From positions 2,852,001-2,916,000 of the forward strand of contig CP136061.1 in NCBI GenBank assembly GCA_032622095.1: a stretch of 64,000 nt of DNA. Reading direction: 5' to 3'. The notes beneath the pieces were generated by a model. The model ran no database searches. It was not told where the DNA came from and saw only the letters and a program-made list of their open reading frames with translations. Below, piece after piece: positions 1-64,000 of this stretch; position 1 is the first letter of the stretch; each line of letters starts with the position of its first letter. The DNA is from Siphonodentalium dalli (lineage: Eukaryota > Mollusca > Scaphopoda > Gadilida > Siphonodentaliidae). The translations under genes and the position numbers were made by a program.

Positions 1-1080
1 TATTTGGTGTGGTAAGATTGTATTTCCACATCCGTTTCGAAGCCTTTCTGATTCAACTACGTACATTTTTGATTGGATAATACTATGCTAGCCTCCCTCA
101 AAACAGTCGGATAGACTGAAGGATAATGTCTTTATAGCACGAATGTATGCATTTTGTGTTATCCTCTCCCAGGGTTAGTGACAGTATGTTGGCGGTATTA
201 TTCAAGAATAATTCGGTGAGACGATTACTGGACGCAAACAAGCTTGTTCTTATGATCATGTTCAAGGAGTTTGGGTATATTATGCATTATGGTCATCTAC
301 GCCTTAGTAGAAATGCATCCGTCAAATGTCGGGCTTCAACATTAGAAGCCATATTCAGAAGTTGTCCGGGTACGTCAGTGCATTAGATGAGTATGCGAAT
401 TGATGAACCATATATTGGGAAGTGGCTGTTTGGGAAGATCACCAGGTGTACACGTTGTTATCCCCATTGGGCCACCATAGCTGACAATACGCATATAGAT
501 AGGTCCTTCTGGAAGCTAGTATACGCATCGACCGAATACCTTTCTAGTGTATCGCACAAGATGACACCTATACCCCATAAATTATGTAGCATCTGAATTA
601 TACCATAAGCTATACCACGAATGAAGCTCGCTAAGAATTCCAAGCTTTCGAAACAAACACGTGAGCTGGACACCGGCATATGTATTGTTTGAAACATTCC
701 GATTAGTGGCACCCTTCTACAAAGAAGTGTAGTAAACTGTTGTTGTGAGTGAGATAGATTAATCTGGCGAAGAGACGGAAACGGGTATAGATATTGCTGA
801 ATGTGGCAATTCAGAATAAGCTCAGGTACTGTTGTTTTGATTCTTGGAAGTCATAATATGACTATTCGGCGCACCTATATACGGTTACGGCCAGTTTGAG
901 CCCTTAGTGGAGAATGGATTTTGAAATGCCACATCGCGATTGTGGGTTTTCATCATTCCAAAAGGCTACGACTTACATTGGAACTAATATATGGCTTATA
1001 TTATGTACCGTTTCGTCTATACACATCGATATTATGACAAAAAGATGAAATTATTATGTGATAATATCGGCTTCTTATCA
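1..1080. other. No supported gene
   Basis: Short ORFs occur on both strands, but none shows a recognisable domain, a convincing splice site or a repeat. AT-rich non-coding sequence, presumably upstream intron or intergenic DNA of the receptor gene that starts outside the window. Confidence 0.5.
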
Positions 1081-1084
1081 ATTT

Positions 1085-2130
1085 CTGGCCGCCAGTTTGG
1101 CCGCCATATTGACTTTGAGTATCACTTGCCAAACCCTAATGAATAATTCATACATACCAACATCTAATGGTGGGTAGAAATCGCGAAACAATAACGCCCA
1201 TCCTAAGAAAGTAAAGGAATGTAGGCGTATTTTCAAATTTCGGTCGACATTTTGGCCGCCATCTTCGATTTGGAAAACCATTTCTTGCTTGAGATGTTAG
1301 GTAATTACTTCACCTCAGTATTTCCAACTCAACTGTACGCATGGATGGAGTTGTCTCGACAATAATGCCCAATGATGTGAATATGAGGGAATTTCGGTGA
1401 TTTTTCAAAATATGTCCGCCATTGTGGGCGCCATTTTGGATTTCGGGTACTTTTATTTGGCTATGGTACAAGGAAAGTTCTTCGCCTAAGTGTTCACAAC
1501 TCACAATAGTAAGCAAGTGTGGAGTTTTCATGACAATAATGCTCACTGATGTTAAAATCGGCGATTTTCGGCGATTTTTATTTCTGGTGGCCATTTTGGC
1601 CGCCATCTTGGATTTGGGCAAATATTCCTCAACTCAGATATAAGAGGAATCATAGCTCGAGTATCTCCTGCACATATATATGCATGGGTGTTGTTATAAT
1701 AGCAATAACATTCATTGATTCGAAACATTACATCGCGTTATTAACGTAGATTCGGCATTTGGGGAAAACGTGATATCGGACAAAAATATCCCGCAATGAA
1801 TGTATATTATGGTCCCCATGTGGTCGAAAATGACTCCTCTATATGATAAATGTATAAGATGACGCAAAGATATCAACATTTTCCCACAGAGACAAACGAA
1901 ATGTGGTAACATGTCAGAAAAATAGCATATTTTCATATTTCGGCGGCCATCTTGGCCGCCATATTGGATTCTGGTGTCGGATTTTTGGCTAATTTGTAAG
2001 GGTTGTATATTAGCATAACGAATCGAGCGGAAAACAAGACCGCATATGATACCGTCTTTACTATAACGGCGATCAAAGAGACATGGTGAATTTTAAAAAA
2101 TGGACGCCATGATGGACGCCATCTTGTCTG
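1085..2130. repeat. Diverged ~170-bp tandem repeat with GCCGCCAT boxes
   Basis: The box GGCCGCCATNTTGG recurs near 1095, 1260, 1430, 1600, 1950 and 2110, so spacing is about 170 bp with one unit near 1770 decayed. Many boxes are doubled (for example at 1941-1967). Sequence between boxes is only partly alike, so the array is old. Read on the minus strand the boxes give spurious proteins containing KMAAKMA. The reverse complement, CAAGATGGCGGCC, resembles the binding site of the zinc-finger factor YY1; whether it binds anything here is inference. Related boxes lie near 49703 and 52150. Confidence 0.7.
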
Positions 2131-2225
2131 GAGTCTCTGCGGCCACTTTTTTGTCTTGTTAACAAGAGAAAAAAAAATTAGAGAAGACCGTAAGGAAGAA
2201 AATTAGTGTGGTGAAGTTGAGTCCT

Positions 2226-2240
2226 GGGGGGGGGGGGGGG
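2226..2240. repeat. Poly-G tract (15 G)
   Basis: Uninterrupted run of 15 G on the + strand in AT-rich sequence. Similar homopolymers occur at 3066-3078 (C), 32587-32602 (G), 36064-36075 (C), 36363-36377 (C) and near 58447 (C). Confidence 0.9.
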
Positions 2241-2404
2241 TGCAGAGGTCGACCAATATCTCCTGGACTAATAAATTTAATCACTATTTGACTTGTGTCT
2301 AGGTGATAGCCATTCCCGCGCAGCGACCAGGAGATTCCCTCCGACGGCGATAGTTTGATCAACTCTAGGAATCGGCTAAATTTGTCGACACTAAAATATA
2401 ATAC

Positions 2405-2495
2405 ATGTTACGCCAGCGATCAGAAGCAAGTGTTCGTTATGCTCGTTCTGGAATTTATGTATTCAGCAAGGTTTTCTTGACGTTAGCTTTTGGTA
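2405..2495 (+). repeat. Diverged copy of intronic segment 4140-4215
   Basis: This stretch matches 4140-4215 with scattered differences: both contain forms of AGCAAGT, ATGCTCG, TCTGGAAT, GCAAG and GTTAGC in the same order and spacing. The 4140-4215 copy lies just 3' of the EGF-like exon, so this may be the remains of an older tandem duplication of that exon and its intron. No EGF coding sequence survives upstream of this copy. Confidence 0.55.
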
Positions 2496-2499
2496 TGTC

Positions 2500-3912
2500 T
2501 GAAACTATTTTCTTTCAAACTGTCTATTGGCAAAACCACTTTTGTTCATAATTCGATCATATCTCTCATAGTGTGTGGGTAAACACGCGCTATGCTACCG
2601 TGGCATACATTCGTTATGATTTTTCCCTCCAAATTGTTTCTTTTAAATTGAGTTTTTTATCAAAATTCACCAATCAGGCAGAATTAACAATTAATTAGTT
2701 CCCTTTGTATATCCATATACACTTTTCACTTCTGGAGGTAGCTTAGGCGTGGAAACCCTTAGCTGATTACTCCCCATTGAGTCCCTTTACGCTTTGCAAT
2801 ATATCCACAGAAGTGCATGTTGACAACTCGCATCATCTCCATATGTAATACAAATAAAGTTGCACACCATAGGCATCGTGTGCGGTTCCCGCTGTGTTGG
2901 TTTGGGCTCTACATTTGAGCCAGGCGTTAGTTATATCATTTCAAGTATTGTATATCATGGCTGCAACATTTTCTAAACAGCAAGTTATCGACATTTTAAT
3001 GGGGATGATAGCGTTTTTGTCGGAAATTGTTGTACCTCATCATTAGAATATTTAGACGACGATGACCCCCCCCCCCCCGGCTATCAACTACAACCTGTCG
3101 CCCAGCGCCGATGGCTTCGATAATATCAACTCGATTGACTGATCAAAACACGTTGAAAGGTATCAATACAACCATTTACCCAAAGTCAGAGCCATTTTTA
3201 TATCGCAAAATAGTGCGTATGCTCATATGCTATATATATGGATTGTCAAATTTATCTTAAACTATATCATAGGTGTGGCATCGAATATACACGCATGCCA
3301 ACGATATATCAGGAATATGTGTGAACGGGTAGCATGCAAGCTCCATTTAGGTTAATTTTGACCTCACTTATTTATCACGGAAGCGTGTTTATAACATTTG
3401 TTCACCTAAGAGTGGCTCAGTGTTACAACTTGCACGCACACACATATTATCCACACCTATTCTTCTGCTGCTACAAATTACACGAAGATACACACAAAGA
3501 GGAACCTCGTATATACATGTGTATATACAGCTGGAATCTTATTTTCGAACATGCACCAATTAATTGACTACATGTCGCACGTATTCATTGTGTACATGTA
3601 TTTATATCCGATATGTATTCGTACACATTTATATTGGATAGGGTTTGTATTGGAGCCAAATTATGCATAACCTTACAATAACATACTAATTATAGGTCAC
3701 TGAATATAATCTCGACAAAGGAGTTATTATCCAATGTACTTCCTCACACGGGCTCATGGCCAGAACTGAACGAGGAATGAGAATGTAGTAAAACGTTTGT
3801 TATGTCTTTATGTCAGCTCGATCGTGGTACGCTAATCAGTCGGTGCAGCAGTTTGGAAGAGATAACACTGGCGTAAGTCAGCGTCAGTTGTAATTTGTTT
3901 GGGGAATTTTAG
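2500..3912. other. Intron or upstream sequence, nothing recognised
   Basis: AT-rich sequence with a poly-C tract at 3066-3078 and no recognisable coding exon. It ends at the acceptor AG at 3911-3912. Because the exon that follows starts inside a codon, at least one coding exon must lie upstream, probably outside the window. Confidence 0.5.
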
Positions 3913-4050
3913 GGCTGGCGTACAATGCTGTCTGCAGTACTAATCCAAATGTGGAAAACCAATGTGCTGCGTTGCTGTCGTGTCAAGGAGGCGTCTGTAA
4001 ATGTGCTGATAGTGCTAACCAGTATTGGGATGGAGACAGCTGTGAAACAA
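3913..4050 (+). CDS. Exon: EGF-like module
   Basis: Six cysteines in the order C-x9-C-x5-C-x5-C-x-C-x12-C, with the motif CQGGVCKCAD and a WDGDSC end. This is the pattern of the short EGF-like modules found in invertebrate MEGF10-like receptors. Acceptor AG at 3911-3912; donor GTTAGT at 4051. The exon is 138 nt with phase 1 at both ends, the classic symmetric unit for shuffled extracellular modules, so further EGF exons may precede it outside the window. Confidence 0.85.
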
Positions 4051-7000
4051 GTTAGTAGCCTACATCCAACACAAAAAACAGTCACCTACGTTCGTTTGAT
4101 AGTTAATGTCACTTCCGGAAAGTTACACCAGTCAAATGTGTTAGTAGCAAGTATTTGTCATGCTCGATCTGGAATGTATGTGTGAAGCAAGGGTTTCCTG
4201 TCGTTAGCCTTTGTGTAAGGCTAACAAACATCACAGATTGAACCCCAAATTATCAATTTGTAGATTTGGTAATAGCTTCCAAAAAACATGTTTCGGTTTT
4301 ACTGAGCGGCTTTATGATCAGAAAATGTGAGCTTATTCCATCATATAAAGCATTCCAATTACACCTATAGTAATGCATATATAGTACAGCGTTGGACAAA
4401 AACGTGCCCGGACTTGCTTTAGTCATGTGCTGTAGAGATTTGTCATCCCACGAAAAAGTCCAAAGTCTATTCACATGTGAACCATCTGGGATATTGGGAT
4501 ATGCTGTTTGTACGGGTTAGTGACAAACTTACATAATACCACCAGTGAATGTATCTAATTGTGAAAATACACTGTTTTATTCCGTAGCAAATATGTTATT
4601 TGTTCGGAACTCCAACAGTTGCTAATGGAAAATGTTTACTCTGTCCTGATATATATAGCATCATGTACTGACTTGGTGGGTAACAGCGAGTACAATGTAC
4701 AACAATTCCCTTCACAGGCATGGGTGTAAAACCAGTCATGATGGTCTCGGGGCGTAAACAGCATTTCGCTATCATAAAATCCCAGCTGGTTTACCTACAA
4801 GCAGACTTGGATTATTCAAGAACAAACGGTTTGCCTCGATCCTGAATACTGTGATATCATTGATGGTATAGTTGCTTTTGTGATTTAGTAATGATACAAA
4901 GCCTCCACTCCTATTTTCTGTATATTATGGAAAACGATTATATCAGCTTCGAGGACCTTCTGTATTTATTTTTAATAAAAGCTGCCCACAAGTATGTCTA
5001 ACAATGTATATCTCATTCTCCTCACATGTTCGACTTGGATATACTGCATGATTCACATGGATATTGGAGTTGTCATTTGTGTTTCCTTCGTGTCCTTGGT
5101 GGGCGACACGAATCTTGTATATTCTATGAAATTGCCATCTAAAAACCAACTCAACACAATTGCTCGCTTTATGAACATATATAGAGTAAAAGAGAGTTTT
5201 TGATCTATGCATTGTTTAACATGCAATTTATTCAATTGCAAACCCTACTTGAGACAAATTATATAATATTAGACATCAAGAATTAATATCCAATATGTAT
5301 CTTATTGAGAGCTGATCCGATCGTACTTTTCCAATTTCAGCGGATACTGGAACACATACAGGAATAGATATGATTACAATAATTATTATAATAAGTGTTA
5401 TCGCTGTTGTGGTGTTACTGCTGATTGTTGTGACTGTTATATTAATCAGACGAAGACGAAACAAACACGAGTAAGTGTATACATATATACATTATCCTGA
5501 AATAAGTAATTGGTTATCTTCAATGCGATGAATTATTTCATTCAAATCGGGATTGTGTGATTCCGCATTTGGACCTGAAGGTGGAACCAGGGTTTCACAT
5601 TCGTGATATTTAGTTGTTGTTATTGATATATATATATATATATCTTCATCGGATATAAAGAGTGTCAAACGTCCATCATATTTTGGTCGATTTGAAGTGT
5701 GAAAATGACTTCCCCTCAATATACAGATCACATAGCATGGACAGCTTTTATATTCAGATTAGCAACATCATATGTATGTGTTACTACTCTGATTTGTGTA
5801 TTCACCAGTACTTCCCTATGTTTTTAATATTTTTAGAAGATAGATAAGTTATGATAAATTTTATTTAAAAGTCGGAGGTATTTATTTATTAGGGACATTC
5901 TTCTGTGCGCGAAACTACAGATTGCCGAGTTGTGTACTAATCATTCAAGCCATTCCAATAAATCAAACAGCTTTGTGTGTTTATTATACACATTTATAGA
6001 TCCTGGAACTTGTATGCCACTAGAACATTGGAAAATCAGTTAAGGTCAAAGCTGTTTTGTGAATCGGCAAATATTTTCTAAAAAAATGAATGTTCCACAT
6101 TCGTCATGCTTCCTATTTTCCGGAACAGTCGTGATTTTCCCCCGCAAATTACATGAATTAACAATAGCGGCAAATTACATGCATTAACAATAGCGGCAAA
6201 TTACATGCATTAACAATAGCGGCAACTTACATGCATTAACAAAAGCGGCAAATTACATGAATTAACAATAGCGGCAAATTACATGCATTAACAATAGCGG
6301 CAAAGGCAAATTACATGCATTAACAAAAGCGGCAAAGGCAAATTACATGCATTAACAATAGCGGCAAAGGCAACTGGAAACTCGTTGCTCTCCTGTAACA
6401 ATGCTCTTCCCTGAAATAGCATTTATATGTTTGGTTTAGCCAGGGATATTACGTACATACTACATGCATATGAATATAATTATGTTATGCATACTCATTT
6501 ACTTTACTTTGCGGCCGTAGCCAACGGCGACCAATGACCATGTCATTCCCGGTTATACACGTCTACAACGTTTGCATATGGTCATACATCTTGTTTGGAA
6601 TACACATATACATTTCCACTCATTTGCATAAATGCCAAATAGAACTGTCAATCAATCAATCAGTATCGATCTGATGATACCCACCCTGTTTGGTCTCATT
6701 TCAGGAACGATAACTCTATCCGAAGTACACGACCTATATGCAGTACTCCCGTCGGAGTTTGACCTATATTCTCCGCCCACGCATTGCATCATGGTCTATT
6801 TGTATGCCGGTTGTGCATGTCCGGACATGACCCGTTGGTTATATCCAATGGGATAATGTTAAAGTGACACTCGCATTGAAAACTTCAAAAAATTCAAAAC
6901 TTCAAAAATTTCAAAAACTTCAAAAATTTCAAAAATTTCAAAAACTTCAAAAATTTCAAAAACTTCAAAAATTTCAAAAATTTCAAAAACTTCAAAAATC

Positions 7001-8052
7001 TCAAAAAATTTCAAAAAAGTTCAAAAACTTCAAAATACTCAAAAATTTCAAAAAACTTAAAAAACTTTTCAAAAAGAAACAAAAATGAAAAACAGAAAAA
7101 AATTCATAAATTAAAAAAATATGAAAAACTTAAAAAACTTCAACTTTTTCTAAAATTCAAAAATAATTTAAAATTAAATTAAAATTAACTGTCTTTTAAT
7201 ATATCTAACCCACTGCCACTTCTAAGGGTTCCACACTACACCTGAGGGGATATTGAGTGGTCTACACACGTCTCCTAAACCCTAGAATAAGATCCAGCCC
7301 ATAAGAAACACTGCCTCCTGCAATGCCTGTCATTCGAATCTGACGCAATCACTACTTCTGGCGCAATGCCTGAGTCATTCGAATCTGGCGCAATCCCTAC
7401 TTCCGGCGCAACGCCTGAGTCATTGGAATCTGACGCAATCCCTCGTGAAACCTACCGGCTGACTCACACCCATCGGCTAAACGTTGTATCACATGCTTAT
7501 TATTTGATCATATCGTGGAAATTCAATGTTTTGTCATCACTCATGAGATATAACCCATATCCACTGAAAAAGGGTGGATATCCTCTATTTATTTATAATT
7601 TTTTCTTTGTTATCTTTTTTTTTATCCCTCTTTTTTATCTACCACTTCCTGTTTTTATTCGCTCTTCTTTTTCTTACAACTTCTAATCCCTCATAATCTT
7701 CGAATATCCACTTTCATCTCCAAGTTTTTGAAAAAATTCCTTGTTTAGTAGCACCTCCAGATGGGCTCTATAGAATTTGAACGAGGCATCCATCTTGGAT
7801 ATTACTCTTTTTATGACTAAATCAGTTAGCACGCTCTACAGATGGCATATAGGTAGCATGCTCTACAGATGTCATATAGGCCTCTTCACATCTTGTTTTC
7901 CATAATTTATTCATTCCTAATCGCTCCATTGACTGTAACAAATTAAATTACCCCCTCCCCCTGTATTTAGAATACATCCTTGATTATTAATATTTCCTCC
8001 TTTCATGGTGTGCATGTTCCTTGGGACATCTTTGCTAATGTGAAGCCACACC

Positions 8053-8107
<55 letters not shown>

Positions 8108-11100
8108 ACTTTAAAAGCCCGCGAAAATATTACTCATATTATAGACTTCCCTTTGAAGACCTTTGTATGTGACAATGATCCGTAATATTGTTTCTAAGTG
8201 ACACTGGCCAGTGAAACTGATACTACGGGTATGAACTAGCCAACTTCACATCGTAACGATAATAAAAGGGACACTTCATCTATATCAGTCTCAAAACGTG
8301 TTGGTACACATCTGTGTGGAAACTAAAACCAATCACTCTTCGTCCGTCATCCGTACATAATTGTAATATAATTTTCTCAGAAACCACGGGATCCCTTTGG
8401 CTGAAATTTGGTCTCAACATGGGATCAGAAATTATCCATGGAAGACAACAGTGTCCGTGTGGGGAGAAGCTTCGTAGTGTTTCGCTGTCGCCATGGTGTT
8501 TGTTTGGGTATAGGCATGGGTGGTGAGTGTGGTTCTCATATGGTCTGAACTAGCCTTTACTGACTGAGGTAATTTAGTGCACATGTCATCACTTCACTGA
8601 TAACCATTATATGGTCAAATCCCTACACTATCAAACGCAATGTTTCAATAATGGGTTTTCTTAAAATTTTGACTAAATATTGGTTATATTATACGCATCA
8701 GCGATCCTTCTTAATAACGCTCTGTATATTTTCAAACGCATTGCACTAAATGGGTTTGGAATAGCCATACAGGAAAGGAGAAACTGAGGTCCTGGGTAGG
8801 TCGACTGCATATAGCAGTATATATGGGGTACAGACATGGACAGCAATGGGTTCCTCGTGGCTTCTGGTCTACACATGACATATTAAAGTTAACCACACCC
8901 ATCGGCGCGCCTTTATTGGGCTATGAAGCGCCATACAGGCTCGAATCATGGCCTTCGCCATGTGTTTCTATTTGAACCCACATTAGTAACTAAATAAAAT
9001 CTTTCTCTCCAGGTTGTTTCACGCCATAACCTTGATTTGGAAAGCTTGAAGGGCTAATTAAGCTTCAATTTAAATCTCAACATTTTCTTATTTGAAGAAC
9101 GTATCTGGTTAAACATGTCCACCATAGTAAGCTCATTTAATTCAAAGAGCTTCACACATAGTCCCACTAGTAATGATGTGTCGTTATTTACTGCAGAAAT
9201 GGTCATATAGAATACAATACAACACATTTTGGTCACATACCTTAAAGGTGCACGTCACTTTCGCAAGATATCGAACTGACCATGTATAGAGTGGAATGAC
9301 ATGTCGGGTATCAAATGTATAATCAGTTCCAGTATTTCGTCCATAAGGCAGTTTTGGTTGTAACATCATTGTGTATGACGGTTCATTCATATGATACCTT
9401 AGCGGTTGCATTCGATACTGTCTGTTGTATTTTATGTCTTATATCATGTATATTAATTGCTCCATGGATGGTAGGAGTATGGCATTGGTGTCTGGTTCTT
9501 CGATGTATTCTAGTCATAGTTCATTCATATTATTACTCTAAAATCTCCATTAAATGGAGAAACTAAAGAGCCCATATTATGTAGACTAGTGTATAAATAC
9601 TTACTTCATGCATTATTTTTATCAATTATATGTATTATAACTCCCATCAAGATAGGCTGTTATACAGAGGAAACAAAGCATGTACCAAGTGACAGTCTGT
9701 ACCAAGTGACAGTCTCATGTCACGAAAGGCCTACTATGTGGACACATTTTCTTATCAAAACGCTCTATTATGTAGGGGGTTATCAACCATTGGTCTGGAA
9801 AAGGCATACGAGCGGAAGGCGTGTATACACATTTATTCGATGTACTCTTTAATCGTCGATTTCTATTTATTGTCGTTAATTTATAGCATTATTAGTAGGA
9901 ATCTAAACTCGCCGTTATATTGAGAAAATAATGCGTCAATACCAGTCAATACTGCTTTATTGGCGGTAAATGAAATTATTGAATCATGTATCGCAGCTAA
10001 ACAAGCGAGACAACTGATCACAACTGATTACAAAAATTAGTAATATTTCTGAAGCCTTGAGTGGGTTGTAATACACAGTGTGAATTTTCATTATTGCTAC
10101 CATTTAAGGAAACATGCCCCCGATAGGGCTACTATGCGAACACATGTCTATATTAATTTCACATATTCCTTACCGTTCATTCGTATATACTCCAAGCTCT
10201 CTGTTAATACAGAGGCATCAAAACATTGGTCTGGAAGAGACCTACTATGTGGATGCGTGTATACATATTTACTTGATGTATTCTTTAATCGTTCATTTCT
10301 CTTTATTATCGTTCATTTATAGCATTATTAGAAGAAATTTAGTCTAAAATCTCCATTACATGGAGACAATAAAGAGCCCATATGGTGTAGACTAATGCAT
10401 AAATACTTACTTCATGTATTCTTTTCACCAATTATATGTATTGTACATCCTATACATTTAGTCTGTTATACAGAGGAAACAAAGCATGTACTACGTGGCA
10501 GTTTCATATGACGATAAGACCTACCATGTGAACACATGTGCATATTAATTTCACATATTCTTCTCAAAACGCTCTATTTTATACGGGGGGTATCAAACAT
10601 TGGTCTGGAAAAGGCATGCTATGTGGACGCGTGTATACATATTGACTTCATATATGCATTCATAGTTCATTTCTCTTAATTGTCGTTCATTTAATAGCAT
10701 TATTAGTAGAAATATAGTCTAAAACCGTCGGTATATGGAGAATATATAGCGTCAATACTGTTTTATTGTTGGTAACTCAAATTATTGCATCATGTATCGC
10801 AACTAAACAAGCGAGATAACTCATAAATTCTTAATAGTTCTGATGTCTATGGCAGTTCACACAGTGTATATTTTCATTGTTGTTACCATTTTAGTGCATA
10901 CATTACTGATTTCTGTGTAAGAACGCCGGTCTCCATTGTTGTTATGATTGTGCCTATAACTGTCCATATTCTTAAAGCAAGTACGGTACCTCTATGTGAT
11001 ATGATCTATAAAAATTTCCATTTTCATAGGTAAATCACGTATAAACGCTCTTTAATGTATAGTTAAACTGAGTTTTCACATGCAGGGCTATGTCTTTGTG

Positions 11101-14100
11101 GACTATATACGTGGTATACTTCAGTATATACACGAAGTGAATGTGTTCTAAGTATGCGTATCTGATTTATGTATACGTCCGTGTTTCTTAAAGCAAATCC
11201 AATACATATTAGTGCGTTATATTATGATGTACATTAAGTGCCCTTTTCACTGTTAAATCAAGTAAAAAGGCCCTCTACTATAGTTAACTATTCAGTTCCA
11301 CATACGCTATAAGATCTATGGTGGTCCGGTGTGTCTTATCAATATGCCATTATATGCACGAATGTAATGTGTTCAAATATGTGGGTTATGATGTATACTT
11401 TAGTGTTAAAGTATATAAGCACTCTTTAAGATATGCATATGCAGAATGTTGCCTCTTTACACTGACAGAAAAAAAAGGAATATATAATTTTGAGTACTAC
11501 TCTTCATAAAACGTTAGAAAACCATAATCTAACAACGAATATCGAAGAACAATGTAATTACTTGATAAGCATTGTAAATATTTCGTCTGTTTTAAATAAA
11601 ATGGAAATATTTCGTCTATTTGAAATACAGTTGGAAGCAACAATCAAGTATTTAAATGAAATTTGGACCAAAATCTTATAATTTGAGAAAACGTATATAA
11701 TTTCTATCGAAGTCTTATAATAAAGGAAGGCTTTGTGCGAATCCATTCGGTCTAATGTGTGAATGTGTTCATCATCGCAAATATAATGATGCAGAAATTA
11801 ATATTTCCTAGAATAATGTTAACATAGCTTGTATTTAACCGAAATAATATAGCATTTGAGTTAAAATGTTTCATATTAGGACCATAACGAACCAATGCAT
11901 AAAAATACAATATTTTGTTTTTCATTCTCGATCAAAATAATGCAGGGTTGTCAATTATCAACAAAAAACAAATACTTTGAAACAAAAACGATGACATAAG
12001 AAGGAATATCCAAGAGCTAGTGTGAAAATAACCCTCACATTTATAAAAAAAAAACAATAAAATTAAAGTTTTCGAGTAAGTCCTTCAAATTTATTGAATG
12101 TTTTCGTCTATGTTGGATCAAATTTGACACAAAAATCAATTAGCTCACTAACAGTTCGCGCAATATCTCATATTTTGAGAAAACGTTTGCAATTTTAGAC
12201 AACAATATTGCTAGTGAAGGTGAATATTTCATCCTGGAACTCATGAAATATGATAAAAATAGATGTAAAGACACTTCACGAGCCCTCATATATTTGAGTT
12301 ATGAACATAAAGTCATCTCATAGTGCCATTGTACCCCATAATTTGGTCAGGAGAAATATGTATTTCATATTTGACCCTTCATCTGTGGTAAAAAATGAAT
12401 TAAGGGACATGGGAGTGGTGTCCCTAGACATTAACCTAGAGCATAAATTGACTCAATTATGCAATTTTAGGCAACATTCTTGCCAGGGAAAGTGTATATT
12501 TCATGTTGGAACTCATCCAATGTGATAAACATGCATCATAAGACACTTAATGAGCTCTGATGACTTTGAGTTATGACAACAACGGCATCTCATACTAGAT
12601 TGTAAGCCATAATTTGGTCAGGAAAAGTGTAAATTTCATATTTTATCCTACATGTGTTTTAACAATCAATGTAATTACACCCCATCGGTCGCCTAGACAC
12701 AGCGTAAATGTTCTCAAGTTTTCAATTGTAGGCCACAATGTCGGCAGTGAAGGTAAACATTTCATGTTGGAACCCATGAAATGTGATAAAATGGATAAAA
12801 AGACACTTCCTGAGTCCTTATGACTGAGTTATGAACATAAAGGGAACTCATAGTGTATTGTAGGTCATAATTTGTTAAGGAAAATTGTAAATTTCATGTC
12901 TTAAGCTCCATGTGTTTAAAAAATATATGTAATTACAACCATTGGGTCCCTAGAGATCAATCCACAGTCCATATGTAGTCCATATGCAATTTTAGGGAAC
13001 AGTTTTGCTAGTGAAGGTGAACATTCCATGCTGGAACTCATGAAATATGATAAAAATAGATGAAAAGACACTTTCTGAGGCCTTGGTCGGGAGAAATGTG
13101 TATTGTATTTTGACCCTTGATGCGTGGTAGCAATCAATGAAATTACACCCCACGGTATCCTCAGATATGAAGCAACATCATAAATGCACTCAGTTTTGGC
13201 AATTTAGACAACATTGTTGATAGGGAAGTTGTACATGTCATGTTGGAACTGGTGAAATGTGATAATAATTGATCAAAAGACACTCGATGAGCCCTGATGG
13301 GTTTCAATTATGGTCATAAAGGCATATGATAGTGTCATTATACAACGGGGAAATTTGTGAAGCGCTAACAAAGCGTATCTGCACGGTGTTATACGAATCA
13401 AAATGATCCTGATATAATAAATGCAATCTAGATCATACTCAGTATCTTCGTATCGACTGAATATATCGTTATTCGATGGTGTTCCTGACATACCTCCGTC
13501 TTTACTTTTCTTATGCTTTTGTAGATTGTAGTTCGTCGATAATATCTTTCTGCACAAATGGCACCCGTGTATTGTCTCGAATCATGGGAAGAACTATCGT
13601 CCTTATACCAGCGAAAAGATGAGCAAATATGGTGTGGTATTATAAACTCGCCGCGTTCGTACCTCTATTTATCGTTTAGAGTAATTGTTCTTAGATAAAA
13701 AAAATAGGCGCGCCGGCCCCCTCATCCCCACTGCCGCCGCGCCTATTTTTTTTATCTAAGAACAATTACTCTAAACGATAAATAGAGGTACGAACGCGGC
13801 GAGTTTATAATACCACACCATATTTGCTCATCTTTTCGCTGGTATAAGGACGATAGTTCTTCCCATGATTCGAGACAATACACGGGTGCCATTTGTGCAG
13901 AAAGATATTATCGACGAACTACAATCTACAAAAGCATAAGAAAAGTAAAGACGGAGGTATGTCAGGAACACCATCGAATAACGATATATTCAGTCGATAC
14001 GAAGATACTGAGTATGATCTAGATTGCATTTATTATATCAGGATCATTTTGATTCGTATAACACCGTGCAGATACGCTTTGTTAGCGCTTCACAAATTTC

Positions 14101-17100
14101 CCCGTTGTATAATGACACTATCATATGCCTTTATGACCATAATTGAAACCCATCAGGGCTCATCGAGTGTCTTTTGATCAATTATTATCACATTTCACCA
14201 GTTCCAACATGACATGTACAACTTCCCTATCAACAATGTTGTCTAAATTGCCAAAACTGAGTGCATTTATGATGTTGCTTCATATCTGAGGATACCGTGG
14301 GGTGTAATTTCATTGATTGCTACCACGCATCAAGGGTCAAAATACAATACACATTTCTCCCGACCAAGGCCTCAGAAAGTGTCTTTTCATCTATTTTTAT
14401 CATATTTCATGAGTTCCAGCATGGAATGTTCACCTTCACTAGCTAAACTGTTCCCTAAAATTGCATATGGACTACATATGGACTGTGGATTGATCTCTAG
14501 GGACCCAATGGTTGTAATTACATATATTTTTTAAACACATGGAGCTTAAGACATGAAATTTACAATTTTCCTGACCAAATTATGACCTACAATACACTAT
14601 GAGTTCCCTTTATGTTCATAACTCAGTCATAAGGACTCAGGAAGTGTCTTTTTATCCATTTTATCACATTTCATGGGTTCCAACATGAAATGTTTACCTT
14701 CACTGCCGACATTGTGGCCTACAATTGAAAACTTGAGAACATTTACGCTGTGTCTAGGCGACCGATGGGGTGTAATTACATTGATTGTTAAAACACATGT
14801 AGGATAAAATATGAAATTTACACTTTTCCTGACCAAATTATGGCTTACAATCTAGTATGAGATGCCGTTGTTGTCATAACTCAAAGTCATCAGAGCTCAT
14901 TAAGTGTCTTATGATGCATGTTTATCACATTGGATGAGTTCCAACATGAAATATACACTTTCCCTGGCAAGAATGTTGCCTAAAATTGCATAATTGAGTC
15001 AATTTATGCTCTAGGTTAATGTCTAGGGACACCACTCCCATGTCCCTTAATTCATTTTTTACCACAGATGAAGGGTCAAATATGAAATACATATTTCTCC
15101 TGACCAAATTATGGGGTACAATGGCACTATGAGATGACTTTATGTTCATAACTCAAATATATGAGGGCTCGTGAAGTGTCTTTACATCTATTTTTATCAT
15201 ATTTCATGAGTTCCAGGATGAAATATTCACCTTCACTAGCAATATTGTTGTCTAAAATTGCAAACGTTTTCTCAAAATATGAGATATTGCGCGAACTGTT
15301 AGGGAGCTAATTGATTTTTGTGTCAAATTTGATCCAACATAGACGAAAACATTCAATAAATTTGAAGGACTTACTCGAAAACTTTAATTTTATTGTTTTT
15401 TTTTTATAAATGTGAGGGTTATTTTCACACTAGCTCTTGGATATTCCTTCTTATGTCATCGTTTTTGTTTCAAAGTATTTGTTTTTTGTTGATAATTGAC
15501 AACCCTGCATTATTTTGATCGAGAATGAAAAACAAAATATTGTATTTTTATGCATTGGTTCGTTATGGTCCTAATATGAAACATTTTAACTCAAATGCTA
15601 TATTATTTCGGTTAAATACAAGCTATGTTAACATTATTCTAGGAAATATTAATTTCTGCATCATTATATTTGCGATGATGAACACATTCACACATTAGAC
15701 CGAATGGATTCGCACAAAGCCTTCCTTTATTATAAGACTTCGATAGAAATTATATACGTTTTCTCAAATTATAAGATTTTGGTCCAAATTTCATTTAAAT
15801 ACTTGATTGTTGCTTCCAACTGTATTTCAAATAGACGAAATATTTCCATTTTATTTAAAACAGACGAAATATTTACAATGCTTATCAAGTAATTACATTG
15901 TTCTTCGATATTCGTTGTTAGATTATGGTTTTCTAACGTTTTATGAAGAGTAGTACTCAAAATTATATATTCCTTTTTTTTCTGTCAGTGTAAAGAGGCA
16001 ACATTCTGCATATGCATATCTTAAAGAGTGCTTATATACTTTAACACTAAAGTATACATCATAACCCACATATTTGAACACATTACATTCGTGCATATAA
16101 TGGCATATTGATAAGACACACCGGACCACCATAGATCTTATAGCGTATGTGGAACTGAATAGTTAACTATAGTAGAGGGCCTTTTTACTTGATTTAACAG
16201 TGAAAAGGGCACTTAATGTACATCATAATATAACGCACTAATATGTATTGGATTTGCTTTAAGAAACACGGACGTATACATAAATCAGATACGCATACTT
16301 AGAACACATTCACTTCGTGTATATACTGAAGTATACCACGTATATAGTCCACAAAGACATAGCCCTGCATGTGAAAACTCAGTTTAACTATACATTAAAG
16401 AGCGTTTATACGTGATTTACCTATGAAAATGGAAATTTTTATAGATCATATCACATAGAGGTACCGTACTTGCTTTAAGAATATGGACAGTTATAGGCAC
16501 AATCATAACAACAATGGAGACCGGCGTTCTTACACAGAAATCAGTAATGTATGCACTAAAATGGTAACAACAATGAAAATATACACTGTGTGAACTGCCA
16601 TAGACATCAGAACTATTAAGAATTTATGAGTTATCTCGCTTGTTTAGTTGCGATACATGATGCAATAATTTGAGTTACCAACAATAAAACAGTATTGACG
16701 CTATATATTCTCCATATACCGACGGTTTTAGACTATATTTCTACTAATAATGCTATTAAATGAACGACAATTAAGAGAAATGAACTATGAATGCATATAT
16801 GAAGTCAATATGTATACACGCGTCCACATAGCATGCCTTTTCCAGACCAATGTTTGATACCCCCCGTATAAAATAGAGCGTTTTGAGAAGAATATGTGAA
16901 ATTAATATGCACATGTGTTCACATGGTAGGTCTTATCGTCATATGAAACTGCCACGTAGTACATGCTTTGTTTCCTCTGTATAACAGACTAAATGTATAG
17001 GATGTACAATACATATAATTGGTGAAAAGAATACATGAAGTAAGTATTTATGCATTAGTCTACACCATATGGGCTCTTTATTGTCTCCATGTAATGGAGA

Positions 17101-19342
17101 TTTTAGACTAAATTTCTTCTAATAATGCTATAAATGAACGATAATAAAGAGAAATGAACGATTAAAGAATACATCAAGTAAATATGTATACACGCATCCA
17201 CATAGTAGGTCTCTTCCAGACCAATGTTTTGATGCCTCTGTATTAACAGAGAGCTTGGAGTATATACGAATGAACGGTAAGGAATATGTGAAATTAATAT
17301 AGACATGTGTTCGCATAGTAGCCCTATCGGGGGCATGTTTCCTTAAATGGTAGCAATAATGAAAATTCACACTGTGTATTACAACCCACTCAAGGCTTCA
17401 GAAATATTACTAATTTTTGTAATCAGTTGTGATCAGTTGTCTCGCTTGTTTAGCTGCGATACATGATTCAATAATTTCATTTACCGCCAATAAAGCAGTA
17501 TTGACTGGTATTGACGCATTATTTTCTCAATATAACGGCGAGTTTAGATTCCTACTAATAATGCTATAAATTAACGACAATAAATAGAAATCGACGATTA
17601 AAGAGTACATCGAATAAATGTGTATACACGCCTTCCGCTCGTATGCCTTTTCCAGACCAATGGTTGATAACCCCCTACATAATAGAGCGTTTTGATAAGA
17701 AAATGTGTCCACATAGTAGGCCTTTCGTGACATGAGACTGTCACTTGGTACAGACTGTCACTTGGTACATGCTTTGTTTCCTCTGTATAACAGCCTATCT
17801 TGATGGGAGTTATAATACATATAATTGATAAAAATAATGCATGAAGTAAGTATTTATACACTAGTCTACATAATATGGGCTCTTTAGTTTCTCCATTTAA
17901 TGGAGATTTTAGAGTAATAATATGAATGAACTATGACTAGAATACATCGAAGAACCAGACACCAATGCCATACTCCTACCATCCATGGAGCAATTAATAT
18001 ACATGATATAAGACATAAAATACAACAGACAGTATCGAATGCAACCGCTAAGGTATCATATGAATGAACCGTCATACACAATGATGTTACAACCAAAACT
18101 GCCTTATGGACGAAATACTGGAACTGATTATACATTTGATACCCGACATGTCATTCCACTCTATACATGGTCAGTTCGATATCTTGCGAAAGTGACGTGC
18201 ACCTTTAAGGTATGTGACCAAAATGTGTTGTATTGTATTCTATATGACCATTTCTGCAGTAAATAACGACACATCATTACTAGTGGGACTATGTGTGAAG
18301 CTCTTTGAATTAAATGAGCTTACTATGGTGGACATGTTTAACCAGATACGTTCTTCAAATAAGAAAATGTTGAGATTTAAATTGAAGCTTAATTAGCCCT
18401 TCAAGCTTTCCAAATCAAGGTTATGGCGTGAAACAACCTGGAGAGAAAGATTTTATTTAGTTACTAATGTGGGTTCAAATAGAAACACATGGCGAAGGCC
18501 ATGATTCGAGCCTGTATGGCGCTTCATAGCCCAATAAAGGCGCGCCGATGGGTGTGGTTAACTTTAATATGTCATGTGTAGACCAGAAGCCACGAGGAAC
18601 CCATTGCTGTCCATGTCTGTACCCCATATATACTGCTATATGCAGTCGACCTACCCAGGACCTCAGTTTCTCCTTTCCTGTATGGCTATTCCAAACCCAT
18701 TTAGTGCAATGCGTTTGAAAATATACAGAGCGTTATTAAGAAGGATCGCTGATGCGTATAATATAACCAATATTTAGTCAAAATTTTAAGAAAACCCATT
18801 ATTGAAACATTGCGTTTGATAGTGTAGGGATTTGACCATATAATGGTTATCAGTGAAGTGATGACATGTGCACTAAATTACCTCAGTCAGTAAAGGCTAG
18901 TTCAGACCATATGAGAACCACACTCACCACCCATGCCTATACCCAAACAAACACCATGGCGACAGCGAAACACTACGAAGCTTCTCCCCACACGGACACT
19001 GTTGTCTTCCATGGATAATTTCTGATCCCATGTTGAGACCAAATTTTAGCCAAAGGGATCCCGTGGTTTCTGAGAAAATTATATTACAATTATGTACGGA
19101 TGACGGACGAAGAGTGATTGGTTTTAGTTTCCACACAGATGTGTACCAACACGTTTTGAGACTGATATAGATGAAGTGTCCCTTTTATTATCGTTACGAT
19201 GTGAAGTTGGCTAGTTCATACCCGTAGTATCAGTTTCACTGGCCAGTGTCACTTAGAAACAATATTACGGATCATTGTCACATACAAAGGTCTTCAAAGG
19301 GAAGTCTATAATATGAGTAATATTTTCGCGGGCTTTTAAAGT

Positions 19343-19393
<51 letters not shown>

Positions 19394-22300
19394 GGTGTGG
19401 CTTCACATTAGCAAAGATGTCCCAAGGAACATGCACACCATGAAAGGAGGAAATATTAATAATCAAGGATGTATTCTAAATACAGGGGGAGGGGGTAATT
19501 TAATTTGTTACAGTCAATGGAGCGATTAGGAATGAATAAATTATGGAAAACAAGATGTGAAGAGGCCTATATGACATCTGTAGAGCGTGCTACCTATATG
19601 CCATCTGTAGAGCGTGCTAACGGATTTAGTCATAAAAAGAGTAATATCCAAGATGGATGCCTCGTTCAAATTCTATAGAGCCCATCTGGAGGTGCTACTA
19701 AACAAGGAATTTTTTCAAAAACTTGGAGATGAAAGTGGATATTCGAAGATTATGAGGGATTAGAAGTTGTAAGAAAAAGAAGAGCGAATAAAAACAGGAA
19801 GTGGTAGATAAAAAAGAGGGATAAAAAAAAAGATAACAAAGAAAAAATTATAAATAAATAGAGGATATCCACCCTTTTTCAGTGGATATGGGTTATATCT
19901 CATGAGTGATGACAAAACATTGAATTTCCACGATATGATCAAATAATAAGCATGTGATACAACGTTTAGCCGATGGGTGTGAGTCAGCCGGTAGGTTTCA
20001 CGAGGGATTGCGTCAGATTCCAATGACTCAGGCGTTGCGCCGGAAGTAGGGATTGCGCCAGATTCGAATGACTCAGGCATTGCGCCAGAAGTAGTGATTG
20101 CGTCAGATTCGAATGACAGGCATTGCAGGAGGCAGTGTTTCTTATGGGCTGGATCTTATTCTAGGGTTTAGGAGACGTGTGTAGACCACTCAATATCCCC
20201 TCAGGTGTAGTGTGGAACCCTTAGAAGTGGCAGTGGGTTAGATATATTAAAAGACAGTTAATTTTAATTTAATTTTAAATTATTTTTGAATTTTAGAAAA
20301 AGTTGAAGTTTTTTAAGTTTTTCATATTTTTTTAATTTATGAATTTTTTTCTGTTTTTCATTTTTGTTTCTTTTTGAAAAGTTTTTTAAGTTTTTTGAAA
20401 TTTTTGAGTATTTTGAAGTTTTTGAACTTTTTTGAAATTTTTTGAGATTTTTGAAGTTTTTGAAATTTTTGAAATTTTTGAAGTTTTTGAAATTTTTGAA
20501 GTTTTTGAAATTTTTGAAATTTTTGAAGTTTTTGAAATTTTTGAAGTTTTGAATTTTTTGAAGTTTTCAATGCGAGTGTCACTTTAACATTATCCCATTG
20601 GATATAACCAACGGGTCATGTCCGGACATGCACAACCGGCATACAAATAGACCATGATGCAATGCGTGGGCGGAGAATATAGGTCAAACTCCGACGGGAG
20701 TACTGCATATAGGTCGTGTACTTCGGATAGAGTTATCGTTCCTGAAATGAGACCAAACAGGGTGGGTATCATCAGATCGATACTGATTGATTGATTGACA
20801 GTTCTATTTGGCATTTATGCAAATGAGTGGAAATGTATATGTGTATTCCAAACAAGATGTATGACCATATGCAAACGTTGTAGACGTGTATAACCGGGAA
20901 TGACATGGTCATTGGTCGCCGTTGGCTACGGCCGCAAAGTAAAGTAAATGAGTATGCATAACATAATTATATTCATATGCATGTAGTATGTACGTAATAT
21001 CCCTGGCTAAACCAAACATATAAATGCTATTTCAGGGAAGAGCATTGTTACAGGAGAGCAACGAGTTTCCAGTTGCCTTTGCCGCTATTGTTAATGCATG
21101 TAATTTGCCTTTGCCGCTTTTGTTAATGCATGTAATTTGCCTTTGCCGCTATTGTTAATGCATGTAATTTGCCGCTATTGTTAATTCATGTAATTTGCCG
21201 CTTTTGTTAATGCATGTAAGTTGCCGCTATTGTTAATGCATGTAATTTGCCGCTATTGTTAATGCATGTAATTTGCCGCTATTGTTAATTCATGTAATTT
21301 GCGGGGGAAAATCACGACTGTTCCGGAAAATAGGAAGCATGACGAATGTGGAACATTCATTTTTTTAGAAAATATTTGCCGATTCACAAAACAGCTTTGA
21401 CCTTAACTGATTTTCCAATGTTCTAGTGGCATACAAGTTCCAGGATCTATAAATGTGTATAATAAACACACAAAGCTGTTTGATTTATTGGAATGGCTTG
21501 AATGATTAGTACACAACTCGGCAATCTGTAGTTTCGCGCACAGAAGAATGTCCCTAATAAATAGACCACTCAATATCCCCTCAGGTGTAGTGTGGAACCC
21601 TTAGAAGTGGCAGTGGGTTAGATATATTAAAAGACAGTTAATTTTAATTTAATTTTAAATTATTTTTGAATTTTAGAAAAAGTTGAAGTTTTTTAAGTTT
21701 TTCATATTTTTTTAATTTATGAATTTTTTTCTGTTTTTCATTTTTGTTTCTTTTTGAAAAGTTTTTTAAGTTTTTTGAAATTTTTGAGTATTTTGAAGTT
21801 TTTGAACTTTTTTGAAATTTTTTGAGATTTTTGAAGTTTTTGAAATTTTTGAAATTTTTGAAGTTTTTGAAATTTTTGAAGTTTTTGAAATTTTTGAAAT
21901 TTTTGAAGTTTTTGAAATTTTTGAAGTTTTGAATTTTTTGAAGTTTTCAATGCGAGTGTCACTTTAACATTATCCCATTGGATATAACCAACGGGTCATG
22001 TCCGGACATGCACAACCGGCATACAAATAGACCATGATGCAATGCGTGGGCGGAGAATATAGGTCAAACTCCGACGGGAGTACTGCATATAGGTCGTGTA
22101 CTTCGGATAGAGTTATCGTTCCTGAAATGAGACCAAACAGGGTGGGTATCATCATCGATCGTCACGACGGCCCAAGGAACTCATCGATTCGTCAATGTAA
22201 ATATTAGAAGATCCCGTGCAGAATAGTCTCCTAACACTAGGTTTGGTTTGGGAATTTCTGCACTTTGAGCACTACATATTCTCTGAATGTTACCCACATG

Positions 22301-25300
22301 GACGATAAGGCGATTTCAGGCCAGCCGTGTGACATGCCCATACATATTATACAATACATCAATATAGTGAATATACATTAAGTGAATGTGATATGAAAAC
22401 AATTATCAACACCATTACACGTTGAACTGTACGTGGGAACATGGATTGTTAAAATACCTTATTCCATGCAATTCGCTGGGAGGATAAGCCTTCTCTTCAG
22501 AATGAAAGACAAAATTGTATTATGCGCATTGTGAAGTGTGTTGTAATAAGCATCGTTTGCTGGGGATCAATGTAACCAGACATGTGTGATATGTATCGTA
22601 AATACATCCACCCATTGTACATGCTGTTTTGAAATATGTTATAAATGTTATGTGTTGTGGTTATCCGTACTGCTAACACATTTACATCATCAATGTACAA
22701 TATCATGTTCTTATTTTGTGTTTAATTTAAGGCGAAATGGGCAAAAGAATCCCCGTGCTACTCACACGACAACCACTGATCAAGGTGTGTTACATATCCT
22801 CAATCTTAATAATATTCCTATATAACTCTGCAATTCTTTCCGAAGAAAATCTACTTGGCGTCACTGATTGGAAATTAAATACATATACACCATTTCAAAA
22901 ATTAGCAGATGCCTGTTTCGAAAGTCAGTAGATGATGGCACAGGGGTGTGAGCCCGCCATACTTAGATGATATCACTTGGTTTGTTTGATATTGCGTCCG
23001 ATATCAGCCCGTGGTAACCTCATACCAACCCGTGACCGAAGTTGATCAATTTGCCAACAGCTTCGTGTTTTGTTATATTTTTAATTATTAAATATATATA
23101 TATATATACTCTGCAAGGTAAATAATTGGGCAATACTACTGCCCATTAGATGACCATTGTATGTTACTTTACACTCGGAAAATGTGTTAAGATCACAGTT
23201 TTGCTGAGAGATATGTATGTGGAAATATGGATTAAAATGCCTTATTAATTAACTTAGAAAACAAACTTTTTCATTCTGAACACAATATACATTGTTTATG
23301 ATGCGCATCTCGGGATACCTCACATGTGCCCTATATGTATGTTTATGTTCCCAGAGAATCAGTCGCTTAGGACATGTGCACATTTACACATTCTTCATTC
23401 CAGCTCGAATAACGTTCTTGTCTCGTTCCAGAGATCCAACTGTCAGTTCTGGACTGGCGAATAACAATCGAACAACTGGGAGGTTATATCAAACATCTCT
23501 CATTGGGTACAAATTATTTTCAACAATTCAAGGTAATTGTTATATTATTCAAGGATTGCAATAGGTTCCTCCGTAAAAATAACAATTGTGGTAGATTGGC
23601 AATAGCATTAAAGTAAACGCACAGTATGTATGATTATTGTGCCATTACACCAGTCCCTACTCACAGATGGCATCATATATGGTGTTATAGCTGACAAAAT
23701 GACAAAGCATACGGAATAATTATGTCATGCAATTATCGAACATTAAGAAAATTAAAAGTCAATATCGACTTCTAGATTTATACAGCTTGACATTAAGATA
23801 CTTTTTATCATTGTAAGAATATACATTGTTTTACCTGGGAGACCACTGAGCTTGTATTCACCAAATGGGTTTGTTAATCTTCCAGGTAGTTTATAACGGG
23901 TTTGTCCAATCAAGGGGTTGTATCAATCAGTTGGTGAATACGAGCCCCGGTATTCCTAGCTTATAGCGCTATTTGTTTTATTATCTGAATAAATTACACA
24001 CATGAGTTGCCAGCCTCTTTCAAAAGCCGACGAAATCATTTGCGCTATATTCATTAATTCAAGATTCAATATACTTTATTTGATTTTAGTTCAACATAAT
24101 AATATTCGCAAATATAGTTTTACCAGATTGTGCGTTTGAAAGCTGTTTTGTTTGCGTGGTAAACGTAACGTTTGTATAACATAATGCATATGTTTGAGCT
24201 TCTGCTTTGTTTGCGTTATGTTATACCTAAAGTTTGGATAACATAATGCATATTTTTTCAGTTGCTGCTTGTTTTGCGTGGCAAACCTAATGTTTGGCAG
24301 TATAATGATCTTTAAAACGCCATTTAAAAATATATCGTTTGCACAATTTAGTCAGTGTAGTAAATGTGTCGCACCACAACAGCTTAATGTGAATGCTATT
24401 AAATGTTAAATGAATGTCACGTGTTTTTGTTTTATTTAATTGTGTATAGAAATACAACTGTTCATATTTTTATTTATATTATATTTGTGATTGATCATTT
24501 TCACATAAAAGTCGATGAATTTCCTCGGGATTGAACTCTTTCTCCATCGGTCATAGTAAAAACTGCACCATTACAATGGTACTATTGACATCAGTTAAAA
24601 CAGTACTATTGCAATGGTACAATTGCCATCAATATAGTAACATGTCCTTTCCACAACTGTTCGTTAATGTAGTATCCGGAATCGCGGATCCGATGTGGGT
24701 TCAGTTATACGTTGCTGCTCTTTATTGTGACTTTATATCGCATCAAAACACAAGTCACGCACGTGTCATTCATGAGTGTACGTTGTCTTGAAACGAAATA
24801 TGGAAGAGAGCTGTATGAGTAATTACATTAGCAGATAAAACGTGCACAACTATTGTTAATTATATAATATCTACTATCACTATCAGGATAATATTGTAAT
24901 GCTATGTATCACTTCTGATCTATCAGACAATATAGACAAAGATTTGACATATATAATAACATATGTTTCTTAGAAACTGACACAAGGAGCAGTGAAACCC
25001 TGCATAGCAGCCAAAAATAATGTCAAATCAAGGAATCTAAAAGGGACAAGGAGGATATGTACATGTGAGTGAACCAGTTAATATTTAGTTGTTATCTTGA
25101 TACATCCAGATTGAATTGACATTGACACGTTTGATTGTTGCTAGTATTAATAACTGATGTCCACTGGATTCCACCCAATTAAACTTTAAAACATGAGACC
25201 TGCAGTCCTTCAAAATATCACATCCCGTACATTAATTTATGTTACAAATAATTAATGTGCACATTGTCTGCAGAGAATAAATGATTCAATTGGACAAAAA

Positions 25301-28300
25301 TACATTGTAATGTGATGTCATAAAATACATACACACCTATACGTGTTCCCTGGGCTAGTATTGTTTAATGAATCACCACAATGTCAATTATATGACTTTC
25401 CTACGATTGATGTGTGTATGATGTGTGCATGTTTGCGAACCGATATATTGTAATGATGTCTCATTTATTATTATTTGATACCATTTATTTACTTATAATC
25501 GTATTGTAATGAATTCATATATGTTGATACCAGAGCCAATAACAAGCAACTTCCTCTGGACTCAACAAATAAATTATTCAAGAGAAACGAGAATTACCTT
25601 CATCTGAAATATCATTGCCCACATCGTCTGCTGAAATCATTCAATCTGTGCGTGACTGCTTGGAATCTAAGAATATGTTGGGTAGAACATCAGCGTGCTG
25701 CATAGGTTAATTGGTTTATGGATCATATGTAATGATTTTGATGAAATTTTAAAGAGAATAATATTCAGTGAGTTCATTTTGCTTTCTTTAATCATTGCTA
25801 ACATAAATGCAAACCCTTTTCTTCAGATGACCACACACGAGTCATCCTCACAGACGATGAAGAGCCTCGATTCGTGAATGCGTCATACATTAACGTAAGT
25901 CTTCTGTTCACGTTCAACATATTTAAAAAAAAAAAATTTTGGTTCACGCCACGACATACACCCACTGTCATATCTGAACTCTGTAAATGTGGTTGTGGAC
26001 TAAAGGCCACCAGTCCATGACATGTATATACAGTACACGTAACGTAAATTATACTGCGGTATGGTGCAACTGATTGTCAGACCATGCCATGTATATACAG
26101 TACACGCAACGTAAATTATACTGCGGTATGGTGCAACTGATTGTCGGTCCATGAAATGTATATACAGTACACTTAACGTAGATTATACCGACGTACGGTG
26201 CAAGCGATTGTCAGTCCATGTCATGTATATACAGTACAGGCAACGCAAATTATACCGCGGTATGGTGCAACTAATTCTCTGTACATGACATGTATATACA
26301 GTACACCTAACATAAATTATACCGCGGTACGGTGCAACTGCTGGTCAGTCCATGACATGTATATACAGTACATGTAACGTAAATTATACCGCGGTATGAT
26401 GAACCTGATTGTCAGTCCATGACATGTATATACAGTACACCTAACGTAAATTATACCGCGGTATGGTGCAACTGATTGTCAGTCCATGACATGTATATAC
26501 AGTACACCTAACGTAAATTATATCGCGGTATGGTGCAAATGATTGTCAGTCCATGCCATGTATACACAGTACACGTAACTTAAATTATACCACGGTATGG
26601 TGCAACTGATTGTCAGTCCATGCCATGTATACACAGTACACGCAACGTAAATTATACCGCGGTATGGTGCAACTGATTGCCAGCCCATGCCATGTATATA
26701 CAGTACACGTAACGTAAATTATACCACGGTATGATGAACCTGATTGTCAGTACATGACATGTAAATACAGTACACCTAACGTAAATTATACCGCGGTATG
26801 GTGCAACTGATTGTCAGTCCATGCCATGTATATACAGTACACATAACGTAAATTATACGGCGTTATGGTGCAACTGATTTTCTGTCCATGCCATGTATAT
26901 ACAGTACACGTAACGTGAATTATACCGCGGTATGGTGCAACTGATTGTCCGACCATGTCATGTATATACAGTACATGTAACGTAAATTATACCGCGGTAT
27001 GATGAACCTGATTGTCAGTCCATGACATGTATATACAGTACACCTAACGTAAATTATACTGCGGTATGGTGCAACTGATTGTCAGTCCATGCCATGTATA
27101 TACTGTACATATAACGTAAATTATACTGAGGTATGGTGCGACTGATTGTTAGTCCATGACATGGGTATACAGTACATCTAACTGTAATTTATACCGCGGT
27201 ATGGTGCGACTGATTGTCAGTCCATGACATGTATATAAAGTACACTTAACGTAAATTATACCGCTGAACGGTGCAACTGATTGTCGGTCCATGACATGTA
27301 TATACAGTACACATAACGTATATTATACCGCGGTATGGTACAACTGATATTGGTCCATGCCATATATATATGTGGTTGTGGACTAAAGGCCATCAGTCCA
27401 TGACATGTATATACAGTACACGTACCGTAACTTATACCGCGGTATGGTGCAACTGATTGTCAGTCCATGCCATGTATATACATTACACGTAACGGCAATT
27501 ATACCGCGGTATGGTGCGACTGATTGTCAGTCCATGACATGTATATACTGTACATATAACGTAAATTATACTGAGGTATGGTGCGACTGATTGTTAGTCC
27601 ATGACATGGGTATACAGTACATCTAACTGTAATTTATACCGCGGTATGGTGCGACTGATTGTCAGTCCATGACATGTATATAAAGTACACTTAACGTAAA
27701 TTATACCGCTGAACGGTGCAACTGATTGTCGGCCCATGACATGTATATACAGTACACGTAACGTATATTATGCCGCGGTATGGTACAACTGATATTGGTC
27801 CATGCCATATATATATGTGGTTGTGGACTAAAGGCCATCAGTCCATGACATGTATATACAGTACACGTACCGTAAACTATACCGCGGTATGGTGCAACTT
27901 ATTGTCGGTCCATGCCATGTATATACATTACACGTAACGTCAATTATACCGCGGTATGGTGCGACTGATTGTTAGTCCATGACATGGATATACAGTAGAT
28001 CTAACGGTAATTTATACCGCGGTATGGTGCGACTGATTGTCAGTCCATGATATGTATATGAAGTACACTTAACGTAAATTATACCGCTGTACGGTGCAAC
28101 TGATTGTCGGTCCATGACATGCATATACAGTACACGTAACGTAAATTATACCGTTGTATGATGCAACTGATTTTCAGTCCATGCCATGTATATACAGTAC
28201 ACGTAACGTCAATTATACCGCGGTATAGTGCCACTGATTGTCAGTCCATGCCATGTATATACAGTACACATAACATAAATAATACTGCGTTAAGTTGGAA

Positions 28301-31300
28301 CTGATTGTCGGTCCATGACATGTATATACAGTACATGTAACGTAAATTATACTGCGGTATGGTGGAACTGATTGTCAGTCCATGCCATGTATATACAGTA
28401 CACATAACGTACATCATACCGCGGTATGGTGCAACTGATTGTCAGTCCATGACATGTATATACAGTATACGTAGCGTATATTATACCGCGGTATGGTGGA
28501 ACTGATGTTATGCTACTGATTGTCAGTCCATCACATGTATACACAGTACACGTAACGTAAATTATACCGCGGTATAATGCAACTGATTTTCAGTCCATGC
28601 CATTTATATACAGTACACGTAACGTCAATTATACCGATGACTTGTGCGACTGATTGTCAGTTCATGCCATGCATATACAGTACACGTAACGTAAGTTATA
28701 CCGCGGTGTAATTCAACTGCGTGTCAGTCCATGCCATGTATATACAGTACACCTAACATAAATAATACTGTGGTATGGTGCAACTGATTGTCAGTCCATG
28801 ACATGTATATACAGTACACGTAACGTAAATTATACCGCGGAATGGTGCAACTGATTGTCAGTCCATGACATGTATATACAGTACGCGTAACGTAAATTAT
28901 ACCGCGGTATGGTGGAGCAGATTGTCGGTCCATGACGTGTATATACAGTATACATAACGTACCTATACTATACCGCGGTATGGTGGAACTGATTGTCAGT
29001 CCATGTCAAGTATATACAGTACACGTAACGTAAATAATAATGCGGTATGGTGCAACTGATTGTCAGTCCATGCCATGTGTATACAGTACACATAACGTAC
29101 ACTATACGGCGGTATGGTGCAACTCATTGTCAGTCCATGACATATATATACAGTACACTTATTGTAAATTATACCGCGTGGTGGTGCAACTGATTGTCAG
29201 TCCATGACATGTATATACAGTACACGTACCGTAATTTATACCGCGGTATCGTGCAACTGATTGTCAGTCCATGACATGTATATACAGTACACGTAATATA
29301 AATAATACCGCGGTATGATGCAACTTATTGTCGGTCCATGGCACGTATATACAGTACGCGTTACGTAAATTATACCACGGTATGGTGCAACTGATTGTCA
29401 GTCCATGACATGTATATACAGTACACGTACCGTAATTTATACCGCGGTATCGTGCAACTGATTGTCAGTCCATGACATGTATATACAGTACACGTAATAT
29501 AAATAATACCGCGGTATGATGCAACTTATTGTCGGTCCATGTCACGTATATACAGTACGCGTTACGTAAATTATACCACGGTATGGTGCAACTGATTGTC
29601 AGTCCATGACATGTATATACAGTACACGTAACGTAAATTATACCGCGGTATGGTGCAACTGATTGTCAGTCCATGACATATATATACAGTACACGTAACG
29701 TAAATTATACCGCGGTATCGTGCAACTGATTGTCGGAATTAACGACTACTGATAAGAAGCTCACATGCTTCAGCAGATGCAGGAGCACAACGGATTCAAC
29801 TTTCCTAAATTACTGGAATACGATTGTCTCAAATACCTTTGCGAATTATAACACATATAGCAGGCAGCCTTAGTAGCAACCAAAACGAATTACGAATAAT
29901 AACAATTACCCATAGCTAATAATAGTCAAAAATGTGTTGATGGTTGAAAACCCTATTCGTCAGATTCAGAGTACAATAAGATATCTCAAAGTTAAAACTC
30001 AGTTCTTGCGACCACAATGGCTGATCCAATTTACAAGGCAGAGTTATGCCCGCTCGCTAAGCTGATTATACTACTGTCATCACGTACATAATTGACGCTT
30101 TATCACATATTTTAATTAAAGAATTATTGTTCCTTCAAATATTTTCTGCTTTATTCTGAAATAATAAGGTGTACATTTTCAACTGGACAGTTACCATTTG
30201 TGCATGTCGAATTAATTGCAAATTTCCCGAAATAGTATACACTTTTCGTGTAATGAACTACATCTAATAGAATTAAATTTGCCTATGATTATAACTCTTC
30301 ATATAGTATATACAATTATCTATACAGTGTACTATTTTAACATTCAATGAACTATCGGGGACTGCTTACCTGCCGTCCCCGTTGAACAGTAATATAAATA
30401 TATATGTAATAGTAATTTGAAGTTTTGTCTTGTTAACTATAAACATTGGTATATCAACGTGTGTTGCTATAAATATTAGTATAATTCGTTCGTCGTTCAC
30501 CGTTCATCGATCAGTTTGTGATGTGATATATAAATCACAAACATGTGGAATATGAATATGTGGAAGAGGCTAGCAGAGTACCATGCGATTGGGAGATTAC
30601 AAGCATATATTATTTAACCGTTTCTCTTATCGTACAATGTCAGTCATCGATATAAGAATAAAATACTACGTACTACAAATCGTTGCAATCAGGACAATTT
30701 GTGTATGTACATTTGAGATTCAGTTGATAAGAAGATAGAATATTTCGAGAGTAATCATTTGGTTACATTGTTGGAAGGCATTTTAATTTGTCTTCCAGTG
30801 AATTCCACATCCTTAGAAGATATTGTTCTGGTATGTTTTCCGAGAAGACACTGTTTGGTGTCCCAGATATGAGCATCTCGTTGCGTATCATTTTGGGAAA
30901 TTGTGAAGAAGATTTCAAATTAATTTGGTAGCTGGTCGTGAAATCAATCATGAACAAGGATATTTCAATATAGAGTATATGTATCAATGAATATCAAGAT
31001 GTCCATATACTAGTAATTAAATATCGGATGTTTGACTATTGTATTTTTATTTTTTTATTATGCGCATTTACTTTTTCTAAAGTATGAATACCCTATTTAT
31101 TTTATGCGAATTTCCCCATATATATAGCATACATCAAATAACTGTGGACTATTGAATAGTACATCAACTTGAGTGCTTCGCGTGGTAAGAAGTGCTTAAT
31201 TTTATTCAGACTATAGTTTACACTGGCAATGCTAGCACTCTCATGATGTATATGTTAATGGAATTTCTATTTTTCATCTAATGTTACACCTAGATATGTT

Positions 31301-34300
31301 AGATATTGTTCGGATCATGTGTAACCAACCTGTGTAATTTCGGTGTTGTTGATCCCTAATTGATAAGTTATCACTCCAATGCAAGTTTGTAATTCGTTTG
31401 TGTTATTACTATATGTATATAGGTGGTGTCGTCAACAAATGAAAGCAATGAGAGGGTGGATGCATCTTTCATATTGTTAACGTACATATGTACGTTAGAA
31501 AAATGAGGTTCTAAAATGAACCCATAAGGCACGCCACAGTTTACATCTAGACCTTCGGACAGTGTATTTTTAAAACATACACGTTATTTTCTATTAACTA
31601 AATAGCAACGAAACCAAACGTCGGTTAGATCTATAATTTGATAGTGAGATAGTTTAGATAAAAGTAACTCACGATGACTAATGTCGAATCGCTAGATAAT
31701 TGGCCATTAGTTTGTGCAACGGAACTTAGGAGTTTAATTATTGGATGAAAGGTTGAGTGTTTGCTACGAAAACCATACTGGTGTTCGTACAATATATCAC
31801 TGTCGTTAAGAAAGTCTCTAAACATTACAACATTTGTGCACATTAAATTTGTCGACCATGAGCTCGCCATGTTTTTAACATAATTTTGAAAAATGGTAAA
31901 CTCCCATACAGAGGTTACCCTGAGTATACATATGACGTTTGGTGACGAACTGATGAGAGATGTGACCTATGTGGTGTGTCAAATTAAATTGTTGACGCAC
32001 GTACGCACGAATGCATGCACGGACGGACTGACTGAGTACTTTGCCATGTTGTGCTGACCATGAAAACCTTACTATTAACTGTCATGCATCATGTGATGAT
32101 TTGTTGTAATAATTAGTTTTATGACATAATGGTTGTCAGACATTGCACGCATATTTCTTCATGTTCTCGACTATTTGTGGAAATCCTCAGATGCGACATA
32201 GAACTACTTCCGTTAACACCATGTAGAGTCTCGCTGAATAAAAAAACACATGAGAAAGACTAATGTTACAAATCATATTAAACTTTATTTCTATACCATC
32301 TGGTACGGGATTCGTTTTCTCGGCCATATTTGAATTGTGGTTGATCGATATGTTATGTAAGCTATTCGAGTCTTAGTTTGGTAAGGAAACCGAACAAAAC
32401 CAACATTGAACAGGGTTATACAATGGGGATGGTATATGTCAAATATGCGGCTCCTATCAGCATATATTAAGCAAATGGAACACAACATGACAGCGATGTG
32501 ATTCGCATTCACTTCGCGGCGCGATCGACGTAAACTACACCACCATTGTTCCCTTGTGAGTGTTGCATGTCGTGTCGCTTCACGCCGGGGGGGGGGGGGG
32601 GGTGGTACACGTATATCACGTCTTTGTGGCATCAAATTGGCGTTGTGAACTCCATGTCATGTTGCATTCGCTAAATATGGACTGATAGGTGTGACATAAT
32701 ATTAGACGATATCAACGACAATACATGCTCTAATCATTACACTGTATTGAACAACGTCCATTTTATCTTTACTTAAAACCTCTCTATTTTGTCATTTCTC
32801 CTGACATTAGATAATAGAGAATTGGTGTTCAATTACCAAATACGTATGTTATAATGTTAAACTGCCACAGGTGGTGTATCACAACAAAAATTACAGTTAA
32901 TTCATTATTTGCTTTCCTTTAGTTAAAAGAACAAAATGAGCGAAATATAATACGATGTGAATTCTAAAGCATTTCTAAAACGAAACTGACTCCATGAGAA
33001 AGACTAAAATGTGAAAGTTATGTTGTGGGACAATCGATATTGGGTATGCGGTTATGTTGTGAGACAATCGATAATGGGCATGCAGTTGGCGCATTATAAA
33101 ATACTTTATCGCGTAATACATCAATCGTAACATCACGATGTTTTAATTATTGAAGATTTGATGAACTCTAGTATTTGTAACTTAGAATAACACAACATAC
33201 GATTTAGATATCGTATTTCGGTATAAACACGAAGCACTCTCGTTCAGCTGGAAATTCATAGTGGCTACATGTGTATATACATGCATGCTTACTTCAAGGA
33301 TATCATGTCGCGTTAGCCTCACAATAAATGAGGAGTTGTCAACCTACTTGTGTACATGCATATGGATATAAAATTACTAATTAAATACCTCCACACCTGT
33401 CTCTTAATTGGGTTACAATATGTCGTACTGAGTAAATATTGTTTATCACATACACATTATGTGTAATTATTCTTTCAGGGTTATGACGCTGAAAAGAGTC
33501 ATATCGCAATGGCAGGTGAGTCGCATTTAGAAACTTTAATACGATTTTTGCGATCGTATTTCATATTGCGTATTTCACCTTTTTCATTTCGCATATTTGA
33601 AATTATGGGATCAACATATAGTGAATCAGGTGCATGGTGTTATTTAGGGGACACGCTTGTTGCCTGGTGTGATTTATGGGATAAACAAGCTGCATGTTGT
33701 GATTTACGGGATACACTTGTTGCTTGATATTATTTAGGGGATAACATGCTGCCTGGTGTGATTTAATGGACACACTTGTTGTTTGATATGATTTAGGGGA
33801 TAACATGCTGCCTGGTTTGAGTTTGTCTTTTTTCGGCGGGTTTTACGAAGGGAAATGCTGTTTAACCCGTTGTATACTAAATGGATTATCCATTTCAGTT
33901 CCAGGATCATAGGACACCAAATTTTCTAGATTACCACGTTAGTGCATGTTTAGAAATATGTATAACTATATTAATGTCAGGAAGTATATGCAATATTCAT
34001 TCTATAGCATATTAAAGATTTGTGATCCGAACAGATATAAAATGGCATATGCCAATTTTCGACTCAGCAGGCTAATACACACCGAACAAATACTTGCAGT
34101 CGCATTATGTTCATGACACACACACCGACTATATACACATCATCACCCATCAGTGTTTTGTTTCGGATCGTATTTGGCAGTACACATTATAAGAGGTGAC
34201 CATTGACTGTTTTTCACCCACTGACCGACGCGCGAAGCGCGTCCAGTGGGTGTACTATAATCGTAGGACTCATGCGTTTCTGCTGAACTGAACTAGTGTC

Positions 34301-37300
34301 TATGCGTTTCTGCTGAGCTGCACTGACGTTTGATCGCAAAATAAAATTATAATCATTATCAAAGCACACGTTTGGATAACACCGCCATAAACTGTTTCAT
34401 GTTATGCTGTTGAGCTCATATCGTCAATACAATTAGAGTTATAACTCATTAAACTAAGAATTACTGCTAACGTATTTCTACCAATTGGGTAACTAGATTC
34501 AGGTTGAGCTGGAACTTGAGAAATTTTTAATTTCAACCAATTGAAATGCCGCTGGAATTGGAAAGGGTTAAGGTTGTGGGGCAACGCAAATGACGTCATC
34601 GAAAACAAGGCGCCTCAAAGTGAGTCAAAAATCGTACACAGTACATGTCTCGCTTCGTCTAGGAATCGTGATTTAAATTCATTCATTTTGACTGTTACTG
34701 TGTCCTAAGATATTAAAAACTTGTGGAATGTGCTTAGGAAGGATTGTTTTTTTATCTAATAAGTGGGATTTACCTCCCAAAAAGGTGAGTTTCAGGCCTG
34801 CATTTGTTGTCAATCTGTATTATCAGTTTACCTGATTCTGACAGCGCTCGTCTGCAACTGTAATTGGCAGAATTCGCGTGTTTGACTAAACGTTTTCTCC
34901 ACTCGATTCTCTCAAACTGCACAATAATCGGTCAAATTCTTTCAATAATTCTATCTAAATACATCTTAGCTATTATTCGGATCAGATCTCCCCGTCGAGA
35001 AAGCGATATGTTGACCAAAACGACACTTGAGAAAATTGTTTACATTTTGAGCGCACACTGCCTGCGGCACAGTACACGCTCGATTTTTATCATGGAAACA
35101 AATCAATTTCTTCCATCTAAAAGATAATTACTTGCTGGACCCTGTCATTTTAGGAATATAAAAGTATTCCACGCAGACATACCTCAGTCTGAGCTTAAAA
35201 TTTTGAAAAATAACAGTTTTATCGACATAAATCGATTTGAATGGGAAAATCCCGTGTTAAAATTTATCATAGAAAAAAAATAATTTCTTTCATCTAAAAA
35301 ATAATTACGTGCTGTACCCTGTCATTTTAGGAATATATAAGTATTCCACGCAGACACACCAAGTCTCAGCTTAAAATTTTGAAAAATAAGAGTTTTATCG
35401 ACATAAATCGATTTGAATAGCAAATCCCATGTTAAAATTTATCATCGAAAAAAATTTATTTCTTCCATCTAAAAAATAATTACGTGCTGTACCCTGTCAT
35501 TTTAGGAATATATAAGTATTCCACACAGACACACCAAGTTTCAGCTTAAAATTTTGAAAAATAAGAATTTTATCGACATAAAGCAATTTTAATGGCAGAT
35601 CACATGTTAAATAAATTTTAGGGCCCTGCGAATGTTTTCTGAGCTGTTCCATATTGGCCACCAGAGTCCATATTTGACAGGCTCTACCTGATAATTGTGC
35701 GACAGTACAGTCGCGTTACTTTATACGTCAACATTGGTCATTATCACCCGACAAATTTATTTCGGTCTATCGTATCAACCGCCTGACTAAGTGTCAACAT
35801 TGGTCTTTATCGCTCCACTAATTTTTATAGTCTCATCGGTATGAATTCCATATCCAATTATCCACATATAACCAACCGAACCTCTAATCCCGGTCCAATT
35901 TTATTTTTTTTCATCGCTATAGTCAAGTTACGTAATATTTTATCATGTGATACTTGTACTTATATGTCTATGGTATTACTATAGTATACGGTATACGTAT
36001 ATCAATTGCTATTCCTTTCTATATAATCCTGGTGCCATCTATAGAGATAGAGATAATTTCAGACCCCCCCCCCCCAATTTTATATCATTGCCGCTACAGT
36101 ACAGTCGCGATGCATCACATGGCAACATTGATCGCTATTGCTCTACTAATTTATGTCAGTTCATCGTTCCCCTTTTTCTCCGAGTCTATTTAACCAACCC
36201 AACATCTAATCCCGGCCTAAATTATTATTTTTATTTTCATCCGTATACCGTAGTTGTGTTACATACATATTTTTATCATTTGATTCCAATTTGCATTGTA
36301 CCACTATAGAAGTCCATAAATGACTATTCTGGCACTATATAGAGATAACTAAGATTATGACACCCCCCCCCCCCCCCATTTTATAGCCTTGTTGCAACAG
36401 TAGAGTTGAGATGCATGATATGTCAACATTGGTCGTTATCGCTCTACAAATTTATATCGGTTCAACCCTTAGTTCCCTGTATCGCCCACTCCTCCCTCAA
36501 TTTATTTTTCTCATTTGTATTATAGTCTCGTTACGTACATTTTTTATCTCTTGTAACTTTTGCTTCAACGTGCCGAGTTCTGCTGCAGACGATACAAAAC
36601 TGACAACATTTCGAAATGTAAGCAGGCTTCAAACTCATCTTATCCAAGAAAGTTGTGTATAAGGTGTACTCGCATTTGTTGAGTTAAAAACCAAAGGTCC
36701 CAAGTCAAGGTCCAAAATCCCCAACACACTGATGCGAGGTGTAATGATAACTCCATTCACATACAGTAATGTCCAAAGTAATTGACCACTTAACCACAGC
36801 GGAATTATGGGTAATTTTTCAGGATTTTAAATCCTTAAAAATTACCAATAATTCTGCTGTGGTTAAGTGGTCAATTACTTTGGGCATTACTGTAACCAAT
36901 ATAAGGATGTGAGGTTTAATGATAACTCTATCCACATAATCAATATACGGGTGTGATGTTTAATGATAACGCCATCCACATAACTAATAACTATGTGTGA
37001 AAATTAAATAAAAAAATTAAATTCCATGATGGCGTCCAATATGGACTATCTAATTCTGCTCCAAAAACATGTATATTCAATATAATGAATATATGGATGT
37101 TTATTGGATGGGGGGACCGATTATTTCAATGATATTTTAATTCACTGGGATCCAAAACCCGACCTACGGGAGCGCGCTTCGCGCACGACTGTATCTTAAG
37201 CATATTTGCATATTTAATAAGCCAACAATTGGAATCCCAACAGAGAAGACTGGCGTAGGTCCCGTGCGCATATACATCGTTGATGATCTCTATGGGAAAC

Positions 37301-40300
37301 CAACTTGACATTTAATAGACAATTTCGATTAACTGCAATAACTTAAGGAATCTCTAATTGAGCTCAAGCCCAATAAGAATATTCCTTCAGTTATTGTGCT
37401 TAAGCGCAGTTAGAGATACCTTATTGCGCTTAAGCACAATGTGATATTCCTGTGCAATAAGGAATATTCTTATTGCGCTTAAGTGTAATAAGACATTCCT
37501 TATTACACGTAAGCGAAATTACATCAATATTGCACTTAAGCGCAATTAATATCTCTCTCATTAGATCACCCTCGTGCAAGTAGTAGAATAATCCTATATT
37601 TGTTCCACCCATTGTACCATGGAGATGGACTACATCACCTGAATTATAGGGAGTTTATGTTCTATATATAATATATTCCTTATTAAGAGATTCCTTATTG
37701 GGTTTTATTATATAAGCGCAATTTGTAAATTCTATTATTGCGGTTAAGCACAGTTAAATATATACTTATTGCGCTTAATCACAATAGAGATTCCCTTATT
37801 GTGCTTAATCGCAATTAGCTCTTCTTGCGATTAATTTAAAAAAAGTTCTAATTATATTGTAACTATTGTTTTGTCCTTTAATATTTCCCATACATCATGT
37901 ACACATATATTATGCTAGAATGGTACTATTATTACTAATACCACTCGTAGTAGATAATACCACCTTACTGTCAATATCCTATCATGGTTAGTTTCAAATC
38001 ATAACGTTAATTGTTATTACTATGTGTGTACTGTACATCAGTCATCAATTAATAATATTTTGCTATTTAGCATGCGAAGTGGAAGACCCTCCAATAGCTT
38101 ATCAATACCACTCGGGACAGTGGGTGTTTTTCCTCAATTAATTGAATTTCTTGTTATAGGTTGACAACAAATAAAAAAACTGAGTCACCATTTGACAATC
38201 TATATATGGCCATCATAACCACCTCATATTTATTAGCTGATCGCATCCATTGTATTATACAGAAACATGGTAGTTTTATGGTGTTTAATTGGACAGGACA
38301 ACTGAAATCCGTGTTTAAAACACTCCTGAGTTGGCATTGCATGAATTAATCTAGTTGTATGAATGTCACTACAGATCCATCCGACGAACATTTAGAAGAC
38401 ATCTGGTCCGTGGTGTGGAGTGCAAGCTGTCAATTTATTGTCATGCTTAACGGAACTAGTGATCAACAGGTTTGTCATATGTATATGGAGAGCTATGTGT
38501 CATTTGTTATTTAACTTCTGTCATCTGATATAATGATGATGACACTAGCTCGTCGTTGTTGTAGTATCTTGTCACGTTTCAGGGCACATATTTATTAAGC
38601 CCATTTCATCCTAGTATGAATTTTATACCTTTATGAAAATATCCCATGGACATCTTCACTCGTGTGTTTGCATACACATACCCATTAAAAATATTTCCAG
38701 TTCCCCAGTACGTACTAAAACATCATCTAAATCGTTTAAGTATGCGCGTTGTTTATACAATAACAAAGTTATGTTCTTTGAGAGATTCTTGGGGTGGCGC
38801 TTAAATATCAATGTTTTACATCAGCACCTGCAACCTACGAAAATTCACAACAACCAATGATCTATGATTTTTTAGCCCAATAAGGGCTCTATAGGTATGC
38901 ATTATCCTACCTTAATCTCTCGATGCAGATAGTACTGTTCGCCCATAGTCCCTGTGTTCCTCCACTGGTTTATTGTCATATTTTGCTAATATTGAGATAT
39001 TTCTGCAGCCTGCAGTGTTTGAATATCCCATGATTTGTTATAAAGAGCTGATGTGAATCCATTACATTCTGTATGATTTGAGACTTACATGACATATTAC
39101 ATTCTGTATGATTTGAGACTTACATGACATATTACATTCTGTATGATTTGAGACTTACATGAATCTATTACATTCTGTATGATTTGAGACTTACATGACA
39201 TATTACATTCTGTATGATTTGAGACTTACATGACATATTACATTCTGTATGATTTGAGACTTACATGAATCTATTACATTCTGTATGATTTGAGACTTAC
39301 ATGACATATTACATTCTGTATGATTTGAGACTTATTTATCTAAACGCGTTTTTTCTATAATTCACGGTTGTGCGTATAATAAATAGCATTACTACAGCTA
39401 ATTTCCATTGTAAACTCACTACCTGACACATTGTGTTTAACAAAATGCTGTATTACCATTATACAATGTTTGAATATCCCATGATACAGTGTTTGAATAT
39501 CCCATGATTTGTTCCTAAGTGCCAAAATATGCACCCCACCTGCAGTATTCTTCAAAACAACAGGATTACATTTAATTTATGAATTGTGATGCTTATTTAA
39601 CATATCGAGCCCTGTTTGTCTTCTCCCTGGCTTGATTCGCCTAATCTAGTATATATAGTCATGCACGTGCAGATTGGATATTGAGTTGTCTCCTGCTAAA
39701 ATGGAATAGTAAGATCTGGCCTAACCATAGTGCCCCACTTTTGCATCCTATGCGATATTGTATGTATCCGGTAGATCTAAAGTCAAATCAGCTGCCATTG
39801 AGACGATAGAGAACAGGACATACATGTATGCTTTAACTAAACTCGATAATTTTTGTTTGAGTGCCGTTATCGTTGTGTCCGACCAATTTATACAAGAATG
39901 TCCATGGCCAATGTAATCAATTTAAAATTCATTTATATTCAGGTATTGTGTTCCATTTTGATCAAATCTGGCCCAGGTATACAATATGAACATTTTCATT
40001 TATTAATCTCGAAGTCACTATATGTAATCAAAACGTTTTTGATTACGTTTAGAACAGTATTGTATTTGTAATAACATGTGTCAACTGGAAAATGAATAGT
40101 AGTCCATGCATAGATAAGAGTCCACCAAGCATCCAACATGTGCAAAGGTATCGATATCGATATGGTATTGCTCAGGTTGATTCATTGACATAGGTTTATT
40201 ATTAAGTAGTATTCTCTGGAGACGTTTAGTTAGGTGTTGTCTAGAGTTGTATGTTGTGAAATTGGCCTCAGATTCGGGAGATTTCCAGGTCAGGTTATGT

Positions 40301-43300
40301 GCCTTATATTGTTCCGCATGTTCGCTTATATTGGCTTATACTGTCATCAGACCGTGTGGCATGTTCCTATCAATGAACAGTTGTTGTTGCTGTAGTTGGG
40401 TTTTGCGGTGGGAAATGTTGTCCCTACCAGGATACTGCCATTCAACCCTCTGCAAACATGCTTCAATTCTAGAAATGTGTACATTGTTAATTGTTGTTTG
40501 TTTATGCGCGTCCATGATCATAAGTATATTTGTTTCCTTAGCCCATGAAGCTGCAGTGGTGTCCTTTCTCTGTGATAATAACCCGCTACGTTGTCTTTCT
40601 TTCATCCAGATTTAATTCCCAAATCTCACTAAAATGCTACCTCTAAAAGCTCATTTCAAGCTTACTGTGAAAAGTTCTTGCTCTGGTAATGAATGTGTTT
40701 GAATGCACATTCAATATTATTCACATATGACAAGAAACAATCAATGCTGAAGCCTTGCAACTAGCAAGGCTTATTACTATTCATCTCATTTTTAAATTTC
40801 TATGACCAAAATGTATGGTTACCCATTTATGTTGGTACAGTGTGCGTGTCCGAGATATTGGCCCAGAAAGGAGAAACTACCGACAGCTTACGGGAAATCA
40901 TCAGTGGTTTTAAGATCTGAAGAGATTATATCAACGTTTGTATTGAGAGAACTGACAGTATGGAGGGTGAGTTTTATATTGTACAATCTGGAGGGTGAGT
41001 TAGCTATTATACAGTGTGGAGGGTGAGTTCACTATTATACAGTCTGGAGGGTGAGTTCACTATTGTGCAATCTGGACGATGAGATTAATATTGTACAGTC
41101 TGGAAGGTGAGTTCCCTATTATACAGTCTGGAGGGTGAGTTCACTATTATACAGTCTGGAGGGTGAGTTCACTATTATACAGTCTGAAGGGTGAGTTCAC
41201 TATTGTGCAATCTGGATGATGAGATTAATATCGTACAGTCTGGAGCACAGGTATTAGGCACAAACTTTGTTTTTTTAATTTAATCAAAATCTCGGAAAGG
41301 TATCTATCTCATTTTTGATATAGGTCAGCATTTTTCTCTACAAAAACAACATTTTATTTTGTATTGATCTGTAATTGCAGCACTATGTGACCAAATAATC
41401 ATAGTTTTCAAAATTTATTTGGTTGGTACCCAAAACGTCCGTCCAATGAAAAATAAAAAATAAAAAATCAAACAATCCAACAACAATCCAACAACTAGAT
41501 CACCGAAATCTATACTCTAATCATCAAACTAAATAGCCCTATTGTCAAACAGACGTTGTTTCATGAAGGATAGCTAATTTGGGTGTGTTACTCAACATAC
41601 ATCGAGTTTAATAACGAATTTTGTCTATTTTTCCCGTCAGTTTAACATGATTCTATTATCGGGAGGCCATTTTGAAAGTGCGAAACAAACTCGATAAACG
41701 CTGCCGTACATGACTCCAAAATAAGATAATTTTACATCGATAAAAAATAATGTTTTATCAAATTCCTTATCTAGTGGGTATTACATATCCACCGCATGAT
41801 CTTTGTCATTAAAAATGCCGGATATCAATTAAAAGAGAGACATTAAAATTAATTTAATAAAGTTCAAGTTAGTTTCGCTTTCAGTTTTGCAAAATGGCTT
41901 CCCGGGAATAGAAATATGTTAAACTGACGAAATGAAAGAACATAAATCGTTATTAAACACGATGTATGTTGAGTACCACCCCCAAATTAGCTGTAATTCA
42001 TGAAACAACGTCTGTTTGACAATAGGGCTATTTAGTATATAGTATAGATTTCGGTGATTTAGGGGTTAGATAATTTGATTTTTTGATTTTTCATTGGACG
42101 GACGTTGTGGTTACCAAAATATAAATTTCATTGACAACTTCGAATGATATTCTATGCTCACTTGTTTAAAGTACGATGGAAAGCTAAACTTTAACAACAA
42201 ATATGATTACTTGGGCACATAATGCTAGAATTCCAGATCAATTTGATGAGGATGATGTTTTGACCTCCTATTTTCACTATCAGCCTTGATACTTACCTTT
42301 CCGAGATTTTGATTAAATTAAAAAAAGGAAACAATTTGTGCATAATACCTGTAGTCTGGAGGGTCCGTTTACTATTGTACAAACTGGATGATGAGATTAA
42401 TATTGTACAGTCTGGAGGCTGAGTTCACTACTATACAATATGGTTGATGAGATTAATATTGTACAGTCTGGAGGGTGAGTTCACTATTGTACTAGTCTGG
42501 AGGGTGAGTTCACTATTGTACAGTCTGGAGTGTGAGTTTACTATTGTACAATATGGATGGTAAGTTTACTATTGTACAGTCTGGGGGTGAGTTTACTATT
42601 GCACATTCTGGATGGTGAGTTTACTATTGTGCAATATGGAGGGTGAGTTCACTATTTTACAGTCTGGAGGTGAGTTTACTATTGTACAGTCTGGAGGGTG
42701 AATTTACTATTGTACAGTATGGAAGGTGAGTTTACTATTGTACAAACTGGAGGGTGAGTTTACTGTTGTACAATCTGGAGGGTGAGTTCACTATTGTACA
42801 GTCTGGAGGGTGAGTTCACTATTGTACAGTATGGATGGTGAGTTCACTATTGTACAGTCTGGAGGGTGAGTTCACTATTGTACAGTATGGATGGTGAGTT
42901 CACTATTGTATAGTCTGGAGGGTGAGTTCACTATTGTACAGTCTGGAGGATGAGTTCACTATTATACAGTCTGGATGATGAGATTAATATTGTACAGTCT
43001 GGAGGGTGAGTTCACTATTGTGCAAACTGGATGATGAGATTAATATTGTACAATCTGGAGGGTGAGTTCACTATTGTTCAATCTGGAGGGTGAGTTCGCT
43101 ATTTTTCCATTCTGGATGGTGAGTTTACCATTGTTTACATGTACATACGTTATTGAAATGTAATATTTTCTACTAAGTACCATAATGATGTTAACGCTAC
43201 AATCTTGTACGTATATGTACAAACATGTGCGTACATACACTGAATCAACCTCCGAACTATGCTTTTGAGTTTTATTGTTCAGATATAACAGCATATAAGT

Positions 43301-46300
43301 TGTGATTTAAACACAACATGGTTTTTAGATTAGTTGAAATGTATCGCATTGCACGTAGGACTCAATTGTATGAGGAGCACGCGTGAAAATAGCCTATGTT
43401 AAGTGACTATTACTAGCAGATTTTAACATATTTCGCTATTGCCAACGAAAGTAACCAGAATCACGTCACAATTTCACATACACGTCCATTCTATTTATGA
43501 GTTTTGTGTATAGCATGTATCATGCCAAACTTGTACATGTAGCAAAACAAAGAAATAATCCTATATTAACCGAATGAACGACAAGTGCTATGAAGACAGA
43601 CCTCAAAATAAATTTGCCTATGTGTAAAGGTCTAAATATTATTTAAGCCAATCAATCCACGGACATAATATGTCATTATACGTTGTGCCGTTATATATGC
43701 ACGTACGCTTGTTAGTCTCGCATCATGAAATCGTGTGACTGCTACCAAGTGCACATACATAATTATGTTACACATACGTGGTTCTTAAACTGGTTAGCAA
43801 TAGATGTCATCCGCTATGATATGCTCACATTTCATTAATATCATTCAATTCCACTATGCGTATTCAGAATTATAACGTGGCATTATTTTCTAATTGCGTT
43901 GTTGAGTTGTTCCGTGATTTAACATTATGTTAAATGAATGTTTCTGTGTTTGTGCTGGTTTCTACTAAGCAATGTAGGATATTAATTTGGAGATTTAATA
44001 CGATAAGAACTTGATATCACGAAACTGATGAAATCAAAATCAGCTGATATACTACTGATTCAAACTCTTGTTTTCCCACAATAACTATTGAAAATTGATA
44101 CGCCATTTGGAAACACAAAGTCTAATATAACGTATCAGATATATCTCACCAGGGCGAATGTAGCAGAGAGGTTACCCAACTTCAACTCTTACCAGACTAT
44201 AATTTCACAGACATGGTTAATCTGGATGAATCACTACTGATCTTACACGAAGCGAGAAGTTATCAGCAACATGGTGGTAGAGTCCTGGTTCACTGCAGGT
44301 TAGTTTCACAAAGATCAGTTATGTATACTGCTTATACGATAACAAAGCTTCGACTAAACTTAATCTAAACCCATCCATTCTAACGTTGTTATACATTAAC
44401 ATATCTATCCATAACAGCTGAATGATGTATATTGGGTCTGGCCTTTTGAACTGAAACTTAGCTTTATACTCCCTCGAACCAAGGCCGTTATTTGTGTTGG
44501 ACCCCGCGTTGGGCCGACATTGTACATTGCCGGTGACCCTCCGCCCAAGTAAAGTTTACAGCTTCATATCTGGAATAGATATGCTAACAATCAACATAAA
44601 TTCACAAAAGTAATGCGAGATGAAATTAGCGTATATTATTGTTCGCTGCCGATTTAAAGTTCGCGAATATACTCTTGACAAGGTTTTTTTTATCTAGAGA
44701 GCAGTCACTGGATAGGCCATAGCTTCTTAAGTCATTGAGATGGTTATTTTGGGGATTGTTTATACAATATGAGTCTTTAACTTATGTCGAATCACTGTTA
44801 TCAAAAATTGGACAGTGTTGCGGTGAATAGCAGATATAGTGTTGCGGTACGTCGAATTTCACCTTCAGTTTGGAGGGCTATGATTTACTCAAAACGTGTA
44901 TCTGGTTAATTTGTATTATATAAACAATATTGTAATATACGATTGTGAATCACCCGATCGTTCGTTGTTGAACTAATATTGGTATCCATATAATATACTT
45001 ATTTCAATGGGGATCGCCGCGTTGAATCTAAGCACCTCGAATGTATAGTTCCCCCTCATAAACTAACCAGTAACTCTCATGCTATTCCAACAATATTGAT
45101 AAAATGTTGAACAAATTGAGAACTTGGTAGGTGCAGTACATTGCGGGTGTTAATTATCGCGATGGTTTTCTGAAATTCGATTATATGTGATGGTGTTTGA
45201 TTGGAAATGTTTTTTGCGTTTTGTATGCGGTGTGATGAATGATATGTACTATCCAACATGGGATAACGGTAACACAGTGCGTGAGAATGCCGACCAAACA
45301 GCTGATACATCAAAGTTCATCGATGTTGGGCCAATTCGTATGTCGCCCATAATATACTACTATCTGCATGTGCTACATAAAAAAAATTATGCCGGGTCAC
45401 GGATTGGATGAACTATCTGCTCAACAATCATTATGTGCAGGCAATTGCAAGTTGATAAACAACCTATCATCACTACATGAAAAAGGTTGATGAATGTATA
45501 TTCACAGTAGTTGACAATGTGTATGTAATTAACATACGAGGGAAGTAATAAACAGATAAATCCATTCACAGTAGTTGAGTATTTGTATGTAATTAGCACA
45601 GACAGTAAGTAATAAACATATATGTCTACTGAAACACTTGTTCCAATTCCCACATATCTGGGTTGCTCAGGTCAGTCAGTAATTGAACATTATGAGTAGC
45701 ATATGTATTTGCTTGTACAATTGATGTAAATCCCCTTACTATGGACAAATTTTGGTGGTATTTTTCTCTCAATGCTTTGCTAAACAAACTTTGTTCAAAC
45801 CTTATTTTCGATTGTATTATGTATGAATCATCATCTTGTTATTATTATATTTTATTACACTCCTATGCGCGATTTCCATTGAAAACACTGTTAATTAAAA
45901 AGTGGTAATGTCACTAGTGGATTATGTCATTTCCCGTGACGCCAATGACGTTACGTCGCTCACTGATCTAGAATGAATTTTCGATGGTTGATCTTTCTAC
46001 ACATCCGGGATTTCATGCATTACTTATGTGTGTTTTAATAATCATATTTGCCGAAACAAATTGATGCAGAAGTGTAATAAATAGAGTAATCAATTAGTTC
46101 CGAGAATTACATTCAATAATTCACTTGAGGCGAGAGACGTTTGGATAAGAAACGCTAACGCGCACTCGTTTATTACCGACGTCTCTCGCCTCTCATGAAT
46201 TATTTAACGTGATTATTAGAACCAATTGATTACTCTCTATATATCCCTTAACTTTTTTTCTAATTAACGTATACGCCAACTTACGTCATGCATGCATTAA

Positions 46301-47696
46301 CGAACTGGATTTTCCCGTCCCAACTATATATAGCCAATTATTAGAGAAATGTTTTTTGATATGACGAAATAAAACCACGTTTCTATTGGTGAACATAAGC
46401 CAACTGAAAACTTGTTTCCGTTATAGCAACTGGATGTTAAATTAAAGACAATATTATTTTAGGGTGGTACCATAATGCCTTTGATGGGTGTCATAGATGT
46501 GACTGGTATGTTTCATGTGTGACTTATTCCCTGGTTTACACTGCTGGCATTGGTGTGACTAGTGTGTATACTCAACATTCAGTGACGGTATTGGTGAGAC
46601 TAGTATATATCCGTGAATTTCAGTGCGACTAGTACATATTATTTTACTTTCAGTGACGGTATTGGTGCCACAGGTGTTTTCCTAGCGGCTGATTATCTTA
46701 TAGACCAGAGCAGAATGGAAAGCAGCATTGATGTCTTTACTTGTGTTCAGAACCTCAGGGAGCAGAGAGCGGATATGATTCCTAAGCTTGTAAGTACCAT
46801 GGTGTGTTAACTAAAGTCCAATTTGCTTATTAGTCCTGGGCTTGTAGTACCCCTCGTGCACAACCACTACTTAACTTCTTTCGGTATGTTCATATACCCT
46901 AATGTGTACTGGTCAGGAAAAATGATGTTAACAGCAAATATGTTGTGTACCTACTTGGTCAATGTTTAGCCTTACTCAGTAACCATTTATGATGGGTGGG
47001 GAAAACAGTAAAGACAAGACAGTGGCAAACTGTTTTGTGTTCAATCGAAACACTATATGTACTTTGTTCAAAGAAATTACCCATTTACGACGATAAAGTT
47101 TTGACACAATCATATTACATCGATGTATCAAAGACAACAACCGATCGCTGCCTGTTCACTTCACCATCCGAGGAATAGAGAAATATAGTTCCCATATAAT
47201 TCCATTTATTTCGCAAATAGCTGACGAATTTCATCATAAAACATAACTGATATATTCCCTTCTGTGAGATAAAAACAAATGTTCAACAACGATTGTTATG
47301 AGAACTTGAGAGTTTAAATTATAGTCAATAATGATTCCTTTGTTCTAGGAGCAGTATAAATTTCTATATGAAGCAGTGAACAGAATATTCATAGACAACA
47401 CTTATGATAGTCTGCTATACCAGACACCGGCAAATTACGATCGACTGGAGAGGAACCAATCATATGCTAGGAATGTGGCCAACGATAGAGACAGCACTTA
47501 TGATACTGTGCCAAGCGAAAAACCGTCGAATTACGACCAATTAGAGAGGAACCAGCTATCTTACGACCAATTAGAGAGTAACCAGCCATCTTACGACCAA
47601 TTAAAGAGGAACCAGCCTTCTGCTGCGAATGTGGGCGGATATCGAGAATTGGACTACTTAGTTCCTATTGCACATTCGACAAATTCTGGGAAATGA
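3913..47696 (+). CDS. Receptor-type tyrosine pseudophosphatase with ITAM-like tail (partial 5', 12 exons)
   Basis: Gene model joining 3913-4050, 5341-5470, 22732-22784, 23432-23532, 24974-25064, 25827-25894, 33479-33515, 38375-38469, 40841-40966, 44153-44298, 46654-46789 and 47349-47696. The joined frame is open for about 488 codons: an EGF-like module, a 26-residue membrane helix, a basic stop-transfer, a juxtamembrane stretch, one PTP fold and a Tyr-rich tail. All junctions are GT-AG and all phases agree. Family knowledge: active PTPs need KNRY, WPD, HCx5R and a Q-loop Gln. Here these are KSRN, LPD, HCSDGIGAT and Pro, so the domain resembles the inactive second (D2) domains of receptor PTPs such as CD45. 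Only one PTP domain follows the membrane, so the usual active D1 is absent. The ectodomain start and promoter lie outside the window. Exon boundaries are inferred from the sequence and could shift by a few bases. Confidence 0.9.
4051..5340. other. Intron between EGF-like and membrane exons
   Basis: Starts with donor GTTAGT and ends with acceptor TTTCAG. It holds the second copy of the duplicated segment (4140-4215). No further exon is recognised. Confidence 0.7.
5341..5470 (+). CDS. Exon: transmembrane helix and stop-transfer
   Basis: Joined in phase 1 to the EGF-like exon, it encodes a short polar stretch (TDTGTHTGIDM), a strongly hydrophobic helix rich in Ile and Val (about 26 residues, ending VVTVILI), then RRRRNKH. 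This is a textbook single-pass type I membrane segment with a cytoplasmic basic anchor. Acceptor TTTCAG at 5335-5340; donor GTAAGT at 5471. The exon ends in phase 2. Confidence 0.92.
6144..6372 (+). repeat. 26-bp tandem array, left arm
   Basis: Unit AATTACATGCATTAACAATAG plus CGGCA, about eight copies, with occasional GAATTAA or AAAAG variants and a 6-bp AAGGCA insertion in the last units. Mirror copy at 21074-21302. Confidence 0.9.
6884..7080 (+). repeat. TTCAAAAA microsatellite-like array, left arm
   Basis: Imperfect 8-10-bp repeat of TTCAAAAA with AC or TT between units; it gives a spurious Lys/Phe/Gln protein. Present three times in the window: here, inverted at 20366-20562, and again at 21746-21942. 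Confidence 0.9.
8056..8105. repeat. TA microsatellite, left arm (50 bp)
   Basis: Twenty-five uninterrupted TA units. The mirror tract at 19345-19390 is 46 bp, which explains exactly the 4-bp shift between the two arms. Confidence 0.95.
9540..10830. repeat. Diverged ~400/800-bp tandem repeat, left arm
   Basis: Recurring blocks include CATTGGTCTGGAA, GTGTATACACAT, GCATTATTAGTAG, TCTCCATTAAATGGAGA and ATCATGTATCGCA followed by CTAAACAAGCGAGA. The last block recurs about 805 bp apart, with partial sub-units about 400 bp apart. It looks like an old satellite or fragments of a repeated element. Mirror at 16620-17910. Confidence 0.7.
12130..13300. repeat. Diverged ~265-bp tandem repeat, left arm
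   Basis: The phrase TGGAACTCATGAAATRTGATAA recurs near 12234, 12505, 12766, 13031 and 13241, with linked phrases ATAATTTGGTCAGGA and GTAATTACACCCC in each unit, giving a period of about 265 bp and four to five units. Mirror at 14150-15320. Confidence 0.8.
13501..13563 (-). other. Lone half C2H2-zinc-finger-like stretch, left arm
   Basis: On the minus strand the frame reads CHLCRKILSTNYNLQKHKKSK, which fits C-x2-C-x12-H with NL before the His, but the second zinc His is missing. The surrounding ORF shows no other domain. It could be a zinc-finger exon fragment (a GTAAAG donor-like site overlaps its end) or chance. The mirror copy is on the plus strand at 13887-13949. Confidence 0.3.
13713..13737. 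other. Central spacer of the palindrome, GC-rich
   Basis: Between the strictly paired arms lie about 25 bases, almost all G or C with a CCCCTCATCCCC core. With one mismatch, pairing extends to 13717/13733, leaving about 15 bases unpaired. The flanks form GGCGCGCC. This composition is very unlike the AT-rich arms. Confidence 0.85.
13887..13949 (+). other. Lone half C2H2-zinc-finger-like stretch, right arm
   Basis: Mirror of the minus-strand stretch at 13501-13563, with identical sequence. Each copy starts about 150-160 bp from the palindrome centre and points away from it. Confidence 0.3.
14150..15320. repeat. Diverged ~265-bp tandem repeat, right arm
   Basis: Inverted copy of 12130-13300; the same unit phrases appear in reverse complement. 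Confidence 0.8.
16620..17910. repeat. Diverged ~400/800-bp tandem repeat, right arm
   Basis: Inverted copy of 9540-10830. Confidence 0.7.
19345..19390. repeat. TA microsatellite, right arm (46 bp)
   Basis: Mirror of 8056-8105, two TA units shorter. Confidence 0.95.
20366..20562 (-). repeat. TTCAAAAA array, right arm
   Basis: Reverse complement of 6884-7080. Confidence 0.9.
21074..21302 (-). repeat. 26-bp tandem array, right arm
   Basis: Reverse complement of 6144-6372. Confidence 0.9.
21564..22154 (-). repeat. Extra direct copy of 20184-20774
   Basis: This 591-bp block repeats 20184-20774 at an offset of exactly 1380 bp, with no difference seen in the parts compared. It is therefore also an inverted copy of 6672-7262. 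It abuts the outer end of the right arm. The junction shares TA with the start of the source block (AATAAATA|GACCACT versus GTGTA|GACCACT). It ends at ATCA, followed by unique sequence. Confidence 0.93.
22155..22731. other. Intron sequence between palindrome and exon
   Basis: Unique AT-rich sequence up to the acceptor TTTAAG at 22726-22731. No other feature recognised. Confidence 0.6.
22732..22784 (+). CDS. Exon: short juxtamembrane segment
   Basis: A 53-nt exon. Its first base completes the Glu codon left open by the membrane exon, and it encodes RNGQKNPRATHTTTTDQ, a basic and Thr-rich linker. Acceptor AAG at 22729-22731, donor GTGTGT at 22785, exit phase 1, matching the next exon. It is supported mainly by phase and by continuing the RRRRNKHE basic stretch, so it is less certain than the other exons. 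Confidence 0.7.
23432..23532 (+). CDS. Exon: PTP domain N-terminal helices
   Basis: Reads IEQLGGYIKHLSLGTNYFQQFK at its end, the pattern of the first PTP helices (I-x2-L-x2-YI ... F-x2-[EQ]F). Acceptor TTCCAG at 23426-23431, donor GTAATT at 23533, phase 1 in and 0 out. Confidence 0.85.
23851..23946. repeat. Short inverted repeat in intron
   Basis: GCTTGTATTCACCAA and TTGGTGAATACGAGC form a 15-bp stem with one mismatch, separated by about 66 bp. This may be a decayed hairpin element. Confidence 0.4.
24148..24300 (+). repeat. Tandem repeat of ~66-71 bp, about 2.5 copies
   Basis: The phrases TTTGCGTGGTAAACGTAACG and TTTGGATAACATAATGCATA recur with small changes three times. Intronic. Confidence 0.75.
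24974..25064 (+). CDS. Exon: PTP pTyr-loop region (KSRN)
   Basis: Encodes KLTQGAVKPCIAAKNNVKS followed by RNLKGTRRICT. It aligns with the N-x2-KNRY segment of PTPs. The Tyr that stacks on the substrate phosphotyrosine (Tyr46 of PTP1B) is Asn here, one of four catalytic lesions. Acceptor TCTTAG at 24968-24973, donor GTGAGT at 25065. Confidence 0.9.
25827..25894 (+). CDS. Exon: PTP core (YDHTRV ... NASYIN)
   Basis: Encodes YDHTRVILTDDEEPRFVNAS plus YIN, the most conserved PTP fingerprint. Its first codon is split with the previous exon (T+AT). Acceptor CTTCAG, donor GTAAGT at 25895, exit phase 0. Confidence 0.97.
26011..29735 (+). repeat. 67-bp minisatellite, about 55 copies
   Basis: The unit includes GTATATACAGTACACGTAAC, then GTAAATTATACCGCGGTATG, then GTGCAACTGATTGTCAGTCC and ATGAC. 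Period is 67 bp by direct counting (CAGTACAC at 26031 and 26098). Each unit holds the palindromes TACCGCGGTA and GTATATAC. Higher-order structure is visible: blocks opening with GTGGTTGTGGACTAAAGGCC at about 25988, 27370 and 27815, and a three-unit block repeated at about 29204 and 29405. It fills the start of the intron after the NASYIN exon. Confidence 0.95.
29736..30760. other. Intron sequence, nothing recognised
   Basis: AT-rich sequence with no exon, repeat or element I can support. Confidence 0.5.
30763..31900 (-). pseudogene. Non-LTR retrotransposon (LINE) reverse-transcriptase remnant
   Basis: On the minus strand, moving downward, the reading shows FRDFLNDSDILYEHQYGFRS and KHST near 31765-31830, a KLSHYQIIDL ... 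W-x-RCYLVNRK stretch, CGVPYGFIL near 31512-31540 (in place of the PQGS-x-LGP block), the catalytic SFVDDTTYIY near 31428-31445, and an RMWNSLEDKL end near 30800. The order and motifs fit the RT of CR1/Jockey-like LINEs. Frame changes and a stop after NRK show it is dead. The endonuclease and the RT fingers are missing, so it is a truncated fragment, oriented against the host gene. It lies in the receptor intron. Confidence 0.88.
31901..33478. other. Intron sequence with poly-G tract
   Basis: Contains a 16-G run at 32587-32602, which creates a spurious proline-rich minus-strand ORF. Nothing else recognised up to the acceptor TTTCAG at 33473-33478. Confidence 0.5.
33479..33515 (+). CDS. Exon: PTP micro-exon (GYDAEKSHIAMA)
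   Basis: A 37-nt exon encoding GYDAEKSHIAMA plus one base, matching the GY-x5-[FY]IA-x-QGP segment of PTPs that follows NASYI. Acceptor TTTCAG, donor GTGAG at 33516; the split Asp codon (G+AT) leads into the next exon. In place of the usual QGP it reads AD. Confidence 0.9.
33632..33825 (+). repeat. ~30-bp minisatellite, about six copies
   Basis: Variants of CCTGGTGTGATTTAGGGGAT with ACACTTGTTG or AACATGCTG alternate in units of 29-31 bp, starting about 115 bp downstream of the micro-exon donor. Confidence 0.8.
34215..34252. other. Strong GC-rich hairpin
   Basis: CACCCACTG, ACC bulge, GACGCGC, GAA loop, GCGCGTC, CAGTGGGTG: a 16-bp perfect stem interrupted only by a 3-base bulge. It stands out in AT-rich intron. 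A related GCGCGCTTCGCGC core occurs near 37170. Function unknown; it could be the end or core of an uncharacterised element. Confidence 0.75.
35085..35620 (+). repeat. ~182-bp tandem repeat, three copies
   Basis: Three units start near 35100, 35282 and 35463, each holding CCATCTAAAAAATAATTACG, CCTGTCATTTTAGGAATATA and TTTTATCGACATAAATCGAT with few differences. Confidence 0.9.
35690..36500 (+). repeat. ~300-bp diverged repeat with poly-C tracts
   Basis: Phrases like ACAGTACAGTCGCG, CAACATTGGTCGTTATCGCT and CTACTAATTTAT recur near 35704, 36098 and 36397. C tracts of 12 and 15 precede the second and third copies (36064-36075, 36363-36377). Confidence 0.75.
36725..36995 (+). repeat. ~50-bp tandem repeat interrupted by a MITE
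   Basis: Three units of the form GGATGTGAGGTTTAATGATA then ACTCTATCCACATAA. The first unit is split by the inverted-repeat element at 36774-36892. Confidence 0.8.
36774..36892. mobile_element. Palindromic MITE, CAGTAATG ends, TA target duplication
   Basis: 119-bp element whose halves pair almost completely, starting CAGTAATGTCCAAAGTAATT and ending in the complement, with TA on each side. The neighbouring repeat units give the empty site: CACATA-ATCAAT against CACATA-[element]-TAACCAAT. TA duplication and short inverted ends fit a Tc1/mariner-type non-autonomous element. A relative lies at 59717-59822. Confidence 0.9.
37330..37830. repeat. Cluster of TTGCGCTTAAGCGCAAT-like palindromes
   Basis: More than ten near-copies of ATTGCGCTTAAGCACAAT and AAGGAATATTCTTATT occur in both orientations, at irregular spacing. 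The core CTTAAG is self-complementary. It looks like a degenerate satellite of short palindromes. Confidence 0.65.
38375..38469 (+). CDS. Exon: PTP segment with DIWSVVW
   Basis: Encodes DPSDEHLEDIWSVVWSASCQ then FIVMLNGTSDQQ. It fits the T-x2-DFW-x-MVWE ... IVML block of PTPs. Acceptor ACAG at 38371-38374, donor GTTTGT at 38470, phase 1 in and 0 out. Confidence 0.95.
39057..39335 (+). repeat. 35/36-bp tandem array with A-A-B higher order
   Basis: The unit is CATTCTGTATGATTTGAGAC then TTACATGACATATTA. Seven and a half copies; the third and sixth carry GAATCTATTA instead of GACATATTA, so the array is a repeated trimer of about 106 bp. Confidence 0.93.
39340..40840. other. Intron, nothing recognised
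   Basis: A 122-residue ORF at 40247-40615 is open but shows no domain and no splice-phase fit, so I do not call it. The interval ends at the acceptor TACAG at 40836-40840. Confidence 0.5.
40841..40966 (+). CDS. Exon: PTP segment with CACPRYWP
   Basis: Encodes CACPRYWPRKEKLPTAYGKS through ISTFVLRELTVWR. It fits the KC-x2-YWP ... YG-x-[IV]-x-V ... [YF]-x2-R block of PTPs. 126 nt, phase 0 at both ends. The donor GTGAGT at 40967 lies inside the first unit of a 28-bp minisatellite, so the last four codons (TVWR) are part of the repeat. Confidence 0.95.
40955..41243 (+). repeat. 28-bp minisatellite carrying the exon/intron donor, first block
   Basis: The unit ACAGTCTGGAGGGTGAGTTC plus ACTATTGT is repeated about ten times, beginning inside the exon (ACAGTATGGAGG is coding). 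Each unit therefore duplicates the last 12 exon bases and the donor GTGAGTT. 28 is not a multiple of three. Some units have the variant GATGAGATTAATATT, which lacks the donor. Confidence 0.95.
41246..42352. mobile_element. 1.1-kb foldback element inside the minisatellite
   Basis: Ends ACAGGTATTAGGCACAAA and its complement TTTGTGCATAATACCTGT; the ends pair over about 57 bp through ATTTAATCAAAATCTCGGAA. Pairing resumes through most of each half (for example GTCAAACAGACGTTGTTTCA near 41545 against its complement near 42005), so the whole element is a long hairpin. AGTCTGGAG flanks it at 41237-41245 and 42353-42361, either a 9-bp target duplication or simply two minisatellite units. No transposase is seen. 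Confidence 0.88.
42353..43135 (+). repeat. 28-bp minisatellite carrying a splice donor, second block
   Basis: About 28 further units of the same repeat, most with GGTGAGTT, continue after the foldback element. Confidence 0.93.
43136..44152. other. Intron, nothing recognised
   Basis: AT-rich sequence ending at acceptor CACCAG at 44147-44152. Confidence 0.5.
44153..44298 (+). CDS. Exon: PTP WPD-loop region (LPD) and start of P-loop
   Basis: Encodes GECSREVTQLQLLPDYNFTD and ends GGRVLVHC plus AG. It covers the WPD loop, where Trp is Leu but the Pro-Asp remains, and the VHC start of the catalytic loop. Acceptor CCAG, donor GTTAGT at 44299, exit phase 2 completing Ser (AG+T). Confidence 0.95.
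44299..46082. other. Intron, nothing recognised
   Basis: AT-rich intron with short ORFs on both strands that show no domain. Confidence 0.5.
46083..46236. mobile_element. 154-bp palindromic MITE
   Basis: Starts AGAGTAATCAATTAGTTC and ends with its near complement GAACCAATTGATTACTCT. The inner stem GAGGCGAGAGACGT pairs with ACGTCTCTCGCCTC. The central loop of about 40 bp has GCTAACGCGC. It lies in the intron before the catalytic-loop exon. Confidence 0.88.
46654..46789 (+). CDS. Exon: PTP catalytic loop remnant (SDGIGATG)
   Basis: With the previous exon it reads VHCSDGIGATGVFLAADYLI. The signature HC-x5-R-[ST] is HC-SDGIG-A-T: nucleophile Cys kept, phosphate-binding Arg replaced by Ala. Later it reads DVFTCVQNLREQRADMIPKL, typical of the last PTP helices. 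The Q-loop Gln position is Pro. Acceptor TTCAG, donor GTAAGT at 46790, phase 2 in and 0 out. Confidence 0.97.
47349..47696 (+). CDS. Exon: end of PTP domain and Tyr-rich ITAM-like tail
   Basis: 115 codons and TGA. It starts EQYKFLYEAV, the end of the PTP fold, then leaves the domain. The tail has YDSL (exon residue 19), YDRL (30), YDTV (51), YDQL (62, 72, 82), YREL (98) and YLVP (103). YDSL-x7-YDRL and the two overlapping YDQL-x6-YDQL pairs fit the ITAM spacing YxxL-x(6-8)-YxxL. Residues 61-90 come from a 30-bp coding repeat (about three units of SYDQLERNQP), so the number of motifs could vary between alleles. Acceptor CTAG at 47345-47348. Confidence 0.95.
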   Translation, partial: EQYKFLYEAVNRIFIDNTYDSLLYQTPANYDRLERNQSYARNVANDRDSTYDTVPSEKPSNYDQLERNQLSYDQLESNQPSYDQLKRNQPSAANVGGYRELDYLVPIAHSTNSGK

Positions 47697-47978
47697 CCCC
47701 AAATAATATGGATTAAATTTAGAATTTAGAACAGCGTGGAAAAGTTATGGTGATATTGTTACCATATTCATATTATAAAACATCTCATCAGTTTGAACAC
47801 TTCGCTGTCACTTCCTTACATAAGTGACATCCGGCAGTGATGCTGAATGAGAATTGTGAATTTGCAGAATTTCTCCACAACGAGACAAAGCAGATGGACT
47901 GGTTATTTGTATAGGACAGAACAGAGATATTTATTTTAAAAATGTGCATATCAGAGCATTCATGGGTACACAATTAGT
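47697..47978. other. 3' flank of the receptor gene
   Basis: Presumed 3' untranslated sequence. No canonical AATAAA is seen close to the stop, so the transcript end is not defined. Confidence 0.4.
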
Positions 47979-49988
47979 CTGGTCGATAAAAGGTTTGACC
48001 TAGAAAGTTGGACTAAGTTGGTTTTTATTCTATTTTGAAGAGGAATATTTCCTCTACAACATATCCAAAATCCGCTAAAATCCGCTTTGAGCAAACGTTT
48101 TTACAGAGAATTTAAAAAATGCTCATTTTTCGACCTTGCGACGACGTTTTTCTACAATATCCCTCATCGGCGACACCAGAACGCATTAATCCTCCATCCG
48201 ATATATACCAGTTTGTGTAAAAGAGTATAGGGGCGAATAGAGTGACAATGACAGAAAACAATGCAATAGCGGCGATGAAATGGCTGTCAAAATGGCCGCA
48301 ACTACAATCCATGCTACGATGAAAGCAACATATTGGATAACCCCCTATAAGCGAAAATACACATTTGTAATTTACAAGAATGTTGTTATATATCTTTAAA
48401 GGTACAAATATAATTAAAACAGATCTATCTGAATGATTTATCGATCACTGCTACGCACGTTAGCCCAATGCTTTACGTTCGGGTTTTCTTATTAGAATAC
48501 ATCCAACAGTCGGATCAAAAACAGTTATTTTGGGCATGCAACACACGAAGTAATATTTCGTCACACAGTGCGTGGTAGTTTCATTTTGGATTGATGATTA
48601 ATTATTGAATGTAAAACAGAAACTGAAGAGCCCAGCCTATCTGTGTAAATACTAGTTATTTTTCCAGAATTTTCAACACTCTCAGTGACAATAAACCATA
48701 CACGTATGTCGTACTGCTGATTATACTGTCAAGAAACACTTATCTCTTCAACAGAATAGTACCCTATCTCACTAGATCGAAGAGACTGTACGTCGTACAT
48801 TTTATTTAGTACTAATTTTCATGGTGCTCCCAAACCGGTTTCTTAGTAGACAATTATGTTCATATTACTTCAATCGGCACTTTACAACATGAATATGTAC
48901 TCCGCAATACACACTATTAGTTGTCAGTATCCTGTTGTTTGAAATTATGTTACCACTGCCACCCACATACTTGCGCTAAATATCAGGTCATCAGCGTTTA
49001 AGGTTATTAGTTCTGCGTTTACCATTCACTCAATGTTGCTGTTTATGGTTTTGTATGCAGCAGATATGTGTAATTTAGGGAGAATGGGTAAATGCGGCGA
49101 TGTGGTTGCAGAAAAGGTCGTACGTTTCGCGTATATGTGGCATTAGTGCATTTAAGTGCACATAATTTCCAGGTATAACGACAGTCTCTGCCATAGAGTA
49201 TGTAGGCAAATTGGGTTATGTTGAGAATTTATTGAAGATAGTCTATTGTAATCTTTTGTATTTTGATATATGAAATATTCGTGTTTAATCACTTGACCGG
49301 AGGCAACTATGACTACTATTTTAAGACACGGACAATAGGATCTACACATTTTACCTAGTACCATGTGAATATCTTTCATACTGTCATATAGTAGTGAATT
49401 TTGACAGACTGTGTGTTGTAGATTCAAAAATAAATTATTATCGGTCACATTCGTGAGACTGTTTTCATTACATATATTTCTGCTTCTAGAAAAGGTCACA
49501 CAATGAGTACATCCCTATTAGATCACATTTAACTGTTTTAATACACATATATTACACGATTCAAGATAAACATACTAGTATTAATAGCTCCCCTTATACT
49601 CTGAAATCATTCTTCCTCGTATAATTCGACGGCCTGTTCGTTCTTGTATACCTAGCTATTCAATTTTCCGCAAATTGTAAATTTCATTCGATTTTGTCCC
49701 TTTTGGCGGCCATTTTGGACAGACATTCAACCGATATGGTTTACGACTAAGGATTGGATTTTATTTTATTACTAATTTGGTATTTGTTACCACCGAAATT
49801 CAGGATTTTTCTATACCAACTGCCACCATGGACGCAATCTTGTATTACAGAAAATGCTCAAAGCGGATTTTAGCGGATTTTGGACATGTTATACCCTCGG
49901 AGGATATATTCCTCTTCAAAATGGAATAGAAACCAACTTAGTCCAAATATTTTCTAGGTTGACCCTAAAATTTTAGTTTATCGACCAG
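47979..49988. mobile_element. 2.0-kb element with ~130-bp terminal inverted repeats
   Basis: Left end CTGGTCGATAAA at 47979; right end TTTATCGACCAG to 49988. The arms (47979-48105 and 49853-49988) pair with small gaps through GACCTAGAAA, GGACTAAGTTGGTTT, GAAGAGGAATAT and CCAAAATCCGCTAAAATCCG. The interior has a 115-residue minus-strand ORF (49152-49499) without a recognisable domain, so it is probably non-autonomous. No clear target duplication. It starts about 280 bp after the receptor stop codon. Confidence 0.87.
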
Positions 49989-50370
49989 AATAAATATAGA
50001 ACCGTCTACATTTAATGAATCGCTGTGCCATGTTTCCGATATTGGCGGACCTGGCATGGCCCTGGTCGATGTTGGTTCGAAGATCAATTGTGATAATCGT
50101 CATATCACTTGCTTGAGGCAAGCTGACATAATTATCCTTCTTGACCACGGTTATTATTTTGATGTCCAATCACTGGTTTTGTTACATTGCTGAACTATTT
50201 CCATGCCCATTATCAATTGCTTTGTGCACACGTGGGACAGTTCTCACTACGCAAACACAGGTTGTGCCTCTTCTTCCATGATTTCATGAGAGTGTAAGCT
50301 GTTCGTACATCAATGTTCATCTTTCAATAAGTCTTCACAGTTATGTCACAAATTGTTCAACTTCTCCGTT

Positions 50371-50655
50371 GCGATGCTTGCGTCCGAGTGTTGGGTTGTC
50401 ATCATTTAAATTATGATCCAGTCTTATCTTATGTAGCTATTTGCGATGCTTGCGTCCGAGTGTTGGATTATCATCATTTGAATTATGATCCAGTCTAATA
50501 TTATGTAGCTATTTGCGATGTTTGCATCCGAGTGTTGGATTGTCATCATTTGAATTATGATCCAGTCTAATCTTATGTAGCTATTTGCGATGCTTGCGTC
50601 CGAGTGTTGGATTGTCATCATTTGAATTATGATCCAGTCTAATCTTATGTAGCTG
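50371..50655. repeat. 72-bp tandem repeat, four copies
   Basis: The unit begins GCGATGCTTGCGTCCGAGTG and ends CCAGTCTAATCTTATGTAGC. Starts at 50371, 50443 and 50515 show an exact 72-bp period. 72 is a multiple of three, so the minus strand stays open as a 24-residue repeat, but no gene context supports coding. Confidence 0.92.
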
Positions 50656-51854
50656 AGCCAGTCACTACAATAAAGAGTAGCCCCATTTCACCACTACGAA
50701 TAAATCACTTTACATGTTTGATTTTAGTATTGATTGTCCACTTGAATTTATCTTGCAGGTATGATGTGCTGTCCTGTGTACGTATGAAAGCGTTTGTCTG
50801 CAAAATCGTTCATTATGCTGCTACCATAATAATGTAGAAAAGTTGTTTCCAAATATAATTCCAACAGAGAACATAAGTTCTGATCTGAGATTGGAAACTT
50901 CGGCGGAGAGACGCAAAAAGATTGAAGTTGGATCAATTTACTAAATGTTCCATACATAAACTCCTCGGTACCTTTATAGCATGGTGAACCCCAGTGCAGA
51001 ACTATACTCTTATGCCCCCACGTTCCGATCACTCTTCATATCTGGATTATTTTGGCTGTTGTATATGTTACGCCAATTTTGACAAAGTGGATGTCAGATC
51101 TGTTAACTTTAAACGGGGTGCACAGACGCCACACTGGCTCACCGGACTGGCAGATCAAAACAGTATGATAAATCAACTGACAACCGGAAGGTGTGAACCC
51201 ACCGCTATCTACAAGACAACAAATGAATACAGAAAAGTAAAAGGGCTGAATGTTCTGTCGTCATACATAATATGATCGTACGTGACACGTAATGGAGCAA
51301 CCACCAAGTTGATCATTAAGTTCAATATTACAATAATTATAGGATGTTACGTACATGGTACTACATGTGCTAGACCACTCGGAGAAATGTCTGTGTCATC
51401 AAACTAAAATACCATGTTACAACTTGGATTGATATAATCGTAATCGTACATATAGTCACGGAATATCAATTTATCCCAGCACTTTCAGCGCATGATTCAA
51501 ATCTGAGCTGCCAATGCTTCTGTGCATAAATTGGAGGTACCCTCGCGGGGTCTAAATAAGCATACATGCAGTGCGGAATAAGAGTACAGGGTGGATAATT
51601 CTGCCAATGTCGATACGAGTATACGGGGCGACACGGTAGAAATTCCCAACATAGCATAAAGTCAGCCTGGAAAGCTCTATTATGTCAATCATATAAATGT
51701 CCCAAATTCAGAAATGTTTTGTCGAAAATAGGTTTTACCAAACAGCAACATCATTTCTTGATCTGAGTAAATAATCCATTCTGATTGGCCTTTAGTATAT
51801 ATAGTCTGCCTGACAATCCCACAGTTTAAATAAACATACGGACACAAGTACACA

Positions 51855-52425
51855 CTATATACAGGGGGGGGGTCGGAAAAATATTTCAGGCACGTATGGC
51901 ATTTTTTCCCTTTCGATCATTTTTTGTACCCACCCACCCCCACCGCCAAATTTTTTTCCGTTTTCGGCAGTTTTTTCCGACCATTTTTTGACACCCCCCC
52001 CTTTTAACACTAAAACAGAGATTTGCGGGGGGAAATTCACTGTAAACAGCTGTATATGAATTTCTGTGCATACTATTTATCATGGATGTTAACATGGACA
52101 TGTAAATAGGAATGAGTCATTTTGAGGTCATTCGGCCAAAACAACATGGCTGCCAGCGGCCATCTTGGATTTCAAAATTTGCAACAAAATACAACACGAT
52201 AACTGCCTGCAGTCAGTTTACCAGTTAGAATTACATTATTTCTCTCATTCAAAGTGGTTTTGAAGCCCAACCCATTGCCAAAACACTAAAAAAAACAAGC
52301 AGGAATTTTTTTTTTAGTTGCGGAAATAATTGCTTGTTGGTGGCTTTGACCACCCACCCACCCACCCCGGCATACGTGCCGGAAGAAAATTTTTCATACC
52401 CCCCCCCTTCTATATAGGGCAGCAA
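51855..52425. mobile_element. Possible element with poly-G/poly-C inverted ends
   Basis: TATACAGGGGGGGGTCGGAA ... GGCACGTATGG at the left is mirrored at the right by CATACGTGCCGGAAGAAAAT ... ACCCCCCCCCTTCTATATAG. Pairing inside is weak. It may be a decayed foldback element; homopolymers make the match less certain. Confidence 0.45.
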
Positions 52426-54929
52426 ATTAAAAACATAATTAAGCATACAAGTATAAGAGTACAGGGTGGACATAGAAGCATACATGTATCCTTATTTAGA
52501 TCCACAAGAGTAGTTGGGTGAGCGTACTTAGCAGAACGGCGCGTACCCCTGTTACGTGTATTTGGTGTAACACTCTGTTACATGTAGCAAGCATGCATAC
52601 GGACAAACTTCCGGGAATATCAACAACTCTGAAACGCACTGTGGAACTTTCAATGATTAAGAAATAGCCATGAATTAATAGGAGCAATTAACAGATTTGT
52701 GGACTGTTATCACATTGCATGTCGCAAGCATACGGACGCACCTGCCACTATATCAATACCGCACGCTTGGTACGAAAGATAATTATACACACAATCGCAT
52801 GCATCTCATAACCTATTGACAGGTAACTTTGTTTGATTGAGGGTTTAACGTCGTTTCAGCCGCTAGGCCATATCACGACTATGTCATTTCCCACTTGACA
52901 GGTAACACACATTCATATATATGCGGTTCTGTGTTTATCTCACACTGAACTGATATAATTATGCTATATGATTCCCTCTACATCCATGACAGAAATGTGA
53001 GTGGTTCAATGGAAGCGGGAAATTTCAAGTTGGAAACTCATAGATTTAACCACACGAATGGAAAATTTAAGCATTTTATAGTGACAATATTTCTTGGGAT
53101 AATTGTCATATCTCACAAAATTGAATCGACACCAAATACTCGGGCATGTCAGGTAGCGTCGAGAATACTGTAACGGTACCCATTTACTGGCTATGCCACA
53201 ACCGTAAGGCTGTATATTTTAAAACGTGTTTTACACTGCGCTACTGCCTCAATAGGACTGTCAGATATATATGCAATATGCGTTCATTGCGTTGATCAAG
53301 GTCGTTAAACTATATGGACGAATCTTCCGGAATATCGATAAATCCATGCAACCATGATACATAGATTCAACAACAGAAAATGGTAGTAAGGCTGTGTTAC
53401 AAAACTTGTTTCCTTTAAAATATCGCATGCTTTCAAATTGCTATGCATAACATATAACATCTACCTGGAAGGGGGATTGACTGGAATCCTTCAGTGGCGT
53501 ATGTTTTTTCTTTGATAATCTAATTGAACCTATTAATAATTGCTTTTTGTTGTCATGGTTCAGGAATTTTAGATAGTGGTACTGTAGGTCAGAAATACTG
53601 AACTTTGATGTCCAGTAAATAGTTTATTTGGAAATTTTATTTCGCTCGATCACACGCATGTGATATTGCTAATCAGGTTTTAAAATGGCAACTGATATTC
53701 GGACACCTCTGTGTATGCCTTCCCATTTATAAATCCTCTAGATTATCACCGACCTCACTAACACATACAAATGCCAGAACATGGCCGCATGCGTGTGACA
53801 TGACATAACACTGTATGATTAATAGTGTGATTAGTCTAACATTTGCATACATATTTATATAACATGTATATATTTGTCATCTGTATATATGCTCTCCTAA
53901 ATGGAGGTTAACAATAAACTTATTGTGAAATTAAGAACTTGCCACGATTGAACTAAGTGCCAGTAACAAATTAAGACTATTGTCGTTGTGTATGTCACAA
54001 GCATATGGGCGCAAGCTTGGTACGAGATAATATACATAACAATAATAATGCATGTTTGTATTCCGGTTGTCAGTTTTATCGCACGATTGTAATGGCGTGA
54101 TTGAAAGATTTTTTATCGGGGTCTCGGTCATACCAGGTAGCGTCGAGAATACTGTAACGGTACCCAATTACTGGCTATGTCACAACCGTAAAGCTGTATT
54201 TTTTAAAACTGTTTTTACAATTCGTTCCGGCACTTATCATTTTACAATGCGCTACTGCATCAATAAAGGACTGTCCGATCAATATGCAAGATGCGTTGAT
54301 CAAGGTCGTTAAACTATATGGACGAATCTTCCGGAATATCGATATATCCGAACCATGATACATAGATTTAACAACACAAAATGGAAAATTTAAGCATTTT
54401 ACTAACAATATTTGTATGTCAAAACCGTAAGGCTGTATTACAAAACTTGTCTCCTTTAAAATATCGCATGCTTTCAAATTGATGTGCATAACATATAACA
54501 TCTACCTGCAAGGGGGATTGACTGGAATACTTCAGTGGCGTATATTCTTTCTTTGATAATCTAATTGAACCTATTAATAATTGCTTTTTGTTGTCATGGT
54601 TGTTACGCCAGCTTTTGAAGTAACTGACCACTTTTGGAAGTAGGTCTCCACTTTTGAAGTAAAAAACGCCAGCTTTTGAAGTACCTCACAACTTTTGTAA
54701 TAAAATCGCCAGCTTTTGTAGTAAAGTGATGTCTCCGCTTTTGAAGTAAAACACGCCAGCTTATGTAGGTCTCCACTTTTGTAATAACAAAATTACAGCT
54801 TTTGAAGTAAACTGACTCAATACATTTTGACGGGCGCTGAACGATTTTCATGACAAAGTCAACCCGATAATACATTGTCGCTATCGCCCATACGAGTGTG
54901 ATGTGGTTTGTATAGCTTTCAGGCATACC

Positions 54930-55280
54930 AACACAAGAGAAATCACACAGTCAATCACCCATACACGTGTGACGTGTACCAAAAGGCACTTAGTGAGTCT
55001 GGTTGCGTGACAAAAGAATACACACCGGTAATCGACCATACGAGTGTGACGTGGTTTGAATAGCTTTCAGTTAAACTATCACACAGTCAATCGTCCATAC
55101 ACGTGTGACGTGTACCAAAAGGTACTTGATGAGTCCGTTCCGTGACAAAATAATCTACACCGGTAATCGACCATACGAGTGTAACGTTGTTTGAATAGCT
55201 TTCAGTTAAACTATCACAAGACAAATCACACAGTCAATCGTCTATACACGTGTGACGTGTACCAAAAGGCTTGGGGAATG
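54930..55280 (+). pseudogene. Decayed C2H2 zinc-finger repeats, left arm
   Basis: Three ~138-bp repeats read HTCDVYQKALSESGCVTKE on the plus strand, which matches the finger pattern Y-x-C-D-V-C-Q-K-A-F-S-E-S-G with the second Cys turned to Tyr and the Phe to Leu. Stops interrupt the frame. Non-functional. Confidence 0.6.
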
Positions 55281-56424
55281 TTTCTGGGTGAACTGTGAAC
55301 TTGATTTATTATATTTTGGCTTCAGTAAACGTGAATCAGTGGACGAATTTGCATGGCTGGTAGATTTAGAGATCTGGTATATTACTAAAATTATAAGACT
55401 TTCTTTATAAACTACACACTTCAAGATTTAAACTAATTGCTGAAATATAAGTGCATGCAATATTTCGGATCAGTGACCATTAACAATATAGACTACCAAC
55501 TAGAATATGTACCTACATATATTGTGTTTTGGTATGTGTTTTGTTGTGTTCTGAGATATCTCAAAATAATTTATCATTGTTTTTATGTTAAGTTATCAGT
55601 CAACGAGACACCTCAACCTTCCCTGTATATAGTACACCACTTAGTCTGACCCCAATTGATAGGTGCAACATAGCAATAGTAAATATGTATACCATCATAT
55701 ATTGTCTTCATGATAGAATATTGATTTAATTTATTGACCATAATAAACAAAAAAGATTTAGATAGCAGAATTGTTGATGTAGATGAGAGGCGATAAGGGA
55801 TCAAGCTATACAATAGTATACATAACTATTCAAGAAATATAGCGTCTTAGGGGAGGTTAAGGATAAAGTTGACTAATTATTATTTAACTATATCAACAAC
55901 ATCGTTCCATTCATTCTTAATTTTGTTATGCGTTTCATTATATATTGCTGTGACTGAAAATTGACAATAAAATTATTTGTATTCGTATATTGTGTTGAAT
56001 AAATTTTGAAAGGAGACTGAACCTTTGGCGTCAAGAACATTGAGATTTGAAAGTTTAACTTTCCCTGTATAGCGACATAACGCCATCGACTCCGTTATTT
56101 TATATACTCAATCATCAGAGGATATGTGAACCCAATGGTTTCCACACAACACATTACTGGACCCCGTGTTTTATAGCTGGCCACGTTTGACGTAGTTCTA
56201 ATACTTCGGTTATGTGACATAATTTCAATGATCGAAATTTGTTGTTAATGTCGCCTTCCAGAGACGAAGCTAATAAACCGAACATTTTCTGCTGTCCCAA
56301 AAGCGTCGGCGGATCACCTAATTTCGAGGGTATGAATATGCAATTAAAAGTGAGGCCAAATATACCAACTATGTTCCGTTGGAACTACTATACATCACCT
56401 AATTTCGATGAACTATATATGTTG

Positions 56425-56990
56425 TCATGTTACTGGACTGACAAAACGTCTTGTCTCACTCAATGTCACATCAAACTTCTTCTGACAAAGGTCGCACTTG
56501 TAAGGGCATTCTATGATGTGGGTTGTCAGGCTGACTGGGAACAATCGTATATACTCGTATGATTGGTCACCTATGTGTGTTAATAAGCGTAGGCAGGGAA
56601 ACGGACCCACTAATGCCTTTTGGAACACGTCACATTTGTATGGGCGATGACGCTGTAAATTATCTCGTGTTGGTATGACTGAATGCTATACGAACCACAT
56701 CACATGCATGTGGTCGATTACCGGTGTTGATTGTTTTGTCACGGAACCGGACTCACTAAGTGCCTTTTGGTACATGTCACACGTGTATAGGCGATTGACT
56801 GATTTATCTTGTGTTGGTATGACTGGAGGCTATTCAAACCACGTCACACTCGTATGGTCGATTACCGGTGTGTATTCTTTTGTCACGCAACCGGATTCAC
56901 TAAGTGCCTTTTGGTACATGTCACACGTGTATGGGCGATTGACTGATTTCTTGTTGGTATGACTGAAAGCTATTCAAACCACATCACACT
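56425..56990 (-). pseudogene. Decayed C2H2 zinc-finger repeats, right arm
   Basis: On the minus strand the frame 56628-56425 reads LLTHIGDQSYEY, LTTHIIECPYKCDLCQKKFD and ETRRF: a finger linker (THIGDQSYEY for THTGDKPYEC) and one intact C-x2-C. Upstream (56990-56640) are further TCDMYQKALSESG repeats like those in the left arm, in opposite orientation. The array is broken by stops. Confidence 0.65.
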
Positions 56991-58015
56991 CGTATGGTCG
57001 ATTACAGGTGAGGAGACCTAGTTTTTTTTACTACAAAAGCTGGCGTTTTTTACTTCAAAAGCGGAGACCTTACTTTACTACAAAAGCTGGCGATTTTATT
57101 ACAAAAGTGGTGAGGTACTTCAAAAGCTGGCGTTTTTTACTTCAAAAGTGGAGAACTACTTCAAAAGTGGTCATTACTTCAAAAGCTGGCGTAACACATG
57201 GTTAAGGAATTTAGTTAGTGGTACATGTAGGTCAGAAAAATTTATAGTAAACATTTGTATAACGTTATCCACTCTGAAGAGGCTCAAAATGGATACATGT
57301 ATATACATGTACAAGAACTAAATATTAATTTAATTTACTTGCTATTTTCAATTAACTTTCCACATCAAAATGAGAATAACTCACTTTTGATACATATTAT
57401 ATTGGTGAATTCGATGTCTGAAACCGTTGTCTAAATTCACTCGAGAATGTAATATGAGGCAAACATTCTCAATTTGTTATACTCAACTTTGATGTCCAGT
57501 AAATAGTTTATTTGGAAATTTTATTTTGATCGATCACACGCATGTGATATTGCTAATCAGGTTTTAAAAGGGCAACTGATATTCGGGCACCTCTGTGTAT
57601 GCCTTCCCATTTCTAAATCCTCATTATCACCGACCACAAAAACACTTAAAACTTGAAAATGTCAGAACCTGGCCGCATGCGTGTGAGATAGCATAAACAC
57701 TGTATGATTAATATTGTGATTAGTATAACATTTGCATGCATATTTATATAACATGTATATATTTGTCATTTGTATAGATACTCTCCTAAATCGAGGTTAA
57801 CAATAAACTTATTGTGAAATTAAGAACTTGCAATGATTGAACTAAGTACCAGTAACAAATTAAGACTATTGTCGTTGTGTATGTCACAAGCATATGGGCG
57901 CATGCTTGGTATGAGATAATATACATAACAATAATAATGCATGTTTGTATTCCGGTTGTCAGTTTATCGCACGATTGTAATGGCGTGATTGAAAGATTTT
58001 GGATCGGGGACGTGG

Positions 58016-59700
58016 CTAGAATATCTATCATTTAGACTGGCCTCAAACTTTGCAAGAGAAATTTCCAACTGACACCCCCGACGGTTGGAAAATGTCCAAC
58101 TGATGTCTAAAGTCGGAAAATATTTTTTTCTTAAATTAATAAGCAGTTTTTGACTGGCCACAGGGGAGGGACCTAGATCATGTCACAAATATCTACTCTT
58201 TTCTACACACAAGGCACGTAGCCAAAGTAGAGATTCATGACAATAAATTTCAAACTGATAGCAATTTCATTAAAACAAATTGATTAAACAAATTGATCAA
58301 AAGTAGGAAATATACAAATGTTGTTCTAAAAAAAAATTCCCATTAATAAATTGTTGGAAAATAAAACTACAAGAACAATTGCAACCTACTGTTCCGTCAG
58401 ACATGCAATTTCCAACTATTGAAAATTTTGACCTGAGTTGGGGACACCCCCCCCCCCCCCCCAATCGCCATGTCTCTGCTTGACCTATCAAATGTCCTTC
58501 CGTTGTTACAGGAGTGTCAACTTTTCCACCAGTAATATACATGAGCGGTTGTATTTGTGATATGATAGAACACCATCTCCCAAGCCCCCCCCCCATCATG
58601 TCGACATTTGTATAAGATGTGTGTTGCCTAACACTGTGCCTTAAATAGCAATGAAATCGCAAAATTTGTATTTAAAAACACATATACTTAACCACAAAAC
58701 TGGAAATATTAATAATTTTTGTGATATTATTTGTCTTGGGATAAGTTCCATATATGCTTAAACTTAAAAGACACCATACACCACCAGTAGTTTTACAGGA
58801 CAAAACAATGTTATACAAATGTATGTAGCGAGCATATGGACAAACTTCTCAACACACTCTGTATCCTGGAACATGACAAACATAGCAAGAAATTACCAGG
58901 TACACCTTCTTTTAAAAATGACACCACCGGGCATGTCATTCTAGTAATAAAATAACCCACTGTGATATTATGGTTGTTGGTGAATTTGGATTTAGTTAAA
59001 AATATTATGTTCACATACATGTAGTTGGCACCAATATTTTATTAATCAGAAGGCAATTACATCATGGTGGAGTCTTCGGGTCTTCTTAGGTTAACAGTAC
59101 ACTTTCTGTTAGACAATAGACATACACCTTCACATGTAACGTATGGCGCTTTCCAAACATACATGTATATAAGTTTGTTCTATGCCATGCTAAGATTTGT
59201 TGCACAGGAGAAAGAAATCTGCATCAGCTTCATGGAGTGGATTCCTTAGTGACTACAGATTCAAGAATCACTGTACAGTATACAAATGGGTTCTCCCCCA
59301 AAGACATCCATTGCACTCTTGAAAAACTCAAATAGTTTGGTAAGAATCTTGAGTTTCCCAAAACTTCATTCTAGTATTATAAGATGCAAATTCTTGAAAA
59401 TCGTTGGTCCTTGTTGTAGATATTGTCTTTCCATCATGCGAGCTCGCAGGGTCACACAAACCATATTGGCTTTACAGTTCCATTTAATCACTGCTTGTGA
59501 ATGTGAATTTTACACCTGTTCAAGGAAGTTGTCTGACAAAATTTGCTAATTTATTCAGAAACCAGTACATGTGAGATCTCAGATCACAGAATTGAACTTC
59601 TGATAGATAGTGCATGTGATGAACAGGATGTACCGGTAGATCTGAAGCATCTCTGAAAAATCTGGAAAAATAGGAAAAAAAACACTGTAATAAGTATACA
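58016..59700. other. No supported gene
   Basis: Contains long C tracts near 58447 and 58586 and short ORFs on both strands. None has a domain or clear splice sites. Confidence 0.45.
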
Positions 59701-59716
59701 TGTACATGTACATGTA

Positions 59717-59822
59717 CAGTAATGCCCTAATTAATGACTCGATGAGAGCTTTCCGACTAAATCCTGAAAATTTACCCATAATTATGCTGTGGTTATGGAG
59801 TCAATTAATTATGGCATTACTG
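59717..59822. mobile_element. Palindromic MITE, CAGTAATG family, second copy
   Basis: 106-bp inverted-repeat element starting CAGTAATGCCCTAATTAATG and ending CATTACTG, flanked by TA (59715-59716, 59823-59824). Same ends and length class as 36774-36892; the central parts share AAATCCT/AAAATTTACC and GCTGTGGTTA. Confidence 0.88.
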
Positions 59823-60679
59823 TAGATGTAACATACAGTAAAGACCTGATAAATGAAATCACCTACAACTTTTGTAAGTTTGAACAGTAATTTTCTCTGT
59901 ACATGAACATGAAATGACAGTACATGTGATGAAGTCGCTGATTTAACTTGAGAAACACTGAGAACGATTAGTGAGACTAATAAACAAAACATTATTCCTG
60001 ATACCGGTATATATTCATCCATTTTTCAGAAATCTATAATTCTTTCAATCAAATGGCAATATTCTCAAACAAAAAGCAATGTTTTATTTCACTTTGTATA
60101 CATTCATTTATTTATTCATTCCCTCATTTCAGCTCTAATGCGATTATCCTATTTAAAGATGCATAATCCGAATTAACGCTCGCAAATTACTATTTCTTTG
60201 GCTTTGGGGAAACAAATATTTGATTTGAGTCGAGGAACCCACCCATCAAAGCTCAGAGTGATCAGATATAAATTTTTGCAATCCATTATTTTTCACCACT
60301 GGTACTTTTTAGTGGCCTGGCAAAAAGTAAACGAGAAGAAGTTCGCGGATCAAATTTGCGTATGAAGATGGATAACTCTAAAGTCAAGTGGCTTTTGTGT
60401 ATCTGATATTTGACAATCCGTTGTTTTAATTACCACACCAAATCACTCAGAATTATTCATGTATGCAACTACGTAACTTCTGTTAAAGAGATTTGCATGG
60501 AAATCCCCTTTCAAAATTGTTCACTTGACCTTCCCCTTAATAGATTCTGACTGAGGCATATTTTTTTTAAATGTTGTTCGAATCTAATGATATGGGGACT
60601 ATCAAATCAGATTGAGTACCTTTAAATAAAATTGAAACTTCCTTGTCGTCGCACACTATTTTGAGTTTTTTTAATAGAC

Positions 60680-61060
60680 CTGGCAAGGTTGGTACATACA
60701 TGTACCGCTATTCTCAAAGTAATTGACCAGAAAAACGGGGTGATACCCCGGTCATGACCGCGGTGATACCGGTAATAAACGGTAGTGGTATCAAGACGGT
60801 CATGGCGGTGGAGTTACGGTATTGGGCGATAATGATACCGCGGTCTTTTAGCGGGCACCGCATTAATTTTGTTGAATACCGCGGTGATTTTCATGGAACT
60901 GTTTGAGGGGAGGTATTTACTAACACATACTTGTTCGCGTTAACAAGCGGTATCAGTACCGCGGTATTGGAGGATACAGCGGTATAGTACCGCCATATTA
61001 ACGGGGTGACACCACGTTATTGGTGGTCAATTACTTTAAGTATAGCGGTACATGTACCCT
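60680..61060. mobile_element. ~360-bp foldback element rich in ACCGCGGT
   Basis: Ends ACATGTACCGCTATTCTCAA ... AATTGACCA and TGGTCAATTACTTTAAGTAT followed by AGCGGTACATGT pair over about 35 bp. The interior is made of degenerate GGTAATACCGCGGTATT blocks and is far more GC-rich than its surroundings. The AAAGTAATTGACCA part of its end also occurs in the MITE at 36774-36892, suggesting related families. Confidence 0.8.
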
Positions 61061-61094
61061 GCTAGGCAAAACAAGTGTCCACTTAACCACATTG

Positions 61095-61400
61095 CGGTTA
61101 GCAATGCCACCAAAGCTGAAATGCAACTACATGTACACCGCGCTCCAACGGCTAACTACAGTTGGGCCGTGGTGTATTTGCCATTCGGCCATGGTGTAAA
61201 TGTACGTGTAGTTGCTGCGGTCTACATGTACATTGTACATTCATTAAACTGAAAAAAGACAATACAAACCAGAAATCTAACCATGGTGTACATTGTACAT
61301 GCCATCTGGCCCTGTTGTACATGTAGTTGCTTTTCGGCCACGGTGTACATGTGTACTTGTCGTTCGGCCGAGGTGTACTTGCCGATCGGCCGCGGTACTC
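61095..61400 (+). repeat. Degenerate ~30-60-bp repeat with TTCGGCC and GTACATGTA
   Basis: Repeating TTGCCATTCGGCCATGGTGT, ACATGTACTTG and GTACATGTAGTTGCTGCGG phrases, five or more imperfect units. Confidence 0.7.
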
Positions 61401-62794
61401 AACTGCAGAATTTACAAACTCTGACACGCCTAACCACAATCAAACACCATACAATGACCCAATCAACCAACAAATTGGTGATAAAACCGGTATATGCAAA
61501 CAAGATATAATTATATATATTTTTACGATAATAAGTTTAATTATCCACCAAACAGGAAATATATCATAGATATAAAATATCTAGTTTGATGTCAACAAAA
61601 TGGGAATGACAATTACAATGTACATGTATGTGTCCCCAGGGAGCAGTTTTAAAACAAATATCTCCACAATAAGAAATTCTCCTATCAGAGTCGGGGTACA
61701 ATGTTTACTTTAGTGATAGTCGCTTTTATTTCCCTGGCTGCTGTAGCTTCCTACCGCGCATGTCTTATAAGTAACAGCCGGCTACAGCTTTTTTGCTCAA
61801 ATACCGGTACATACTCCATATCAACACAAACACATGCTTCCAGTCAGCAAAGAGGAGCGATAACCTGTACTCTTCTGGTATTGAGTCCGGTCGTAATTTG
61901 ACTAGAACTGTTTGAAGAGTGACGATGTGGCTTTGCGAAAAATATATAAATATATCAAAGATATCATTTATCTCGCGAGGTGAATCAGATAAAATGGAAC
62001 CACGCGTAAATAGTTTGGTTAATATCAGTGTGGTTGGTCGGTTTATAAATTTTTTATTTTATTTAAAACAAATAAAATGAACTTGGGTCGGGTTACGGGA
62101 AACACGCATTCATTTTGTTTTGGCCTTATTATTAAAGGTGGACTATATTAAAGGATGACATCGTGTTTATTTGATTTGTACATCATATCTGAATAATTTA
62201 AATTGGTGAATTAATGGGGGAATGGACTTTTTTGTGAGTGAGAAATTGATTTATCTAGCTGCTGTAGTTCTTGCTTTTTCCAGTCAAAATTTAGCTGTGG
62301 GATAGCCCGGCCTGTCGTACAATTTCAACACAATTCAGTGTGGATTTATTAAAAAAAGTAAACACATAACCTTGGATTTTTCTTGCACTTTTGTGATCAA
62401 CTAGTGTCAATCTAGCTGGGTAAACATCAATGGAATAGCCTGTAGGCTTAAATTCAGAGAATTCGGTCGAAACGTTAACACTATCGCTATGGAAAACCAT
62501 TTAGTTCAGTGATTCCTCTAAACTGAACACAACAAAATAACTGGTTCTCAGAATTAGATAACACATATGAGCGTTTGCATGAAACAGCGTCTGGTTGATA
62601 CTTTCTGTTCTCTAGAGTGTTCTCCTCAAGGCTTGTGAGATGGAACAGGTAGAATTATATCTTTATACTTGTCACGCATATCCAGGACATATATAATGTA
62701 CCTGAAATACATGTATGCCCAAATTTTGCACGTCCAAATTAATTATATAACAAATGTCCAAGTCCAAATTAACTCTTTATAACAAAATAATTAA
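61401..62794. other. No supported gene
   Basis: A 66-residue plus-strand ORF at 61701 begins with a signal-peptide-like stretch (MFTLVIVAFISLAAVAS) but has no supporting context. AT-rich otherwise. Confidence 0.4.
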
Positions 62795-62925
62795 TTGAAA
62801 TTTTATTATTTATACTGGTTGTTGATCAATATCCATGGGAATTTATACATTTAGGCTTAGTGTATATAGATTCTCATGGATATTGATCAACAACTGGTAT
62901 AATTATGAAATTTTATTGTTTCAGT
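62795..62925. mobile_element. ~130-bp palindromic MITE-like hairpin
   Basis: TTGTTGATCAATATCCATGG and its complement CCATGAGAAT-type arm (62813-62842 and 62871-62900) pair over about 26 bp with one or two mismatches. The AT-rich outer parts GAAATTTTATTATTTATACT also pair roughly. Confidence 0.75.
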
Positions 62926-64000
62926 TTTTATCCACGACTTGTAGGGTTCAATTTGTAACAAGTATATAGGAACAACACTTATGTGGGGTTGAGAAATATT
63001 AATAGTTTAATACCCCATAATCTATTGGGACATCCTTGGCACAACAATAGTTGTCCCCAAAATATTCTCAGACATGCCCCTGCTGTCATGCTTACCTAAG
63101 AATATTCCTTTGCATATCATTTACATGTACATACCTGTATGTGGGATTATAACATGTCATTTTTTTAAATTAGATTTACCCCTTATAACATTTAAGTTAA
63201 CATATAAACTAGTTTTGCTCAAAGCCTGCAATACTCATGAATGGTATTAATTTTCCAGTCCTCGAAATTGGCCATGGAAATAAGCAATGCCGTGGGAAAT
63301 GCCATAGCCAAATTGTTAAAATATATGCCACAGCATTAAATTAGCTGGAACTTTTTCCTAATTTCAAGGGCTGATTTGAAGTGCGCTAATTTCAAACTGA
63401 CTGAATAATAGTACAATTTAAAGTCATTAGCTTCACTCCCGGTGGGTATATATTTCATGTCAGACAGAACTGTATCCGATATACCATAAGAAAGGTCATA
63501 AAAAACTAGAAATAAAACCCCAAGGTTGCATATTATTGATGCGGTATTCGCCCCGTATTAAATTGTTGAAAACTGCGGTCAGAGTAAGAAATCTTCTCAG
63601 ATACAACCACATTTTCGGCGCGAATCATCGCGTGGAGGTCATGGAATTATATTCGGAAGAAATCGGAACCGCCCGAAAAACGACGATCGGCTGGCACGCA
63701 CGGTTAAGAGAACAGCCAAAACAATAGCCGACATGTCGATAACCGAAAGTAGATTCAACAAAACACAAACTAGATAATGTGATTATGTCTTGATTTTTGC
63801 ATCGATATCTCATGTTTTCTAATTGAAATGTCGAGAATTAATTGGCAACTAACAAAGTGTACACACTGTGTATATGTTATATATGGATTGTTTGCAAATT
63901 TAGGCGTGAATGGGTATTCGTGCACAGCATGCAAAATACGATTGGCACACCTCCGAACCGATCAGCTGATCCAGGTCGTCATGCTTCGCATCGATTGAAA
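62926..64000. other. No supported gene
   Basis: Between 63535 and 63730 base composition is more balanced and short ORFs exist on both strands; one on the minus strand begins MWLYLRRFLTLTAVF. It could be a terminal exon of a gene to the right, but no splice site or domain proves it. Confidence 0.35.

Follow-up and report, generated by a model that had tools for sequence, protein, structure and literature searches.

A tyrosine-rich tail behind a dead phosphatase domain in Siphonodentalium dalli: a possible ITAM-like receptor

Introduction

The question raised by this locus is whether a receptor tyrosine phosphatase, that is, a "brake", may have become a kinase-coupled sensor, given that its catalytic arginine is lost and that its tail carries a string of tyrosines resembling that of immune receptors. 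The exon at positions 47349-47696 of the window (the whole stretch of 64,000 nucleotides analysed) is best explained as the cytoplasmic tail of a single-pass receptor descended from an active receptor tyrosine phosphatase. The best reading, tentative and somewhat short of an even chance, is that this former phosphatase was turned into an ITAM-like phosphotyrosine receptor coupled to Syk, and, if this is true, a family of "brake" proteins may now be kinase-coupled sensors.

Gene model and tail

The exon closes a gene model of 12 exons (Table 1), which forms a single open frame with matching phases and for which no start codon was found. The model runs from a 6-Cys EGF-like module through a transmembrane segment and a single PTP domain to the tail, an exon order which recurs in paralogues and bears out the initial annotation in joining these parts in one gene model. 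The EGF-like ectodomain proposed there stands as regards one 6-Cys module of EGF-type spacing, but no EGF family of Pfam matches the module significantly (EGF_integrin comes closest, at E 0.81); exons related to it lie upstream of several tail-bearing paralogues. The first juxtamembrane exon has a clear match in a close copy only (C1:4308948), with weaker matches near C1:3.295 and 4.886 Mb, and the PTP micro-exon, one of 67 scored candidates and picked by eye for its register, is the least certain of the model.

Table 1. Features of the gene model and its tail, in window coordinates.
Feature	Position	Strand	Evidence
Ectodomain exon, one 6-Cys EGF-like module (C-x9-C-x5-C-x4-C-x-C-x12-C)	3913..4050	+	
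Transmembrane exon (MITIIIIISVIAVVVLLLIVVTVILIRRRR)	5341..5470	+	hydropathy scan; frame joins both sides; paralogous exons
Juxtamembrane exon	22732..22784	+	phase-consistent
Juxtamembrane exon (ITIEQLGGYIKHLSLGTNYFQQFK)	23432..23532	+	frame joins; paralogous exons
Exon leading into PTP domain (KNNVKSRNLKGTRRICT)	24974..25064	+	frame joins; paralogous exons
PTP exon (YDHTRVILTDDEEPRFVNASYIN)	25827..25894	+	frame joins; paralogous exons
PTP micro-exon (GYDAEKSHIAMA)	33479..33515	+	phase, splice signals, PTP register; frame joins
PTP exon (DPSDEHLEDIWSVVW...)	38375..38469	+	frame joins; paralogues
PTP exon (CACPRYWPRKEKLPTAYG...)	40841..40966	+	frame joins; paralogues
PTP exon, degenerate WPD loop (LLPDYNF), ends at VLVHC	44153..44298	+	
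PTP catalytic-loop exon, HC/SDGIGATG	46654..46789	+	Pfam Y_phosphatase match; paralogues
Last exon: final PTP helix, tyrosine-rich tail, stop	47349..47696	+	translation, paralogues
First pair YDSL-x7-YDRL	47403..47447	+	Tyr-Tyr distance 11, 15/15 tails read
30-bp coding tandem repeat, 3 copies, one YDQL per copy	47531..47621	+	

The last exon translates to 115 aa plus a stop. Its first 14 residues (EQYKFLYEAVNRIF) form the final helix of the PTP domain, and the end of the domain (REQRADMIPKL/EQYKFLYEAV) crosses the tail splice and aligns there with RPTP-alpha. The tail proper begins at about 47394, with tyrosine codons starting at 47403, 47418, 47436, 47463, 47499, 47532, 47562, 47592, 47640 and 47655, and the motifs reported in the initial annotation (YDSL-x7-YDRL, YDTV, YDQL-x6-YDQL-x6-YDQL and YREL) are all present in the translation. 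The YDQL ladder is the 30-bp coding repeat, found in 3 copies in the window tail and in 4 in its closest paralogue, L011.

Loss of the catalytic arginine

The identity of the PTP domain is given by Pfam (E 6.7e-49), with which the PDB relatives agree. The catalytic loop reads HCSDGIGATG in the gene model, the catalytic Arg being replaced by Ala, and the phosphatase is predicted to be dead, as had been claimed; the WPD motif is also missing from the domain. The same replacement is common to 13 of 13 readable catalytic exons at other tail loci and is carried as well by the C6 exon L045, and the arginine is retained in all 19 catalytic exons sampled elsewhere in the genome (17 + 2). In a tree of 46 aa, a local support of 0.999 separates the dead exons from the 16 remaining rows. 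Loss of the arginine is not limited to the tail family, as L028 has RDGATQSG in its second PTP domain; four active relatives continue, judged by eye, with linker-like sequence where the tail stands.

SudRes1 of Biomphalaria sudanica, a molluscan MEGF/galactose-binding-domain RPTP, is described with tandem PTP domains, and receptors of this type resemble the window gene in their EGF-type ectodomain, transmembrane segment, intracellular PTP and multicopy clusters, but one dead PTP plus a tyrosine tail is found here in place of the tandem (sections of PMC12297450, the main text of which contains neither "ITAM" nor "pseudo"). PTPRU, also a receptor PTP, is similar in that its PTP domains are inactive (PMC10815196; PMC7320164), but is described as retaining tandem domains and a MAM/Ig/FN3 ectodomain (PMC10815196), and the sections drawn on from these two papers mention no ITAM ladder for it.

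Paralogous tails

The tail has matches at 18 other places in the genome, 14 of which were read, and the comparisons of 15 tails comprise these and the window tail, all of them paralogues of one genome. The first Tyr-Tyr spacing is 11 residues in 15 of 15 tails, with no indels between Y19 and Y30, and Y19, P27, Y30 and N44 are invariant (within alignment columns 16-53). The +3 residue of the first Tyr is Leu in 8 tails, Phe in 5 and Pro in 2 (L025 and L026, where the site is YDMP), and a strict ITAM pair, defined as YxxL/I-x6-8-YxxL/I, is found in 8, namely the close clade of the window (7) and L024. The spacing of the first pair is conserved as a distance between tyrosines, but not throughout as a leucine or a strict motif, and the ladder of YDQL sites, though present in the window, reaches at least three only in its closest copy among the other tails read. 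The pair stays at the exact ITAM distance while the rest of the tail drifts and gains repeats. In the ITAM adaptors TCR zeta, DAP12 and Fc receptor gamma, the YxxL pair has a similar Tyr-Tyr distance of 10-12 residues, but these are not known to have a PTP fold or a fused EGF-like ectodomain of their own.

A tail serving endocytosis or sorting, in which YDQL and YDRL would be YxxPhi signals for AP-2 and the repeats would set the rate of internalisation with no kinase coupling, is a live rival, though of low probability. AP-2 prefers Y-x-[QR]-Phi, with which YD[QR]L agrees, and the repeat number varies between two close copies, but such signals need no paired spacing, yet the distance within the first pair is invariant, and the first site of L025 and L026 is not YxxPhi. 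Less probable still is a decaying pseudogene or an assembly duplicate with no function, to which a copy about 1.4 Mb away in the opposite orientation, with a tail 97-98% identical, might point, given that 12 of 12 exons are open and in phase, that the 14 other tails read are all open through to a stop, and that tail Ka/Ks is below 1 (0.32-0.60 for the window against L012-L016 and L021).

As for chance, the 3 strict pairs of the window tail were equalled in 0 of 50,000 composition shuffles, a figure inflated by the 3-copy tandem repeat; when two of the three units are removed, 1 pair is left, matched by 598 of 50,000 shuffles (1.2%). The DNA of the window is AT-rich and the bare motif is common in it, a strict pair occurring in 31 of 2946 open stretches of at least 15 aa (tail included), 12 of these 31 being (YI)n runs, and the motif by itself is therefore weak evidence. 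Judged on sequence, it is conservation among the paralogues, rather than the motif itself, that lifts the YxxL pair above chance.

Candidate readers of the tail

The genome holds a Syk-like gene with five segments collinear with the tandem SH2 of SYK, of which one reaches just E 0.062, and with SYK (E 1.4e-41) and then ZAP-70 as best PDB hits. Two kinase exons, with 56-57% identity to SYK, lie on the same strand, about 25-28 kb past the last of the SH2 exons, and from this order and strand we infer a single Syk gene. An SHP-type gene, with two SH2 and a PTP within a single frame of 636 aa, is present as well, so that ITAM-like and ITIM-like sites both have readers in the genome.

Coupling to Syk would proceed in steps. 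The dead PTP domain, which presumably no longer removes phosphate, may act as a structural module; clustering by a ligand would lead Src-type kinases to phosphorylate the tail; and the paired phosphotyrosines would recruit the Syk-like tandem-SH2 kinase in the manner of Draper and MEGF10, with the additional YDQL repeats possibly providing more overlapping pairs and higher avidity. Draper, MEGF10 and CED-1 are likewise single-pass receptors with an EGF-type ectodomain, but to our knowledge have no PTP domain; the window gene also differs from them in its single 6-Cys module, in the absence of NPxY from its translated tail and in that Syk binding is predicted. The tail ITAM of Draper and MEGF10 is described as read by a Syk-family tandem-SH2 kinase, and the ITIM of Draper-II as recruiting Corkscrew (PMC8092387).

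Several sites in the tails also agree with the patterns for ITIM, AP-2 or, as YTNV in paralogues, Grb2. The Draper-II case would favour an inhibitory or damping receptor, in which phosphorylated ITIM-like sites dock the SHP-type tandem-SH2 phosphatase, a cytosolic enzyme being borrowed after the loss of its own. STYDTV, SNYDQL and LSYDQL of the window tail match [ILVS]xYxx[LIV], and the SHP-type gene exists, but ITIM-type matches are missing from 7 of 15 tails (L017, L019, L020, L021, L022, L025 and L026) and the conserved feature is the fixed pair; this reading, too, is a live rival, though an unlikely one.

Finally, a LAT-like phosphotyrosine scaffold, the single sites of which would dock Grb2, PLC-gamma and others with no tandem-SH2 reader, is rather improbable, as the spacing of the pair is conserved and a motif scan of the window tail found no YxN, the Grb2 site. 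Such sites do occur as YTNV/YSNV in L013-L015, L017, L019, L021 and L022 and as YTND in L024, and SH2 exons which, named by eye, we take to be PLC-gamma-, CSK- and GRB2-like were read in the genome.

Gene model and ectodomain

The window occupies C1:2852001-2916000 of a genome of 2.2 Gb in 9 contigs, and the exons were found through their homology to PTPs encoded in this genome, scans for splice signals, a hydropathy scan and comparison with paralogues. Twelve exons join into one open frame of approximately 489 residues, in which all splice phases agree and a 6-Cys EGF-like module is followed by a hydrophobic segment (~26 residues, then RRRR), a juxtamembrane stretch, a single PTP domain and the tail, the micro-exon being the least certain of the 12 assignments. 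Given that relatives of the early exons are collinear, on the same strand and upstream of the catalytic exon and the tail at paralogous loci, with partial collinear sets at two further places (see the table), the gene model is independently supported.

Of the EGF-like ectodomain proposed in the initial annotation, the one 6-Cys module stands in frame, but Pfam gives it no significant EGF family. Nothing convincing as a further module was found in the 10 kb upstream, where a cysteine-pattern scan yielded one unconvincing stretch and the paralogue comparison matched no ectodomain module. A signal-peptide exon, sought in the same 10 kb plus 4 kb of the window, gave three candidates, none of them convincing, and the 5' end of the gene was not found in these scanned stretches. 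Pfam on two of the three plus frames between 20 and 35 kb returned nothing useful.

Features of the window and of contigs C1, C2 and C3 of the same genome
Feature	Contig	Positions	Strand
Tail exon	window	47349-47696	+
Micro-exon	window	33479-33515	
Exon preceding the 28-bp minisatellite	window	40841-40966	
28-bp minisatellite	window	40955-43134	
35-bp tandem repeat	window	39054-39334	
Reverse-transcriptase-like fragments	window	31371-31966	-
Collinear early-exon relatives	C1	2.17-2.20, 3.29-3.32, 4.28-4.31, 4.86-4.89 Mb	
Partial collinear sets		26.13-26.17, 39.05-39.08 Mb	
Nearest active catalytic exon (L060)	C3	131 Mb	
SYK-like SH2 segments	C3	225.798-225.808 Mb	
SHP-type gene	C1	245696764-245698302	
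Kinase-like frames	C2	149.83-150.59 Mb	

A probably inactive phosphatase domain

Pfam recognises the PTP fold in the joined protein (PF00102, E 6.7e-49), and the catalytic loop, HCSDGIGATG, carries Ala where the phosphate-binding Arg of HC-x5-R belongs, which bears out the pseudophosphatase proposed earlier. The WPD region reads LLPDYNF, and the signature of an active RPTP (HC-x5-R loop plus WPD loop) is absent from the gene, whose PTP domain is, judging from these motifs, probably catalytically dead.

The same Arg-less loop was read at all 13 other tail loci (places matching the tail exon) with a readable catalytic exon, L025, whose catalytic exon lies outside the stretch fetched, being left out of this count; it is also carried by L045, an exon on contig C6 near a tail match that was not read. 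Elsewhere the Arg is kept in 19/19 sampled catalytic exons (17 + 2 in two readings; L040 reads GRAG), a non-random sample of 20 picked by choice from the PF00102 matches, from which L045, as a member of the tail family, was removed, and in which several exons are near-copies (e.g., L032-L034 and L051), all more than ~270 kb from any tail match. Loss of the Arg also occurs outside the tail family, in the second PTP domain (D2, not in the sample) of the tandem gene L028, which reads RDGATQSG. In a tree built on 46 residues, which compared 15 dead exons with 16 other sequences and omitted L033, L036, L039, L040, L041, L043, L049 and L051, the dead exons are set apart with a local support of 0.999, and the simplest reading of this short alignment would be one single loss of the Arg.

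The alternative that the domain is the ordinary inactive D2 of a tandem RPTP is ruled out by the frame, which runs from the transmembrane segment through a single PTP domain to the stop, and is contradicted further by the catalytic exon, whose nearest neighbours are active exons carrying D1-like loops, and by the D2-like loop of an active relative, which differs (RDGATRSG). PF00102 has one window match among the matches listed, which by itself is compatible with a weak D1 exon. The next exon of L060, the active relative nearest to the dead group, was not found within 3.1 kb, and the active relatives L056, L057, L058 and L059 continue, as judged by eye, into linker-like sequence.

Receptor pseudophosphatases are represented by PTPRU, as stated in portions of PMC10815196 and PMC7320164. 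The snail MEGF-type RPTPs, which form a cluster associated with schistosome resistance, are described with tandem PTP domains in portions of PMC12297450, in the main text of which the term ITAM has 0 occurrences; whereas the SudRes1 type has two intracellular PTP domains, the present gene has one, followed by a stop. Among the titles and abstract beginnings listed by searches of open-licence literature, none describes a dead RPTP with an ITAM or an ITAM-bearing receptor pseudophosphatase.

The tyrosine-rich tail

The tail exon encodes 115 residues before its stop, and all motifs of the initial annotation occur in this translation. At E up to 1 there are 20 tail matches (L002 and L008, which are the same exon, being counted once), corresponding to 19 places including the window. 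Tails were read at 14 of the 18 other places, i.e., all except C1:29602804 and three on C6, and all 14 stay open to a stop.

Across the 15 tails read, which are paralogues from one genome, two Tyr (alignment columns 19 and 30) are invariant with zero indels between them, so that their distance is always 11; the only other invariant columns within 16-53 are one Pro and one Asn, and a third Tyr (column 53) is kept in 13 tails. The length past the PTP helix ranges from 43 to 110 residues. Considering only pairs with Ks < 1.2, the tail Ka/Ks of the window gene is 0.32-0.60 against L012-L016 and L021, and 0.79, from four changes only, against L011, its closest paralogue. The tails of the window gene and L011 are 97-98% identical, and the two lie ~1.4 Mb apart in opposite orientation, as a recent duplication or an assembly duplicate.

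At the level of the motif, the ITAM reading put forward earlier holds for the window tail, which has three strict pairs (YxxL/I-x6-8-YxxL/I). At least one such pair is present in only 8/15 tails, and position +3 of the first Tyr varies (Leu in 8 tails, Phe in 5, Pro in 2), both of which appear to count against this reading. The ITAM expression was rejected as stand-alone evidence, given that 31 of the 2946 open stretches contain it, including 12 (YI)n runs. The YDQL ladder is a 30-bp coding repeat, with 3 copies in the window and 4 in L011, and L012 has YDQF and YNQL at this position.

Other uses of the tail may be considered, such as AP-2 sorting, LAT-like scaffolding or the docking of SHP by ITIM-like sites; for the latter, the pattern [ILVS]xYxx[LIV] has three matches in the window tail, but zero in 7 of the 15 tails read.

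Candidate readers and a possible conversion

With a human SYK sequence as the query, five segments collinear with both SYK SH2 domains were found on C3, one of them at E 0.062 only. The joined SH2 peptide matches SYK (E 1.4e-41) and then ZAP-70 ahead of other PDB chains among the matches listed. Some 25-28 kb beyond these segments, in the same orientation, are two kinase exons that share 56-57% identity with SYK, which suggests that SH2 and kinase parts form one Syk-like gene. The SHP-type gene on C1 encodes two SH2 domains and a PTP domain in an uninterrupted 636-aa frame. Given the presence of both genes, an ITAM reader and an ITIM reader are both encoded, which would provide an opportunity for the window tail rather than a proof of use.

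The frame of the SHP-type gene is unbroken, whereas introns split most PTP matches among those listed. The SYK kinase search also returned, on C2, dozens of near-identical unbroken kinase-like frames, mostly of 281 aa.

On the preferred reading, a receptor phosphatase would have lost catalysis and become a phosphotyrosine-scaffold receptor, the structural half of this proposal resting on sequence. The most likely partner of the scaffold would be Syk, in the manner of the MEGF10-Syk and Draper-Shark pairs (portions of PMC8092387), and for the window receptor we regard this coupling as quite possible while falling short of probable. The Draper/MEGF10/CED-1 family is marked by an EMI domain and multiple EGF/NIM repeats, and by an NPxY and ITAM tail free of other domains. 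In the present gene a PTP domain is present and the tail has no NPxY; in the stretches scanned for the ectodomain, one 6-Cys module was found.

We tentatively propose, as a scenario somewhat less likely than not, a single conversion in which an RPTP lost the Arg and its partner domain, gained a Tyr tail read by tandem SH2 domains and became a kinase-coupled immunoreceptor, which then spread to ~19 places (15 read), with the coding minisatellite tuning the ITAM steps. If the tail recruits Syk, a phosphotyrosine-erasing enzyme would have been rebuilt as a kinase-signalling receptor, the reverse of its ancestral job. The multicopy dead-PTP family also resembles the snail receptors for which portions of PMC12297450 describe a genetic association with resistance to parasites. 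If true, how antibody-free ITAM signalling is built in invertebrates would become testable, as would the question whether the number of repeats within one exon sets signal strength.

Repeats within the introns

The 28-bp minisatellite occupies the intron after its neighbouring exon in 10.4 and then 27.9 copies, with 82-83% matches, and its unit, GGAGGGTGAGTT, repeats the 5' splice donor of that exon, which yields many possible decoy donors; the paralogue L016 shows similar sequence. The 35-bp tandem repeat, of 7.8 copies, is also intronic, and the reverse-transcriptase-like fragments (YGFRSKHST), identified by eye, lie in two open stretches within the long intron.
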